Source: Opitutia bacterium
GTDB lineage: Bacteria > Verrucomicrobiota > Verrucomicrobiae > Opitutales > UBA953
Assembly: GCA_947488485.1 (NCBI GenBank)
Contig: CANKZO010000006.1
Location: 1 to 38,907, forward strand
Direction of reading: 5' to 3'
DNA length: 38,907 bases
Shown here: positions 1 to 38,907 of the stretch, piece by piece
How positions within the stretch are numbered: position 1 is the stretch's first letter
Layout of the letters: each line of letters opens with the position of its first letter
Made by a program: the position numbers and the translations under genes
The notes under the pieces: generated by a model
Database searches by the model: none
Told to the model about the DNA's origin: nothing
What the model saw: only the letters and a program-made list of their open reading frames with translations

Positions 1-298
1 TGTCGATGATGTTGATGCGATGGTCGATGTTCGCGAAATGGCCTTCCTTGGTCTTCCAGCCGGCGGAGATGGCGGCCGCGGTGATCGTGATGCCACGCTC
101 GCGCTCCTGCTCCATCCAGTCGGTGGTGGCGGTGCCGTCATGGACTTCGCCCATCTTGTGCACCACGCCGGTGTAGAAGAGGATGCGCTCCGTGGTGGTC
201 GTCTTGCCGGCGTCGATGTGCGCGGCGATGCCGATGTTGCGCGTGTGCTCGAGCGGAAACGCGCGGTTGGCGGAATTGAATTCGGAAAGTTTGGCCAT
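1..298 (-). CDS. fusA: Elongation factor G, N-terminal part (cut by window edge)
   Basis: Translational GTPase that moves tRNAs and mRNA through the ribosome after peptide-bond formation. Only the first 99 codons are in the window. They begin [20 protein letters not shown] and contain the P-loop ([15 protein letters not shown], about residues 26-40) and the switch region ending [16 protein letters not shown], both diagnostic of EF-G. The ATG at 298 is chosen because the conserved N-terminus starts there. No Shine-Dalgarno sequence precedes it. It follows rpsG by 39 bases on the same strand, the usual str operon order, so it is probably co-transcribed with rpsL and rpsG. Confidence 0.96.
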
Positions 299-337
299 GG
301 TCGGAACCGGTTACGGGCTGCGGAAATTACCTGCGGA

Positions 338-811
338 TTACCACTTGAGGTGGGCGAAGGCACGGTTGGCCTGGGCCATCTTGTGCGTCTCTTCGCGCTT
401 CTTCACCACGTTGCCGGTGTTGTTGTAAGCGTCGACGAGTTCGGCGGCGAGGGCTTCGGACATCGTGGTGCCCTTGCGGCCGGCGGCGGCGGCGGCGACC
501 CAGCGCAGCGCGATGCTGTTCTGGCGCTCAGGAGAGACTTCGACCGGGACCTGGTAAGTGGCGCCACCGACGCGACGGCTCTTCACTTCGAGCTTCGGGC
601 GGCAGTTCTCGAGGGCGCCGAGCATCAGCTCGACGGGGTTACCCTTCATCAGCTTCTCGCTGACCTTCTCGATCGCGCCGTAGACGATGCCCTGGGCGAT
701 GGACTTCTTGCCGGACTTCATCACGACATTGATGAGCTGGCTGATGAGGGGGGAGCCGTAACGGGCGTCCGGGAGATGGGCGCGCTTGGCTGCTTTGCGA
801 CGACGAGACAT
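338..811 (-). CDS. rpsG: 30S ribosomal protein S7
   Basis: Primary 16S rRNA-binding protein that nucleates the head of the small subunit and lines the E site. The 157-residue product has the usual S7 length and starts MSRRRKAAKRAHLPDARYG, with the typical INVVMKSGKKSIAQGIVYGA stretch and a C-terminus ending ANRAFAHLKW. The ATG at 811 has no Shine-Dalgarno sequence in the 30 bases upstream. It lies between rpsL (30 bases upstream) and fusA. In other bacteria S7 can regulate its own operon by binding the rpsL-rpsG intercistron; the short spacer here shows no obvious structure for that. Confidence 0.97.
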   Translation of the reverse strand: MSRRRKAAKRAHLPDARYGSPLISQLINVVMKSGKKSIAQGIVYGAIEKVSEKLMKGNPVELMLGALENCRPKLEVKSRRVGGATYQVPVEVSPERQNSIALRWVAAAAAGRKGTTMSEALAAELVDAYNNTGNVVKKREETHKMAQANRAFAHLKW

Positions 812-841
812 GGTCTGAGAGGTGTTAGGGTCGGAAACGGA

Positions 842-1225
842 TTAGGCCTTCTTTTCCTTCGGGCGCTTGACGCCGTACTTGGAACGGGAGCGACGACGCT
901 TCTCGACGCCGGAGCAGTCGAGGGGGCCGCGGACGATGTGGTAGCGCACGCCGGGGAGATCCTTCACGCGGCCGCCGCGGACGAGGACGACGGAGTGCTC
1001 CTGGAGCTTATGGCCTTCGTCGGGGATGTAGGAGATGACCTCCTGGCCGTTGGTCAGGCGGACCTTGGCGACCTTACGCTGGGCCGAGTTCGGCTTCTTC
1101 GGCGTGCGGATCATGACCTGCACGCAGACGCCGCGGCGGAAGGGCGAGTTGTTCAAGGCAGGCGATTTCGACTTCGCCTTGGGTTGGACACGCGGTTTAC
1201 GGACGAGCTGGTTGATGGTAGGCAT
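842..1225 (-). CDS. rpsL: 30S ribosomal protein S12
   Basis: Decoding-centre protein and streptomycin-resistance locus. The 127-residue product starts [12 protein letters not shown]. The in-frame extension to 1261 is rejected because homologues start at this Met and a weak GAGG lies 4 bases before it. Both segments where streptomycin-resistance substitutions occur are wild type: Lys in [11 protein letters not shown] and Lys in [13 protein letters not shown], so the sequence predicts a streptomycin-sensitive S12. First gene of the str operon; its promoter should lie in the 171-base divergent gap with the TPR gene. Confidence 0.97.
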
Positions 1226-1396
1226 GGACCTCGGTAAATAGGGAAAAGAGGGTTTGGGCATAGGGGTCGAGGCCCCTCATGCAAGAGGAAAGTGCGGGGA
1301 TTTTAAGGTTTCTTTACTCCCCTCCCGGCGGCACCCCCCTCCGGATTTTTTTGGCGGGACAATTTCGAGCCCCCTGCCATTACTCAAACCCCGCCC
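1226..1396. promoter_or_regulatory. Divergent promoter region between rpsL and the TPR protein gene
   Basis: 171 bases without a gene. On the minus strand a TAAAAT box (1300-1305) could be the -10 of the str operon, but no good -35 stands 16-18 bases before it. On the plus strand TTGGCG at 1351-1356 lies 46 bases before the ATG at 1397, in line with the box spacing seen elsewhere in the window. A small inverted repeat AGGGG/CCCCT (1262-1276) lies in the rpsL leader. All assignments here are tentative. Confidence 0.35.
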
Positions 1397-3172
1397 ATGC
1401 CCCCCGACCGCCTGACCGCCACCCTGCTCCTCGGAGCCTTCTGCCTGACCGGTCTGGCCCAGACGGCCGCCCCACCCTCCCCCCCTCCCCTGAGCGCCGT
1501 CAGCAAGGAAGAAGCCGAAGACGCCGAAATCATCGTCCTCGCCGGCCTTCCTCAGCTTAAAGAAAAGGAGGCTATCCTCAGTTACGCCCGCCAGACCTAT
1601 GTGAAAGCCGACCTGATCAAGGACAAGGCCCTGCTCCAGATCATCCGCCTTTCCCTGTCCAAATTAGAGGATCAGCCCGAAAAATCGGCCCAAATCCTCC
1701 AAGAACACCTGAATCAGCTGTCCGAATACTTCACCAAGGAAGGCATGGCCGCCCAAGCCGCAGGCAAGATGGACGACGCCCTCCGCCTGGCGCAGGTAGC
1801 CGTCCGCTGCAACCCGGGGAGTGCTAAGTCTAAGTTGTTCTTCGCCAACTTCTTACACTCAGTCGCTGGTCGGACGGACGATGCGATCCAGACCCTCCAG
1901 CATGGCCTGAACTTCCTCCCGGTCGAGGACCCGCTGACCAAGGACTATCTGGAGCGCTACTTCCAACTACTCCAGGCCCGGGAGCGCGACCAAGAGGTCA
2001 TCGAAGTCAGCCTGAAACTGCTGAATGATACTAAAAATATCTCCAGCAACATGCGGGAGGTCCTCTCCCTCTCCGCCGCCACTTCGCTGTACTGGACGGG
2101 CAAATACCCGGACGCGGTCAACCTCCTCAATTCCAGCGGCCTGGACCGGCTCCCCAGCGGCCTGCTCCTCAAAGCCCGGGCGCTCTTCGAGGGCGGCAAG
2201 ACCCGCGAGGCCATCAGCCTGCTCGAATCCAAATCGTCCGCCTTCACCGGCGCGGCCCGGGATGCGGTGCTCTCGCAACTGACCCGCTACCACATCCTTC
2301 TCGGGCAGAGCCGCATCGCCCTGTCCGTCAATCAGGAGCGCATCGAGATCGATGAAGCCGCCTTCTTCCCGCAGATCCAGAAGCTGCATCTGCTCGACCG
2401 CGTCGGCCTGAAGGAGGAATTCGACAAGCAGCTGAAGCTGATCTTCACCCGCTACGCGACGAACTCCGCCGCGATGCTCGCGCTCGCCAATTTCGCGGCC
2501 GAGAAAGGTTACTCGGAACTCACCGGCGCGATCGCCATCGCCGCCGACCAGCAAGGCTTCGAACGCGTGACCTTCGCGGTGCTCCACCTCGAAGCCCTGG
2601 TCCGAGGTCCGGATCCGAGCCAGGCGATCACGCAGTATCAGCAGATCGTCTCCGCCGACCGCACCTACTTCAAGGCGAAGGAGCCGCTCGTCCTCGCGCT
2701 GCTCGGCATCGCGCACCACGCGCGGGCGAAGCCCGACGCCAAGTCCGCCAAGATCGACCGCGACACCGGCAACCGCTACCTCGAAGAGTTCCTCAAGGCC
2801 AAGGACCTCGGCCCCGAAGCCTACCGCTCCGTCGGCCGCCACCTGCGCGCGATCCGCGCCGGCGAGCCCGCGGTCCGCATCCTCGAAGCGGGCGCCGCCA
2901 AGCACCCGCGCCATTCGCAACTGCGCGCGGATTACATCTCGGCCCGCATCCTCGCTGGCCAGACCGAGGCCTACGGCACGCGTCGTTCCGTCGCCGACGA
3001 ACTGGAGACCTTGCTGACGCTGCGCCGGCCTTCGCCGCTCATCTGGCAGGATGCCGGTTCGTGGCTCCGCACGGAATCGAAGCTGCCGCCCGAACGTCTG
3101 CGCAAGCTGCAGGCCGCGTGCGACTCCCTCATGCGCAGCAACCTCGACCCCGAAGCCCTCGCCGGATTCTAA
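1397..3172 (+). CDS. Exported TPR-repeat protein
   Basis: Product of 591 residues. The N-terminus (MPPDRLTATLLLGAFCLTGL, then AQTAAPP) reads as a Sec signal peptide with cleavage near residue 22, possibly a lipoprotein given Cys at 16, although no clean lipobox is visible. The rest is helical and repetitive: TPR-like segments such as AAGKMDDALRLAQVAVRCNP (about 125-145) and AGRTDDAIQTLQHGLNFLP (about 158-176) recur to the C-terminus. TPR arrays act as protein-protein scaffolds, so a periplasmic assembly role is possible; nothing in the sequence gives a specific partner. The first about 700 bases are less GC-rich than the rest. The ATG follows CCCGCCC with no Shine-Dalgarno sequence. Next gene, sufE, starts 7 bases after the stop. 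Confidence 0.8.
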   Translation: MPPDRLTATLLLGAFCLTGLAQTAAPPSPPPLSAVSKEEAEDAEIIVLAGLPQLKEKEAILSYARQTYVKADLIKDKALLQIIRLSLSKLEDQPEKSAQILQEHLNQLSEYFTKEGMAAQAAGKMDDALRLAQVAVRCNPGSAKSKLFFANFLHSVAGRTDDAIQTLQHGLNFLPVEDPLTKDYLERYFQLLQARERDQEVIEVSLKLLNDTKNISSNMREVLSLSAATSLYWTGKYPDAVNLLNSSGLDRLPSGLLLKARALFEGGKTREAISLLESKSSAFTGAARDAVLSQLTRYHILLGQSRIALSVNQERIEIDEAAFFPQIQKLHLLDRVGLKEEFDKQLKLIFTRYATNSAAMLALANFAAEKGYSELTGAIAIAADQQGFERVTFAVLHLEALVRGPDPSQAITQYQQIVSADRTYFKAKEPLVLALLGIAHHARAKPDAKSAKIDRDTGNRYLEEFLKAKDLGPEAYRSVGRHLRAIRAGEPAVRILEAGAAKHPRHSQLRADYISARILAGQTEAYGTRRSVADELETLLTLRRPSPLIWQDAGSWLRTESKLPPERLRKLQAACDSLMRSNLDPEALAGF

Positions 3173-3179
3173 GTCGCCG

Positions 3180-3596
3180 ATGGACCTCGCGCGCCGCCGC
3201 TCCGAGCTCATCGCCGAGCTCGAACCTTTCTCCGACCACCACGAACGCTTCCAGTACGTGATCGACCGGGCGAAATCCGCGCCGGCGCTCCCGGCCGACC
3301 TCAAGCTCGAGGCCTTCCTCATCGAAGGCTGCACGTCCAACCTCTGGCTGGTCCCGTCGCTCGACGACGGCGTCTGCCATTTCCGTTGCGACGCCGATTC
3401 GCTCATCACGAAGGGCGTCGCGAGCCTGGTCTGCGAGTTCTACGACGGCGCCTCGCCGGCGGAGGTCGCGGCGACCGACGCCGATTTCCTTTCGGCCGTG
3501 GGCATCACCCAGCACCTCTCCCCGAACCGCCGCAACGGCCTCACGAACCTGGTCGGCAAGATCCGCGCTTTCGGCCGGCTCACCGCGGGTTCCTGA
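3180..3596 (+). CDS. sufE: SufE-like cysteine desulfurase activator
   Basis: SufE accepts persulfide sulfur from the cysteine desulfurase SufS and passes it to the Fe-S scaffold. The 138-residue product starts MDLARRRSELIAELEPFSDH and has FQYVIDRAK followed by LIEGCTSNLWLVP, where the Cys (about residue 49) matches the acceptor cysteine of the SufE G-C-x-S-x-(V/L)-W motif. The C-terminal half (YDGASPAEVAA...LSPNRRNGLTNLVGKIR) is also typical. The Met at 3180 is used because the family N-terminus begins there; a longer frame running back into the TPR gene is rejected. No SufS or SufBCD genes are in the window. A hairpin without a T-run follows the stop. Confidence 0.93.
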   Translation: MDLARRRSELIAELEPFSDHHERFQYVIDRAKSAPALPADLKLEAFLIEGCTSNLWLVPSLDDGVCHFRCDADSLITKGVASLVCEFYDGASPAEVAATDADFLSAVGITQHLSPNRRNGLTNLVGKIRAFGRLTAGS

Positions 3597-3597
3597 T

Positions 3598-3617
3598 AAG
3601 CCCCATCGGCGGGGCTT
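3598..3617 (+). other. Hairpin after sufE
   Basis: AAGCCCC (3598-3604) pairs perfectly with GGGGCTT (3611-3617) across the 6-base loop ATCGGC, two bases after the sufE stop. There is no T-run on either strand, so it may be an mRNA 3'-end stabiliser or a Rho-assisted end rather than an intrinsic terminator. Confidence 0.5.
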
Positions 3618-3644
3618 AAGAAGCGGGATATGCGTGCTTGGGAT

Positions 3645-3650
3645 TTGCGC
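3645..3650 (+). promoter_or_regulatory. Possible -35 box of the haem A synthase gene
   Basis: TTGCGC, first base 34 bases before the ATG at 3679. Identical box and spacing occur before dprA. No clear -10 is seen. Confidence 0.3.
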
Positions 3651-3678
3651 CGGGGACGAAGGCGGATGAGATGACGGC

Positions 3679-4620
3679 ATGAGCGAGCCGGAAGCCTCCG
3701 TACCCGACCGACGTCTGTTCGGGCTGTGCCTGCTCACGCTGGCGTGGTCGGTGCTCGTGCTCCAGGCCGGCGGCTTCACGACCAGCATCCAGGCGGGCAT
3801 GGCCTTCCTGGACTGGCCGCTCTCCAACGGCTCCATCAATCCCCCGGGCTGGCTCACGGAGATCGACAAGTTCGCCGAACACTCGCACCGCCTCGCGGCC
3901 ACGGGCCTAGGCCTGCTCTGCGTGGTCATCGCCGTGGCGCACCGCCTGCTCGAGACGCGGCCCGTCGTCCGCCGCGCGGCCTACGCGCTCGTGGGCCTGG
4001 TCTTGCTGCAAGGCCTGCTCGGCGGCCTGCGCGTGCTCCTCGACCAGCTCAACCTCGGCGGCGATGGCAACTTCAAGGCCGCGGCCTTCGCCGTCGGCCA
4101 CGCCGTCAACGCCCAGCTCACGCTCGCGCTCCTCGCCTTCATCGCCCTTGCGCACAGCGCCGCCTGGCATCGCGCCGGCCGCGGCGAAGACCCGGCGCCC
4201 TTCCACGCCGGCCGCTGGGCGGCGGGCCTGACGCTCGCGGTCATCGTCGGCGGCGCGGTGATGCGCCAAGGTCGCTTCACCGCCTGGGTCACTTCCCCCG
4301 AACAGGGCCTCTTCCTTCCTTCGATCGGCGACGGCCTGGTCTGGTGGGTCAATCTCGCCCACCGCGGCGGCGCCTTGCTGGCGGCCTCGGCCGTGCTCTT
4401 CTTCGCCTACCGGCTGGCCCGTCACGGCTTCCCGTTCCTGCGCTGGGCCACCCTCGTCGCCTTGGTGGGCCTGCAGGTACTCCTCGGCATCCTGAGCCTC
4501 CGACTCTACGACAACCCGCACGTCCGCACCGTCCACCTCGTCGTGGGCGCCGCGCTGTTCTCCTCGCTCTGCGCCGCGGTCGCCCTCGCGCATCGCCGCG
4601 CCCGGACCGACGTCGCTTGA
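3679..4620 (+). CDS. ctaA: Haem A synthase (COX15/CtaA family)
   Basis: Membrane monooxygenase that oxidises the C8 methyl of haem O to a formyl group, giving haem A for aa3-type terminal oxidases. The 313-residue product has about eight hydrophobic segments in two similar four-helix halves. The haem-ligand histidines are visible as pairs: AEHSHRLAATG (about 66-76) and VGHAVNAQLTLA (about 138-149) in the first half, NLAHRGGALLA (about 224-234) and VRTVHLVVGAAL (about 281-292) in the second. Haem O synthase lies 56 bases downstream, so the two act in sequence. Their presence implies an aerobic aa3/ba3-type oxidase, but no oxidase subunit is in the window. Confidence 0.93.
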   Translation: MSEPEASVPDRRLFGLCLLTLAWSVLVLQAGGFTTSIQAGMAFLDWPLSNGSINPPGWLTEIDKFAEHSHRLAATGLGLLCVVIAVAHRLLETRPVVRRAAYALVGLVLLQGLLGGLRVLLDQLNLGGDGNFKAAAFAVGHAVNAQLTLALLAFIALAHSAAWHRAGRGEDPAPFHAGRWAAGLTLAVIVGGAVMRQGRFTAWVTSPEQGLFLPSIGDGLVWWVNLAHRGGALLAASAVLFFAYRLARHGFPFLRWATLVALVGLQVLLGILSLRLYDNPHVRTVHLVVGAALFSSLCAAVALAHRRARTDVA

Positions 4621-4635
4621 GCCGGCGCGACGGAT

Positions 4636-4641
4636 TTGCCT
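4636..4641 (+). promoter_or_regulatory. Possible -35 box of the haem O synthase gene
   Basis: TTGCCT, first base 41 bases before the ATG at 4677. No good -10; the gene may also be read through from the haem A synthase gene. Confidence 0.25.
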
Positions 4642-4676
4642 TTAACCCTGCGCGTAAACCCGCCACGACAAGACCG

Positions 4677-5561
4677 ATGAGCGAACGCGCCGGATCCGTG
4701 CCTGCCGCCTACTGGGAGCTGACCAAGCCCCGGCTGTCGTTCCTCTCCGTCCTGACCTCGCTCGCCGGTTATTTCTGCAGCGCGCCCACGCAGCCGACCG
4801 ACGCCAAGGTGCTCGTCTCCCTCGCCCTCGGCACGGCCCTCGCGGCCGGCGGCTGCGGTGCGGTCAATATGTGGTGGGAGAGCGACGCGGACGCGAAGAT
4901 GGAGCGCACGCGCAACCGTCCGATTCCCGCGGGGATCATCCGCCCCGGCGCCGCCCTGCTCTTCGGGATGCTCCTGCTCACCGCGGGAGTCACCTTGGTC
5001 TGGCTCGGCGCCAACCCGCTGGCTGGCGCGCTCACGGCCGCGACCGCCTTCTCCTATCTGTTCCTCTACACGCCGCTCAAGACGCTGACCTCCTGGTGCA
5101 CGCTCGTCGGTTCACTGCCGGGCGCGATCCCGCCGATCATCGGCACCGCGGCCAAACTCGGCCATATCGACCACATGGGCTGGCTGCTCTTCACGCTGCT
5201 GTTCTGCTGGCAGATTCCCCACTTCATGGCCCTCGCGGTGATGTGCCGGGAAGACTACGCCCGCGGCGGCTTCAAGGTCGCCACGGTCGACGATCCTTCC
5301 GGCCGTTCGGCCTCGATCTGGGCGCTGGCCTTCATCCTCCCGATGATCGTCGTGGCCGGCTCGATCGCCACGCACTTCTTCCCCGACTGGACCAGCCCCT
5401 ACGTCTGGGTCTCCTTCCTGGCCGGCGCCTGGTTCTTCAAACTCACCCTGGAGTTCGCCCTGCCCCAACGTCGGGCCGCGGTCGCGAAACCGCTCTTCAT
5501 CGCCTCGATCCTCTACCTGCCGGTCGTCCTGTTGACTCTGACGCTCAACCGGCTTTTCTGA
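4677..5561 (+). CDS. ctaB: Protohaem IX farnesyltransferase (haem O synthase)
   Basis: UbiA-family membrane prenyltransferase that adds a farnesyl group to haem B, making haem O. The 294-residue product begins MSERAGSVPAAYWELTKPRL; the YWELTKPRL stretch is the conserved start of the family. The first Asp-rich active-site motif is NMWWESDADAKMERTRNRP (about 62-80); the second conserved loop is TLVGSLPGAIPPIIGTAAK. Nine hydrophobic segments are apparent. The Met at 4677 is taken because the much longer frame beginning at 3726 is only a shadow of the haem A synthase gene. Functionally paired with the preceding gene. Confidence 0.95.
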   Translation: MSERAGSVPAAYWELTKPRLSFLSVLTSLAGYFCSAPTQPTDAKVLVSLALGTALAAGGCGAVNMWWESDADAKMERTRNRPIPAGIIRPGAALLFGMLLLTAGVTLVWLGANPLAGALTAATAFSYLFLYTPLKTLTSWCTLVGSLPGAIPPIIGTAAKLGHIDHMGWLLFTLLFCWQIPHFMALAVMCREDYARGGFKVATVDDPSGRSASIWALAFILPMIVVAGSIATHFFPDWTSPYVWVSFLAGAWFFKLTLEFALPQRRAAVAKPLFIASILYLPVVLLTLTLNRLF

Positions 5562-5565
5562 GCCC

Positions 5566-6147
5566 ATGGACGCCCGCGCCGCCAAGCAGACACTGCGCGC
5601 GGAACTGAAGGCCCGCCGCACCGCGCTGACATCACGGGAACTGCAGGTCGCAGGCGACGCGACGGCCCGATTGATCACGCAGCTCCCCGAATGGAAGCAG
5701 GCGAAGACGGTCTGTCTCTACGCGTCCTTCGGCGGCGAGCTGCCGACCGACGCCCTCCTCGCGCTGGCCCTGCTCGAAGGCAAACGGCTCCTGCTGCCAC
5801 GCGTGACCAACAAGACGACGCTCACGCTGCATGAGGTCTCCGACCTCGGCGCGCTCCAGCCGTCCCGCCTCGGCATCCGCGAACCGAAGCCCTCCGCGCC
5901 GGTGGCGACGCTGGCCGACGCCGGCCTGATCCTCGTCCCGGGCCTGGGCTTCGACGGGGCCGGCCGCCGGCTCGGCTTCGGCGGCGGCTTCTACGACCGG
6001 TTGCTGGCCAAGCCGCCCCGCAAGACCTTCCTGCTCGGCCACGCGCATGCCTTCCAGGTGATCCCGCGGCTGCCCGACGAGCCGCATGATATTAAAGTTA
6101 AGGCGGTGGCCACCCCGCAGGGCGTGATTCGCTGCCGAGTGCGCTAG
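5566..6147 (+). CDS. 5-formyltetrahydrofolate cyclo-ligase
   Basis: ATP-dependent enzyme that turns 5-formyl-THF into 5,10-methenyl-THF, returning a stored folate to the one-carbon pool. The 193-residue product has usual family length and motifs: KQTLRAELKARR at the N-terminus, KTVCLYASFGGELPT (about 45-59), LILVPGLGFDGAGRRLGFGG (about 122-141) followed by GFYDR, the phosphate-binding signature. It starts 4 bases after the haem O synthase stop with no Shine-Dalgarno sequence, so it is probably translated from the same transcript. Known in bacteria as ygfA or fthC. Confidence 0.95.
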   Translation: MDARAAKQTLRAELKARRTALTSRELQVAGDATARLITQLPEWKQAKTVCLYASFGGELPTDALLALALLEGKRLLLPRVTNKTTLTLHEVSDLGALQPSRLGIREPKPSAPVATLADAGLILVPGLGFDGAGRRLGFGGGFYDRLLAKPPRKTFLLGHAHAFQVIPRLPDEPHDIKVKAVATPQGVIRCRVR

Positions 6148-6152
6148 CAGGT

Positions 6153-6158
6153 TTGCCA
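6153..6158 (+). promoter_or_regulatory. Possible -35 box of uvrA
   Basis: TTGCCA, first base 38 bases before the preferred uvrA ATG (6191). No good -10 follows. Confidence 0.3.
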
Positions 6159-6190
6159 AGCGGGACGATTCGTGTCCGATGGAGGGTCCG

Positions 6191-9100
6191 ATGTCCGCCC
6201 CCCGCCCAGACGCGATCCGCCTTCGCGGCGTCCGCCAGAACAACCTGAAGGGCTTCGACGTCGACATCCCGGTCGGCAAGCTGGTCGTGGTCACGGGCCT
6301 CAGCGGTGCGGGCAAATCCTCTTTGGTCTTCGACACGCTGCACGCCGAAGGGCAACGCCGCTACGTCGAGACGTTCAGCCCTTACGTCCGCCAGTTCCTG
6401 GAACTCCTCCCTTCGCCGGCCCTCGATTCCGCGGAGAACGTCCGTCCGTCCGTCGCGATCAAGCAAGGCAACGCGGTCCGCACGTCGCGCTCGACGGTCG
6501 GCACGATGACGGAGCTCTGCGACTGGTTCAAAGTCTGGTTCGCCCATCGCGCCGACCTCGTCGATCCCGCCAGCGGCCAGGTCATCGTCCCGCGCGGCCC
6601 CGACGCCGCGTGGACGGATTCGCTCGCGCGTTTCCCGGGACAGTCGCTCTCGCTCGCGTTCGCGGTCGCCAAGCCGGAATCGCTGGGCTGGCCGACCATC
6701 GCCGAAGAATTCGCCAAGGCGGGCTTCAACCGCGCCTTCGCCGCCGGCCGACGTATCCGGCTGACGGAGGACGAGATCCCTGCCGACGCAGCCGAACTGC
6801 TCGTGATCCAGGATCGCGTGACGATCTCCGCCGACCAGGCGTCGCGCTTCCATGAGGCGGCCCTCGCGGCCTTCCGCCTCGGCGGCGCCCGCCTCCGCCT
6901 GCTCGACGACCAGGGCAACGAGCTTTCGCGTTACAGCGAGGTGCTCGAATCGCCGGTCGACGGACGGAAGTTCCGCCCGGCCTCGCCCGCGCTCTTCTCC
7001 TTCAATTCTCCCGTCGGCGCGTGTCCGGAGTGCCGCGGCTTCGGCCGCGTCATCGGGCTGGACTGGCAGAAGATCATCCCGAACCCGGCGCTGACGCTCG
7101 CGGAAGGCGCGATCGCCCCGTTCCAAGGGACGGTCTACGGCGAATCGCAGAAGGACCTGACGCGCGCCTGCCGCAAGGCGGGCATCCCGATGGACGTGCC
7201 GTGGAAGAAACTCTCCGCAGCGCATCGTAAATTCGTCGAGCACGGCGAGCCGGGCTACGTCCAGGGTTCCTATGATTCGATGTGGTATGGCGTGCGCGGT
7301 TTCTTCCGCTGGCTGGAAGGCACGACCTACAAGATGCACGTGCGGGTCTTCCTCTCCCGCTGGCGTGCCTACGAATCCTGTCCGAAATGCCATGGAAAGC
7401 GCTTCCGCGAAGAATCCCTCTTCTGGCGCTGGCAGGGTAAGTCGCTCCCGGAACTCTATGCTTCGCCGGTGTCGGACCTGCGCGCGATGCTGGCGCCGCT
7501 CGCGCCGAAGGACTCCCGCCATCCGGCCGACCACGCGCTCGAGGCCATCCTCGCGCGCCTCGGCTACCTCGAAGCGGTCGGCCTCGGCTACCTCGCGCTC
7601 GATCGCTTGTCCCGCACGCTCTCCGGCGGCGAAGTCCAGCGCGTCAACCTGACCTCCTGCCTCGGCGCCTGCTTGGCGGATACGGTCTTCGTCCTCGACG
7701 AGCCGAGCGTCGGCATGCACGCCCGCGACCTGTCGCGGATGGTGGGCATCCTCCGCAGCCTCGTCGAACAGGGCAACACGGTGGTGGTGGTCGAACACGA
7801 CGAGTCCGTGATGCGCGCCGCCGACTGGCTCATCGAGATCGGCCCGCGGCCCGGCGCCGAAGGCGGCCATCTCCTCTACCAAGGCGTCCCGAAAGGCATC
7901 CTGAAGGTCAAGGATTCGGCCACGGGCAACTGGCTCTCCGGCCGCCGCACGCCCGAGACGCGTACGCCGCGTCCGATCGGCGACACGACTCCTCGGCTCC
8001 GCGTGAGCGGCGCGACGGTCAACAATCTCCGCGACTTCAGCTGCTCGATCCCGCTCGGCCGCATGGTCGGACTCTGCGGCGTCTCGGGCTCAGGCAAGTC
8101 CACGCTGCTCCACCAGGTCATCGGCCGACGCGACCCGGAATCGGGCGACGAAGCGACGGAACTGAAATGGGTGAAGTTCGACAAGGAGCCGGCGGAGGTC
8201 GCGCTCGTCGACCAGTCCCCGGCGACCCGCACGCCGCGCTCCAACCCGGCGCTCTACGTCGGAGCCTGGGACGCGATCCGCACGCTGCTCGGCAACTCTC
8301 CGGAAGCGAAGGCCGCCGGGCTCACGCCCTCGCACTTCTCCTTCAACGCCGGCGAAGGCCGCTGCGAACGTTGCGGCGGCGCAGGCTGGGAGACCGTCGA
8401 GATGCAGTTCGTCTCGGACGTCGCGCTACCCTGCCCGTCCTGCAACGGCAAACGCTTCCGCGACGAGGTGCTCAGCTTCCATTATGACGGCAAGTCCGTC
8501 GGCGACCTGCTCGCGATGTCCGTCACCGAGGCGCGCAAGTTCCTCGGCGAACGCACGCCCGCCTCCGCCCAGCTCGCCTGCCTCGAAGAAGTCGGCCTCG
8601 GCTACCTCTCGATGGGCCAGCCGCTCACGACGCTCTCCGGCGGCGAAGCGCAGCGCCTCAAGCTGGTCCGCTACCTTTCCAAGATCGACGCCCGCAAGAG
8701 CGGCGCGCTGCTGCTTCTCGACGAACCCACGACCGGCCTGCACCGCGAGGACGTGTCCCGCTTGGTCGGCTTGCTGCATCGCCTGACTGAAGCCGGCCAC
8801 TCGCTCATCGTGGTGGAACACCACCTCGACGTGCTGAAGTCCTGCGACTGGCTGCTTGAGATGGGCCCGGAAGCCGGCCCGGCCGGCGGACGCCTCGTCG
8901 CCGAAGGCACGCCCGCGGAAGTCGCCCAGGCCGGCACGGTGACGGGTCGCTTCCTCGCCCAAGGGGACGACGCCTTCGCCTCCGCCTCGACGACGCCGAG
9001 CAAACCCCGCCCGACCTCGATCAGCCTCCGTGGTGCCCGCGAACACAACCTGAAGGACGTCTCGCTCGAAATCCCGCACGGCTCGCTGACGGTCATGACC

Positions 9101-11707
9101 GGCGTCTCCGGCTCCGGCAAATCCTCCCTGGCCTTCGACATCCTCTTCGCCGAAGGCCAGCGCCGGTTCCTCGAGTGCGTCTCGGCCTACGCGCGCCAGT
9201 TCGTCGAACAGCTTCCCAAGCCCGACATCGACTCGCTCACGGGCCTGCCGCCCACGGTCGCCATCGAACAGCGCGTGACGCGCGGCTCCGCGAAGTCCAC
9301 CGTCGCGACGGTCACCGAAGTCGCCCAATACCTCCGCGTGCTCTTCGCGCGCGCCGGCGTCCTGCACAGCCCGACGACGGGAGAACCGCTGGAAGAGATG
9401 ACCGAAGACGCGGTCGTCCGCCTGGTCGCCAAGCAGGCGAAGTCATTGAAGAAGGGCTCGCTGCTCATCGCCGCCCCGCTCGTCCGCGCTCGCAAGGGCC
9501 ACCACCGTCCGCTCGCCGAGTGGGCCGAGACGAAAGGCCTGCGCCATCTCCGCTGCGACGGCAAGCTGCTCAAGGTCGACGGCTTCGAAGGCCTCGACCG
9601 CTATTCCGAACACGACGTCGACGCGGTCTTCGGCGAACTCCGCGCCGACGGACTCATCCTCCTGCCGGACGAGACCGAAGAGTCCGGCGAGAAGGCGCTC
9701 CGCACGCTCGTGCGCCAGGTGCTTTCGGCCGGCAAGAACGCCTGCGTGCTCCTCGCCGCTGATGGCCGGCAGGTCGCCTATCTGTCGACTTCGCGCAGCG
9801 ACCCCGCCACCGGCGAATCTTTTCCCGAAGTCGATCCGAAGCATCTCTCCTGGAACTCGCCGCGCGGCTGGTGTCCGGACTGCCGCGGCCACGGCCTCGA
9901 GGTCACGACGTTCTCCTCCGACGAAGAAGAGTCGATCAATGAGAATGCGATCGCCGACCGCGTCGGCGAAGCGGTCTGCCCGACCTGCCATGGCGAACGC
10001 CTCGGCCCGATCGGCCGCTCGGTGAAACTCGCCGGTCCGAAGGGACGCTCGTTATCCCTGCCGGGCCTGCTACGCCTGCAGCCCGACGAATCCCTCGCGT
10101 TCCTTTCCGGCCTCAAGCTCGAGGCCCGCGAGAAAGCCATCGTCGGCGCCCTCCTGCCCGAGATCGCCGCGCGCCTGCGCTTCCTCGACTCGGTCGGCCT
10201 CGGCTACCTCGCGCTCGACCGCGGCGCCGACACGCTCTCCGGCGGCGAAGCCCAACGTATCCGCCTCGCGGCGCAGCTCGGCTCGACGCTTTCCGGCGCG
10301 CTCTACGTGCTGGATGAGCCGAGCATCGGCCTGCATCCGCGCGACAACGACCGCCTCATCGGTTCGCTCAAGGGCCTGCGTGACCGCGGCAACACGGTCT
10401 TGGTCGTCGAACACGACGAAGACACCATGCGTGCGGCCGACCTGGTCGTCGACATGGGCCCGGGCGCCGGCGTCCACGGCGGCGAGATCGTCGCCCAGGG
10501 CACCGCGGCCGCGCTCGAGAAGCGCGCCGACTCCGTCACGGGCCGCTTCCTGAAGGAAGCCATCCCGCACCCGCTCCGCGGTTCGCGTCGACCGATCGCC
10601 GGTAAAGGGGCGCCCGCCGAGTGGGTCCGCCTCAAGAACGCTTCGCTACGCAACCTCAAGGGCTTCGACGTGCAGATCCCCGTCGGCCGCCTGACGGTCG
10701 TGTGCGGCGTCTCCGGCGCCGGCAAGTCCACGCTGGTCACCGACCTCCTCGCCCCGGCGATCCGCGCGGCGATCTCGAAGAAGAAGGATGGCGTCACGGG
10801 CAAGGAGGCGCTCACCGCCGTCTCCCACGAAGGTAAGCCGGCCTTCACGACGCTGTCCGGACTCAAGGGCTTCCGCCAGCTGGTGGTCGTCGACCAGGAG
10901 CCGATCGGCAAGACGCCGCGCTCGACGCCGGCGACTTATATCGGCGCCTGGGACCTGATCCGCGAACGGCTCGCTTCGCTCCCGGAAGCCGCCATCCGCG
11001 GTCATGGCGCTGGCTTCTTCTCGTTCAACACTTCCGGCGGACGTTGCGAAGCGTGCTCCGGCGCGGGCCGCATCAAGCTCGAGATGAGCTTCCTGCCCGA
11101 CACCTACGTGCCGTGCGAAGAATGCGCCGGCACCCGTTACGGCTCGGCCGCGAAAGCGATCCGCTGGAACGGCAAGTCCGCCGCGGATCTGCTGGCGATG
11201 ACGTTCGAGGAAGCCGCAGCGTTCCTGTCGTTCGATGCCAAACTGGGCGACCTTTGCGGACTGATGGTGAAGACCGGCCTGGGCTACCTCACGCTCGGCC
11301 AGAGCAGCCCGACGCTCTCCGGCGGCGAAGCCCAGCGTCTGAAGCTCGTCAGCGAACTCGCCCAAGGCCTGCCAACCTTCCGCGAGCGTTCGCGTGGCGA
11401 GATCCGCCCCAACCTCTACATCCTCGAAGAGCCGACCATCGGGCTGCACCAATCGGACTGCCGTCGCCTGATCGAACTCCTCCACGCGCTCGTCGACCAA
11501 GGACATACGGTCGTGGTGATCGAGCATCACCCTGACGTGATCGCCGAAGCGGACTGGGTCCTCGAGATCGGTCCGGAAGGCGGCAACGCCGGCGGGGAAC
11601 TCGTGCACGCCGGCGACCCGGAATCCCTCGCCAAGCTGAAGCGTTCGCCGACGGCGCCCTCCTTGCGCCTGACGCTCGAACGGGGCAAAGTCCCCCGAAT
11701 TGGCTGA
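6191..11707 (+). CDS. uvrA: Giant double-length UvrA excinuclease subunit
   Basis: Damage-recognition ATPase of nucleotide excision repair; UvrA loads UvrB on lesions. Ordinary UvrA is about 940 residues with two ABC ATPase modules; this one has 1,838 residues and four, i.e. two UvrA units head to tail (about 1-940 and 945-1838). Walker A motifs lie near residues 36 (GLSGAGKSS), 629 (GVSGSGKST), 970 (GVSGSGKSS) and 1505 (GVSGAGKST). Four TLSGGE signatures lie near 476, 814, 1347 and 1710. Walker B regions read LDEPSVGMH, LDEPTTGLH, LDEPSIGLH and LEEPTIGLH; the last has Glu for the usual Mg-binding Asp. CxxC zinc pairs occur in both units (CPECRG, CPKCHG, CERCGG, CPSCNG; CPDCRG, CPTCHG, CEACSG, CEECAG). 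The start at 6191 is preferred over 6179 because GGAGG lies 5 bases before it. From memory, Chlamydiae have a similar about 1,790-residue UvrA. Confidence 0.96.
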   Translation: MSAPRPDAIRLRGVRQNNLKGFDVDIPVGKLVVVTGLSGAGKSSLVFDTLHAEGQRRYVETFSPYVRQFLELLPSPALDSAENVRPSVAIKQGNAVRTSRSTVGTMTELCDWFKVWFAHRADLVDPASGQVIVPRGPDAAWTDSLARFPGQSLSLAFAVAKPESLGWPTIAEEFAKAGFNRAFAAGRRIRLTEDEIPADAAELLVIQDRVTISADQASRFHEAALAAFRLGGARLRLLDDQGNELSRYSEVLESPVDGRKFRPASPALFSFNSPVGACPECRGFGRVIGLDWQKIIPNPALTLAEGAIAPFQGTVYGESQKDLTRACRKAGIPMDVPWKKLSAAHRKFVEHGEPGYVQGSYDSMWYGVRGFFRWLEGTTYKMHVRVFLSRWRAYESCPKCHGKRFREESLFWRWQGKSLPELYASPVSDLRAMLAPLAPKDSRHPADHALEAILARLGYLEAVGLGYLALDRLSRTLSGGEVQRVNLTSCLGACLADTVFVLDEPSVGMHARDLSRMVGILRSLVEQGNTVVVVEHDESVMRAADWLIEIGPRPGAEGGHLLYQGVPKGILKVKDSATGNWLSGRRTPETRTPRPIGDTTPRLRVSGATVNNLRDFSCSIPLGRMVGLCGVSGSGKSTLLHQVIGRRDPESGDEATELKWVKFDKEPAEVALVDQSPATRTPRSNPALYVGAWDAIRTLLGNSPEAKAAGLTPSHFSFNAGEGRCERCGGAGWETVEMQFVSDVALPCPSCNGKRFRDEVLSFHYDGKSVGDLLAMSVTEARKFLGERTPASAQLACLEEVGLGYLSMGQPLTTLSGGEAQRLKLVRYLSKIDARKSGALLLLDEPTTGLHREDVSRLVGLLHRLTEAGHSLIVVEHHLDVLKSCDWLLEMGPEAGPAGGRLVAEGTPAEVAQAGTVTGRFLAQGDDAFASASTTPSKPRPTSISLRGAREHNLKDVSLEIPHGSLTVMTGVSGSGKSSLAFDILFAEGQRRFLECVSAYARQFVEQLPKPDIDSLTGLPPTVAIEQRVTRGSAKSTVATVTEVAQYLRVLFARAGVLHSPTTGEPLEEMTEDAVVRLVAKQAKSLKKGSLLIAAPLVRARKGHHRPLAEWAETKGLRHLRCDGKLLKVDGFEGLDRYSEHDVDAVFGELRADGLILLPDETEESGEKALRTLVRQVLSAGKNACVLLAADGRQVAYLSTSRSDPATGESFPEVDPKHLSWNSPRGWCPDCRGHGLEVTTFSSDEEESINENAIADRVGEAVCPTCHGERLGPIGRSVKLAGPKGRSLSLPGLLRLQPDESLAFLSGLKLEAREKAIVGALLPEIAARLRFLDSVGLGYLALDRGADTLSGGEAQRIRLAAQLGSTLSGALYVLDEPSIGLHPRDNDRLIGSLKGLRDRGNTVLVVEHDEDTMRAADLVVDMGPGAGVHGGEIVAQGTAAALEKRADSVTGRFLKEAIPHPLRGSRRPIAGKGAPAEWVRLKNASLRNLKGFDVQIPVGRLTVVCGVSGAGKSTLVTDLLAPAIRAAISKKKDGVTGKEALTAVSHEGKPAFTTLSGLKGFRQLVVVDQEPIGKTPRSTPATYIGAWDLIRERLASLPEAAIRGHGAGFFSFNTSGGRCEACSGAGRIKLEMSFLPDTYVPCEECAGTRYGSAAKAIRWNGKSAADLLAMTFEEAAAFLSFDAKLGDLCGLMVKTGLGYLTLGQSSPTLSGGEAQRLKLVSELAQGLPTFRERSRGEIRPNLYILEEPTIGLHQSDCRRLIELLHALVDQGHTVVVIEHHPDVIAEADWVLEIGPEGGNAGGELVHAGDPESLAKLKRSPTAPSLRLTLERGKVPRIG

Positions 11708-11742
11708 AGCGGCGATAATCCGTCGCGGAAGGTGATGTTCTT

Positions 11743-11748
11743 TTGACC
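11743..11748 (+). promoter_or_regulatory. Possible -35 box of the transglutaminase-like gene
   Basis: TTGACC, a near-consensus -35, begins 43 bases before the ATG at 11786 in the 78-base gap after uvrA. The best -10 at 16 bases is CATCCT, which is weak. Confidence 0.4.
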
Positions 11749-11785
11749 AATCCGGGCGGGGCGGCATCCTCTGCTCGTTCCCACG

Positions 11786-13930
11786 ATGGCCAGCCAACCC
11801 ACCCCTCCTAAGAAGCCCGCGCCCATCCTCGCCCATCGGCGGAGCCAGTCGAACTGGCCGATGCTGCTCATCGGGGGCGCCGTCCTCGCGGCGGTCGGCT
11901 GGTTCGTATGGCAGAACACACGGCGCCCGCCCGAGGTCGTCGTGGTGAAGGAAGTGCCGAAAGCCGTCGAAGCCCCGAAGGTCGTCGAGCCGGAGACGAA
12001 GCCGGTCGCCGTCGTCGAGCCCAAGACCGTCACGCCCGTCGCGCCGCCCAAGATGGCCGAAGTCCCGAAGGCGGAGCCGGTCGTCGCGCCGGTGGTCGTC
12101 GAAAGCAAACCCTACGTCTTCGCTGGCGCCGCCTTGAACGATCCGAAGCTGCCGCTCCTCCTCGTCGCGGACGCGCGGGAGCGTCTCAAGGATGGCAAGT
12201 GGGAGGATCATCTGGTGCGGCTGCAGAAGGGCCTGCTGCCCGCGCTCGTGGCGACATCTTCGACGGACGGCGTCGAACGGCATAACCGCCTCTGGGAAAG
12301 CCGGGCCTTCGCGCTCGGCATGACCCAGGCCCTCTTCATCCGCCGCGTCGGCGCGGAGAACCTGCGCACGGCGGCCCAAGGCGGCGAGCAGCTGCCCGCC
12401 CTGCTCGCGGAACTGCTCGGCCGACCCGACCTGCTCGAGAAATTCGCGCTCACGCTCAAGGCCGAGGATGATGCGACCGAAGCCCTGCGCGTCTGGGCGC
12501 GGCTCGCGGCCGACGACACCCCGGCCCAGCTGGGTCGCTACGACAATCTCCAGATCGCCTGCGCGCTCGTCTTCGACCAGCCGCTCCGCTGGTCCCGCTT
12601 CGACGGCGGCGAAGCCTGCTCGGCCGACGCGCTGACCCGCTACCGCTACTTCAAGACCGCCACCGAGGCGGGACGGCTCGTCGGCGACGTCCGCAAAGCG
12701 CCGCCGGGCGACCTCGTCTGGGTCGTCGGCGCCACGGCCACCGAGGAGGAGATGAACTGGGCGCTGGCGAATCCGAAGCTGCGCTCGCTCTCGGAATGGT
12801 CGCCGAGCTACGGCCTGATCCGCTACCGCATGGATTACGTGACCCAGGAGAAGACCAAGCTGGCGAAACCGACCGAAGGCACGTTGAAGGAGATCTTCGA
12901 GCTCGGCGGCATCTGCATGCATCAGGCGCACTTCGCCGCCAACACCGCCCGGGCCTACGGCATCCCCGCCGCGTACGTGACCGGCGACGGCAACCGCGGC
13001 GGACACGCGTGGTTCGCCTACCAGCGGAAGGACAAGGAATGGAACATGAACACCGGCCGCTACAACGACGGCTACGCCTGCGGCGAGACGACCGACCCGC
13101 AGACCGGCCGCCGCATCGGCGAGTTCGAGGTGCAGATCCTCGGCGACCCGCAGCGCCGCGCCGAACGTTTCGTGAAATCCCAGCGCTTGCAGCTCGCGGC
13201 CCAGATCTTCGGCGACGGCGGCGACCTCGAAGCCCAGCACGAGTGCCTCCGGCTCGCCGTCCTGGCGGCCAACCGCTGCCTCGAGGCCTGGCGCGCCTAC
13301 GCCGCCTGCCTGGAGGCGCTCGGCCCGAAGGTGAAGACCGACGAGTGGAAGCTCTTCGTCCTGGAGATGCGCCGCGCGTTCGACGAATGGCCCGACATGC
13401 GCGAACTCGCCGACGACATGGAAGCCAAGCACCTCTTCCCGACGATGACCCAGGATGAGATCTTCCTGAGCTGCAAGCGGGCCTACGACCGGCTGATCTC
13501 CGAGAAGAAGCGGCGCGGCGATTACGACCGGACGCGCTACGACCTCATCCAGAAGGCCGTCGAACGGGAATCATCCGTCCTCATGGCCGACCGGGCCAAG
13601 AACGCGGAGAAGCTCGCGAACATGCATCGGCGCGCCCTGGAGGACAACGCCGACCATCTGCCGACGTTCCGCGCCCTGCTCGAAGGTTATTATCAGGCCG
13701 TGAAAGGCGACAGCCGGATGGAAGCCGCCTTCCTCTCCGAGATGGAGCGCGTCTATCGGCGCAAGCTCGGCGGTACCGCCGGCGCGGACGTCTTCCGGCT
13801 GAAGGCCCTCGCAGGACTGCTTGACCTTATCCAAGGGTACTTCGAAAAATGCGATGACGTCGAACGGGCCCGCCGGCTGAGGCTCGAATCCGAGAAGATC
13901 CAGAAGGCCCTCGACAAGATGAAGAAATGA
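11786..13930 (+). CDS. Membrane-anchored transglutaminase-like protein
   Basis: Product of 714 residues, not a protein I can name. A short cytoplasmic start is followed by one membrane segment (WPMLLIGGAVLAAVGWFVW, about 29-47), a Val/Pro/Lys-rich linker (about 50-108), and a large soluble part presumably outside the membrane. Residues about 370-425 look like a transglutaminase-type catalytic core: Cys 377 in GGICMHQAHFAANTARAYGI, His 407 in NRGGHAWFAY, and an Asn (422) in WNMNTGRY as candidate third residue. This fold includes peptidases and amidases as well as crosslinkers. The last about 270 residues are helical and TPR-like. Its stop overlaps the pdxJ start by 4 bases (ATGA), so expression is coupled to the vitamin B6 gene, although no functional link is evident. 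Confidence 0.72.
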   Translation: MASQPTPPKKPAPILAHRRSQSNWPMLLIGGAVLAAVGWFVWQNTRRPPEVVVVKEVPKAVEAPKVVEPETKPVAVVEPKTVTPVAPPKMAEVPKAEPVVAPVVVESKPYVFAGAALNDPKLPLLLVADARERLKDGKWEDHLVRLQKGLLPALVATSSTDGVERHNRLWESRAFALGMTQALFIRRVGAENLRTAAQGGEQLPALLAELLGRPDLLEKFALTLKAEDDATEALRVWARLAADDTPAQLGRYDNLQIACALVFDQPLRWSRFDGGEACSADALTRYRYFKTATEAGRLVGDVRKAPPGDLVWVVGATATEEEMNWALANPKLRSLSEWSPSYGLIRYRMDYVTQEKTKLAKPTEGTLKEIFELGGICMHQAHFAANTARAYGIPAAYVTGDGNRGGHAWFAYQRKDKEWNMNTGRYNDGYACGETTDPQTGRRIGEFEVQILGDPQRRAERFVKSQRLQLAAQIFGDGGDLEAQHECLRLAVLAANRCLEAWRAYAACLEALGPKVKTDEWKLFVLEMRRAFDEWPDMRELADDMEAKHLFPTMTQDEIFLSCKRAYDRLISEKKRRGDYDRTRYDLIQKAVERESSVLMADRAKNAEKLANMHRRALEDNADHLPTFRALLEGYYQAVKGDSRMEAAFLSEMERVYRRKLGGTAGADVFRLKALAGLLDLIQGYFEKCDDVERARRLRLESEKIQKALDKMKK

Positions 13931-14685
13931 CCACCTCCCGCTCCCTCCTCCTTGGCGTCAACATCGACCACGCCGCGACGCTCCGTCAGGCGCGTTACCG
14001 CGGGGCCCATTTGTCGCCGCACGCGGAGCCCGACGTCGTAGCCTTCACGCGCGAAGCCCTCGCGGGCGGCGCCGACGGCATCACCCTCCACCTGCGCGAG
14101 GATCGCCGCCACATCCAGGACGCCGACGTCCACGCGATCGCCGCCATCCCCGGCGTCCGCCTCAACCTCGAGATGGCCTGCACGCCCGCGATGACCGCCT
14201 TCGCCCTGCAGCTGAAGCCGGCGGCGGTCTGCCTCGTCCCGGAATCCCGCGAAGAGGTCACGACCGAGGGCGGCCTCGACGTCGCCGGGCAGCTCGCCCG
14301 CGTCCGCGAGACGACCCACGCCCTGAAGGCCGCCGGCATCGAGGTCTCGCTGTTCATCGGACCGGATGCTCCCCAGATCGAAGCCGCCGTCGCCGTCGGC
14401 GCCCCGGTCATCGAACTCCACACGGGCGCTTTCGCCAACGCGTGGAAATCTCCGGCCGCCGCGGCCGAACTTGAACGCCTCCGCGCCGGCTGCGAGCTCG
14501 CCCATCGCCACGGGCTGATCGTGAACGCCGGCCACGGCATCAATTACGACAACATCCGCGCGATCCTCACGCTGCCGCACTTGCACGAGCTGAACATCGG
14601 TCACTCGATCGTCGCGCGCGCGCTCTTCACGGGCATCCGCGGCGCGGTCGCGGAGATGAAAGCCCACCTGGCCAAGCAGGCATGA
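13927..14685 (+). CDS. pdxJ: Pyridoxine 5'-phosphate synthase
   Basis: Condenses 1-deoxy-xylulose 5-phosphate with 3-amino-2-oxopropyl phosphate to form pyridoxine 5'-phosphate, the ring-closing step of DXP-dependent vitamin B6 synthesis. The 252-residue TIM barrel shows the family motifs in order: GVNIDHAATLRQAR (about 9-22), ITLHLREDRRHIQD (about 55-68), CLVPESREEVTTEGGLD, ELHTGAFA, NAGHGINYDN and ELNIGHSIVARALFTG. Start and stop are both 4-base ATGA overlaps with neighbours, so translation is coupled to the transglutaminase-like gene and to acpS. The pdxJ-acpS pairing is common in bacteria. Confidence 0.97.
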   Translation: MTTSRSLLLGVNIDHAATLRQARYRGAHLSPHAEPDVVAFTREALAGGADGITLHLREDRRHIQDADVHAIAAIPGVRLNLEMACTPAMTAFALQLKPAAVCLVPESREEVTTEGGLDVAGQLARVRETTHALKAAGIEVSLFIGPDAPQIEAAVAVGAPVIELHTGAFANAWKSPAAAAELERLRAGCELAHRHGLIVNAGHGINYDNIRAILTLPHLHELNIGHSIVARALFTGIRGAVAEMKAHLAKQA

Positions 14686-15077
14686 ATCTCGAAGGCGGCA
14701 ACGTGCTCGGCGTCGGCGTGGACCTCACGGAGGTCGATCGCATCCGTTCGGCGCACCTGAAGCATGGCACCACCTTCCTCGACAAGGTCTTCACGCCCGC
14801 GGAGCAGAAGCTCTGCCTCGCGAAAGCGGACCCGTATCCTTCGCTGGCCGCCCGCTTCGCCGCCAAGGAAGCCGCCAGCAAGGCCTTCGGCACGGGCATC
14901 GGCGCGGAACTCTCCCTGACGAGCATCGGTGTCCTCAACGGACCGGAAGGCGAACCGGTCATCGAACTCGACGACAAGGCCCGCGCCCTCCTCGCCGCCC
15001 GCGGAGCGTCTCGGCTGCTGATCTCGCTCACGCATACCGACACGCTCGCGCAGGCCTTCGCGGTGTTGGTTCGCTGA
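14682..15077 (+). CDS. acpS: Holo-[acyl-carrier-protein] synthase
   Basis: Transfers 4'-phosphopantetheine from CoA to apo-ACP, activating fatty-acid synthesis. The 131-residue product has the AcpS signatures GVGVDLTEVDRIRS (about 9-22; Asp binds Mg) and LAARFAAKEAASKAFGTG (about 50-67; Glu binds Mg), and ends with LISLTHTDTLAQAFAV. It starts inside the pdxJ stop (ATGA). The next gene starts 3 bases after its stop. The N-terminus MNLEGGNVLGVG is slightly longer than usual; an internal start is not obvious. Confidence 0.95.
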   Translation: MNLEGGNVLGVGVDLTEVDRIRSAHLKHGTTFLDKVFTPAEQKLCLAKADPYPSLAARFAAKEAASKAFGTGIGAELSLTSIGVLNGPEGEPVIELDDKARALLAARGASRLLISLTHTDTLAQAFAVLVR

Positions 15078-15080
15078 CGT

Positions 15081-16574
15081 ATGACCACCGCCACTCGCCT
15101 GCCGGTCCTCTCCTGCGCGGAAGCCGCGGCCGCCGAAGCGGCGTTCCTCGCGGGCGATGCGAAACTTTCCTGGCAGCTGATGAACGTCGCCGCCCGCGGC
15201 ATCGGCGAGGAGGCGCTCTCGCTCCTCGGCCGTAAGCCGGATCGCATCCTGGTGCTGGCGGGCAAAGGCAACAACGGCGCGGACGCCTTCCTCGCCGCGC
15301 TGCACTGCGCCCGCGCCGGGACGGAGATCGTCGCGGTCTTCGCCGAAGGCGGTCCGGCCCGCGCCCAAGCGCAGCGCGCATGGGCCGTCCGTAAGCAAGG
15401 CGTACGTATCGGCATCGTCGCCGCGGCCAACCTGCGCCAACTCGCCGCTCACGAGTTCTGCCTGATCTTCGACGGTATCCTCGGCCAAGGTTTCCGGACT
15501 CCGCTGTCCGCCGAGTTGCGTCGGTTCCTCCGCGACACGGATAAGCTCCAGGGGCTACGTATCGCGGTCGACCTGCCAAGCGGGTTCGGCGACGACGCGT
15601 CCGGCCCGGCCTTCCGCGCTGACCTCACCGTCTCGATCGGTTGCCTGAAGCGTCCGCTGCTCTCGCCGCCGGCCGCTCGCTTCGTCGGCCGCCTCCGCGT
15701 CCTCGATATCGGCCTGCCCCTCGGCGAGACCGAAGAAGCCTGCGTGACTTCCGCCGCCCTCGCGCCGCTCACGCGTCCGCGTCGCGCCCGCAGCGACAAA
15801 CGTCACCAAGGTCGCCTGCTCATCGTCGGCGGTTCCGAGCGCATGCCCGGCGCGGTCATCATGAACACCGCCGCGGCCCTGCGTTCCGGTGCGGCCCTCG
15901 TCACGACCTGCCTGCCGGAATCCGTGCGGGCGAAAGCCGCGGTCGCCTATCCCGAAGCGATGTGGCGTGTCCTGCGCACCGGAAAGGACGGCTCGCTCGC
16001 TCCGACGAACCTTAAGGAACTACGTCCGCTCCTTGTCGATAAAGACGTGCTCCTCATTGGCTCAGGCATGGGCGAGAAAGCGGTGAAGCTCATCACAGCG
16101 CTCGCCGCCGCGACCAAGTCGGCCTTGGTCCTCGACGCCGACGCGCTCCGTCCGGCGGTCATCAAGGCCGCGCGAAGCGCGGAAGTCCGCGTGCTCCTCC
16201 CGCACGCCGGCGAATTCACGCGTCTCAGCGGTCGCGTCGCGTCCGTGGACGCGGCCCGCGCTTACGCGCGTCGGACGAAGACCATCGTCGTGCTCAAAGG
16301 CCCGCTGACGTGCGTCACCGACGGACTGCGTGTGCTCCACATTCCCTTCGGCGGCCCCGTGCTCGCCCGGGGCGGCTCCGGCGACTTGCTCGCCGGCATC
16401 GTCACGTCGGTACTGGCACGGCGCGCAGAACTCGGCCTGTCGGCCTTCGATGCGGTGGTGCTCGCAGCGACCTGGCATGCGCGGGCCGCCGACTGGCTGA
16501 GGGATAACCAGGGGGAGGAAGCGGTGAGAACCACCGAGCTCCTCGCTGGGCTTTCCCCGGTCTTGCGCGGCTGA
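15081..16574 (+). CDS. nnrD: Bifunctional NAD(P)H-hydrate epimerase/dehydratase
   Basis: Repairs damaged nicotinamide cofactors: the N-terminal domain (NnrE/YjeF_N, about 1-215) epimerises R- to S-NAD(P)HX and the C-terminal ribokinase-like domain (NnrD, about 230-490) dehydrates S-NAD(P)HX at the expense of ATP or ADP. The 497-residue length fits the fused form. Visible motifs are VLAGKGNNGADAFLAALHCA (epimerase Rossmann-like loop), AVDLPSGF, then GRLLIVGGSERMPGAVIMNT and the kinase-type ARGGSGDLLAGIV near 430. It is the third gene of the tight pdxJ-acpS-nnrD run. Confidence 0.94.
   Translation: MTTATRLPVLSCAEAAAAEAAFLAGDAKLSWQLMNVAARGIGEEALSLLGRKPDRILVLAGKGNNGADAFLAALHCARAGTEIVAVFAEGGPARAQAQRAWAVRKQGVRIGIVAAANLRQLAAHEFCLIFDGILGQGFRTPLSAELRRFLRDTDKLQGLRIAVDLPSGFGDDASGPAFRADLTVSIGCLKRPLLSPPAARFVGRLRVLDIGLPLGETEEACVTSAALAPLTRPRRARSDKRHQGRLLIVGGSERMPGAVIMNTAAALRSGAALVTTCLPESVRAKAAVAYPEAMWRVLRTGKDGSLAPTNLKELRPLLVDKDVLLIGSGMGEKAVKLITALAAATKSALVLDADALRPAVIKAARSAEVRVLLPHAGEFTRLSGRVASVDAARAYARRTKTIVVLKGPLTCVTDGLRVLHIPFGGPVLARGGSGDLLAGIVTSVLARRAELGLSAFDAVVLAATWHARAADWLRDNQGEEAVRTTELLAGLSPVLRG
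16563..16568 (+). promoter_or_regulatory. Possible -35 box of dprA
   Basis: TTGCGC, first base 34 bases before the dprA ATG, inside the last codons of nnrD. Same box and distance as before the haem A synthase gene. Confidence 0.25.
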
Positions 16575-16596
16575 ACCGGACTGGCTGGCTGGCGGG

Positions 16597-17682
16597 ATGC
16601 AGCCGATCCCGACCGACCCGCTCGCGCAACGCGTCCTGCTCAACGGCCTCAAGGGCGTCGGTCCGGTCACGGTCCGGCGTCTGCGCGAGGCCTTCGGTGG
16701 CGAACTCTCCGTCGCGCTGGGCGCTCCGGCCGAGCAACTCGCCAAGGTCGAGGGCATCAGCCGTCCCGTGGCGGCCGCCATCGCCGCGCGCGCGTTCGAT
16801 TGGGCCGCGGAGATGGGACGCGTCCGCGACCTCGGCTTCAGGCTGCTCAGCGAAACCGACGACATCTGGCCGGTGCCGCTGGCGCGGCTCTGGGATCCGC
16901 CGCTCGTGCTCTATGCGGAAGGACAGAACTTCCCGACAGAGCGCGCGGTCGGCATCATCGGCTCGCGCCATTGCACGACCTACGGGGCCTCGCTGGCGCG
17001 CAGCTTCGCGCGTGACCTCGCAAAACAGGGCTGGTGGGTCGTCAGCGGCCTGGCCCGAGGTATCGATACCGCGGCGCATGAAGGCGCACTCGATGCGGCG
17101 GGCCGTACCGCGGCAGTCGTCGGCCACGGACTCGACCTCACCTTCCCGCCGGAAGCGATCCGCCTACGCGCGCGGATGAAGGCCGACGGCTGCGTGCTCT
17201 CGGAGTTCCCGCTCGGCCGGCCGGCGGACCGACAGACCTTCCCGCAACGTAACCGCATCGTCGCGGGCCTCGTCCGCGTGATGGTCGTGGTCGAGACCGA
17301 CGTCGACGGCGGCAGCATGATCACCGCACGCTTCGCGGGTGACCTCGGACGGACGCTCTGCGCCGTGCCTGGCCGCGCGGATAGTCCCGCGAGCCGCGGC
17401 TGCCATGCGCTCATCCGCGACGGCGCGACGCTCGTGTCATCCGTGGACGACATCCTGACCGAGCTGGGCGAAAGCCGCGATCAGCCGGCCTTGGCGTTGG
17501 TGAACGACCCACCGGAGTTCGCCCGCTGGCTACCGCACTTCGCCGGCGGCGCCGCGCAGGACGCCGAGAGCCTCGCCGCGCTCGCGGACTGCGCCATCGC
17601 CGAGGCGGCGGTCAGCCTGACGCTGATGGAGATCCGCGGCGTGCTGACGCGCCGCCCCGACGGTCGGCACGAACGCGCCTGA
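16597..17682 (+). CDS. dprA: DNA-processing protein DprA
   Basis: Binds incoming single-stranded DNA during natural transformation and loads RecA. The 361-residue product has an N-terminal helix-hairpin-helix/SAM-like part (LLNGLKGVGPVTVRRLREAF, about 10-29), a central Rossmann fold (about 100-290) with VGIIGSRHCTTYGASLARSF, VVSGLARGIDTAAHEGAL, FPQRNRIVAGL and VVETDVDGGSMITARFA, and a C-terminal winged-helix-like tail (about 315-361). Without comEC, comF or pilus genes in the window, competence is only suggested; DprA is also widespread in bacteria not known to be transformable. Its stop lies 1 base from the stop of the convergent SanA-like gene. Confidence 0.95.
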   Translation: MQPIPTDPLAQRVLLNGLKGVGPVTVRRLREAFGGELSVALGAPAEQLAKVEGISRPVAAAIAARAFDWAAEMGRVRDLGFRLLSETDDIWPVPLARLWDPPLVLYAEGQNFPTERAVGIIGSRHCTTYGASLARSFARDLAKQGWWVVSGLARGIDTAAHEGALDAAGRTAAVVGHGLDLTFPPEAIRLRARMKADGCVLSEFPLGRPADRQTFPQRNRIVAGLVRVMVVVETDVDGGSMITARFAGDLGRTLCAVPGRADSPASRGCHALIRDGATLVSSVDDILTELGESRDQPALALVNDPPEFARWLPHFAGGAAQDAESLAALADCAIAEAAVSLTLMEIRGVLTRRPDGRHERA

Positions 17683-17683
17683 C

Positions 17684-18316
17684 TCAGCGGTGCGGCACGT
17701 TGCCTTGGTCCGCCGGCACCGGCGCGGTGAGCGGATTGCCCAGGCAGAGATCGAGCACCGCCTTCGGCTTGGCGAGGCAATCGCGCAGGCAGCCCATGAC
17801 CGGACGCCAGCCTTCGCCGAACGCGGCCGGATAAGCCGTGGAACGGAGGCCGGCCTGGTCGGCCTGCCAGAGCGCGCGGACGCAATGCCAGCCTTGCGAC
17901 ACGAACACGATCTGGTCGCCGGGATAATAGGCCTTCGCGCGCTGCACGGAATCCAAGGTGCGCCAACCGTAAGGGTCTTCGACGATCGGACAGGTCACGC
18001 CCGCCGCGCGCAGGCGCTCGGCCATCACGCGCGCATGGACGGCCGTGCCGGAAGTCACGACGAGCTTCACCCGACCCGAACGGGCGAGTTCCGTCGCGGC
18101 GGCGATACGGGGCCGGAAGGTACCGGAATGCTCCAGCGTTCCCTGCACGAACTCATCCGTCCCGAGGAGGACCATGACCGCACCGGAGGGAATCTCGTCC
18201 GCCGTCGCGGCGAGCCGTCCCCAGCCGGCGGACCAGATCCAGGCGTTGGCACCGAGGAAGAATAACGCCAAGAGGGCGAAAACCGCCCACACCCCGCGTT
18301 TGAGCCAACGACACAT
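17684..18316 (-). CDS. SanA/YdcF-like DUF218 membrane protein
   Basis: About 210 residues from the ATG at 18316. One N-terminal membrane segment (VWAVFALLALFFLGANAWIW, about 9-28) precedes a DUF218 domain: GAVMVLLGTDE (about 46-56), VKLVVTSGTAVHARVMAERL (about 86-105), CPIVEDPYGWRTLDSVQRAK (about 111-130), QIVFVSQGWHCVRALWQA. The family includes SanA and YdcF, implicated in envelope barrier function; no reaction is established. An upstream in-frame ATG at 18337 and a frame open to 18514 exist. 18316 is preferred because it gives the usual short cytoplasmic start before the membrane helix and lies 35 bases after a TTGCTA box (18351-18346). No Shine-Dalgarno sequence is present at any candidate. 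Confidence 0.85.
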   Translation of the reverse strand: MCRWLKRGVWAVFALLALFFLGANAWIWSAGWGRLAATADEIPSGAVMVLLGTDEFVQGTLEHSGTFRPRIAAATELARSGRVKLVVTSGTAVHARVMAERLRAAGVTCPIVEDPYGWRTLDSVQRAKAYYPGDQIVFVSQGWHCVRALWQADQAGLRSTAYPAAFGEGWRPVMGCLRDCLAKPKAVLDLCLGNPLTAPVPADQGNVPHR

Positions 18317-18345
18317 GAAATCGACAATTACGCCCATTTTTTCGT

Positions 18346-18351
18346 TAGCAA
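18346..18351 (-). promoter_or_regulatory. Possible -35 box of the SanA-like gene
   Basis: TTGCTA on the minus strand, first base 35 bases before the ATG at 18316, followed after 15 bases by TAATTG. Confidence 0.25.
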
Positions 18352-18440
18352 GGGGTCTGTCAGGGCGGGTTTGTCTAAATTTAAGCATCAATAGGTTGCC
18401 GAAAGTCCGTATTAGGTCATTTTGAGGATACGTCATCCAC

Positions 18441-18455
18441 TGGCACGGATTCTGC
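18441..18455 (+). promoter_or_regulatory. Sigma-54 (RpoN)-type promoter
   Basis: TGGCACGGATTCTGC has the invariant GG (-24) and GC (-12) with correct spacing and differs from the TGGCACG-N4-TTGC consensus at a single base. It points at the NtrC-type regulator, itself a sigma-54 activator by its GAFTGA motif. The -12 C is at 18455, so the transcript would start near 18467, four bases before the ATG. A match this close directly before such a gene is unlikely to be chance, but there is no experimental support. Confidence 0.65.
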
Positions 18456-18470
18456 CTACTTTTACTCATC

Positions 18471-19967
<1,497 letters not shown>

Positions 19968-19970
19968 TCT

Positions 19971-19976
19971 TTGCCA
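19971..19976 (+). promoter_or_regulatory. Possible -35 box of the DUF1080 gene
   Basis: TTGCCA starts 4 bases after the stop of the response-regulator gene and 41 bases before the ATG at 20012. No convincing -10. Confidence 0.3.
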
Positions 19977-20011
19977 CCCGCCGGGAAAAGGATTGGTTGG
20001 AGGCTCACCCC

Positions 20012-20659
20012 ATGAGCACCTCCTCCCCCCTCCGTACCACGCTGCTGGCCACGGCCGCGCTCTTCCTGAGCTCGTACGCCGCCTTCGCTGGTGAAACGAT
20101 CCAGATGTTCGACGGCAAGTCCCTCGCCGGCTGGAAGGCTTCCAAGAACTCCCCCGAAGGCACCTACAAGGTCGAGGACGGCGTCCTCCAGATTCGCGGC
20201 GGCCAGGGCCACCTCTTCTTCGTCGGCGCCGACGGTAAGGCCAGCTTCACGAACTTCGACTTCAAGGCGAAGGTGAAGACCTACCCGGGCGCCAACTCGG
20301 GCCTCTACTTCCACACGACCTACGAAGACAAGGGCTGGCCCTCCCAGGGTTACGAGTGCCAGGTCAACGGCAGCCACAAGGACAACAAGCGCACCGGCGG
20401 TCTCTACGCCGTCCGCGACGTCCTCAACACGCCCGCCGCGCCGGACAACGAGTGGTTCGACTACCGCATCCGCGTCGAAGGCAAGCGCATCCAGATCTGG
20501 ATCAACGGCAAGCAGACCGTCGACTTCACCCAGCCCGAAGACTGGACCCCGCCGAAGGGCATGCCCGGCCGCAAGCTCGGCAATGGCACCTTCGCCATCC
20601 AGGCCCACGACCCGGGTTGCAAGGTCGACTACAAGGACCTCGTCGTCGAGCGCCTCTGA
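20012..20659 (+). CDS. Exported DUF1080 (3-keto-disaccharide hydrolase-type) protein
   Basis: Product of 215 residues with a signal peptide (about 1-25, SPLRTTLLATAALFLSSYAA followed by FAG) and a single DUF1080 lectin/glucanase-like jellyroll: IQMFDGKSLAGWKASKN (about 29-45), YKVEDGVLQIRGG, DFKAKVKTYPGANSGLYFHT, GYECQVNG, NEWFDYRIRVEGKRIQIWIN, and FAIQAHDPGCKVDYKDL at the end. Some DUF1080 proteins hydrolyse 3-keto-glycosides in concert with Gfo/Idh/MocA-type oxidoreductases; others are uncharacterised. ATG 20012 is chosen over the TTG at 19997 because GGAGG (19999-20003) lies 8 bases before it, one of the few strong ribosome-binding sites in the window. A perfect terminator follows, so it is monocistronic or ends the regulator transcript. 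Confidence 0.9.
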   Translation: MSTSSPLRTTLLATAALFLSSYAAFAGETIQMFDGKSLAGWKASKNSPEGTYKVEDGVLQIRGGQGHLFFVGADGKASFTNFDFKAKVKTYPGANSGLYFHTTYEDKGWPSQGYECQVNGSHKDNKRTGGLYAVRDVLNTPAAPDNEWFDYRIRVEGKRIQIWINGKQTVDFTQPEDWTPPKGMPGRKLGNGTFAIQAHDPGCKVDYKDLVVERL

Positions 20660-20680
20660 GCGGTCGAATCAGATCAACGA

Positions 20681-20709
20681 AAGGCGGACCGCACGGTCCG
20701 CCTTTTTTG
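20681..20709 (+). terminator. Rho-independent terminator of the DUF1080 gene
   Basis: AAGGCGGACC pairs perfectly over 10 bp with GGTCCGCCTT across the loop GCAC and is followed by a T-run. It sits 22 bases after the DUF1080 stop and just before the 3' end of the convergent gene, so it may act on both strands. Confidence 0.9.
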
Positions 20710-20719
20710 TGCTTACGCG

Positions 20720-21592
20720 TCAGGCGAGCGCACGCGCGAGCTCGGCGATGAGCCGCATCCGCACCGGCTCGGCCAGGGCCGACAACCGCCGCTGCTCGGC
20801 TTCGTATTCGCTGCGGCCTTCGGCGGTCTCGATCGTGATGGGCTTCAGGCCGATCGCGGAGAAGTCGTAAGGGCTGGCGCGCATGTCGACCGACCGGGCG
20901 ACGTGCGCGAGTTCGAACGCATCGGCGGCGAGCTCGGCCGAGACCCATGGCTGCGCCTTCATCGCCCACTTGAAGAGGTCCATCGTGACGTGCACGCAGC
21001 CGGGCTGCTCGTTCTCGACCCGCGCCTCCAGCGTGGGCGCGAGCTTGTTGAGCGGCCGGGCGCCCGGCGTGAAGAAACGGAAAGCATCGTAGTGCGTGCA
21101 GCGGACGGGCATCGCCCGCACGACGGCGTCGGTGCCTTCCGCGCCGAGCCGCAAGGGCCAGGACGCGTGCCGGCGCTCTTCGGCCTGACCATAGACCATC
21201 GCCCATTCGTGAAGGCCGAAGCAGCCATGGAAGGCGGGGCGCGCCGCGACGGCCCGGCAGAGCCGCAAACTGAAATCGAGCCGTCCGGCCTGCGCCGCGT
21301 CAGGCAGCGCGACACGCACCATGCCGTCCGTCCCGCGGAGGAAGCGACGTCCGTCGACGAGTTCGTCGGCGTCGGCCAGCGCGACGCCGGCGCCGGGCGT
21401 CCAGCGGCGCAACGCGGCCAGGCGGAACGGATAATAGGTGAAGAGGAAATCCTCGACGGGATCGGGCACGCCCTTGCGGGCGCGCTCGCGGCGCGCGTCG
21501 ACGAGCCGGTCCGCACGCGCCTCATGGGCGGCGCGACGAGCCCGCCACGCCTCGCCCTCGAGCACGACCTGACTGGCGGCGACGACGCTCAA
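20720..21592 (-). CDS. Conserved protein of the family often labelled 3-methyladenine DNA glycosylase
   Basis: About 290 residues. The stretches LEGEAWRARRAAHEARADRL and PVEDFLFTYYPFRLAALRRW, then TPGAGVAL, match from memory a family common in Actinobacteria and others that databases label 3-methyladenine DNA glycosylase; I see no helix-hairpin-helix or AlkA/Tag/AAG catalytic motif, so the label should be doubted. Several His/Cys/Asp residues cluster in CTHYDAFRFFTPGARPLN and GCVHVTMDLFKWA. There is no ATG near the conserved N-terminus; the only sensible start is TTG at 21592, overlapping the stop of the preceding gene as TTGA, which implies translational coupling. An apparent longer frame to 21838 lies antiparallel in frame choice to the upstream gene and is rejected. 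Confidence 0.75.
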   Translation of the reverse strand: MSVVAASQVVLEGEAWRARRAAHEARADRLVDARRERARKGVPDPVEDFLFTYYPFRLAALRRWTPGAGVALADADELVDGRRFLRGTDGMVRVALPDAAQAGRLDFSLRLCRAVAARPAFHGCFGLHEWAMVYGQAEERRHASWPLRLGAEGTDAVVRAMPVRCTHYDAFRFFTPGARPLNKLAPTLEARVENEQPGCVHVTMDLFKWAMKAQPWVSAELAADAFELAHVARSVDMRASPYDFSAIGLKPITIETAEGRSEYEAEQRRLSALAEPVRMRLIAELARALA

Positions 21593-22164
21593 TCGAAGCG
21601 GCGGTGATGCGCGGCGACCTTGATGTATTTCTCGGCCCAGCCCGGCAGGGCCGCTTGTTCGTCGGCCGTGAGCGCGCGCACGACCTTGGCCGGCGAACCC
21701 ATGACGAGCGAGCCGGGCGGGACCTGCGTGCCCTTGGTGACGAGCGCGTTCGCGCCCACGATGGAGCGCGCGCCGATGACCGCGCCGTCGAGGATGGTGG
21801 CGTGCATACCGATCAGGCACTCGTCGCCGATCACGCACGCGTGGATCATCGCCAGATGGCCGACCGTGACGCGCGCGCCGACCTTGGCCGGCAGGCCGTC
21901 GGCGACATGCACCACGGCGCCGTCCTGGATGTTGCTGCCTTCGCCCACCTCGATCGGGGCGATGTCACCGCGGAGCACCGCGCAGGGCCAGACGCTGGCC
22001 TTCGCGCGGACGGTCACGTTGCCGATGACGACCGCCTTGGAGTGGACGAAGGCCGTGGCATGGATGGTCGGACCCGCCGACAGGTTCCGGGTCAGCTCCT
22101 TGGAGAGGGCCGCATCGGCATCGATCGGCTCCTCAAACTGCCCGCCTTGGTAGAATGGGTTCAT
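21589..22164 (-). CDS. Gamma-carbonic-anhydrase-like left-handed beta-helix protein
   Basis: Product of 191 residues of hexapeptide repeats folding as a left-handed beta-helix trimer. The metal-site histidines of gamma-carbonic anhydrases appear conserved: QDGAVVHVADG (first His) and VTVGHLAMIHACVIGD (second and third His). Further typical stretches are SVWPCAVLRGDIAPIEVGEG and CLIGMHATILDGAVIGARSI. The family also contains PaaY thioesterases and YrdA-like proteins, so carbonic anhydrase activity is not certain. The about 40-residue N-terminal extension contains no signal peptide. Its stop overlaps the TTG start of the next gene. The ATG at 22164 has AAGGG directly abutting it, too close for a normal ribosome-binding site. 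Confidence 0.88.
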   Translation of the reverse strand: MNPFYQGGQFEEPIDADAALSKELTRNLSAGPTIHATAFVHSKAVVIGNVTVRAKASVWPCAVLRGDIAPIEVGEGSNIQDGAVVHVADGLPAKVGARVTVGHLAMIHACVIGDECLIGMHATILDGAVIGARSIVGANALVTKGTQVPPGSLVMGSPAKVVRALTADEQAALPGWAEKYIKVAAHHRRFD

Positions 22165-22404
22165 CCCTTGAGAATTAAGCAGCTCCCCCCGGCAGGAAAG
22201 GCCTAACCACCCCGGCTACCCCTCTTTAAACCCACTTTACGCCTAAAACCCCCTACCCGCCGTCATCTGCATCATTTTACCAGCCCTAGCCCCAGCCCTG
22301 CCCCAAGCCCGGATTTAACCCTGACCCTACCCCGAACCCTAATCACCCGACAATTCCCCTTGCCAACCCCCCTCCAGTCCGTTTGCTCCGACCTTCCGAC
22401 AGCC
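22165..22404. promoter_or_regulatory. Divergent intergenic region with C-rich telomere-like tracts
   Basis: 240 bases between the gamma-CA-like gene and rplU. The plus strand is extremely poor in G and rich in C-runs. Two blocks contain at least four C-runs of three or more with 2-3-base spacers, so the minus strand meets the G-quadruplex pattern at 22284-22310 (five runs) and 22319-22339 (four runs). Imperfect CCCTAA-like units recur. The region should hold the rplU-rpmA promoter; the only box matching the window-wide pattern is TTGCCA at 22360-22365. Confidence 0.6.
22360..22365 (+). promoter_or_regulatory. Possible -35 box of rplU
   Basis: TTGCCA, first base 45 bases before the rplU ATG. 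No good -10 in the C-rich downstream sequence. Confidence 0.25.
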
Positions 22405-22719
22405 ATGAAGGCCACATTTATCACCTCCGGTCGCCAATTCACCGTCACTCAGGGCGACATCCTCATCGTTAACCAGTACCCTGGTAAGAACGAAGGCGAC
22501 GTCCTCACGTTCGACCAGGTCCTCCTGGTCGGCGAAGGCGCCTCCGCCAAGATCGGCACCCCGACCGTCGCCGGCGCGAAGGTCACCGCCACGATCCTTG
22601 AGAACAAGCGCGGCGACAAGATCGACATCTTCAAGCACCGCCGCCGTAAGGGCTACTACCGCCGTCGCGGCCACCGCCAGGAACTGTCGGTGATCAAGGT
22701 CGAGTCCATCTCTGCTTAA
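22405..22719 (+). CDS. rplU: 50S ribosomal protein L21
   Basis: Large-subunit protein that binds 23S rRNA near L20. The 104-residue product starts [18 protein letters not shown] and includes [20 protein letters not shown] and the basic [17 protein letters not shown] loop typical of L21. The Met at 22405 is chosen because it is the family start; the open frame extends to 22360 but that extension is non-conserved. No Shine-Dalgarno sequence is present. Paired with rpmA 19 bases downstream, the normal rplU-rpmA order; the Obg GTPase gene that often follows is absent here. Confidence 0.96.
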
Positions 22720-22738
22720 CCCTTAACGTCCTCCCACC

Positions 22739-23008
22739 ATGGCAACAAAGAAAGGCGGCGGCACTTCCTCCAACGGCCGCGACTCCACCTCCAAGCGCCT
22801 CGGCGTGAAGCTTTACAGCGGCGAATTCGCCACCGCCGGCTCGATCATCATCCGCCAGCGCGGCACCCGCATGAACGCGGGCCGTAACGTCGGCATGGGC
22901 CGCGACCACACCCTCTTCGCCAAGGCCGATGGTCTGGTGAAGTGGGACGCCGAGCACCGCAAGGTTGAGATCGTTCCGACGGCCTCCACCGCCTGCGCGA
23001 TCAAGTAA
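22739..23008 (+). CDS. rpmA: 50S ribosomal protein L27
   Basis: Large-subunit protein whose N-terminal tail reaches the peptidyl-transferase centre. The 89 residues start [20 protein letters not shown] and continue [39 protein letters not shown], all L27 signatures. The N-terminus has no cleavable extension of the Firmicutes type. No Shine-Dalgarno sequence precedes the ATG. An intrinsic terminator follows. Confidence 0.97.
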
Positions 23009-23027
23009 GCTGCTCGTCAGCCCTCCG

Positions 23028-23060
23028 AGAAGCCGACCATCTGGTCGGCTTCTTTGTTTT
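23028..23060 (+). terminator. Rho-independent terminator of rplU-rpmA
   Basis: AGAAGCCGACC (23028-23038) pairs perfectly with GGTCGGCTTCT (23043-23053) across the loop ATCT, followed by TTGTTTT. It ends the rplU-rpmA transcript. Confidence 0.9.
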
Positions 23061-23087
23061 ACGGACCACGCGACGACGCTCCCCTCC

Positions 23088-23104
23088 CCCGGGCGCATCC
23101 CGGG
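23088..23104 (-). other. GC hairpin downstream of the 87-residue gene
   Basis: CCCGGG occurs twice around the 5-base CGCAT and can form a 6-bp stem. It lies 26 bases beyond the stop of the minus-strand gene at 23130 but has no T-run. It could be a weak transcript end; no more can be said. Confidence 0.3.
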
Positions 23105-23129
23105 CTTGGCGGGGTCCGTCCGTCGCAGC

Positions 23130-23393
23130 CTAGCGGGCGCGACGACGCAGGAGCTCCAGCGTAGACTGGAAGATCGATCGCGTGGAATCGGCGTACACGG
23201 GGTCGTGCACGACGTAGTCGCAGACACGTTCGATCGCCTGAGGATGCGTCCCGCAGCCGCGCAGTTCGCACGCGAGCAGCTGGAGTTTCTCAAGCGACAG
23301 ATGCATGACGTCGGCGTTGGTCTCTTCGCAGAAACCGTATTCCGGATCTTCTTCCGCCTCCCGACTAGGGGTGATGGTATGGGTGAGGTGCAT
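23130..23393 (-). CDS. Small hypothetical protein (87 residues)
   Basis: I do not recognise it. The product starts MHLTHTITPSREAEEDPEYG and is acidic in the first third, with a helical remainder (VMHLSLEKLQLLACELRG, then IFQSTLELLRRRAR), and has four cysteines (CEE, ACEL, RGCG, VCDY). No signal peptide or membrane segment is visible. Support for a real gene: TTGAGGA 8-9 bases before the ATG, a TTGCGG box whose first base is 42 bases before it, and normal codon usage for the region. Probably a small cytoplasmic protein of unknown role. Confidence 0.6.
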   Translation of the reverse strand: MHLTHTITPSREAEEDPEYGFCEETNADVMHLSLEKLQLLACELRGCGTHPQAIERVCDYVVHDPVYADSTRSIFQSTLELLRRRAR

Positions 23394-23429
23394 TGGGGTG
23401 CGTCCTCAAGGGTATCCCTGGGCAGTACG

Positions 23430-23435
23430 CCGCAA
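23430..23435 (-). promoter_or_regulatory. Possible -35 box of the 87-residue protein gene
   Basis: TTGCGG on the minus strand, first base (23435) 42 bases before the ATG at 23393. Confidence 0.25.
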
Positions 23436-23487
23436 GGCCGGCGAAGTTAAGAAACGCCGTCCGCGGCGTGACAGGCAGGTGACGACT

Positions 23488-24861
23488 TCAGGCGTCGACG
23501 CCAGCCTGGGCGGAGCGCCGGAACTTCCAGCCCATGACCAACGACACGAGGATGAGGCCGGTCGCCAAGGCGATCCAGATACCTGACGCGCCCATGCCCC
23601 ACCGCCCGACGGGCAGGCCGAACAGCCGGAAGCCGGCCGGGAAAGCCAAGGCGAGGGCCAGCGGCAGACAGAAGAGCCAATAGACGATGAAGACGCTCCA
23701 CGAAGCCCAGGCGGCCCGGTTGACGGAGCGGAGCAGATAGGCCGCCACGACCTGCACGCCGTCGAAGGGCGCCCAGATGGCCGCAAAGATGAGCAGGCTC
23801 GAGGCGAGCGCGGCGGTCTCCGTCCCGGCCACGCCATAGGTCTCCATCAGCAACGGCCGCAGGAGGATCATGGCGAGGCCGTAAGCCCCCATCATGACGC
23901 CGCCGAGGATCATCGCGCCTAGGCCGACGGCCTGCACCTTGCGCGGATCCTTGGCCCCATAGGCTTCGCCCACGCGGATACCGGCGGCGATGCCGAGGCC
24001 GAGCGGCAACATGAAGGCGGCGGACGCGGTGCTGATGGCGACCTGGTGCGCGGCCTGGGCGGTGGCGTTGATCCAGCCAGCCATGACGGGCACGACCGCG
24101 AAGATGCCGACTTCGCTGAGGCTGTGCAGCCCGGCCGGCCAGCCGGTGGTGAGCAAGCGGCGGAAGACGGCGAGCTGCAGTCCGTCGGCCCAGCGGACTT
24201 CGCCGCGCCCGGGCGTATACCAGAGACCGACGAGCATCAGGATGCGCGAGACGAGCGTGGCCCAGCCGGCGCCCGCCAGGCCCATCGACGGAAAGCCCCA
24301 GTGGCCGAACATCCACAGCCAGTTGAAGAAGATGTTGGCGAGGATGCCCGCCGCCAACCAGGCCAGCGAGATCCACGGCTGGTGCTGCGAATCGCGATGC
24401 CCACGGAGCGCGTGGAAAGCCAGGCCCGGCACCATGGCCCAGGCCATGATGACGAAGAAGTCGTGCGTCTCGGCGGTGACCTCGGGCGACGAACCGAGCA
24501 GCGGCAGGAACTGCGCGGAAGCGTGCGTGAGCGCGGCGGTGACCACCCCGAGGGCGAGCGCGAGCACCATGCCGTGCCGCAGGATCGCAGGGGAGGATTC
24601 CTCGACGCCGGCGCCGTTGTCCTGCGACTGATAGACGGCGATGGCCCCGACGACCCCGATGCCGAAGACGTAAGGGATGTAGTTGAGGTTCGAAGCCAGG
24701 GCTGACGCGGCGAGGGCGGTCTCCCCGAGGTGACCCGCCATAGCGACGTCCACGACGAACATCAGGCCGTAACCGAGCATGCCGAGCATGATCGGGACGG
24801 CGAGCTTCAGCGTGGGTCCGATTTCCGAACGGATGGTAGGAACGGTGGCCAAGGCCCCCAA
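23488..24861 (-). CDS. MATE-family efflux transporter
   Basis: Multidrug and toxic compound extrusion antiporter driven by Na+ or H+. The 457-residue product has about twelve hydrophobic segments in two similar halves; the first shows LAVPIMLGMLGYGLMFVVDV followed by AMAGHLGETALAASALASNL, the second VAISTASAAFMLPLGLGIAA followed by GIRVGEAYGA. No ATG lies near the conserved start; TTG at 24861 or the in-frame TTG at 24852 (after a G-run) are the likely starts. It follows the beta-propeller gene by 28 bases on the same strand and may be the distal gene of that operon, possibly exporting a product, but could equally be independent. Confidence 0.92.
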   Translation of the reverse strand: MGALATVPTIRSEIGPTLKLAVPIMLGMLGYGLMFVVDVAMAGHLGETALAASALASNLNYIPYVFGIGVVGAIAVYQSQDNGAGVEESSPAILRHGMVLALALGVVTAALTHASAQFLPLLGSSPEVTAETHDFFVIMAWAMVPGLAFHALRGHRDSQHQPWISLAWLAAGILANIFFNWLWMFGHWGFPSMGLAGAGWATLVSRILMLVGLWYTPGRGEVRWADGLQLAVFRRLLTTGWPAGLHSLSEVGIFAVVPVMAGWINATAQAAHQVAISTASAAFMLPLGLGIAAGIRVGEAYGAKDPRKVQAVGLGAMILGGVMMGAYGLAMILLRPLLMETYGVAGTETAALASSLLIFAAIWAPFDGVQVVAAYLLRSVNRAAWASWSVFIVYWLFCLPLALALAFPAGFRLFGLPVGRWGMGASGIWIALATGLILVSLVMGWKFRRSAQAGVDA

Positions 24862-24889
24862 GAGGAGCCGAAGACCCCGCCGAGGCGAG

Positions 24890-26371
24890 TCAGTTCTTCG
24901 GCCGGCGGTTCAGCGTGTAATACGCATCCGCATGATCCAGCGACTCACCGGCGGCCGAACGGAGTCCGTCCGCATGCAGTTCGTGGATGTAAAGTTCCCG
25001 GAGTCCGTCGACCTTGAGCCGCACGCTGAGTCCGTCGGCGGCGACCTGGACGCCGGTGATCGGGTTCGGGGCGGACTGGATCTCGTCGCTGCCATACGCG
25101 CTCGAATAAAAGAGCGTGTAGTTGGTCATGCGGTAGGAGGCGAGGTCCCCGGCCCGGGCGACATCGACGGGCTTGGTGAACGTGAGCTCGAAGCCGTCGG
25201 GCTTGGCCTTCATCTCCTTGATGGCGAAGGGGACGTTGCCGTTATAGCGCAAGCGCTGCAGGCCATAGGCCTTGGTGCCGAGCGAGGACCAACCTCGGCT
25301 GGTCATGCCGACCATGAGCGAGCCGTCCGACGCGAAGTTGAGGCGGACGATGCCGGAGGCGAAACCGCCGACGAACGGGAAGCAGGCGCCCTGATACTCG
25401 CCATCGACCTTCTCCATGAACACGCGGCTGATCTTGGCGTCGGTGAACTCGGCCACGAACATCTGGCCGTCGAAAGGTCCGAATTTGCCGCCCGCGTCGC
25501 AGGTGACGAGGTCGGTACCGCTGCGCCCGACTTTATTGTAAGGCATCCAGACCGCGGGCGGGCGCATCTCGGGCAGCGCTTTCACGGCCTCAGGATACGG
25601 ACGCTTCTCCGGGATCTTGGCCGACAACTTGAGCGGAGACTCCGGACGGTTCTCCGAAGCGATGCCTTCCGGATTCAGGAAGAACGCGCCCTTGCGGAGA
25701 TGGTAGATCGGGGTGGTCGGGATCCACGTGCCCTGCTGGTCGACGCAGAACATGTCGCCGGCGAGATTGGTGCCGAGTCCGCAAGGCGAACGCATGCCAG
25801 CGGCCATGGGCACGAACTTACCGTCCTTATCGAGGACACCACCCCAGCCGCGCCAGGACGCCTTGTTGTCCGAGTGGTCGCCCATGTCGAGGTTGAGGGT
25901 GATCCAGAGCTGGCCCTGGCCGTCGCGCTTGGGGCCATAGGCGTAACCATGATAGGCGCCGGAAACGTTCCAGCCGGCACCGGCGGTGAGGTATTCGTCG
26001 GCGACGCCGTCGCCGTTCGTGTCGCGCAGACGCGTGGTCTCCGTGCGTTGAGTCACGAGGAGATCCTTGCCGTCCCGCAAAAGGCCGAGGGGTTCGTGTA
26101 GACCCGAAGCGAAGAGCTGGTATGTCACCTTGTCGGGCTTGGGATCGAGCACGCCACGCAGGAGCCAGACCTCTCCCTTGCGGATGGTCAGTGCGAGCTT
26201 GCCGTCGGCGGTCCAGTCCATGCCGCTGACCTCGAGGGCGACGCCATCGCCCGGCTTCCAATCCTTGGCGCGCGTATCCGCGGCGGTGCTCGCGGTCAGG
26301 ATGTCGGCGATGTCATAGGACGCCGCGGAAAGCGAGGCGGCGGCGAAGAGGGCTAAGGCGGCGGCTTTCAT
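24890..26371 (-). CDS. Exported beta-propeller protein, sugar-dehydrogenase-like
   Basis: Product of 493 residues with a signal peptide (MKAAALALFAAASLSAA) and a propeller-type repeat architecture: repeated blocks such as VSGMDWTADGKLALTIRKGE (about 48-67), LGLLRDGKDLLVTQRTETTR (about 96-115), LRDTNGDGVADEYLT, GMRSPCGLGTNLAGDMFCVD (about 192-211), and a C-terminal beta-rich part from about 395. This resembles the large soluble/PQQ-type sugar dehydrogenase and NHL-like propellers abundant in Verrucomicrobiota and Planctomycetota. No haem motif is present; PQQ binding cannot be judged by eye. Its start overlaps the cytochrome stop by 4 bases (ATGA), so the two are made together and may form an electron-transfer pair. 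Confidence 0.8.
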   Translation of the reverse strand: MKAAALALFAAASLSAASYDIADILTASTAADTRAKDWKPGDGVALEVSGMDWTADGKLALTIRKGEVWLLRGVLDPKPDKVTYQLFASGLHEPLGLLRDGKDLLVTQRTETTRLRDTNGDGVADEYLTAGAGWNVSGAYHGYAYGPKRDGQGQLWITLNLDMGDHSDNKASWRGWGGVLDKDGKFVPMAAGMRSPCGLGTNLAGDMFCVDQQGTWIPTTPIYHLRKGAFFLNPEGIASENRPESPLKLSAKIPEKRPYPEAVKALPEMRPPAVWMPYNKVGRSGTDLVTCDAGGKFGPFDGQMFVAEFTDAKISRVFMEKVDGEYQGACFPFVGGFASGIVRLNFASDGSLMVGMTSRGWSSLGTKAYGLQRLRYNGNVPFAIKEMKAKPDGFELTFTKPVDVARAGDLASYRMTNYTLFYSSAYGSDEIQSAPNPITGVQVAADGLSVRLKVDGLRELYIHELHADGLRSAAGESLDHADAYYTLNRRPKN

Positions 26372-28479
26372 TTCCAGAGATAAGTGAAGACGCGACGGCC
26401 TTCGGCGGTGGATTCCTTCATATCGACGATCATCCCTGCGGGATGCGTGATCGTCGGGGCGAAATCAGGCGTGGGCGCCCAGGTGACGGTGCGACGCAGG
26501 CCCCCTTTGATACCTTCGTAGGTTTCTGCGACCTTCACGCCGCCCTGTTCGTTGAGGAACGTGGGGTTGCCTTTGGCGTCGAGACGATAGCCGAGGAAAC
26601 GACCGGCGGGCTTAGGCCAAGCGACGACTTGTTCGCCGATGGGCTTCTCGAACGTCGGGAAGCGCGAGAACCACGTCAGGTAAGCGTCGAAGAAACGACC
26701 CTTCCACGCGAGTCCCGGTCCGCCCTTGTCGCCATCATAGGCGAGATGCACGCCGGTCGGGAACCCGACGAGGATCGCGCGGACGCCCACGCCGTCGAGA
26801 AACGCGCGCTGCACGACCGGACGGTCCTTGGGCACGATCTCGAACTCGCCGTTACGGTTCTGCGGGAAGCCTTCGGGTTCGCCGTTGGCGCTCTCGGCGA
26901 ACTTGTAGATCGCGGCGATCTGCTTGTCGGTGTCGCCGCCGAGGATCGTAGGGTTGAAGGATTTTCCGGCCGGCCAGAACGACGGCATCAGCGTACCTGG
27001 ACGATACCCGGCCGGGTTGATGAGGTATTCCTTGAGCCAGCCTTCCTGCAGGCGCGCGGCGATGTTGCTGATGTCGGGACCCTGGACGCCTAAAGACGGG
27101 CGATCGCCCCAGCGATGGCAGGTGATGCACCCCGCCCCGCCCTGCGTGCCGAGGAGCTTGCGGCCGGCGGTGTCATCGCCGCCTTCGAATTTCAGGGGAG
27201 CGCGCGCATCGGATACGCCGAGCAACTTGGCGAGATCCGCGACGGCCGGGCCGTAATGCGGCATCTTGGTCTTCAGGTAAGGCCGGATGCGATAGGGCTC
27301 ACCGCTGTAGTGCGTCGTAAAGAGATCGGCGCCTTTGGCCGCCGGGCGCTCAGTGAGCACGTTGGCGAGCCACTCCGGGCGGAGCTTCCCGCCGACGCCG
27401 GTGAGGGGCGGCGGATATCGTCCGGTGTCGCCGAGATTATGGTCCCCTTGGAAATAAGGCTTACGGCCGGCGTCGGGGCCTCCCTTGCCGTCGCGCTCAT
27501 GGCAAGCGACGCAGTTGAGCGCGTGCAAAGTGAGGTCGGCGGCGAGCTTGGCTGAGGCGACTTCGTCCTTCTTCGCGAGGAAGAGCTTCAACGAAGCGCG
27601 CTGGGCTTCGGAAAGCGCATAGCGCGGTCCCTTGGCGTGGTCGGCGTCCAGACAGCCGCCTTCCGTCTTCTTCAGGGCTACGGGCTTGGCCGCGGCGTCC
27701 TTGGGCAAGTCATGGCAGGCGGCGCATTGGGCGGCGATGACGGCCTTACGGCCGGCGATCGCGAGATTCTTGTCGGCGGTGACGGACACGACGGGGACAT
27801 CCGTGCGGCCATCGCTGCCCTGGAATTCGAGCAGGTAACCGGCGATGTCGATCGCGTCCTGCTTCACCATCGTGGTCTTCGGCATGCGTCCGTCGGTCCG
27901 CACCTTGAGCGGGTCGACGATGAAGTTCGCGAGACTATCGAGGCTATACTTCGCCTTCAGGTCGCCGAAGCCGACGCTGCGATGCGTGAACTCGGAAGCC
28001 TTGGGGAGGCCGTCGGGCGGGACGAACCCTTTGCCCGGCGCATGGCACGCGACGCAGCCCAGCGTGTTGAAGAGCTCGCCACCCCGGGCACCGTTCACGT
28101 GCAGGATCTTCGCCGGGCCCTTGGAGGCGGTCTTCGGCTTCAACGAGGCGAGGTAATGTTCGATCGCGACGAGGGTCTTGTCGTCGGCCTTCGCGAGGAC
28201 CTGCGGCATGACCGTGCCAGGATGCACGGAGGCCGGATCCGCGATGAACTTACGCAACCATTCGGAACGGACGCGCTGGGTGACGGTGGCGAGCGCGGGC
28301 CCGCGCATGGCAGGCAGACCGGTCGCGCCGCCATGGCAGTTCACGCAACCGAGCTCATTGTAAAGAAGCCGACCACCTTCGGCCGTCGGCGTCGCGGCGT
28401 GGAAACGCTCGAAGCCCGTGACGAGCGGTTCGGCGCCCAGCGCGGCGCCGGCCAAGAGGATGGCGGCCCGGAAGATCAT
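26368..28479 (-). CDS. Secreted pentahaem c-type cytochrome
   Basis: Product of 703 residues with a signal peptide (MIFRAAILLAGAALGA). Five CxxCH haem-attachment motifs: CVNCH (45-49), CVACH (142-146), CAACH (252-256), CVACH (323-327) and CITCH (451-455). Four MP motifs that could supply axial methionines follow haems 1, 2, 4 and 5 (Met 91, 199, 406, 499); the third haem segment has none. The last about 150 residues carry no haem and look beta-rich, possibly a DUF6797-type domain (from memory). It would act in the periplasm, passing electrons from a dehydrogenase to the respiratory chain. The ATG at 28479 overlaps the stop of the isomerase gene as ATGA; the in-frame ATG at 28497 would add 6 residues before the signal peptide and is less likely. 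Confidence 0.9.
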   Translation of the reverse strand: MIFRAAILLAGAALGAEPLVTGFERFHAATPTAEGGRLLYNELGCVNCHGGATGLPAMRGPALATVTQRVRSEWLRKFIADPASVHPGTVMPQVLAKADDKTLVAIEHYLASLKPKTASKGPAKILHVNGARGGELFNTLGCVACHAPGKGFVPPDGLPKASEFTHRSVGFGDLKAKYSLDSLANFIVDPLKVRTDGRMPKTTMVKQDAIDIAGYLLEFQGSDGRTDVPVVSVTADKNLAIAGRKAVIAAQCAACHDLPKDAAAKPVALKKTEGGCLDADHAKGPRYALSEAQRASLKLFLAKKDEVASAKLAADLTLHALNCVACHERDGKGGPDAGRKPYFQGDHNLGDTGRYPPPLTGVGGKLRPEWLANVLTERPAAKGADLFTTHYSGEPYRIRPYLKTKMPHYGPAVADLAKLLGVSDARAPLKFEGGDDTAGRKLLGTQGGAGCITCHRWGDRPSLGVQGPDISNIAARLQEGWLKEYLINPAGYRPGTLMPSFWPAGKSFNPTILGGDTDKQIAAIYKFAESANGEPEGFPQNRNGEFEIVPKDRPVVQRAFLDGVGVRAILVGFPTGVHLAYDGDKGGPGLAWKGRFFDAYLTWFSRFPTFEKPIGEQVVAWPKPAGRFLGYRLDAKGNPTFLNEQGGVKVAETYEGIKGGLRRTVTWAPTPDFAPTITHPAGMIVDMKESTAEGRRVFTYLWK

Positions 28480-29402
28480 GCCGTCTCGCGGACGCACTTC
28501 TCGACGTAGGCGCGCGACTCGTTGATGAGCGCGGTGACCTCGGCGGTGGTCGGCATCACGGGGATGCCACGGGGCGTAGGGTGCATGAAGAGTTCGACCT
28601 GGCCGTTGAAACGGATGTCGCGCAGAGCCTTCACGATCGGGCGGTAGTCCAGCTTACCGCGGCCGGCCATCTGGCGGAGTTCCTCTTCCTTCGATGCCTT
28701 CTTGAAGATGCCCTCGGAGTGTTCCTGGAAATACATGAACGGGAGGTTCTTGGCGCCGAGGTCGCGCAGGAGCGCCGGAATCTGGTCGGCCCACTCGTGC
28801 AGGTGGTGCGGCGCGAAGGCTACGCCGAGCGCGGGGGACTTGTTCAGCTCGGCGAAGGCGCGGAGGGAGTCCGGATGATGCAGCGCCTGGTTCGAATGGT
28901 TCTCGATCGCGATGCGTACGCCGAGCTCCTCGGCCTTGGCGGCGTGGGGCTTCATCTCCTCGAGGAACTTCGCGATGGCCGCCTTGGCGGCGGCGCCGGA
29001 AGGGTTCTTCGGTCCGGTGCTGCCGCAGACGACCGTCGTGCCGCCGTGCTGTTTCACCCAGGCCATCTCGTCCTGGAGCTTGAACGGTCCGAGCGGATAA
29101 CGGGTGCTCACGCCGACCTTGACGCCGTGCTTCTTCAGCAACGCCGCGAAGGCCACGTCGCCGAGCGCGGTGGCCTGCTCGCGCTGGTCGCCGTGCACCT
29201 TGCACCAGATGTCGAGCGATTCGCTGCCGGTCTTGGCGACCTCAGGCAGCACCTCGGCGAGCGGCGCGTAGCCGTACATCGCAGACGAAAGCACGTAGCG
29301 GAGACGGAAGGGCTCCGCGGCTTGGGCCCGCAGGGCGGGTGCGGCGGCGACCGCGGCGGCGGCGAGGCCGGCGGAACGGAGGAAGTCGCGACGGGAAAGC
29401 AT
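28476..29402 (-). CDS. Tat-exported TIM-barrel sugar isomerase/epimerase-like protein
   Basis: Product of 308 residues beginning MLSRRDFLRSAGLAAAAVAA: RRDFL followed by a hydrophobic stretch is a twin-arginine export signal, implying folding with cofactor or metal before export. The mature part is an AP-endonuclease-2-like TIM barrel (sugar phosphate isomerase/epimerase superfamily): YPLGPFKLQDEMAWVKQHGG, VRIAIENHSNQALHHPDSLR (the IENH metal-ligand strand), LGVAFAPHHLHEWADQ, LPFMYFQEHSEG and FNGQVELFMHP. In other organisms Tat-exported relatives act on sugars or keto-sugars outside the cytoplasm. Met 29402 is chosen because the Tat motif starts there; the frame open to 29471 overlaps the upstream gene. 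It starts 4 bases after the DJ-1/PfpI stop and overlaps the cytochrome start. Confidence 0.9.
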   Translation of the reverse strand: MLSRRDFLRSAGLAAAAVAAAPALRAQAAEPFRLRYVLSSAMYGYAPLAEVLPEVAKTGSESLDIWCKVHGDQREQATALGDVAFAALLKKHGVKVGVSTRYPLGPFKLQDEMAWVKQHGGTTVVCGSTGPKNPSGAAAKAAIAKFLEEMKPHAAKAEELGVRIAIENHSNQALHHPDSLRAFAELNKSPALGVAFAPHHLHEWADQIPALLRDLGAKNLPFMYFQEHSEGIFKKASKEEELRQMAGRGKLDYRPIVKALRDIRFNGQVELFMHPTPRGIPVMPTTAEVTALINESRAYVEKCVRETA

Positions 29403-29406
29403 GGGC

Positions 29407-30096
29407 TTACTTCTTGGCGACTTCAGCCTCGAGCATCTTGATCCACGGGCCGACGAAGGCGCCGTTGTCATGGAAGGTGCGGCCGCTGACCATGTTCCGA
29501 TCGATGACGACGGGGGCGTTGACGAAGATCCCGCCGCAGACTTCGAGGTCGAACTTGCACTTCGGCACCGTGGCCATGCGCAGGCCCTTCACGATGCCGG
29601 CGCGGGCAGGGATCTCGACGCCATGGCAGACGCTCATCATCGGCTTCTTATTTTCCCAGAACCAGCGGGTGGCGGCGAGCAGGGCCTCGTCCTCGCGGAG
29701 ATACTCCGGGGCGCGGCCGCCGCTGAAGAAGATGCCGACGTATTCCTCGGGCTTGATGTCCTTGAAGGCGATGTCGGCGTTGATCGTGTAGCCCTCCCAC
29801 TCCTTGGTGATCGTCCAGCCCGGCTTCACCTCGTGGAGCACGGTCTGGTAGACGCGCTTCTCGGGCGTCGCGAAGACCGGCTGGAAGCCGGCTTCCTGGA
29901 GGCGGTAGACCGGATACATCGTGTCGAGCAGCTCGGTGGCGTCGCCGATGACGATCAGCACCTTGGGCTTCTTGGCGTTCTCCGGCTTGTCGGCGCCCGA
30001 CGAGATCGAGGCCTGGTTCTTGTTGTCGATGAGGCCGGCGGCGGCGGCGAACGAGCACAGGCCGAGCAGGCCGACGGTGAGGAGGCGGAGTTTCAT
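29407..30096 (-). CDS. Secreted DJ-1/PfpI-family protein
   Basis: Product of 229 residues with a signal peptide (MKLRLLTVGLLGLCSFAAAA). The mature part is a class-I glutamine-amidotransferase-like DJ-1/PfpI domain: KVLIVIGDATELLDTMYPVY (about 43-62), GIFFSGGRAPEYL (about 121-133; the Glu in this strand is a usual partner), and MMSVCHGVEIPARAG (about 153-167), where Cys in the SVCHG elbow is the expected nucleophile. Family activities include proteases, glyoxalases and sugar-modifying deglycases; the exported form is uncommon, and its substrate is unknown. First gene of the 24890-30096 operon. The ATG at 30096 is preferred; the extension to 30153 would run through the predicted promoter. Confidence 0.88.
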   Translation of the reverse strand: MKLRLLTVGLLGLCSFAAAAGLIDNKNQASISSGADKPENAKKPKVLIVIGDATELLDTMYPVYRLQEAGFQPVFATPEKRVYQTVLHEVKPGWTITKEWEGYTINADIAFKDIKPEEYVGIFFSGGRAPEYLREDEALLAATRWFWENKKPMMSVCHGVEIPARAGIVKGLRMATVPKCKFDLEVCGGIFVNAPVVIDRNMVSGRTFHDNGAFVGPWIKMLEAEVAKK

Positions 30097-30108
30097 GGGG
30101 GTATCAGG

Positions 30109-30137
30109 ACTATATCCTTTCTTGCCCGTAAAGTCAT
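30109..30137 (-). promoter_or_regulatory. Sigma-70-type promoter of the periplasmic redox operon
   Basis: On the minus strand ATGACT (30137-30132) and TATAGT (30114-30109) are separated by exactly 17 bases: 4 of 6 and 5 of 6 matches to the -35 and -10 consensus. The transcript would begin near 30102, about 6 bases before the ATG at 30096. The inverted repeat AGGA-N5-TCCT (30106-30118) overlaps the -10, and CATTACAGGTATG (30136-30148), imperfectly palindromic, overlaps the -35; either could be the operator of the divergent XylR-like regulator. Confidence 0.5.
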
Positions 30138-30179
30138 TACAGGTATGATGCACTAAAAGTAAGGTTTTTGGTCATCGCC

Positions 30180-31343
30180 ATGCCCGCCCCTGCCCATCGC
30201 CGCGCCCCGCGGGTCGCCCTCCTCATCGAGACCACCCGCACCTACACGCGCGAGCTCCTTGCCGGAGTCCGGAGCTACGTGGCGGCCCACGGCCCTTGGT
30301 CGACCTACCTTGAGCTCCGCGCCCTGGACTCCTCGCCGCCGACCTGGCTGAAGGACTGGGACGGCGACGGCATCCTCACCCGTACCTTCAGCGCGGAGAC
30401 CTCCCGGCTCGTCGCCGCCACGGGCCTGCCCGCCGTCGAGCTCCGCTCCACTCACTTCGCCGGCGGCCGACCGTTCGTCGGCTGCGACAACGAGGACATC
30501 GGCCGCATGGTGGCCGAGCATTTCTACGAGCGTGGCTTCCGGCACTTCGCGGCCTACAGCCAACGCAACGAGCAGTTCTTCGTCGAGCGCGTGGCGAACT
30601 TCAAGAAAGTCGTCCGCGGCTACGGTTGCCGCTGCCTCGAGCTGCCCGAAGACAACCCGGAGCGCGTCCCGGACTGGGAGCAGAGTCAGGCGCGCCTCAT
30701 CCAATGGATCGCGCAGCTGCCCAAGCCGGTAGGCATCTTCGCCTCGACCGACCAGCTCGGCGTCCGCCTCCTCGAGGCCTGCCAGACGGCGGGCGTGGCG
30801 GTGCCCGAAGAAGTCGCCGTCGTCGGAGCCGAGAACGAGGAGACGCTCTGCAGTTTCACCACCCCGCCCCTTTCGAGCGTCCGGTTCGACGGTCATGCGG
30901 TGGGCTTCGCCGCCGCGGAACTGCTCGATCGCCTCATGCGCGGAAAATCCGCGCGCGCCAAACCGATCCTGCTCGCCCCGAAAGGCATCGAAGTGCGCGG
31001 CTCTTCGGGCGAGCGGGTCCTCCGCGACCGACTCGTCGCCCGGGCGGTCGCGCTCATCCGCGAAGGAGCCACGCGTGGCCTCGACGTCAATGAACTCGCC
31101 GCGAAACTCGGCGCTTCGCGCAGCACGCTGGACCGCCGCATGAAGGCCGCCTTGAAGCGTTCGCCGAAAGACGAGATCCTACGCGTGCGTTTCCGCGAAG
31201 TGGAGCGGCTCCTGCGCGAGACCAACCTGACGATCGACCTCATCGCCGAGCAGACCGGCTTCACGCACAGCCACTACCTGCAGGCGGCCTTCAAGGCGCG
31301 GACCAAGCTGACGCCGGGGAAGTTCCGCCGCGCCCAGGCCTGA
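30180..31343 (+). CDS. XylR-like transcriptional regulator (LacI-type sensor plus AraC helix-turn-helix)
   Basis: Product of 387 residues. Residues about 12-270 form a periplasmic-binding-protein-like sugar sensor (RVALLIETTRTYTRELLAGV, then VGCDNEDIGRMVAEHFYERG, FASTDQLGVRLLEACQTAGV, VAVVGAENEE). Residues about 285-387 form an AraC-type double helix-turn-helix (LDVNELAAKLGASRSTLDRR; IDLIAEQTGFTHSHYLQAAF; LTPGKFRRAQ). This arrangement is that of E. coli XylR and its many relatives in Verrucomicrobiota. It diverges from the redox operon across an 83-base gap, so it probably senses the operon's substrate. ATG 30180 is preferred to the TTG at 30168; neither has a good Shine-Dalgarno sequence. 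Its stop abuts the stop of the convergent ABC ATPase gene. Confidence 0.92.
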   Translation: MPAPAHRRAPRVALLIETTRTYTRELLAGVRSYVAAHGPWSTYLELRALDSSPPTWLKDWDGDGILTRTFSAETSRLVAATGLPAVELRSTHFAGGRPFVGCDNEDIGRMVAEHFYERGFRHFAAYSQRNEQFFVERVANFKKVVRGYGCRCLELPEDNPERVPDWEQSQARLIQWIAQLPKPVGIFASTDQLGVRLLEACQTAGVAVPEEVAVVGAENEETLCSFTTPPLSSVRFDGHAVGFAAAELLDRLMRGKSARAKPILLAPKGIEVRGSSGERVLRDRLVARAVALIREGATRGLDVNELAAKLGASRSTLDRRMKAALKRSPKDEILRVRFREVERLLRETNLTIDLIAEQTGFTHSHYLQAAFKARTKLTPGKFRRAQA

Positions 31344-32414
31344 TCAGCGACGCAGGCCGACGATGTCCTCGGGCTCGGCCCAGGCGAAGAGCTTCGCCTT
31401 GGAACCCACCCGCTGCCGGGGATTGGCTTCAGCGATCCGGAGGACGATGCCCGACGGCGTCTTGAAGTCATGCAGGGAGACGTCGCCCTGGAAGAGCGAA
31501 GCTACGATCGCGCCCGCGAAGGCGTTCTCATCGGGCGCCATGAGGTCGAGTTTCAGGCACTCCGGACGGATGCAGACGGTAATCGCCTCGCCCGCGGCCG
31601 GCGGCTCGTCGGGCGTGGCCAAGGCGCCGCGGACCTCGCCCACGGCGGTCTCCGCCACGAACTCGCCCGCGCCGACCTGCGTTACCTTGCCCGGCACGAG
31701 GTTGGCGGCGCCAAGGAACGTCGCGATCCAGCTGTCGGCCGGACGACGGTAAAGGTCGATGGGGCGGCCGGCCTGGACGATCCGGCCGGCACGCATGACC
31801 GCCAGACGGTCCGCCATCGCGTAGGCGTCCTTCTGGTCATGAAGCACACAGAGGACCGTGACGCCCGTCGCGCGCGCCAGGCCGCGGATGGCTTCCCGGA
31901 CTTCAAGGCGCGAAGCCGCGTCAAGATTGCTCAACGGCTCGTCGAGCAGCAAGAAGGACGGCCGCAGAGCGAGCGCCCGGGCCAAGGCCACGCGTTGCTG
32001 CTGGCCGCCGGAGAGTTCCTGCGGACGACGGTCGGCCCAGGCGTCGGCGCCGACTAACCGGAGCGCCTCGTGGGCGCGGGACTTGATCTCCGCCGTCGGC
32101 AGCTTGTCCGCGTCGAGGGAGAAAGCGGCGTTCTCCAGCACGGTGAGATGCGGGAAGAGCGCGTAGTTCTGGGGCACGAAGCCGAAGCCCCGGTCCGCGG
32201 CCGGCGTGAAAGTGATGTCGCGATTATCGAGCAGCATCGTGCCGCCCTGCGATTCCTGCTGACCCGCGAGCAGCTTAAGGAGCGTGGTCTTGCCGCTACC
32301 CGACGGCCCGAGCAGGCAGCAGAGCGTCCCCGTCTCCACGACGAGATCCACCCCGTCGAGGACGACGGCGGATCCGAACTGGCGGCGGAGGCCGGTAAGG
32401 CGGAGGGTGGGCAC
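31344..32414 (-). CDS. ABC transporter ATP-binding protein (PotA/FbpC type)
   Basis: ATPase of a binding-protein-dependent importer of the polyamine, iron or sulfate/molybdate class. In 356 residues: Walker A LGPSGSGKTT (about 34-43), Q-loop FGFVPQNYALFPHLTV (about 76-91), signature ELSGGQQQRVALARALAL (about 133-150), Walker B SFLLLDEPLSNLD (about 153-165), H-loop VLHDQKDA, then a C-terminal TOBE-type regulatory part (about 240-356; VCIRPECLKLDLMAPDENAF). The start is GTG at 32414, supported by TTGCGC whose first base is 36 bases before it. No permease or binding protein is adjacent on either side, so the partner genes are elsewhere and the substrate cannot be assigned. Confidence 0.93.
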   Translation of the reverse strand: MPTLRLTGLRRQFGSAVVLDGVDLVVETGTLCCLLGPSGSGKTTLLKLLAGQQESQGGTMLLDNRDITFTPAADRGFGFVPQNYALFPHLTVLENAAFSLDADKLPTAEIKSRAHEALRLVGADAWADRRPQELSGGQQQRVALARALALRPSFLLLDEPLSNLDAASRLEVREAIRGLARATGVTVLCVLHDQKDAYAMADRLAVMRAGRIVQAGRPIDLYRRPADSWIATFLGAANLVPGKVTQVGAGEFVAETAVGEVRGALATPDEPPAAGEAITVCIRPECLKLDLMAPDENAFAGAIVASLFQGDVSLHDFKTPSGIVLRIAEANPRQRVGSKAKLFAWAEPEDIVGLRR

Positions 32415-32444
32415 GGGCCGAACCTAGGCCGAAGCCCCGCCGGG

Positions 32445-32450
32445 GCGCAA
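32445..32450 (-). promoter_or_regulatory. Possible -35 box of the ABC ATPase gene
   Basis: TTGCGC on the minus strand, first base 36 bases before the GTG at 32414; TAGGTT follows after 18 bases as a poor -10. Confidence 0.3.
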
Positions 32451-32501
32451 GGTCGCCCGCCGACTGTGAATGCTTTCCGCCGGGACTTCGGCTTCCCACG
32501 C

Positions 32502-32507
32502 TTGCCA
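32502..32507 (+). promoter_or_regulatory. Possible -35 box of clpP
   Basis: TTGCCA, first base 38 bases before the clpP ATG; AAGTTA follows after 17 bases as a weak -10 candidate. Confidence 0.35.
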
Positions 32508-32539
32508 CGGGACCGGTTTCGGGCAAGTTAACGGCTCCC

Positions 32540-33148
32540 ATGCGTAACGACGACGAAGACGAGGACGAGAAGACCCCGGCCGCCCCCAAGGACGGCGGAC
32601 CGAGCGCGATGCTCATCCAGAAGAAGTTCCTCGAACAGCGGAAGATCTTCCTCTGGGGCGCCGTCGAAGACGCTTCGGCCCGCGACATCGTCGAGAAGCT
32701 CCTGTATCTGGACGGCATCGACCCCGGCAAGGAGATCACCTTCTATATCAACACCCCGGGCGGCTCCATCACCTCCGGCATGGCCGTCTACGACACCATC
32801 CGGATGATCTCCTCCCCGGTGAAGGTCGTCGTGACCGGCATGGCCGCCTCGATGGGCTCGATCCTCCTCCAGGCCCCCAAGGAAAAAGGCAACCGCCTGC
32901 TCTTCCCCCACTCCCGCGTGATGATCCACCAGCCGCTCATCATGGGCCGCATCCAGGCCACGGCCGTGGACATCCACATCCAGGCCCAGGAGATGGAACG
33001 CCTGCGTTCCGAGCTCAACGAGATCCTCGCCAAGGCTTCGAAGCAGAAGATCGAGAAAGTCACCAAGGACACCGACCGCGACTTCTACATGACCGCCGAG
33101 GAGGCCATCGAGTATGGCCTCGCCGACGCGATCGTGAAGAAGCTCTGA
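32540..33148 (+). CDS. clpP: ATP-dependent Clp protease proteolytic subunit
   Basis: Barrel-forming serine peptidase that degrades proteins fed by ClpX or ClpA/C. The 202 residues carry the full catalytic triad: Ser 104 in TGMAASMGSILL, His 130 in SRVMIHQPL, Asp 181 in DTDRDFYMTAEEA; YINTPGGSITSGMAVYDTI is the substrate-binding strand. The first 20 residues are unusually acidic (NDDEDEDEKT) before the conserved MLIQKKFLEQRKIFLWG; this could be a longer propeptide. No clpX follows; instead a rhomboid protease gene starts 16 bases downstream. No Shine-Dalgarno sequence. Confidence 0.96.
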   Translation: MRNDDEDEDEKTPAAPKDGGPSAMLIQKKFLEQRKIFLWGAVEDASARDIVEKLLYLDGIDPGKEITFYINTPGGSITSGMAVYDTIRMISSPVKVVVTGMAASMGSILLQAPKEKGNRLLFPHSRVMIHQPLIMGRIQATAVDIHIQAQEMERLRSELNEILAKASKQKIEKVTKDTDRDFYMTAEEAIEYGLADAIVKKL

Positions 33149-33164
33149 GCCGGACCGCACGCGC

Positions 33165-34091
33165 ATGGGCATCGGCGACCGGGCCTACATGCGCAACCAG
33201 CGCCCCGCGCGGGAGCCGATCTCGGCCACCGCGTGGGTCGTCGGCGTGCTGGTCGCTTTCTTCATCCTTAACCTGATCCAGGAATCCGCCGGCGCGGACC
33301 TGCTCGGCTGGGCGATGCTACGGGAGAGTTCGCCGATGGCCTGGCAGTGGCTCACCCACGCCGTGCTCCACGACGGCTTCTGGCACCTGCTCGGCAACTG
33401 CCTCGTCCTCTGGTGGACGGGAGCCATCGTCGAACGTGAGCACGGCCCGCGCGTGCTCCTCGCGATCCTCGCCGCCGGCACCCTCTTCGGCGCCTTCGCC
33501 TGGGCGCTCACCGGCCTGGGCGGAGACCGCTCGGGCCTGCTGATCGGCATCTCTTCCGGCGTCTACGCGCTGATGCTCGTGGCACTCCTCGATAAACTGG
33601 ATCACGAGATCACGCTCTTGTTATTCTTCTTCCTACCCGTGACGCTCAAGGTCCGCTGGCTCCTCATCGCGATCACTTTGTTCACGGTGCTCGGCTGGGC
33701 CTTCGCCGAACTGCCGGGTCGCCACGTGTGGCCGCAGTGGCACGCCGCTTGGAATGACTCGATCGCCCACTCCGCCCACCTCGGCGGCCTGCTTTTCGGT
33801 TGGCTCGCTTATCGCCGACTCAATCAGACCAATCTGAGCGTCCAGGACGCTCCGAGGCAGGCGAGCTCCTCGGACGCAGATGACGCCCGCAGCATCGCCC
33901 GCGATGCCTACGCCGCGGAAGAGAACTCCGAGGGCGCGGATAATGAGGTGAAATCCCCATCCAACCTGACCAAGGGCCAAGCCCGAGCGGAATTAGACAT
34001 GCTCTTGGACAAGATTTCAGCCGGGGGATTCGGCTCGCTCACTGTCGGCGAGAAACGTAGGCTTGAAGAACTCAGCGCCCGCCTACGCTGA
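33165..34091 (+). CDS. Rhomboid-family intramembrane serine protease
   Basis: Cleaves single-pass membrane proteins within or near the bilayer. In 308 residues, about six membrane segments (about 22-220). Hallmarks: HxxxN in HLLGNCLVLWW (His 74, Asn 78), the catalytic Ser 131 in GISSGVYALM, and catalytic His 205 in AHSAHLGGLLFGW with the following G-xxx-G helix. The position before the serine pair is Ile where the classical GxSG has Gly, a small variation. A C-terminal cytosolic tail (about 225-308) ends with ARAELDMLLDKISAGGFGSL, a helix-rich motif often found at the end of rhomboid proteins of this group. Located between clpP and the tail-specific protease gene with 16- and 17-base gaps, so likely one transcript. 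Confidence 0.92.
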   Translation: MGIGDRAYMRNQRPAREPISATAWVVGVLVAFFILNLIQESAGADLLGWAMLRESSPMAWQWLTHAVLHDGFWHLLGNCLVLWWTGAIVEREHGPRVLLAILAAGTLFGAFAWALTGLGGDRSGLLIGISSGVYALMLVALLDKLDHEITLLLFFFLPVTLKVRWLLIAITLFTVLGWAFAELPGRHVWPQWHAAWNDSIAHSAHLGGLLFGWLAYRRLNQTNLSVQDAPRQASSSDADDARSIARDAYAAEENSEGADNEVKSPSNLTKGQARAELDMLLDKISAGGFGSLTVGEKRRLEELSARLR

Positions 34092-34108
34092 GACCCCTCC
34101 CCACTTTT

Positions 34109-36301
34109 ATGCGACTCCGCTTTTCCCTCCTGCCGGTCCTGCTGGCAGCGCTGGTCTCCGCCCAGACCGGCGGCTTCACCACCACGCAGTCGATGCAGAA
34201 CGAGACGCGCGCCACGGCCGCGCTCCTCGAGAAGCTGCACATCAGCAAGAAAGACATGGGCTCCATCGACATGAACTCGGTGGTGCGCACCTACTGCGAG
34301 AACCTCGACGGCGCGAAGATGTACTTCACGGCCGAAGAGGTCGACGAGTTCGTGAACCGCTACGGCAAGACCCTGGACCTCTATCTCCAGCGCGGCAACC
34401 TGACCCCGGCCTTCGAGATCTACGCGCTCTTCAAGAAACGCGTCATCGAACGCACCACGACGAACCTCGCCGCGCTCGACCAGCCGATCGACCTCACCCA
34501 GCCGGGCACCTTCCCTCTCGACCGCAAGAAGGCCGAGTGGCCGGCCAACGCCGCGGACGGCGACGCCCTCTGGGCCCGCCGCCTGCGTCTCGACATGCTT
34601 TCTGAGCTGCTCGGCGAAGATCGCTCGGGCAAGGCTTCGAAGGAAGCCGCCCTGCCGGAGATCACCCCGGCCAAGACCAAGGAAGCCGCCGCCCGCCTCA
34701 AGAAGCGCTACGAGAAGGGCCGCACCTACCTCGACTTCGACCAGCATGAGGTCGAGGAGGTCTTCCTCAACTCCTACTCGAGCCAATACGACCCCCACTC
34801 GACCTTCTTCTCCCAGCAGTCGCTGGAAGAATTCGAGATCGCGATGCGCAACTCGCTCGTGGGCATCGGCGCCACGCTCTCCGACGAAGACGGCACCTGC
34901 GTGGTCAAAGACCTCCTCCCCGGCGGCCCGCTCGACCTCTCCCGCCAGGTGAAGCCGGGTGACAAGATCATCGCGGTCGGCCAGGATGCGGACGGCGAGA
35001 TGGAAGACATCGTCGGCATGCGTCTCTCCAAGGCCATCAGCCGTATCCGCGGCAAGCAGGGTTCGACCGTCCGCCTCCTCGTCGACATGGCGGCTGGCGG
35101 CCGCAAGACCGTCACGCTCAAGCGCGACCAGATCAAGCTCGTCGGCCAGATGGCCTCGGCCAAGGCCATCGAAGTCCCCTCCGCCGGCGGCACCGCCCTG
35201 CTCGGCGTCATCGAACTGCCTTCCTTCTACGGCAAGAACCAGGACGGCTCCGGCTCCAGCCCTTCCGCCGACATCGAGCAACTGCTCATCAAGCTGAAGG
35301 CGATGGGTATGAAGGCCGTCATCATGGATCTCCGGAAGAACGGCGGCGGCTTGCTCAACGAGGCCGTCGATATCTCCGGCCTCTTCATCCCGAAGGGCTC
35401 GGTGCTCCAAGTGCGCGACAGCCAGGGCCGCTCCGAAGACTACCGCGACGAGGACGAGAAGGTCGTCTGGGACGGACCGCTGGTGGTGCTGACTTCCAAG
35501 CTCTCCGCCTCGGCCTCCGAGATCTTCGCCGGCGCGATGCGCGACCATCGCCGCGCCATCGTGGTCGGTGACATGACCACCCACGGTAAGGGTTCGGTCC
35601 AGAACATCATCGAGCTGAGCCGCTTCGACCGCACCCTGAAGTCGGCCGTCAAGGTGACCATCCAGAAGTGGTATGCGCCCAGCGGCTCCTCCATCCAGCT
35701 CAAGGGCGTGCCGGCCGACATCGTGGTGCCGTCCGTCTACTCGGTGCTGCCCGTCGGCGAGGGTGACCTCGAACGCGCCCTGCCCTGGGATTCGGTGACG
35801 CCCACGCTGACCAAGCCCGACGAAGGCGATTGGCTCAAGGCGAAGATCTCCGAAGGCCTCATCGCCACGCTGGCCGCCAACTCGGCTCGCCGTCAGTCCG
35901 AACTCCCGGAATTCCTCACACTCTCCCGCACGATCGATTGGACCAAGAGCCGCCAGGTCCGCAAGGAGGTCTCGCTCTCCCTCGACCAGCGTCGCCTCGA
36001 ACGGAAGGATGACCTGGAATTCCGCGAGCAGGTCCGCCGTGAACTGACTGACTATGCGAAGACTTCCTTCAAGGTCAGCGAAGTGAAACTCGACGCCGCC
36101 ATCGAACAGGAGAAGAAGGAAGGTCCTGGCGCCGCCGCCAAGATGAAGCGCAGCGCCCGCATGCGCGATCCCCTCGAAGACGAAGACTGGCCGGAATACG
36201 ATATCCAGCTCCAGGAAGCCCTCCGCATCGCCGCCGACTGGACCGCGCTCACCGCCGGCTCCGTCGCCGTCGCCACGCCGAAGGAAGAAAAGAAGAAGTA
36301 A
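34109..36301 (+). CDS. Tail-specific (C-terminal processing) periplasmic protease
   Basis: S41-family serine protease that recognises non-polar C-termini, Prc/Tsp type. In 730 residues: signal peptide (MRLRFSLLPVLLAALVSA), helical N-terminal domain (about 25-230), PDZ domain (about 250-335; GIGATLSDEDGTCVVKDLLP, VKPGDKIIAVGQDADGEMED), S41 catalytic domain (about 345-560) with VIMDLRKNGGGLLNEAVDIS, catalytic serine region SASASEIFAGAMRDH (466-480) and catalytic Lys 494 in THGKGSVQ, then a long C-terminal helical domain to the end as in E. coli Tsp. The Lys-rich end (KEEKKK) is typical. Third gene of the protease operon; a strong terminator follows. No Shine-Dalgarno sequence; ATG chosen by the signal peptide. 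Confidence 0.95.
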   Translation: MRLRFSLLPVLLAALVSAQTGGFTTTQSMQNETRATAALLEKLHISKKDMGSIDMNSVVRTYCENLDGAKMYFTAEEVDEFVNRYGKTLDLYLQRGNLTPAFEIYALFKKRVIERTTTNLAALDQPIDLTQPGTFPLDRKKAEWPANAADGDALWARRLRLDMLSELLGEDRSGKASKEAALPEITPAKTKEAAARLKKRYEKGRTYLDFDQHEVEEVFLNSYSSQYDPHSTFFSQQSLEEFEIAMRNSLVGIGATLSDEDGTCVVKDLLPGGPLDLSRQVKPGDKIIAVGQDADGEMEDIVGMRLSKAISRIRGKQGSTVRLLVDMAAGGRKTVTLKRDQIKLVGQMASAKAIEVPSAGGTALLGVIELPSFYGKNQDGSGSSPSADIEQLLIKLKAMGMKAVIMDLRKNGGGLLNEAVDISGLFIPKGSVLQVRDSQGRSEDYRDEDEKVVWDGPLVVLTSKLSASASEIFAGAMRDHRRAIVVGDMTTHGKGSVQNIIELSRFDRTLKSAVKVTIQKWYAPSGSSIQLKGVPADIVVPSVYSVLPVGEGDLERALPWDSVTPTLTKPDEGDWLKAKISEGLIATLAANSARRQSELPEFLTLSRTIDWTKSRQVRKEVSLSLDQRRLERKDDLEFREQVRRELTDYAKTSFKVSEVKLDAAIEQEKKEGPGAAAKMKRSARMRDPLEDEDWPEYDIQLQEALRIAADWTALTAGSVAVATPKEEKKK

Positions 36302-36321
36302 GTCTCTTCTCCGCTCCGACC

Positions 36322-36350
36322 AAGGCCGCCCACCCGGGCGGCCTTTTTGT
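36322..36350 (+). terminator. Rho-independent terminator of the protease operon
   Basis: AAGGCCGCCC (36322-36331) pairs with GGGCGGCCTT (36336-36345) across the loop ACCC, followed by T-rich TTTGT. The core GCCGCCCACCCGGGCGGC is identical to that of the galM terminator at 37854. Confidence 0.92.
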
Positions 36351-36365
36351 TTTGGGGAGGACGGA

Positions 36366-36432
36366 CTAGGTCAGCACGCAGTGCTGACCCTACCTCGATG
36401 CAAGCGGATGCGATGTCATCGCATCCCTACCT
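36366..36432. repeat. Two-hairpin dispersed repeat, copy A
   Basis: 67 bases. First hairpin 36369-36389: 9-bp stem GGTCAGCAC/GTGCTGACC, loop GCA. Second hairpin 36406-36426: 9-bp stem GGATGCGAT/ATCGCATCC, loop GTC. Both are followed by CCTACCT-like sequence. It aligns over its full length with copy B at 37953-38019 (61 of 67 identical), including one pair of compensatory changes in the first stem. The organisation resembles REP/BIME-type extragenic palindromes. Confidence 0.85.
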
Positions 36433-36434
36433 CA

Positions 36435-36467
36435 GGCAGCTCCCGCCACCTGCCACCCGGAGCTGCC
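36435..36467. repeat. Inverted repeat in the region before galM
   Basis: GGCAGCTCC (36435-36443) pairs perfectly with GGAGCTGCC (36459-36467) across 15 bases. It directly follows repeat copy A. Function unknown. Confidence 0.6.
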
Positions 36468-36493
36468 ACTCGCCACCTGAAACGAGTCATCCG

Positions 36494-36581
36494 CTCAAAG
36501 GGAGACCGGAAACCGGAAAGCATGCTTCCGTCATATGCACCCTCGCCAACCATCCGGTTTCCCCATGGCGCCCCCTTTGAG
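36494..36581. repeat. Nested inverted repeats before galM
   Basis: Outer arms CTCAAAGGG (36494-36502) and CCCTTTGAG (36573-36581); middle arms GGAAACCGG (36508-36516) and CCGGTTTCC (36554-36562); inner near-palindrome CGGAA-A-GCATGCTTCCG (36514-36530). The arms nest in order, so the 88 bases could form a branched hairpin. No transposase or open frame is present; it could be a decayed miniature element or a structured RNA. Confidence 0.55.
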
Positions 36582-36596
36582 TCCTGCCTCTCCCCT

Positions 36597-36624
36597 ATAC
36601 TCAATACTCCATACTCTATACTCC
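36597..36624. repeat. 7-bp tandem repeat (ATACTCN x4)
   Basis: Four perfect-period units beginning at 36597, 36604, 36611 and 36618: ATACTC followed by A, C, T and C. It ends 58 bases before the galM ATG, in a position where a change in copy number would alter the promoter region. Confidence 0.85.
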
Positions 36625-36647
36625 CTTCCCTCCCACCCTTCTTTGAT

Positions 36648-36653
36648 TTGCCC
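36648..36653 (+). promoter_or_regulatory. Possible -35 box of galM
   Basis: TTGCCC, first base 35 bases before the galM ATG; CAATTT follows after 17 bases as a weak -10. If used, transcription starts at or next to the ATG. Confidence 0.35.
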
Positions 36654-36682
36654 AACCCCCTTCCCCCCGACAATTTCCCTCC

Positions 36683-37828
36683 ATGCTCTCCCCCGAAGCA
36701 CTGGCTTACGGCACCCTGCTGATCACCGGCTTCCTCGCCCTGCGTCGTTCCCGTCGCCCAGGCCTCGCCCTGCGTCGCCAATACGGCGTCGTCGAAGGTC
36801 GCCCGGTCCAGCTCCACACGCTCACGAACGCCCGCGGCATGGAAGTCTCGGTCTGCGAATTTGGCGCGACGCTGACCTCTATCCGCGTGCCCGATATCCA
36901 TGGCCGCCTCGGCGAAGTCACCTTGGGGCTACGCTCCCTCGAAGACTACGTCGCCGGTAATCCCTTCCTCGGCAGCACCGTCGGACGCTACGCCAACCGA
37001 CTCGGCGGCGGCCAGCTGACCGTCGACGGACAGACGATCGCCCTCGCCCAGAACAATAACGGCAACCACCTCCACGGCGGCCTGCGCGGACTCGACAAGC
37101 GCGTCTGGCAGTCGGAAGCGATCCGCACAGACTCCGCCTCCTCGGTCCGCTTCACCTACGTCAGCCCGGCCGGCGAAGAAGGCTACCCGGGCACGCTCAG
37201 CGTGACGGTCACCTATACCCTCGCCGACCAGAGCGACGAACTCACGATCGATTTCGCGGCCACCACGGATGCCCCGACGGCGTGCAATCTGACGAACCAC
37301 GTCTTCTTCAACCTGGCCGGCCAAGGCAGCATCCTTGACCACCGCGTGACGCTGCGCGCCGACCAGCTCGTGCCCGTCAGCCCGGCGCTGATCCCGACCG
37401 GCGAACTCATGGATGTCGGCGGCACGCCGTTCGACTTCCGCCGCCCACACACCATTGGCGAGCGCATCGGCGCTCCGCATGACCAGCTGCGCCGCGCCCG
37501 CGGCTACGACCATTGCTACGTCCTCGGACCGGACAAGTCCCTCAAGTCGGCCGCCTTCGTCAGCGAGCCCACGACCGGACGCACGCTCGAAGTCCTCACC
37601 GACGCCCCGGGCCTGCAGCTCTACACCGGCAACTTCCTCACCGGCACCGTCCAAGGCCGCTGGGCGAAGCCCTTTGCGTTCCGCCAAGGCTTCTGCCTCG
37701 AGCCCGGCCTCTTCCCCGATTCGCCGAACCAGCCCGCGTTCCACCGCCTCGGCTACCCGAGCGGCATCCTGCGCCCCGGCGAAGCCTACGCGCAGAAACT
37801 CGTCTTCCGCTTCGGCGTCAGCCGGTAG
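36683..37828 (+). CDS. galM: Aldose 1-epimerase (mutarotase)
   Basis: Interconverts alpha and beta anomers of aldoses. The 381-residue product has the galactose-mutarotase features: FGATLTSIRVPD, GSTVGRYANRLGGG, NNNGNHLHGG (substrate-binding His), NLTNHVFFNLAG (catalytic acid His), GYDHCYVLG, and FCLEPGLFPDSPNQP (catalytic base Glu). Unusually, an N-terminal hydrophobic stretch (EALAYGTLLITGFLALRRSR, about 5-24) precedes the domain, suggesting a membrane anchor or uncleaved export signal; if the start is right, the enzyme may be membrane-tethered. No Shine-Dalgarno sequence. Monocistronic: bounded by two terminators and by copies of a dispersed repeat. Confidence 0.93.
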   Translation: MLSPEALAYGTLLITGFLALRRSRRPGLALRRQYGVVEGRPVQLHTLTNARGMEVSVCEFGATLTSIRVPDIHGRLGEVTLGLRSLEDYVAGNPFLGSTVGRYANRLGGGQLTVDGQTIALAQNNNGNHLHGGLRGLDKRVWQSEAIRTDSASSVRFTYVSPAGEEGYPGTLSVTVTYTLADQSDELTIDFAATTDAPTACNLTNHVFFNLAGQGSILDHRVTLRADQLVPVSPALIPTGELMDVGGTPFDFRRPHTIGERIGAPHDQLRRARGYDHCYVLGPDKSLKSAAFVSEPTTGRTLEVLTDAPGLQLYTGNFLTGTVQGRWAKPFAFRQGFCLEPGLFPDSPNQPAFHRLGYPSGILRPGEAYAQKLVFRFGVSR

Positions 37829-37853
37829 GGACGGCACCACGTGCTGTCCTCTC

Positions 37854-37880
37854 AAGCCGCCCACCCGGGCGGCTTTTTAT
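37854..37880 (+). terminator. Rho-independent terminator of galM
   Basis: AAGCCGCCC (37854-37862) pairs with GGGCGGCTT (37867-37875) across ACCC, followed by TTTAT. Its 18-base core matches the terminator at 36322 exactly. Confidence 0.92.
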
Positions 37881-37915
37881 TGGACCCTTGGCGTGACCCA
37901 ACAATGCGTGGGTAG

Positions 37916-37936
37916 GGTTGGCACTGCGTGCCAACC
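37916..37936. repeat. Single-hairpin relative of the dispersed repeat, copy C
   Basis: 9-bp stem GGTTGGCAC/GTGCCAACC with 3-base loop TGC, in a GTAGGG...CCTAG setting. Same stem and loop lengths and same GCAC/GTGC base of the loop as the first hairpin of copies A and B, but a different stem sequence. Confidence 0.65.
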
Positions 37937-37952
37937 TAGTGAGCAGAGGCAG

Positions 37953-38019
37953 CTAGGGCAGCACGCGGTGCTGCCCCTACCTCGAGACAGGCGGATGCGA
38001 TGTCATCGCATCCCTACCT
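37953..38019. repeat. Two-hairpin dispersed repeat, copy B
   Basis: First hairpin 37956-37976: stem GGGCAGCAC/GTGCTGCCC, loop GCG. Second hairpin 37993-38013: identical to that of copy A. Relative to copy A there are six differences, two of which change a T-A pair of the first stem to G-C. It ends 4 bases before the stop codon of the oxidoreductase gene, so it lies in that gene's 3' untranslated region. Confidence 0.85.
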
Positions 38020-38023
38020 TTAA

Positions 38024-38907
38024 TTACTTCGCCGCTTCGGCGCGGGCCTTGGCGAGGACGTCGGCGAGCTTCACTTCGGCGCCGCCCTGACGCTTGCTCT
38101 CATCGGCGGCTTCCATGAACGCATAGAGCTCGAGGGTTTCTTCGGCGGAGACCGGCGACTTGCCTGTGCGGAACATCTTCACGATCGCCTCGAGGAGGAC
38201 TTCGTAGCCGTCGAACTTGCCGATCGGGGCTTCGCCTTTCTCCCCGACGGCCTTGCCGCCGTAGGGACCGCCCTTCGCTTTGCGATCGGCTTCGCGGAAG
38301 ATGCCCACGCGGCCATCGCCCCAGTTACCCGTGACCTGGATGAAACCTTCGGCGGTCTTGTCGCGCTTCACGGAGACACAGCCCGTGCCCATGACGGTAT
38401 AAAGGCTTTCGCAGCCGTGGACGCCATACCAGTAGAGGTCCGGGTGATGCGGCTCGAGGCTGGCCGGGCTGGTCGTATACGCCGTCTTGACCTTGCCGAC
38501 GGAACCTTGCGCGACGGCCTGCGTGCTCGCCGCGAAGCGGAGAGAGGAGGAGCAGAAGTAAACCACTCCGGCCTTCTTCGCGGCTTCCTGGATACGGATG
38601 ACGTCGGCCAGCGAGCCCGCGATCGGCTTATCGATGAAGACCGTCTTACCGGCCTTCAGCACCGGGAGCAGCTGCTCGAGGTGCACGCGGCCGTCGTTGG
38701 ACTCCAGTAACACGCAGTCGACCTGCGCGCAGAGCTGCTCGATCGAACCGACGATCTCGACGCCCATGCCCTTGAGCTTCTCGCTGTATTCCGGGACGCG
38801 CGAAGTGCTTTCCGGGATGTCCTTGCTGCCCTGGGCGAAGGCGTGCGTCACGCGGAAGCCCGCGAACTTGGCGACGTCGGCGGGATTCTTCGGGCCCTTG
38901 TTGAAGA
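38024..38907 (-). CDS. Gfo/Idh/MocA-family oxidoreductase, C-terminal part (cut by window edge)
   Basis: NAD(P)-dependent sugar or polyol oxidoreductase family. The frame is open to the window end, so the N-terminal Rossmann GxGxxG is missing; about 293 residues are visible. Present: VDCVLLESNDGRVHLEQLLP then VLKAGKTVFIDKPIAGSLAD, where DKP replaces the commoner EKP around the catalytic Lys; VVYFCSSSLRFAASTQAV; PDLYWYGVHGCESLYTVMG; ending AKARAEAAK. The GTG at 38851 is only the first in-frame start-like codon inside the window, not the real start. Some members oxidise sugars at C3 and work with DUF1080-type proteins; no such activity can be assigned here. Confidence 0.88.
   Translation of the reverse strand, partial: FNKGPKNPADVAKFAGFRVTHAFAQGSKDIPESTSRVPEYSEKLKGMGVEIVGSIEQLCAQVDCVLLESNDGRVHLEQLLPVLKAGKTVFIDKPIAGSLADVIRIQEAAKKAGVVYFCSSSLRFAASTQAVAQGSVGKVKTAYTTSPASLEPHHPDLYWYGVHGCESLYTVMGTGCVSVKRDKTAEGFIQVTGNWGDGRVGIFREADRKAKGGPYGGKAVGEKGEAPIGKFDGYEVLLEAIVKMFRTGKSPVSAEETLELYAFMEAADESKRQGGAEVKLADVLAKARAEAAK

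Follow-up and report, generated by a model that had tools for sequence, protein, structure and literature searches.

A conserved, apparently regulated operon of Verrucomicrobiota with a propeller-cytochrome pair, probably for sugar oxidation outside the cytoplasm

The window (the whole stretch of DNA analysed, 38,907 nt) contains four genes on the minus strand and a divergent regulator gene, which are listed here with the putative control elements between them:

24890-26371, minus strand: PROP, six-bladed propeller with a C-terminal beta domain
26368-28479, minus strand: CYT, five-haem c-type cytochrome (PF00034 Cytochrom_C, 1.1e-27)
28476-29402, minus strand: TIM, AP_endonuc_2 TIM barrel with Tat-type export (PF01261, 4.5e-16)
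29407-30096, minus strand: PfpI, DJ-1/PfpI family (PF01965 DJ-1_PfpI, 2.4e-29)
30109-30137, minus strand: promoter-like ATGACT-17-TATAGT upstream of PfpI, consensus match only
30133-30174, minus strand: putative operator, conserved between REG and PfpI in relatives
30180 (ATG) or 30168 (TTG) to 31343, plus strand: REG, regulator (PF13377 Peripla_BP_3, 1.7e-33; PF12833 HTH_18, 1.4e-17)

All five genes lie in the order put forward in the original prediction, with refined limits, and its other structural details were also borne out: TIM/CYT and CYT/PROP each share ATGA, CYT carries five CxxCH motifs, the promoter-like element 5' of PfpI (30137-30109) is of sigma-70 type, and by direct reading the export signal of TIM is Tat-like and those of PfpI, CYT, and PROP are Sec-like. 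PfpI and TIM are 4 bases apart, and the four genes are presumably co-transcribed. Promoter-like sites number two in the window against a mean of 0.7 in shuffled sequence, and terminator-like sites show no excess (four, mean 4.2 in shuffles). A MATE transporter gene downstream of the operon and ABC ATPase and ClpP genes past REG have no evident link to it. Structured RNA was considered and dropped, as the window gave no Rfam match above gathering score and no tRNA. Under a hydropathy rule, which missed some RR-type signals (L124, L148) and possibly passed one falsely (L143), the N-terminus is signal-like in 67/68 PROP, 65/66 CYT, and 54/63 TIM proteins, the other nine TIM proteins combining an RR motif with a less strongly hydrophobic stretch; for PfpI, 39 of 78 N-termini are signal-like, 38 are not and one is cut. 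Export of PfpI, proposed originally, therefore applies to the window copy with its Sec-like signal and not to the family in general. Leaders of both Sec-like and Tat-like kind are present among the copies, so PfpI export has probably been gained or lost repeatedly; in the operon relatives at 67-82% identity the protein begins near the domain.

A CYT scan of named genomes yielded 50 loci, which were compared with the window proteins by tblastn. A gene order conserved in no relative had been named beforehand as one result that would refute the prediction, which passed this test: the complete set REG/PfpI/TIM/CYT/PROP, in order and with REG divergent, was found in 20 of the 50 loci, which are not independent because close relatives and some genomes occur repeatedly. 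CYT identity across these 20 loci is 55-94%, and they include Opitutales, Opitutaceae (L068, L070, L071), and, as the cultured strain among them, Chthoniobacter flavus Ellin428 (L077). The PROP match of C. flavus is split over two frames near its end. Two further loci keep the order with one gene inserted, a sulfatase (L041) or a TonB receptor (L069), and ten have PfpI-TIM-CYT without REG (L033, L038, L040, L044, L046, L050-L052, L054, L060). Six loci show no PfpI or REG match despite several kb of flank (L065-L067, L075, L076, L080), L079 has a PfpI match of 36 residues only, and the remaining loci are interrupted by contig ends. Within the class, CYT-like proteins at E 1e-20 occur in 60 of 286 genomes. 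When 20 regions were hand-picked from the better CYT matches among these genomes, PROP adjoined CYT in all 20, and TIM and/or PfpI were present in seven, in the order PfpI-TIM (L081, L082, L100) or TIM-PfpI (L083, L092-L094). By these counts CYT and PROP make up the core, to which PfpI-TIM is added as a second module. The L081 barrel differs from the window TIM (23% identical). Two of the genomes, G252 and G292, gave the same coordinates and are probably one genome.

REG joins a LacI-type sensor to an AraC-type HTH_18 domain, both scoring over their cut-offs, which makes it an XylR-type hybrid. E. coli XylR has the same two kinds of domain; in contrast to it, the PBP1_XylR match of REG is below cut-off (1.8e-4, 22.2 bits vs 27), and REG apparently acts at a single site and would govern another operon. 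Judged by its domains, the likeness is one of build and not to E. coli XylR proper. The putative operator reads TGACCAAAAACCTTA...CATACCTGTAATGAC, with ACCT twice, 21 bases apart; the first block in the REG-PfpI gap is TGACSAAAAACCTKA, and the second ACCT block abuts the -35-like hexamer. We take direct repeats at this distance to resemble AraC/XylR sites, and their spacing beside the -35 box to resemble that of E. coli XylR. The first block is kept from the window to C. flavus, L082, and L136, where its sequence is GTGACGAAAAACCTGAGGATTGGTGCACCATAG, and the second block is less well conserved in distant relatives. A two-block pattern with variable gap had no match in the window; hence a single-block pattern was used, which matched the window once (30160-30174; 0.05 expected, up to two mismatches allowed). 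A scan of 26 genomes gave 15 exact matches in 14 genomes, three of them (two in G072, one in G140) close to neither REG nor PfpI. The other 12 are found between REG and PfpI, each in a genome of its own, where the presence of the motif is not independent because it was derived from the same promoters; it is informative that these 12 genomes have a single match each, that 12/15 are so placed, and that the reversed control pattern gave one match. Some REG-bearing genomes have variants and no exact match (e.g., L072, L100). Being mostly single and situated between REG and PfpI, the matches make REG look like a dedicated local regulator. An operon with a divergent regulator, as originally proposed, is supported, and both its order and its operator are conserved.

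The five CxxCH motifs of CYT recur in 60 of 62 relatives with lengths of 600-780 residues, and its C-terminal domain has no Pfam match. The PROP model (pLDDT 87.8) has the fold of a six-bladed PQQ sugar dehydrogenase-type propeller (Foldseek, VIA-align), and hhalign shows likeness to GSDH proteins at the profile level. DUF7133 is its sole Pfam match, just below cut-off, and no sequence relative was found in solved structures at E 1. A phage origin of PROP was also considered and rejected, with no match among phage records at E 1e-5. PROP has in common with sGDH, Asd/YliI, and AA12 the six-bladed propeller and an Arg in line with the catalytic one (Arg194 is invariant and aligned with the Arg of YliI), and it has a His at roughly the spacing of the catalytic His. 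His141 is invariant in 39 sequences and stands 9 residues from the following Asp-Gly, vs 8 for His144 of sGDH; hhalign does not pair the two, and from the motif spacing His141 may be the catalytic His equivalent. PROP differs from these enzymes in having no PF07995 (GSDH) match at E 0.01 and a Ser after Arg194 in place of Asx, which leaves incomplete the Arg/Asx dyad whose role in sGDH-type enzymes is treated in PMC6881810. It also differs in its hosts: 19 of 20 host genomes have no pqqE above cut-off, and the one match above it runs through a stop; PQQ would then need to be scavenged or replaced by another cofactor. According to PMC6881810, E. coli and fungi employ PQQ without synthesising it. 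The AA12 enzyme CcPDH is cytochrome-coupled as well (b type), whereas the partner of PROP is a separate five-haem c-type cytochrome.

The TIM model (pLDDT 91.5) has a fold of the keto-sugar epimerase/isomerase kind. IolI, IolE, D-tagatose 3-epimerase, and others lie about 1 Z unit or less apart, at 22-24, with no clear best, and no sequence relative was found in solved structures at E 0.01. When TIM was aligned by sequence, not by superposed structures, with the canonical L081 barrel, Ala197 and Tyr224 were found to replace the metal-binding Asp and His. Among 23 TIM sequences H169 and H200 never vary, and E167, A197, Y224, and H274 are at least 90% conserved. Mn2+ beta-eliminases coordinate the metal through such Asp and His (PMC10628242), and TIM is therefore not such an enzyme as described; it may use a site other than the usual metal site. 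A canonical metal isomerase is doubtful for the same replacements, and the earlier statement that the substrate is isomerised is unsupported in that form; oxidation before the TIM step is just as likely as isomerisation first.

PfpI belongs to the DJ-1/PfpI family with 102.7 bits to PF01965 (cut-off 26.6). Its nucleophile motif SVCHGVE (Cys-His) is invariant in 16 non-redundant orthologues, and motifs near WTITKEWEGY and KCxFDLExCGG are so highly conserved that they suggest a specific ligand. PfpI scores under the deglycase cut-offs (NF040823 94.3 vs 330 bits; TIGR01382 114 vs 139.05 bits).

A search of 387 genomes of the phylum found PfpI (E 1e-45) in 17, TIM (E 1e-35) in 13, and PROP (E 1e-60) in 32. 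All 13 TIM genomes contain PfpI: the genes adjoin directly in eight and are 3.2 kb apart in G165, and on separate contigs or far apart in G153, G303, G374, and G531. Kinship ignored, 12 of the 13 have a dehydrogenase adjoining TIM or separated from it by PfpI alone, namely CYT-PROP in eight, a GMC flavoprotein in one (L124), and Gfo/Idh in three (L125, L126, L128); G531 has a Gfo/Idh-like frame 3-4 kb away from TIM. The Gfo/Idh of L126 is closest to the BT_2158_fam glycoside 3-dehydrogenase, well under cut-off. At L136 the regulator and PfpI, which are 70% and 83% identical to those of the window, are divergent as they are there, and PfpI is followed by genes for a GMC oxidoreductase, for a Gluconate_2-dh3 subunit, and for a different type of AP_endonuc_2 barrel. 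Among solved structures, fructose and FAD-glucose dehydrogenases come nearest to the L136 and L124 GMC proteins; neither GMC nor Gluconate_2-dh3 domains occur in the seven window proteins scanned. The swap under a common regulator and operator is seen in one genome, G153, where the sole operator match precedes PfpI-GMC and not a further TIM-CYT-PROP cluster (L135) without REG or PfpI. One regulator-operator unit thus seems, from these sequences, to govern either kind of dehydrogenase, and the oxidising module of the pathway is probably interchangeable among relatives. Viewed from PfpI, the contexts comprise 46 places, 39 in the 286 class genomes and seven from the 387 phylum genomes, with classes assigned by similarity to chosen query proteins only (G120 was taken from match coordinates, and G001, G134, G165, and G252 from L032, L059, L069, and L072). 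A dehydrogenase is near PfpI in 21 of them, 13 CYT-PROP, two GMC, five Gfo/Idh (with one intervening gene in G209), and one zinc-type. The other 25 places, several on short contigs, gave no match to the queried dehydrogenases, which speaks against a tight link between PfpI and a dehydrogenase; two of these 25 adjoin a TIM barrel (L145, L158).

We consider it fairly probable that the locus is a regulated periplasmic sugar-oxidation operon in which PROP and CYT form the dehydrogenase and TIM, PfpI, and REG take part. PROP would be the catalytic subunit of a dehydrogenase for a sugar or sugar-like polyol, with electrons passing through CYT to the respiratory chain. TIM, probably with no help from the usual metal site, would act on a keto-sugar (elimination, epimerisation, or hydration), and PfpI would process or disarm a reactive carbonyl product. 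REG would sense the sugar or a derivative and act on the operon through the direct-repeat operator that adjoins the -35-like box. That a propeller and a cytochrome carry out an oxidation outside the cytoplasm, as originally predicted, gains support from the fold similarity and from the dehydrogenase swap in relatives. Gene order and its conservation, domains, export signals, haem motifs, the conserved operator, and the swap are seen in the sequences, and from there we infer the oxidation by CYT-PROP, the electron flow, the order of steps, the substrate class, and activation by REG. Several observations count against this explanation: PROP has no PF07995 match and a Ser for Asx, hhalign does not pair His141 with the catalytic His, pqqE is above cut-off in a single host genome, the swap under one regulator and operator is seen in G153 alone, and 25 of 46 PfpI places gave no queried dehydrogenase.

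PfpI might instead have no step in the pathway and serve solely in repair of, or protection against, reactive carbonyls or glycated protein. The chances of this seem to us somewhat below even, and it is compatible with the sugar-oxidation explanation. The closest named relatives of PfpI are PfpI-family deglycases/proteases (TIGR01382 5e-33, below cut-off), its export is optional, and the 25 copies without a queried dehydrogenase nearby point the same way, whereas its presence in every TIM genome, beside TIM in eight, and the conserved motifs that suggest a specific ligand speak for a more particular task. A second question within the sugar-oxidation reading is the product. A 3-keto sugar rather than a C1 lactone or aldonate is possible, though we incline against it: the dehydrogenases that partner TIM include the Gfo/Idh nearest a glycoside 3-dehydrogenase and GMC proteins near sugar dehydrogenases, and TIM retains E167-x-H169, like the Glu/His-x-His of C- and O-glycoside eliminases (PMC10628242). 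However, TIM has Ala197/Tyr224 for the Asp/His ligands of the Mn2+ eliminases, sGDH-type propellers are described in PMC6881810 as oxidising C1, not C3, and family scans of selected neighbours found no DUF1080 domain. With the beta-eliminases and the levoglucosan pathway the operon shares an oxidising enzyme next to a TIM-barrel enzyme and the E-x-H motif; it differs in that TIM is exported and has lost the Asp/His ligands, PfpI is added, and the oxidation is presumed to be cytochrome-linked. The boldest extension is unlikely in our view, namely that CYT and PROP constitute a glycoside dehydrogenase of a new, cytochrome-linked class, TIM a 3-keto-glycoside eliminase lacking the usual metal site, and PfpI a dedicated catabolic enzyme. 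The substrate of PfpI would then be the elimination product, 2-hydroxy-3-keto-glycal, which by our own chemical reasoning is the enol of an alpha-diketone and thus of the dicarbonyl kind that DJ-1-family cysteines attack.

Propeller-haem proteins are common in Verrucomicrobiota. The TIGR02604/TIGR02603 proteins of the PVC group and the clusters of planctomycete-specific cytochrome (PSCyt) genes occur in the same phyla and combine a propeller with a CxxCH haem domain; PROP and CYT differ from them in being separate proteins, far below the TIGR cut-offs, with their own regulator, PfpI, and TIM. PSCyt genes, some with carbohydrate-binding modules, have been reported in lake Verrucomicrobia, and nothing is known of their function according to He et al., 2017 (PMC5615132). 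A purified protein that combines propeller, HEAT, and haem domains (Lac161_ORF7; TIGR02604, HEAT, TIGR02603), from Chthoniobacter-like DNA, is reported to have freed glucose from lactose (PMC5342196), which fits a glycosidase or oxidative cleavage alike. CYT-PROP could by analogy be a glycosidase-like or carbohydrate-binding complex that cleaves glycosides directly, which we hold to be quite improbable. For it speak this glucose release and a weak likeness of PROP and CYT to the TIGR02604/TIGR02603 domains; against it, both score far below the cut-offs of these models (28 bits vs 122.2 for PROP, 29.5 vs 68.15 for CYT), oxidoreductases occupy the CYT-PROP place in relatives, and five haems fit electron transfer. 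Least likely is a non-catabolic operon in which CYT-PROP senses carbohydrate or redox state for stress or signalling, for although the genes right next to the operon in the window (MATE, ABC ATPase) include no recognised sugar transporter or glycoside hydrolase and 12 genomes have a single operator match each, catalytic sugar dehydrogenases substitute in relatives, whose operons may include a TonB receptor (L069) or sulfatase (L041).

Known enzymes offer a comparison for the sugar-oxidation reading. LacABC includes a cytochrome subunit. In Caulobacter, lactose is oxidised in the periplasm and then cleaved by way of LacABC and a DUF1080 protein, as reported in PMC9007349. LacABC and FAD-GMC enzymes (lactose 3-dehydrogenase, fructose dehydrogenase) likewise carry out periplasmic sugar oxidation, and L136 has a GMC and Gluconate_2-dh3 pair in this place, whereas the window operon has a propeller and no flavoprotein. 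The window operon could, by analogy, be a counterpart of the Caulobacter lactose route built from other parts. No description of this gene set was found in the titles and abstracts among the literature matches listed.

We conclude that the operon is real, conserved in Verrucomicrobiota of lakes and soil, and apparently regulated, and that it probably encodes a sugar dehydrogenase pathway. The replacement of the propeller-cytochrome pair by an orthodox sugar dehydrogenase beside a similar regulator, operator, and PfpI gives the pair a concrete, testable function. If the bolder extension to a new dehydrogenase class were true, there would be a catabolic role for an exported DJ-1/PfpI enzyme and a suggested function for PVC propeller-haem proteins. 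The operon could also reveal how small-genome lake bacteria draw electrons from extracytoplasmic sugars, and which part a DJ-1/PfpI enzyme plays in a pathway.

Two types of the AP_endonuc_2 TIM-barrel gene occur in Opitutales: when the loci compared from other genomes (L031-L060) were searched by tblastn, one type showed about 90-98% identity to the window protein (28476-29402, - strand) and the other about 68-75%. The genes flanking the TIM barrel, by the same search of the same loci, are mostly 79-100% identical to their window counterparts. With two identity classes set between more uniform flanks, the pattern looks as if the TIM-barrel gene had been exchanged by recombination.

Some relatives carry extra genes in or beside the operon:

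L041:7484-8977, sulfatase gene, within the operon
L069:4844-7990, TonB receptor gene, within the operon
L068, L069 and L079, CoA-transferase III gene, downstream of the propeller gene (assigned by Pfam in L068, and by N-terminal sequence only in L069 and L079)

Near the cytochrome-propeller cluster of L094, an open frame at 14-523 was read by eye as DUF1080-like (3-keto-glycoside hydrolase type). The propeller match of Chthoniobacter flavus (L077:11145-12564, tblastn) is split over two frames near its end, which may reflect either a frame break or a sequencing error of the record. In the window cytochrome, the Pfam scan gave no match to the C-terminal part, residues about 540-709 (26368-26880). 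A remoter PfpI branch, 45-48% identical, was found at L159, L160 and L161, where the gene adjoins a predicted multi-spanning membrane protein whose N-terminus is common to the three loci.

The window also contains an open frame of 1842 codons (6179-11707, + strand), and in L047 a 1393-codon open frame (1913-6094) separates the ABC gene from the regulator gene. In ten relatives retaining the operon (L033, L038, L040, L044, L046, L050, L051, L052, L054 and L060), tblastn with the window proteins found no match to the XylR-like regulator between ClpP/ABC and PfpI; on this comparison, these loci have kept the operon and lost the regulator. The gap between the TATAGT box and the PfpI ATG is short (30096-30109), and close relatives are spaced similarly. 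With TATAGT serving as a -10 box, transcription would begin only a few bases 5' of that ATG and leave the PfpI message nearly leaderless.
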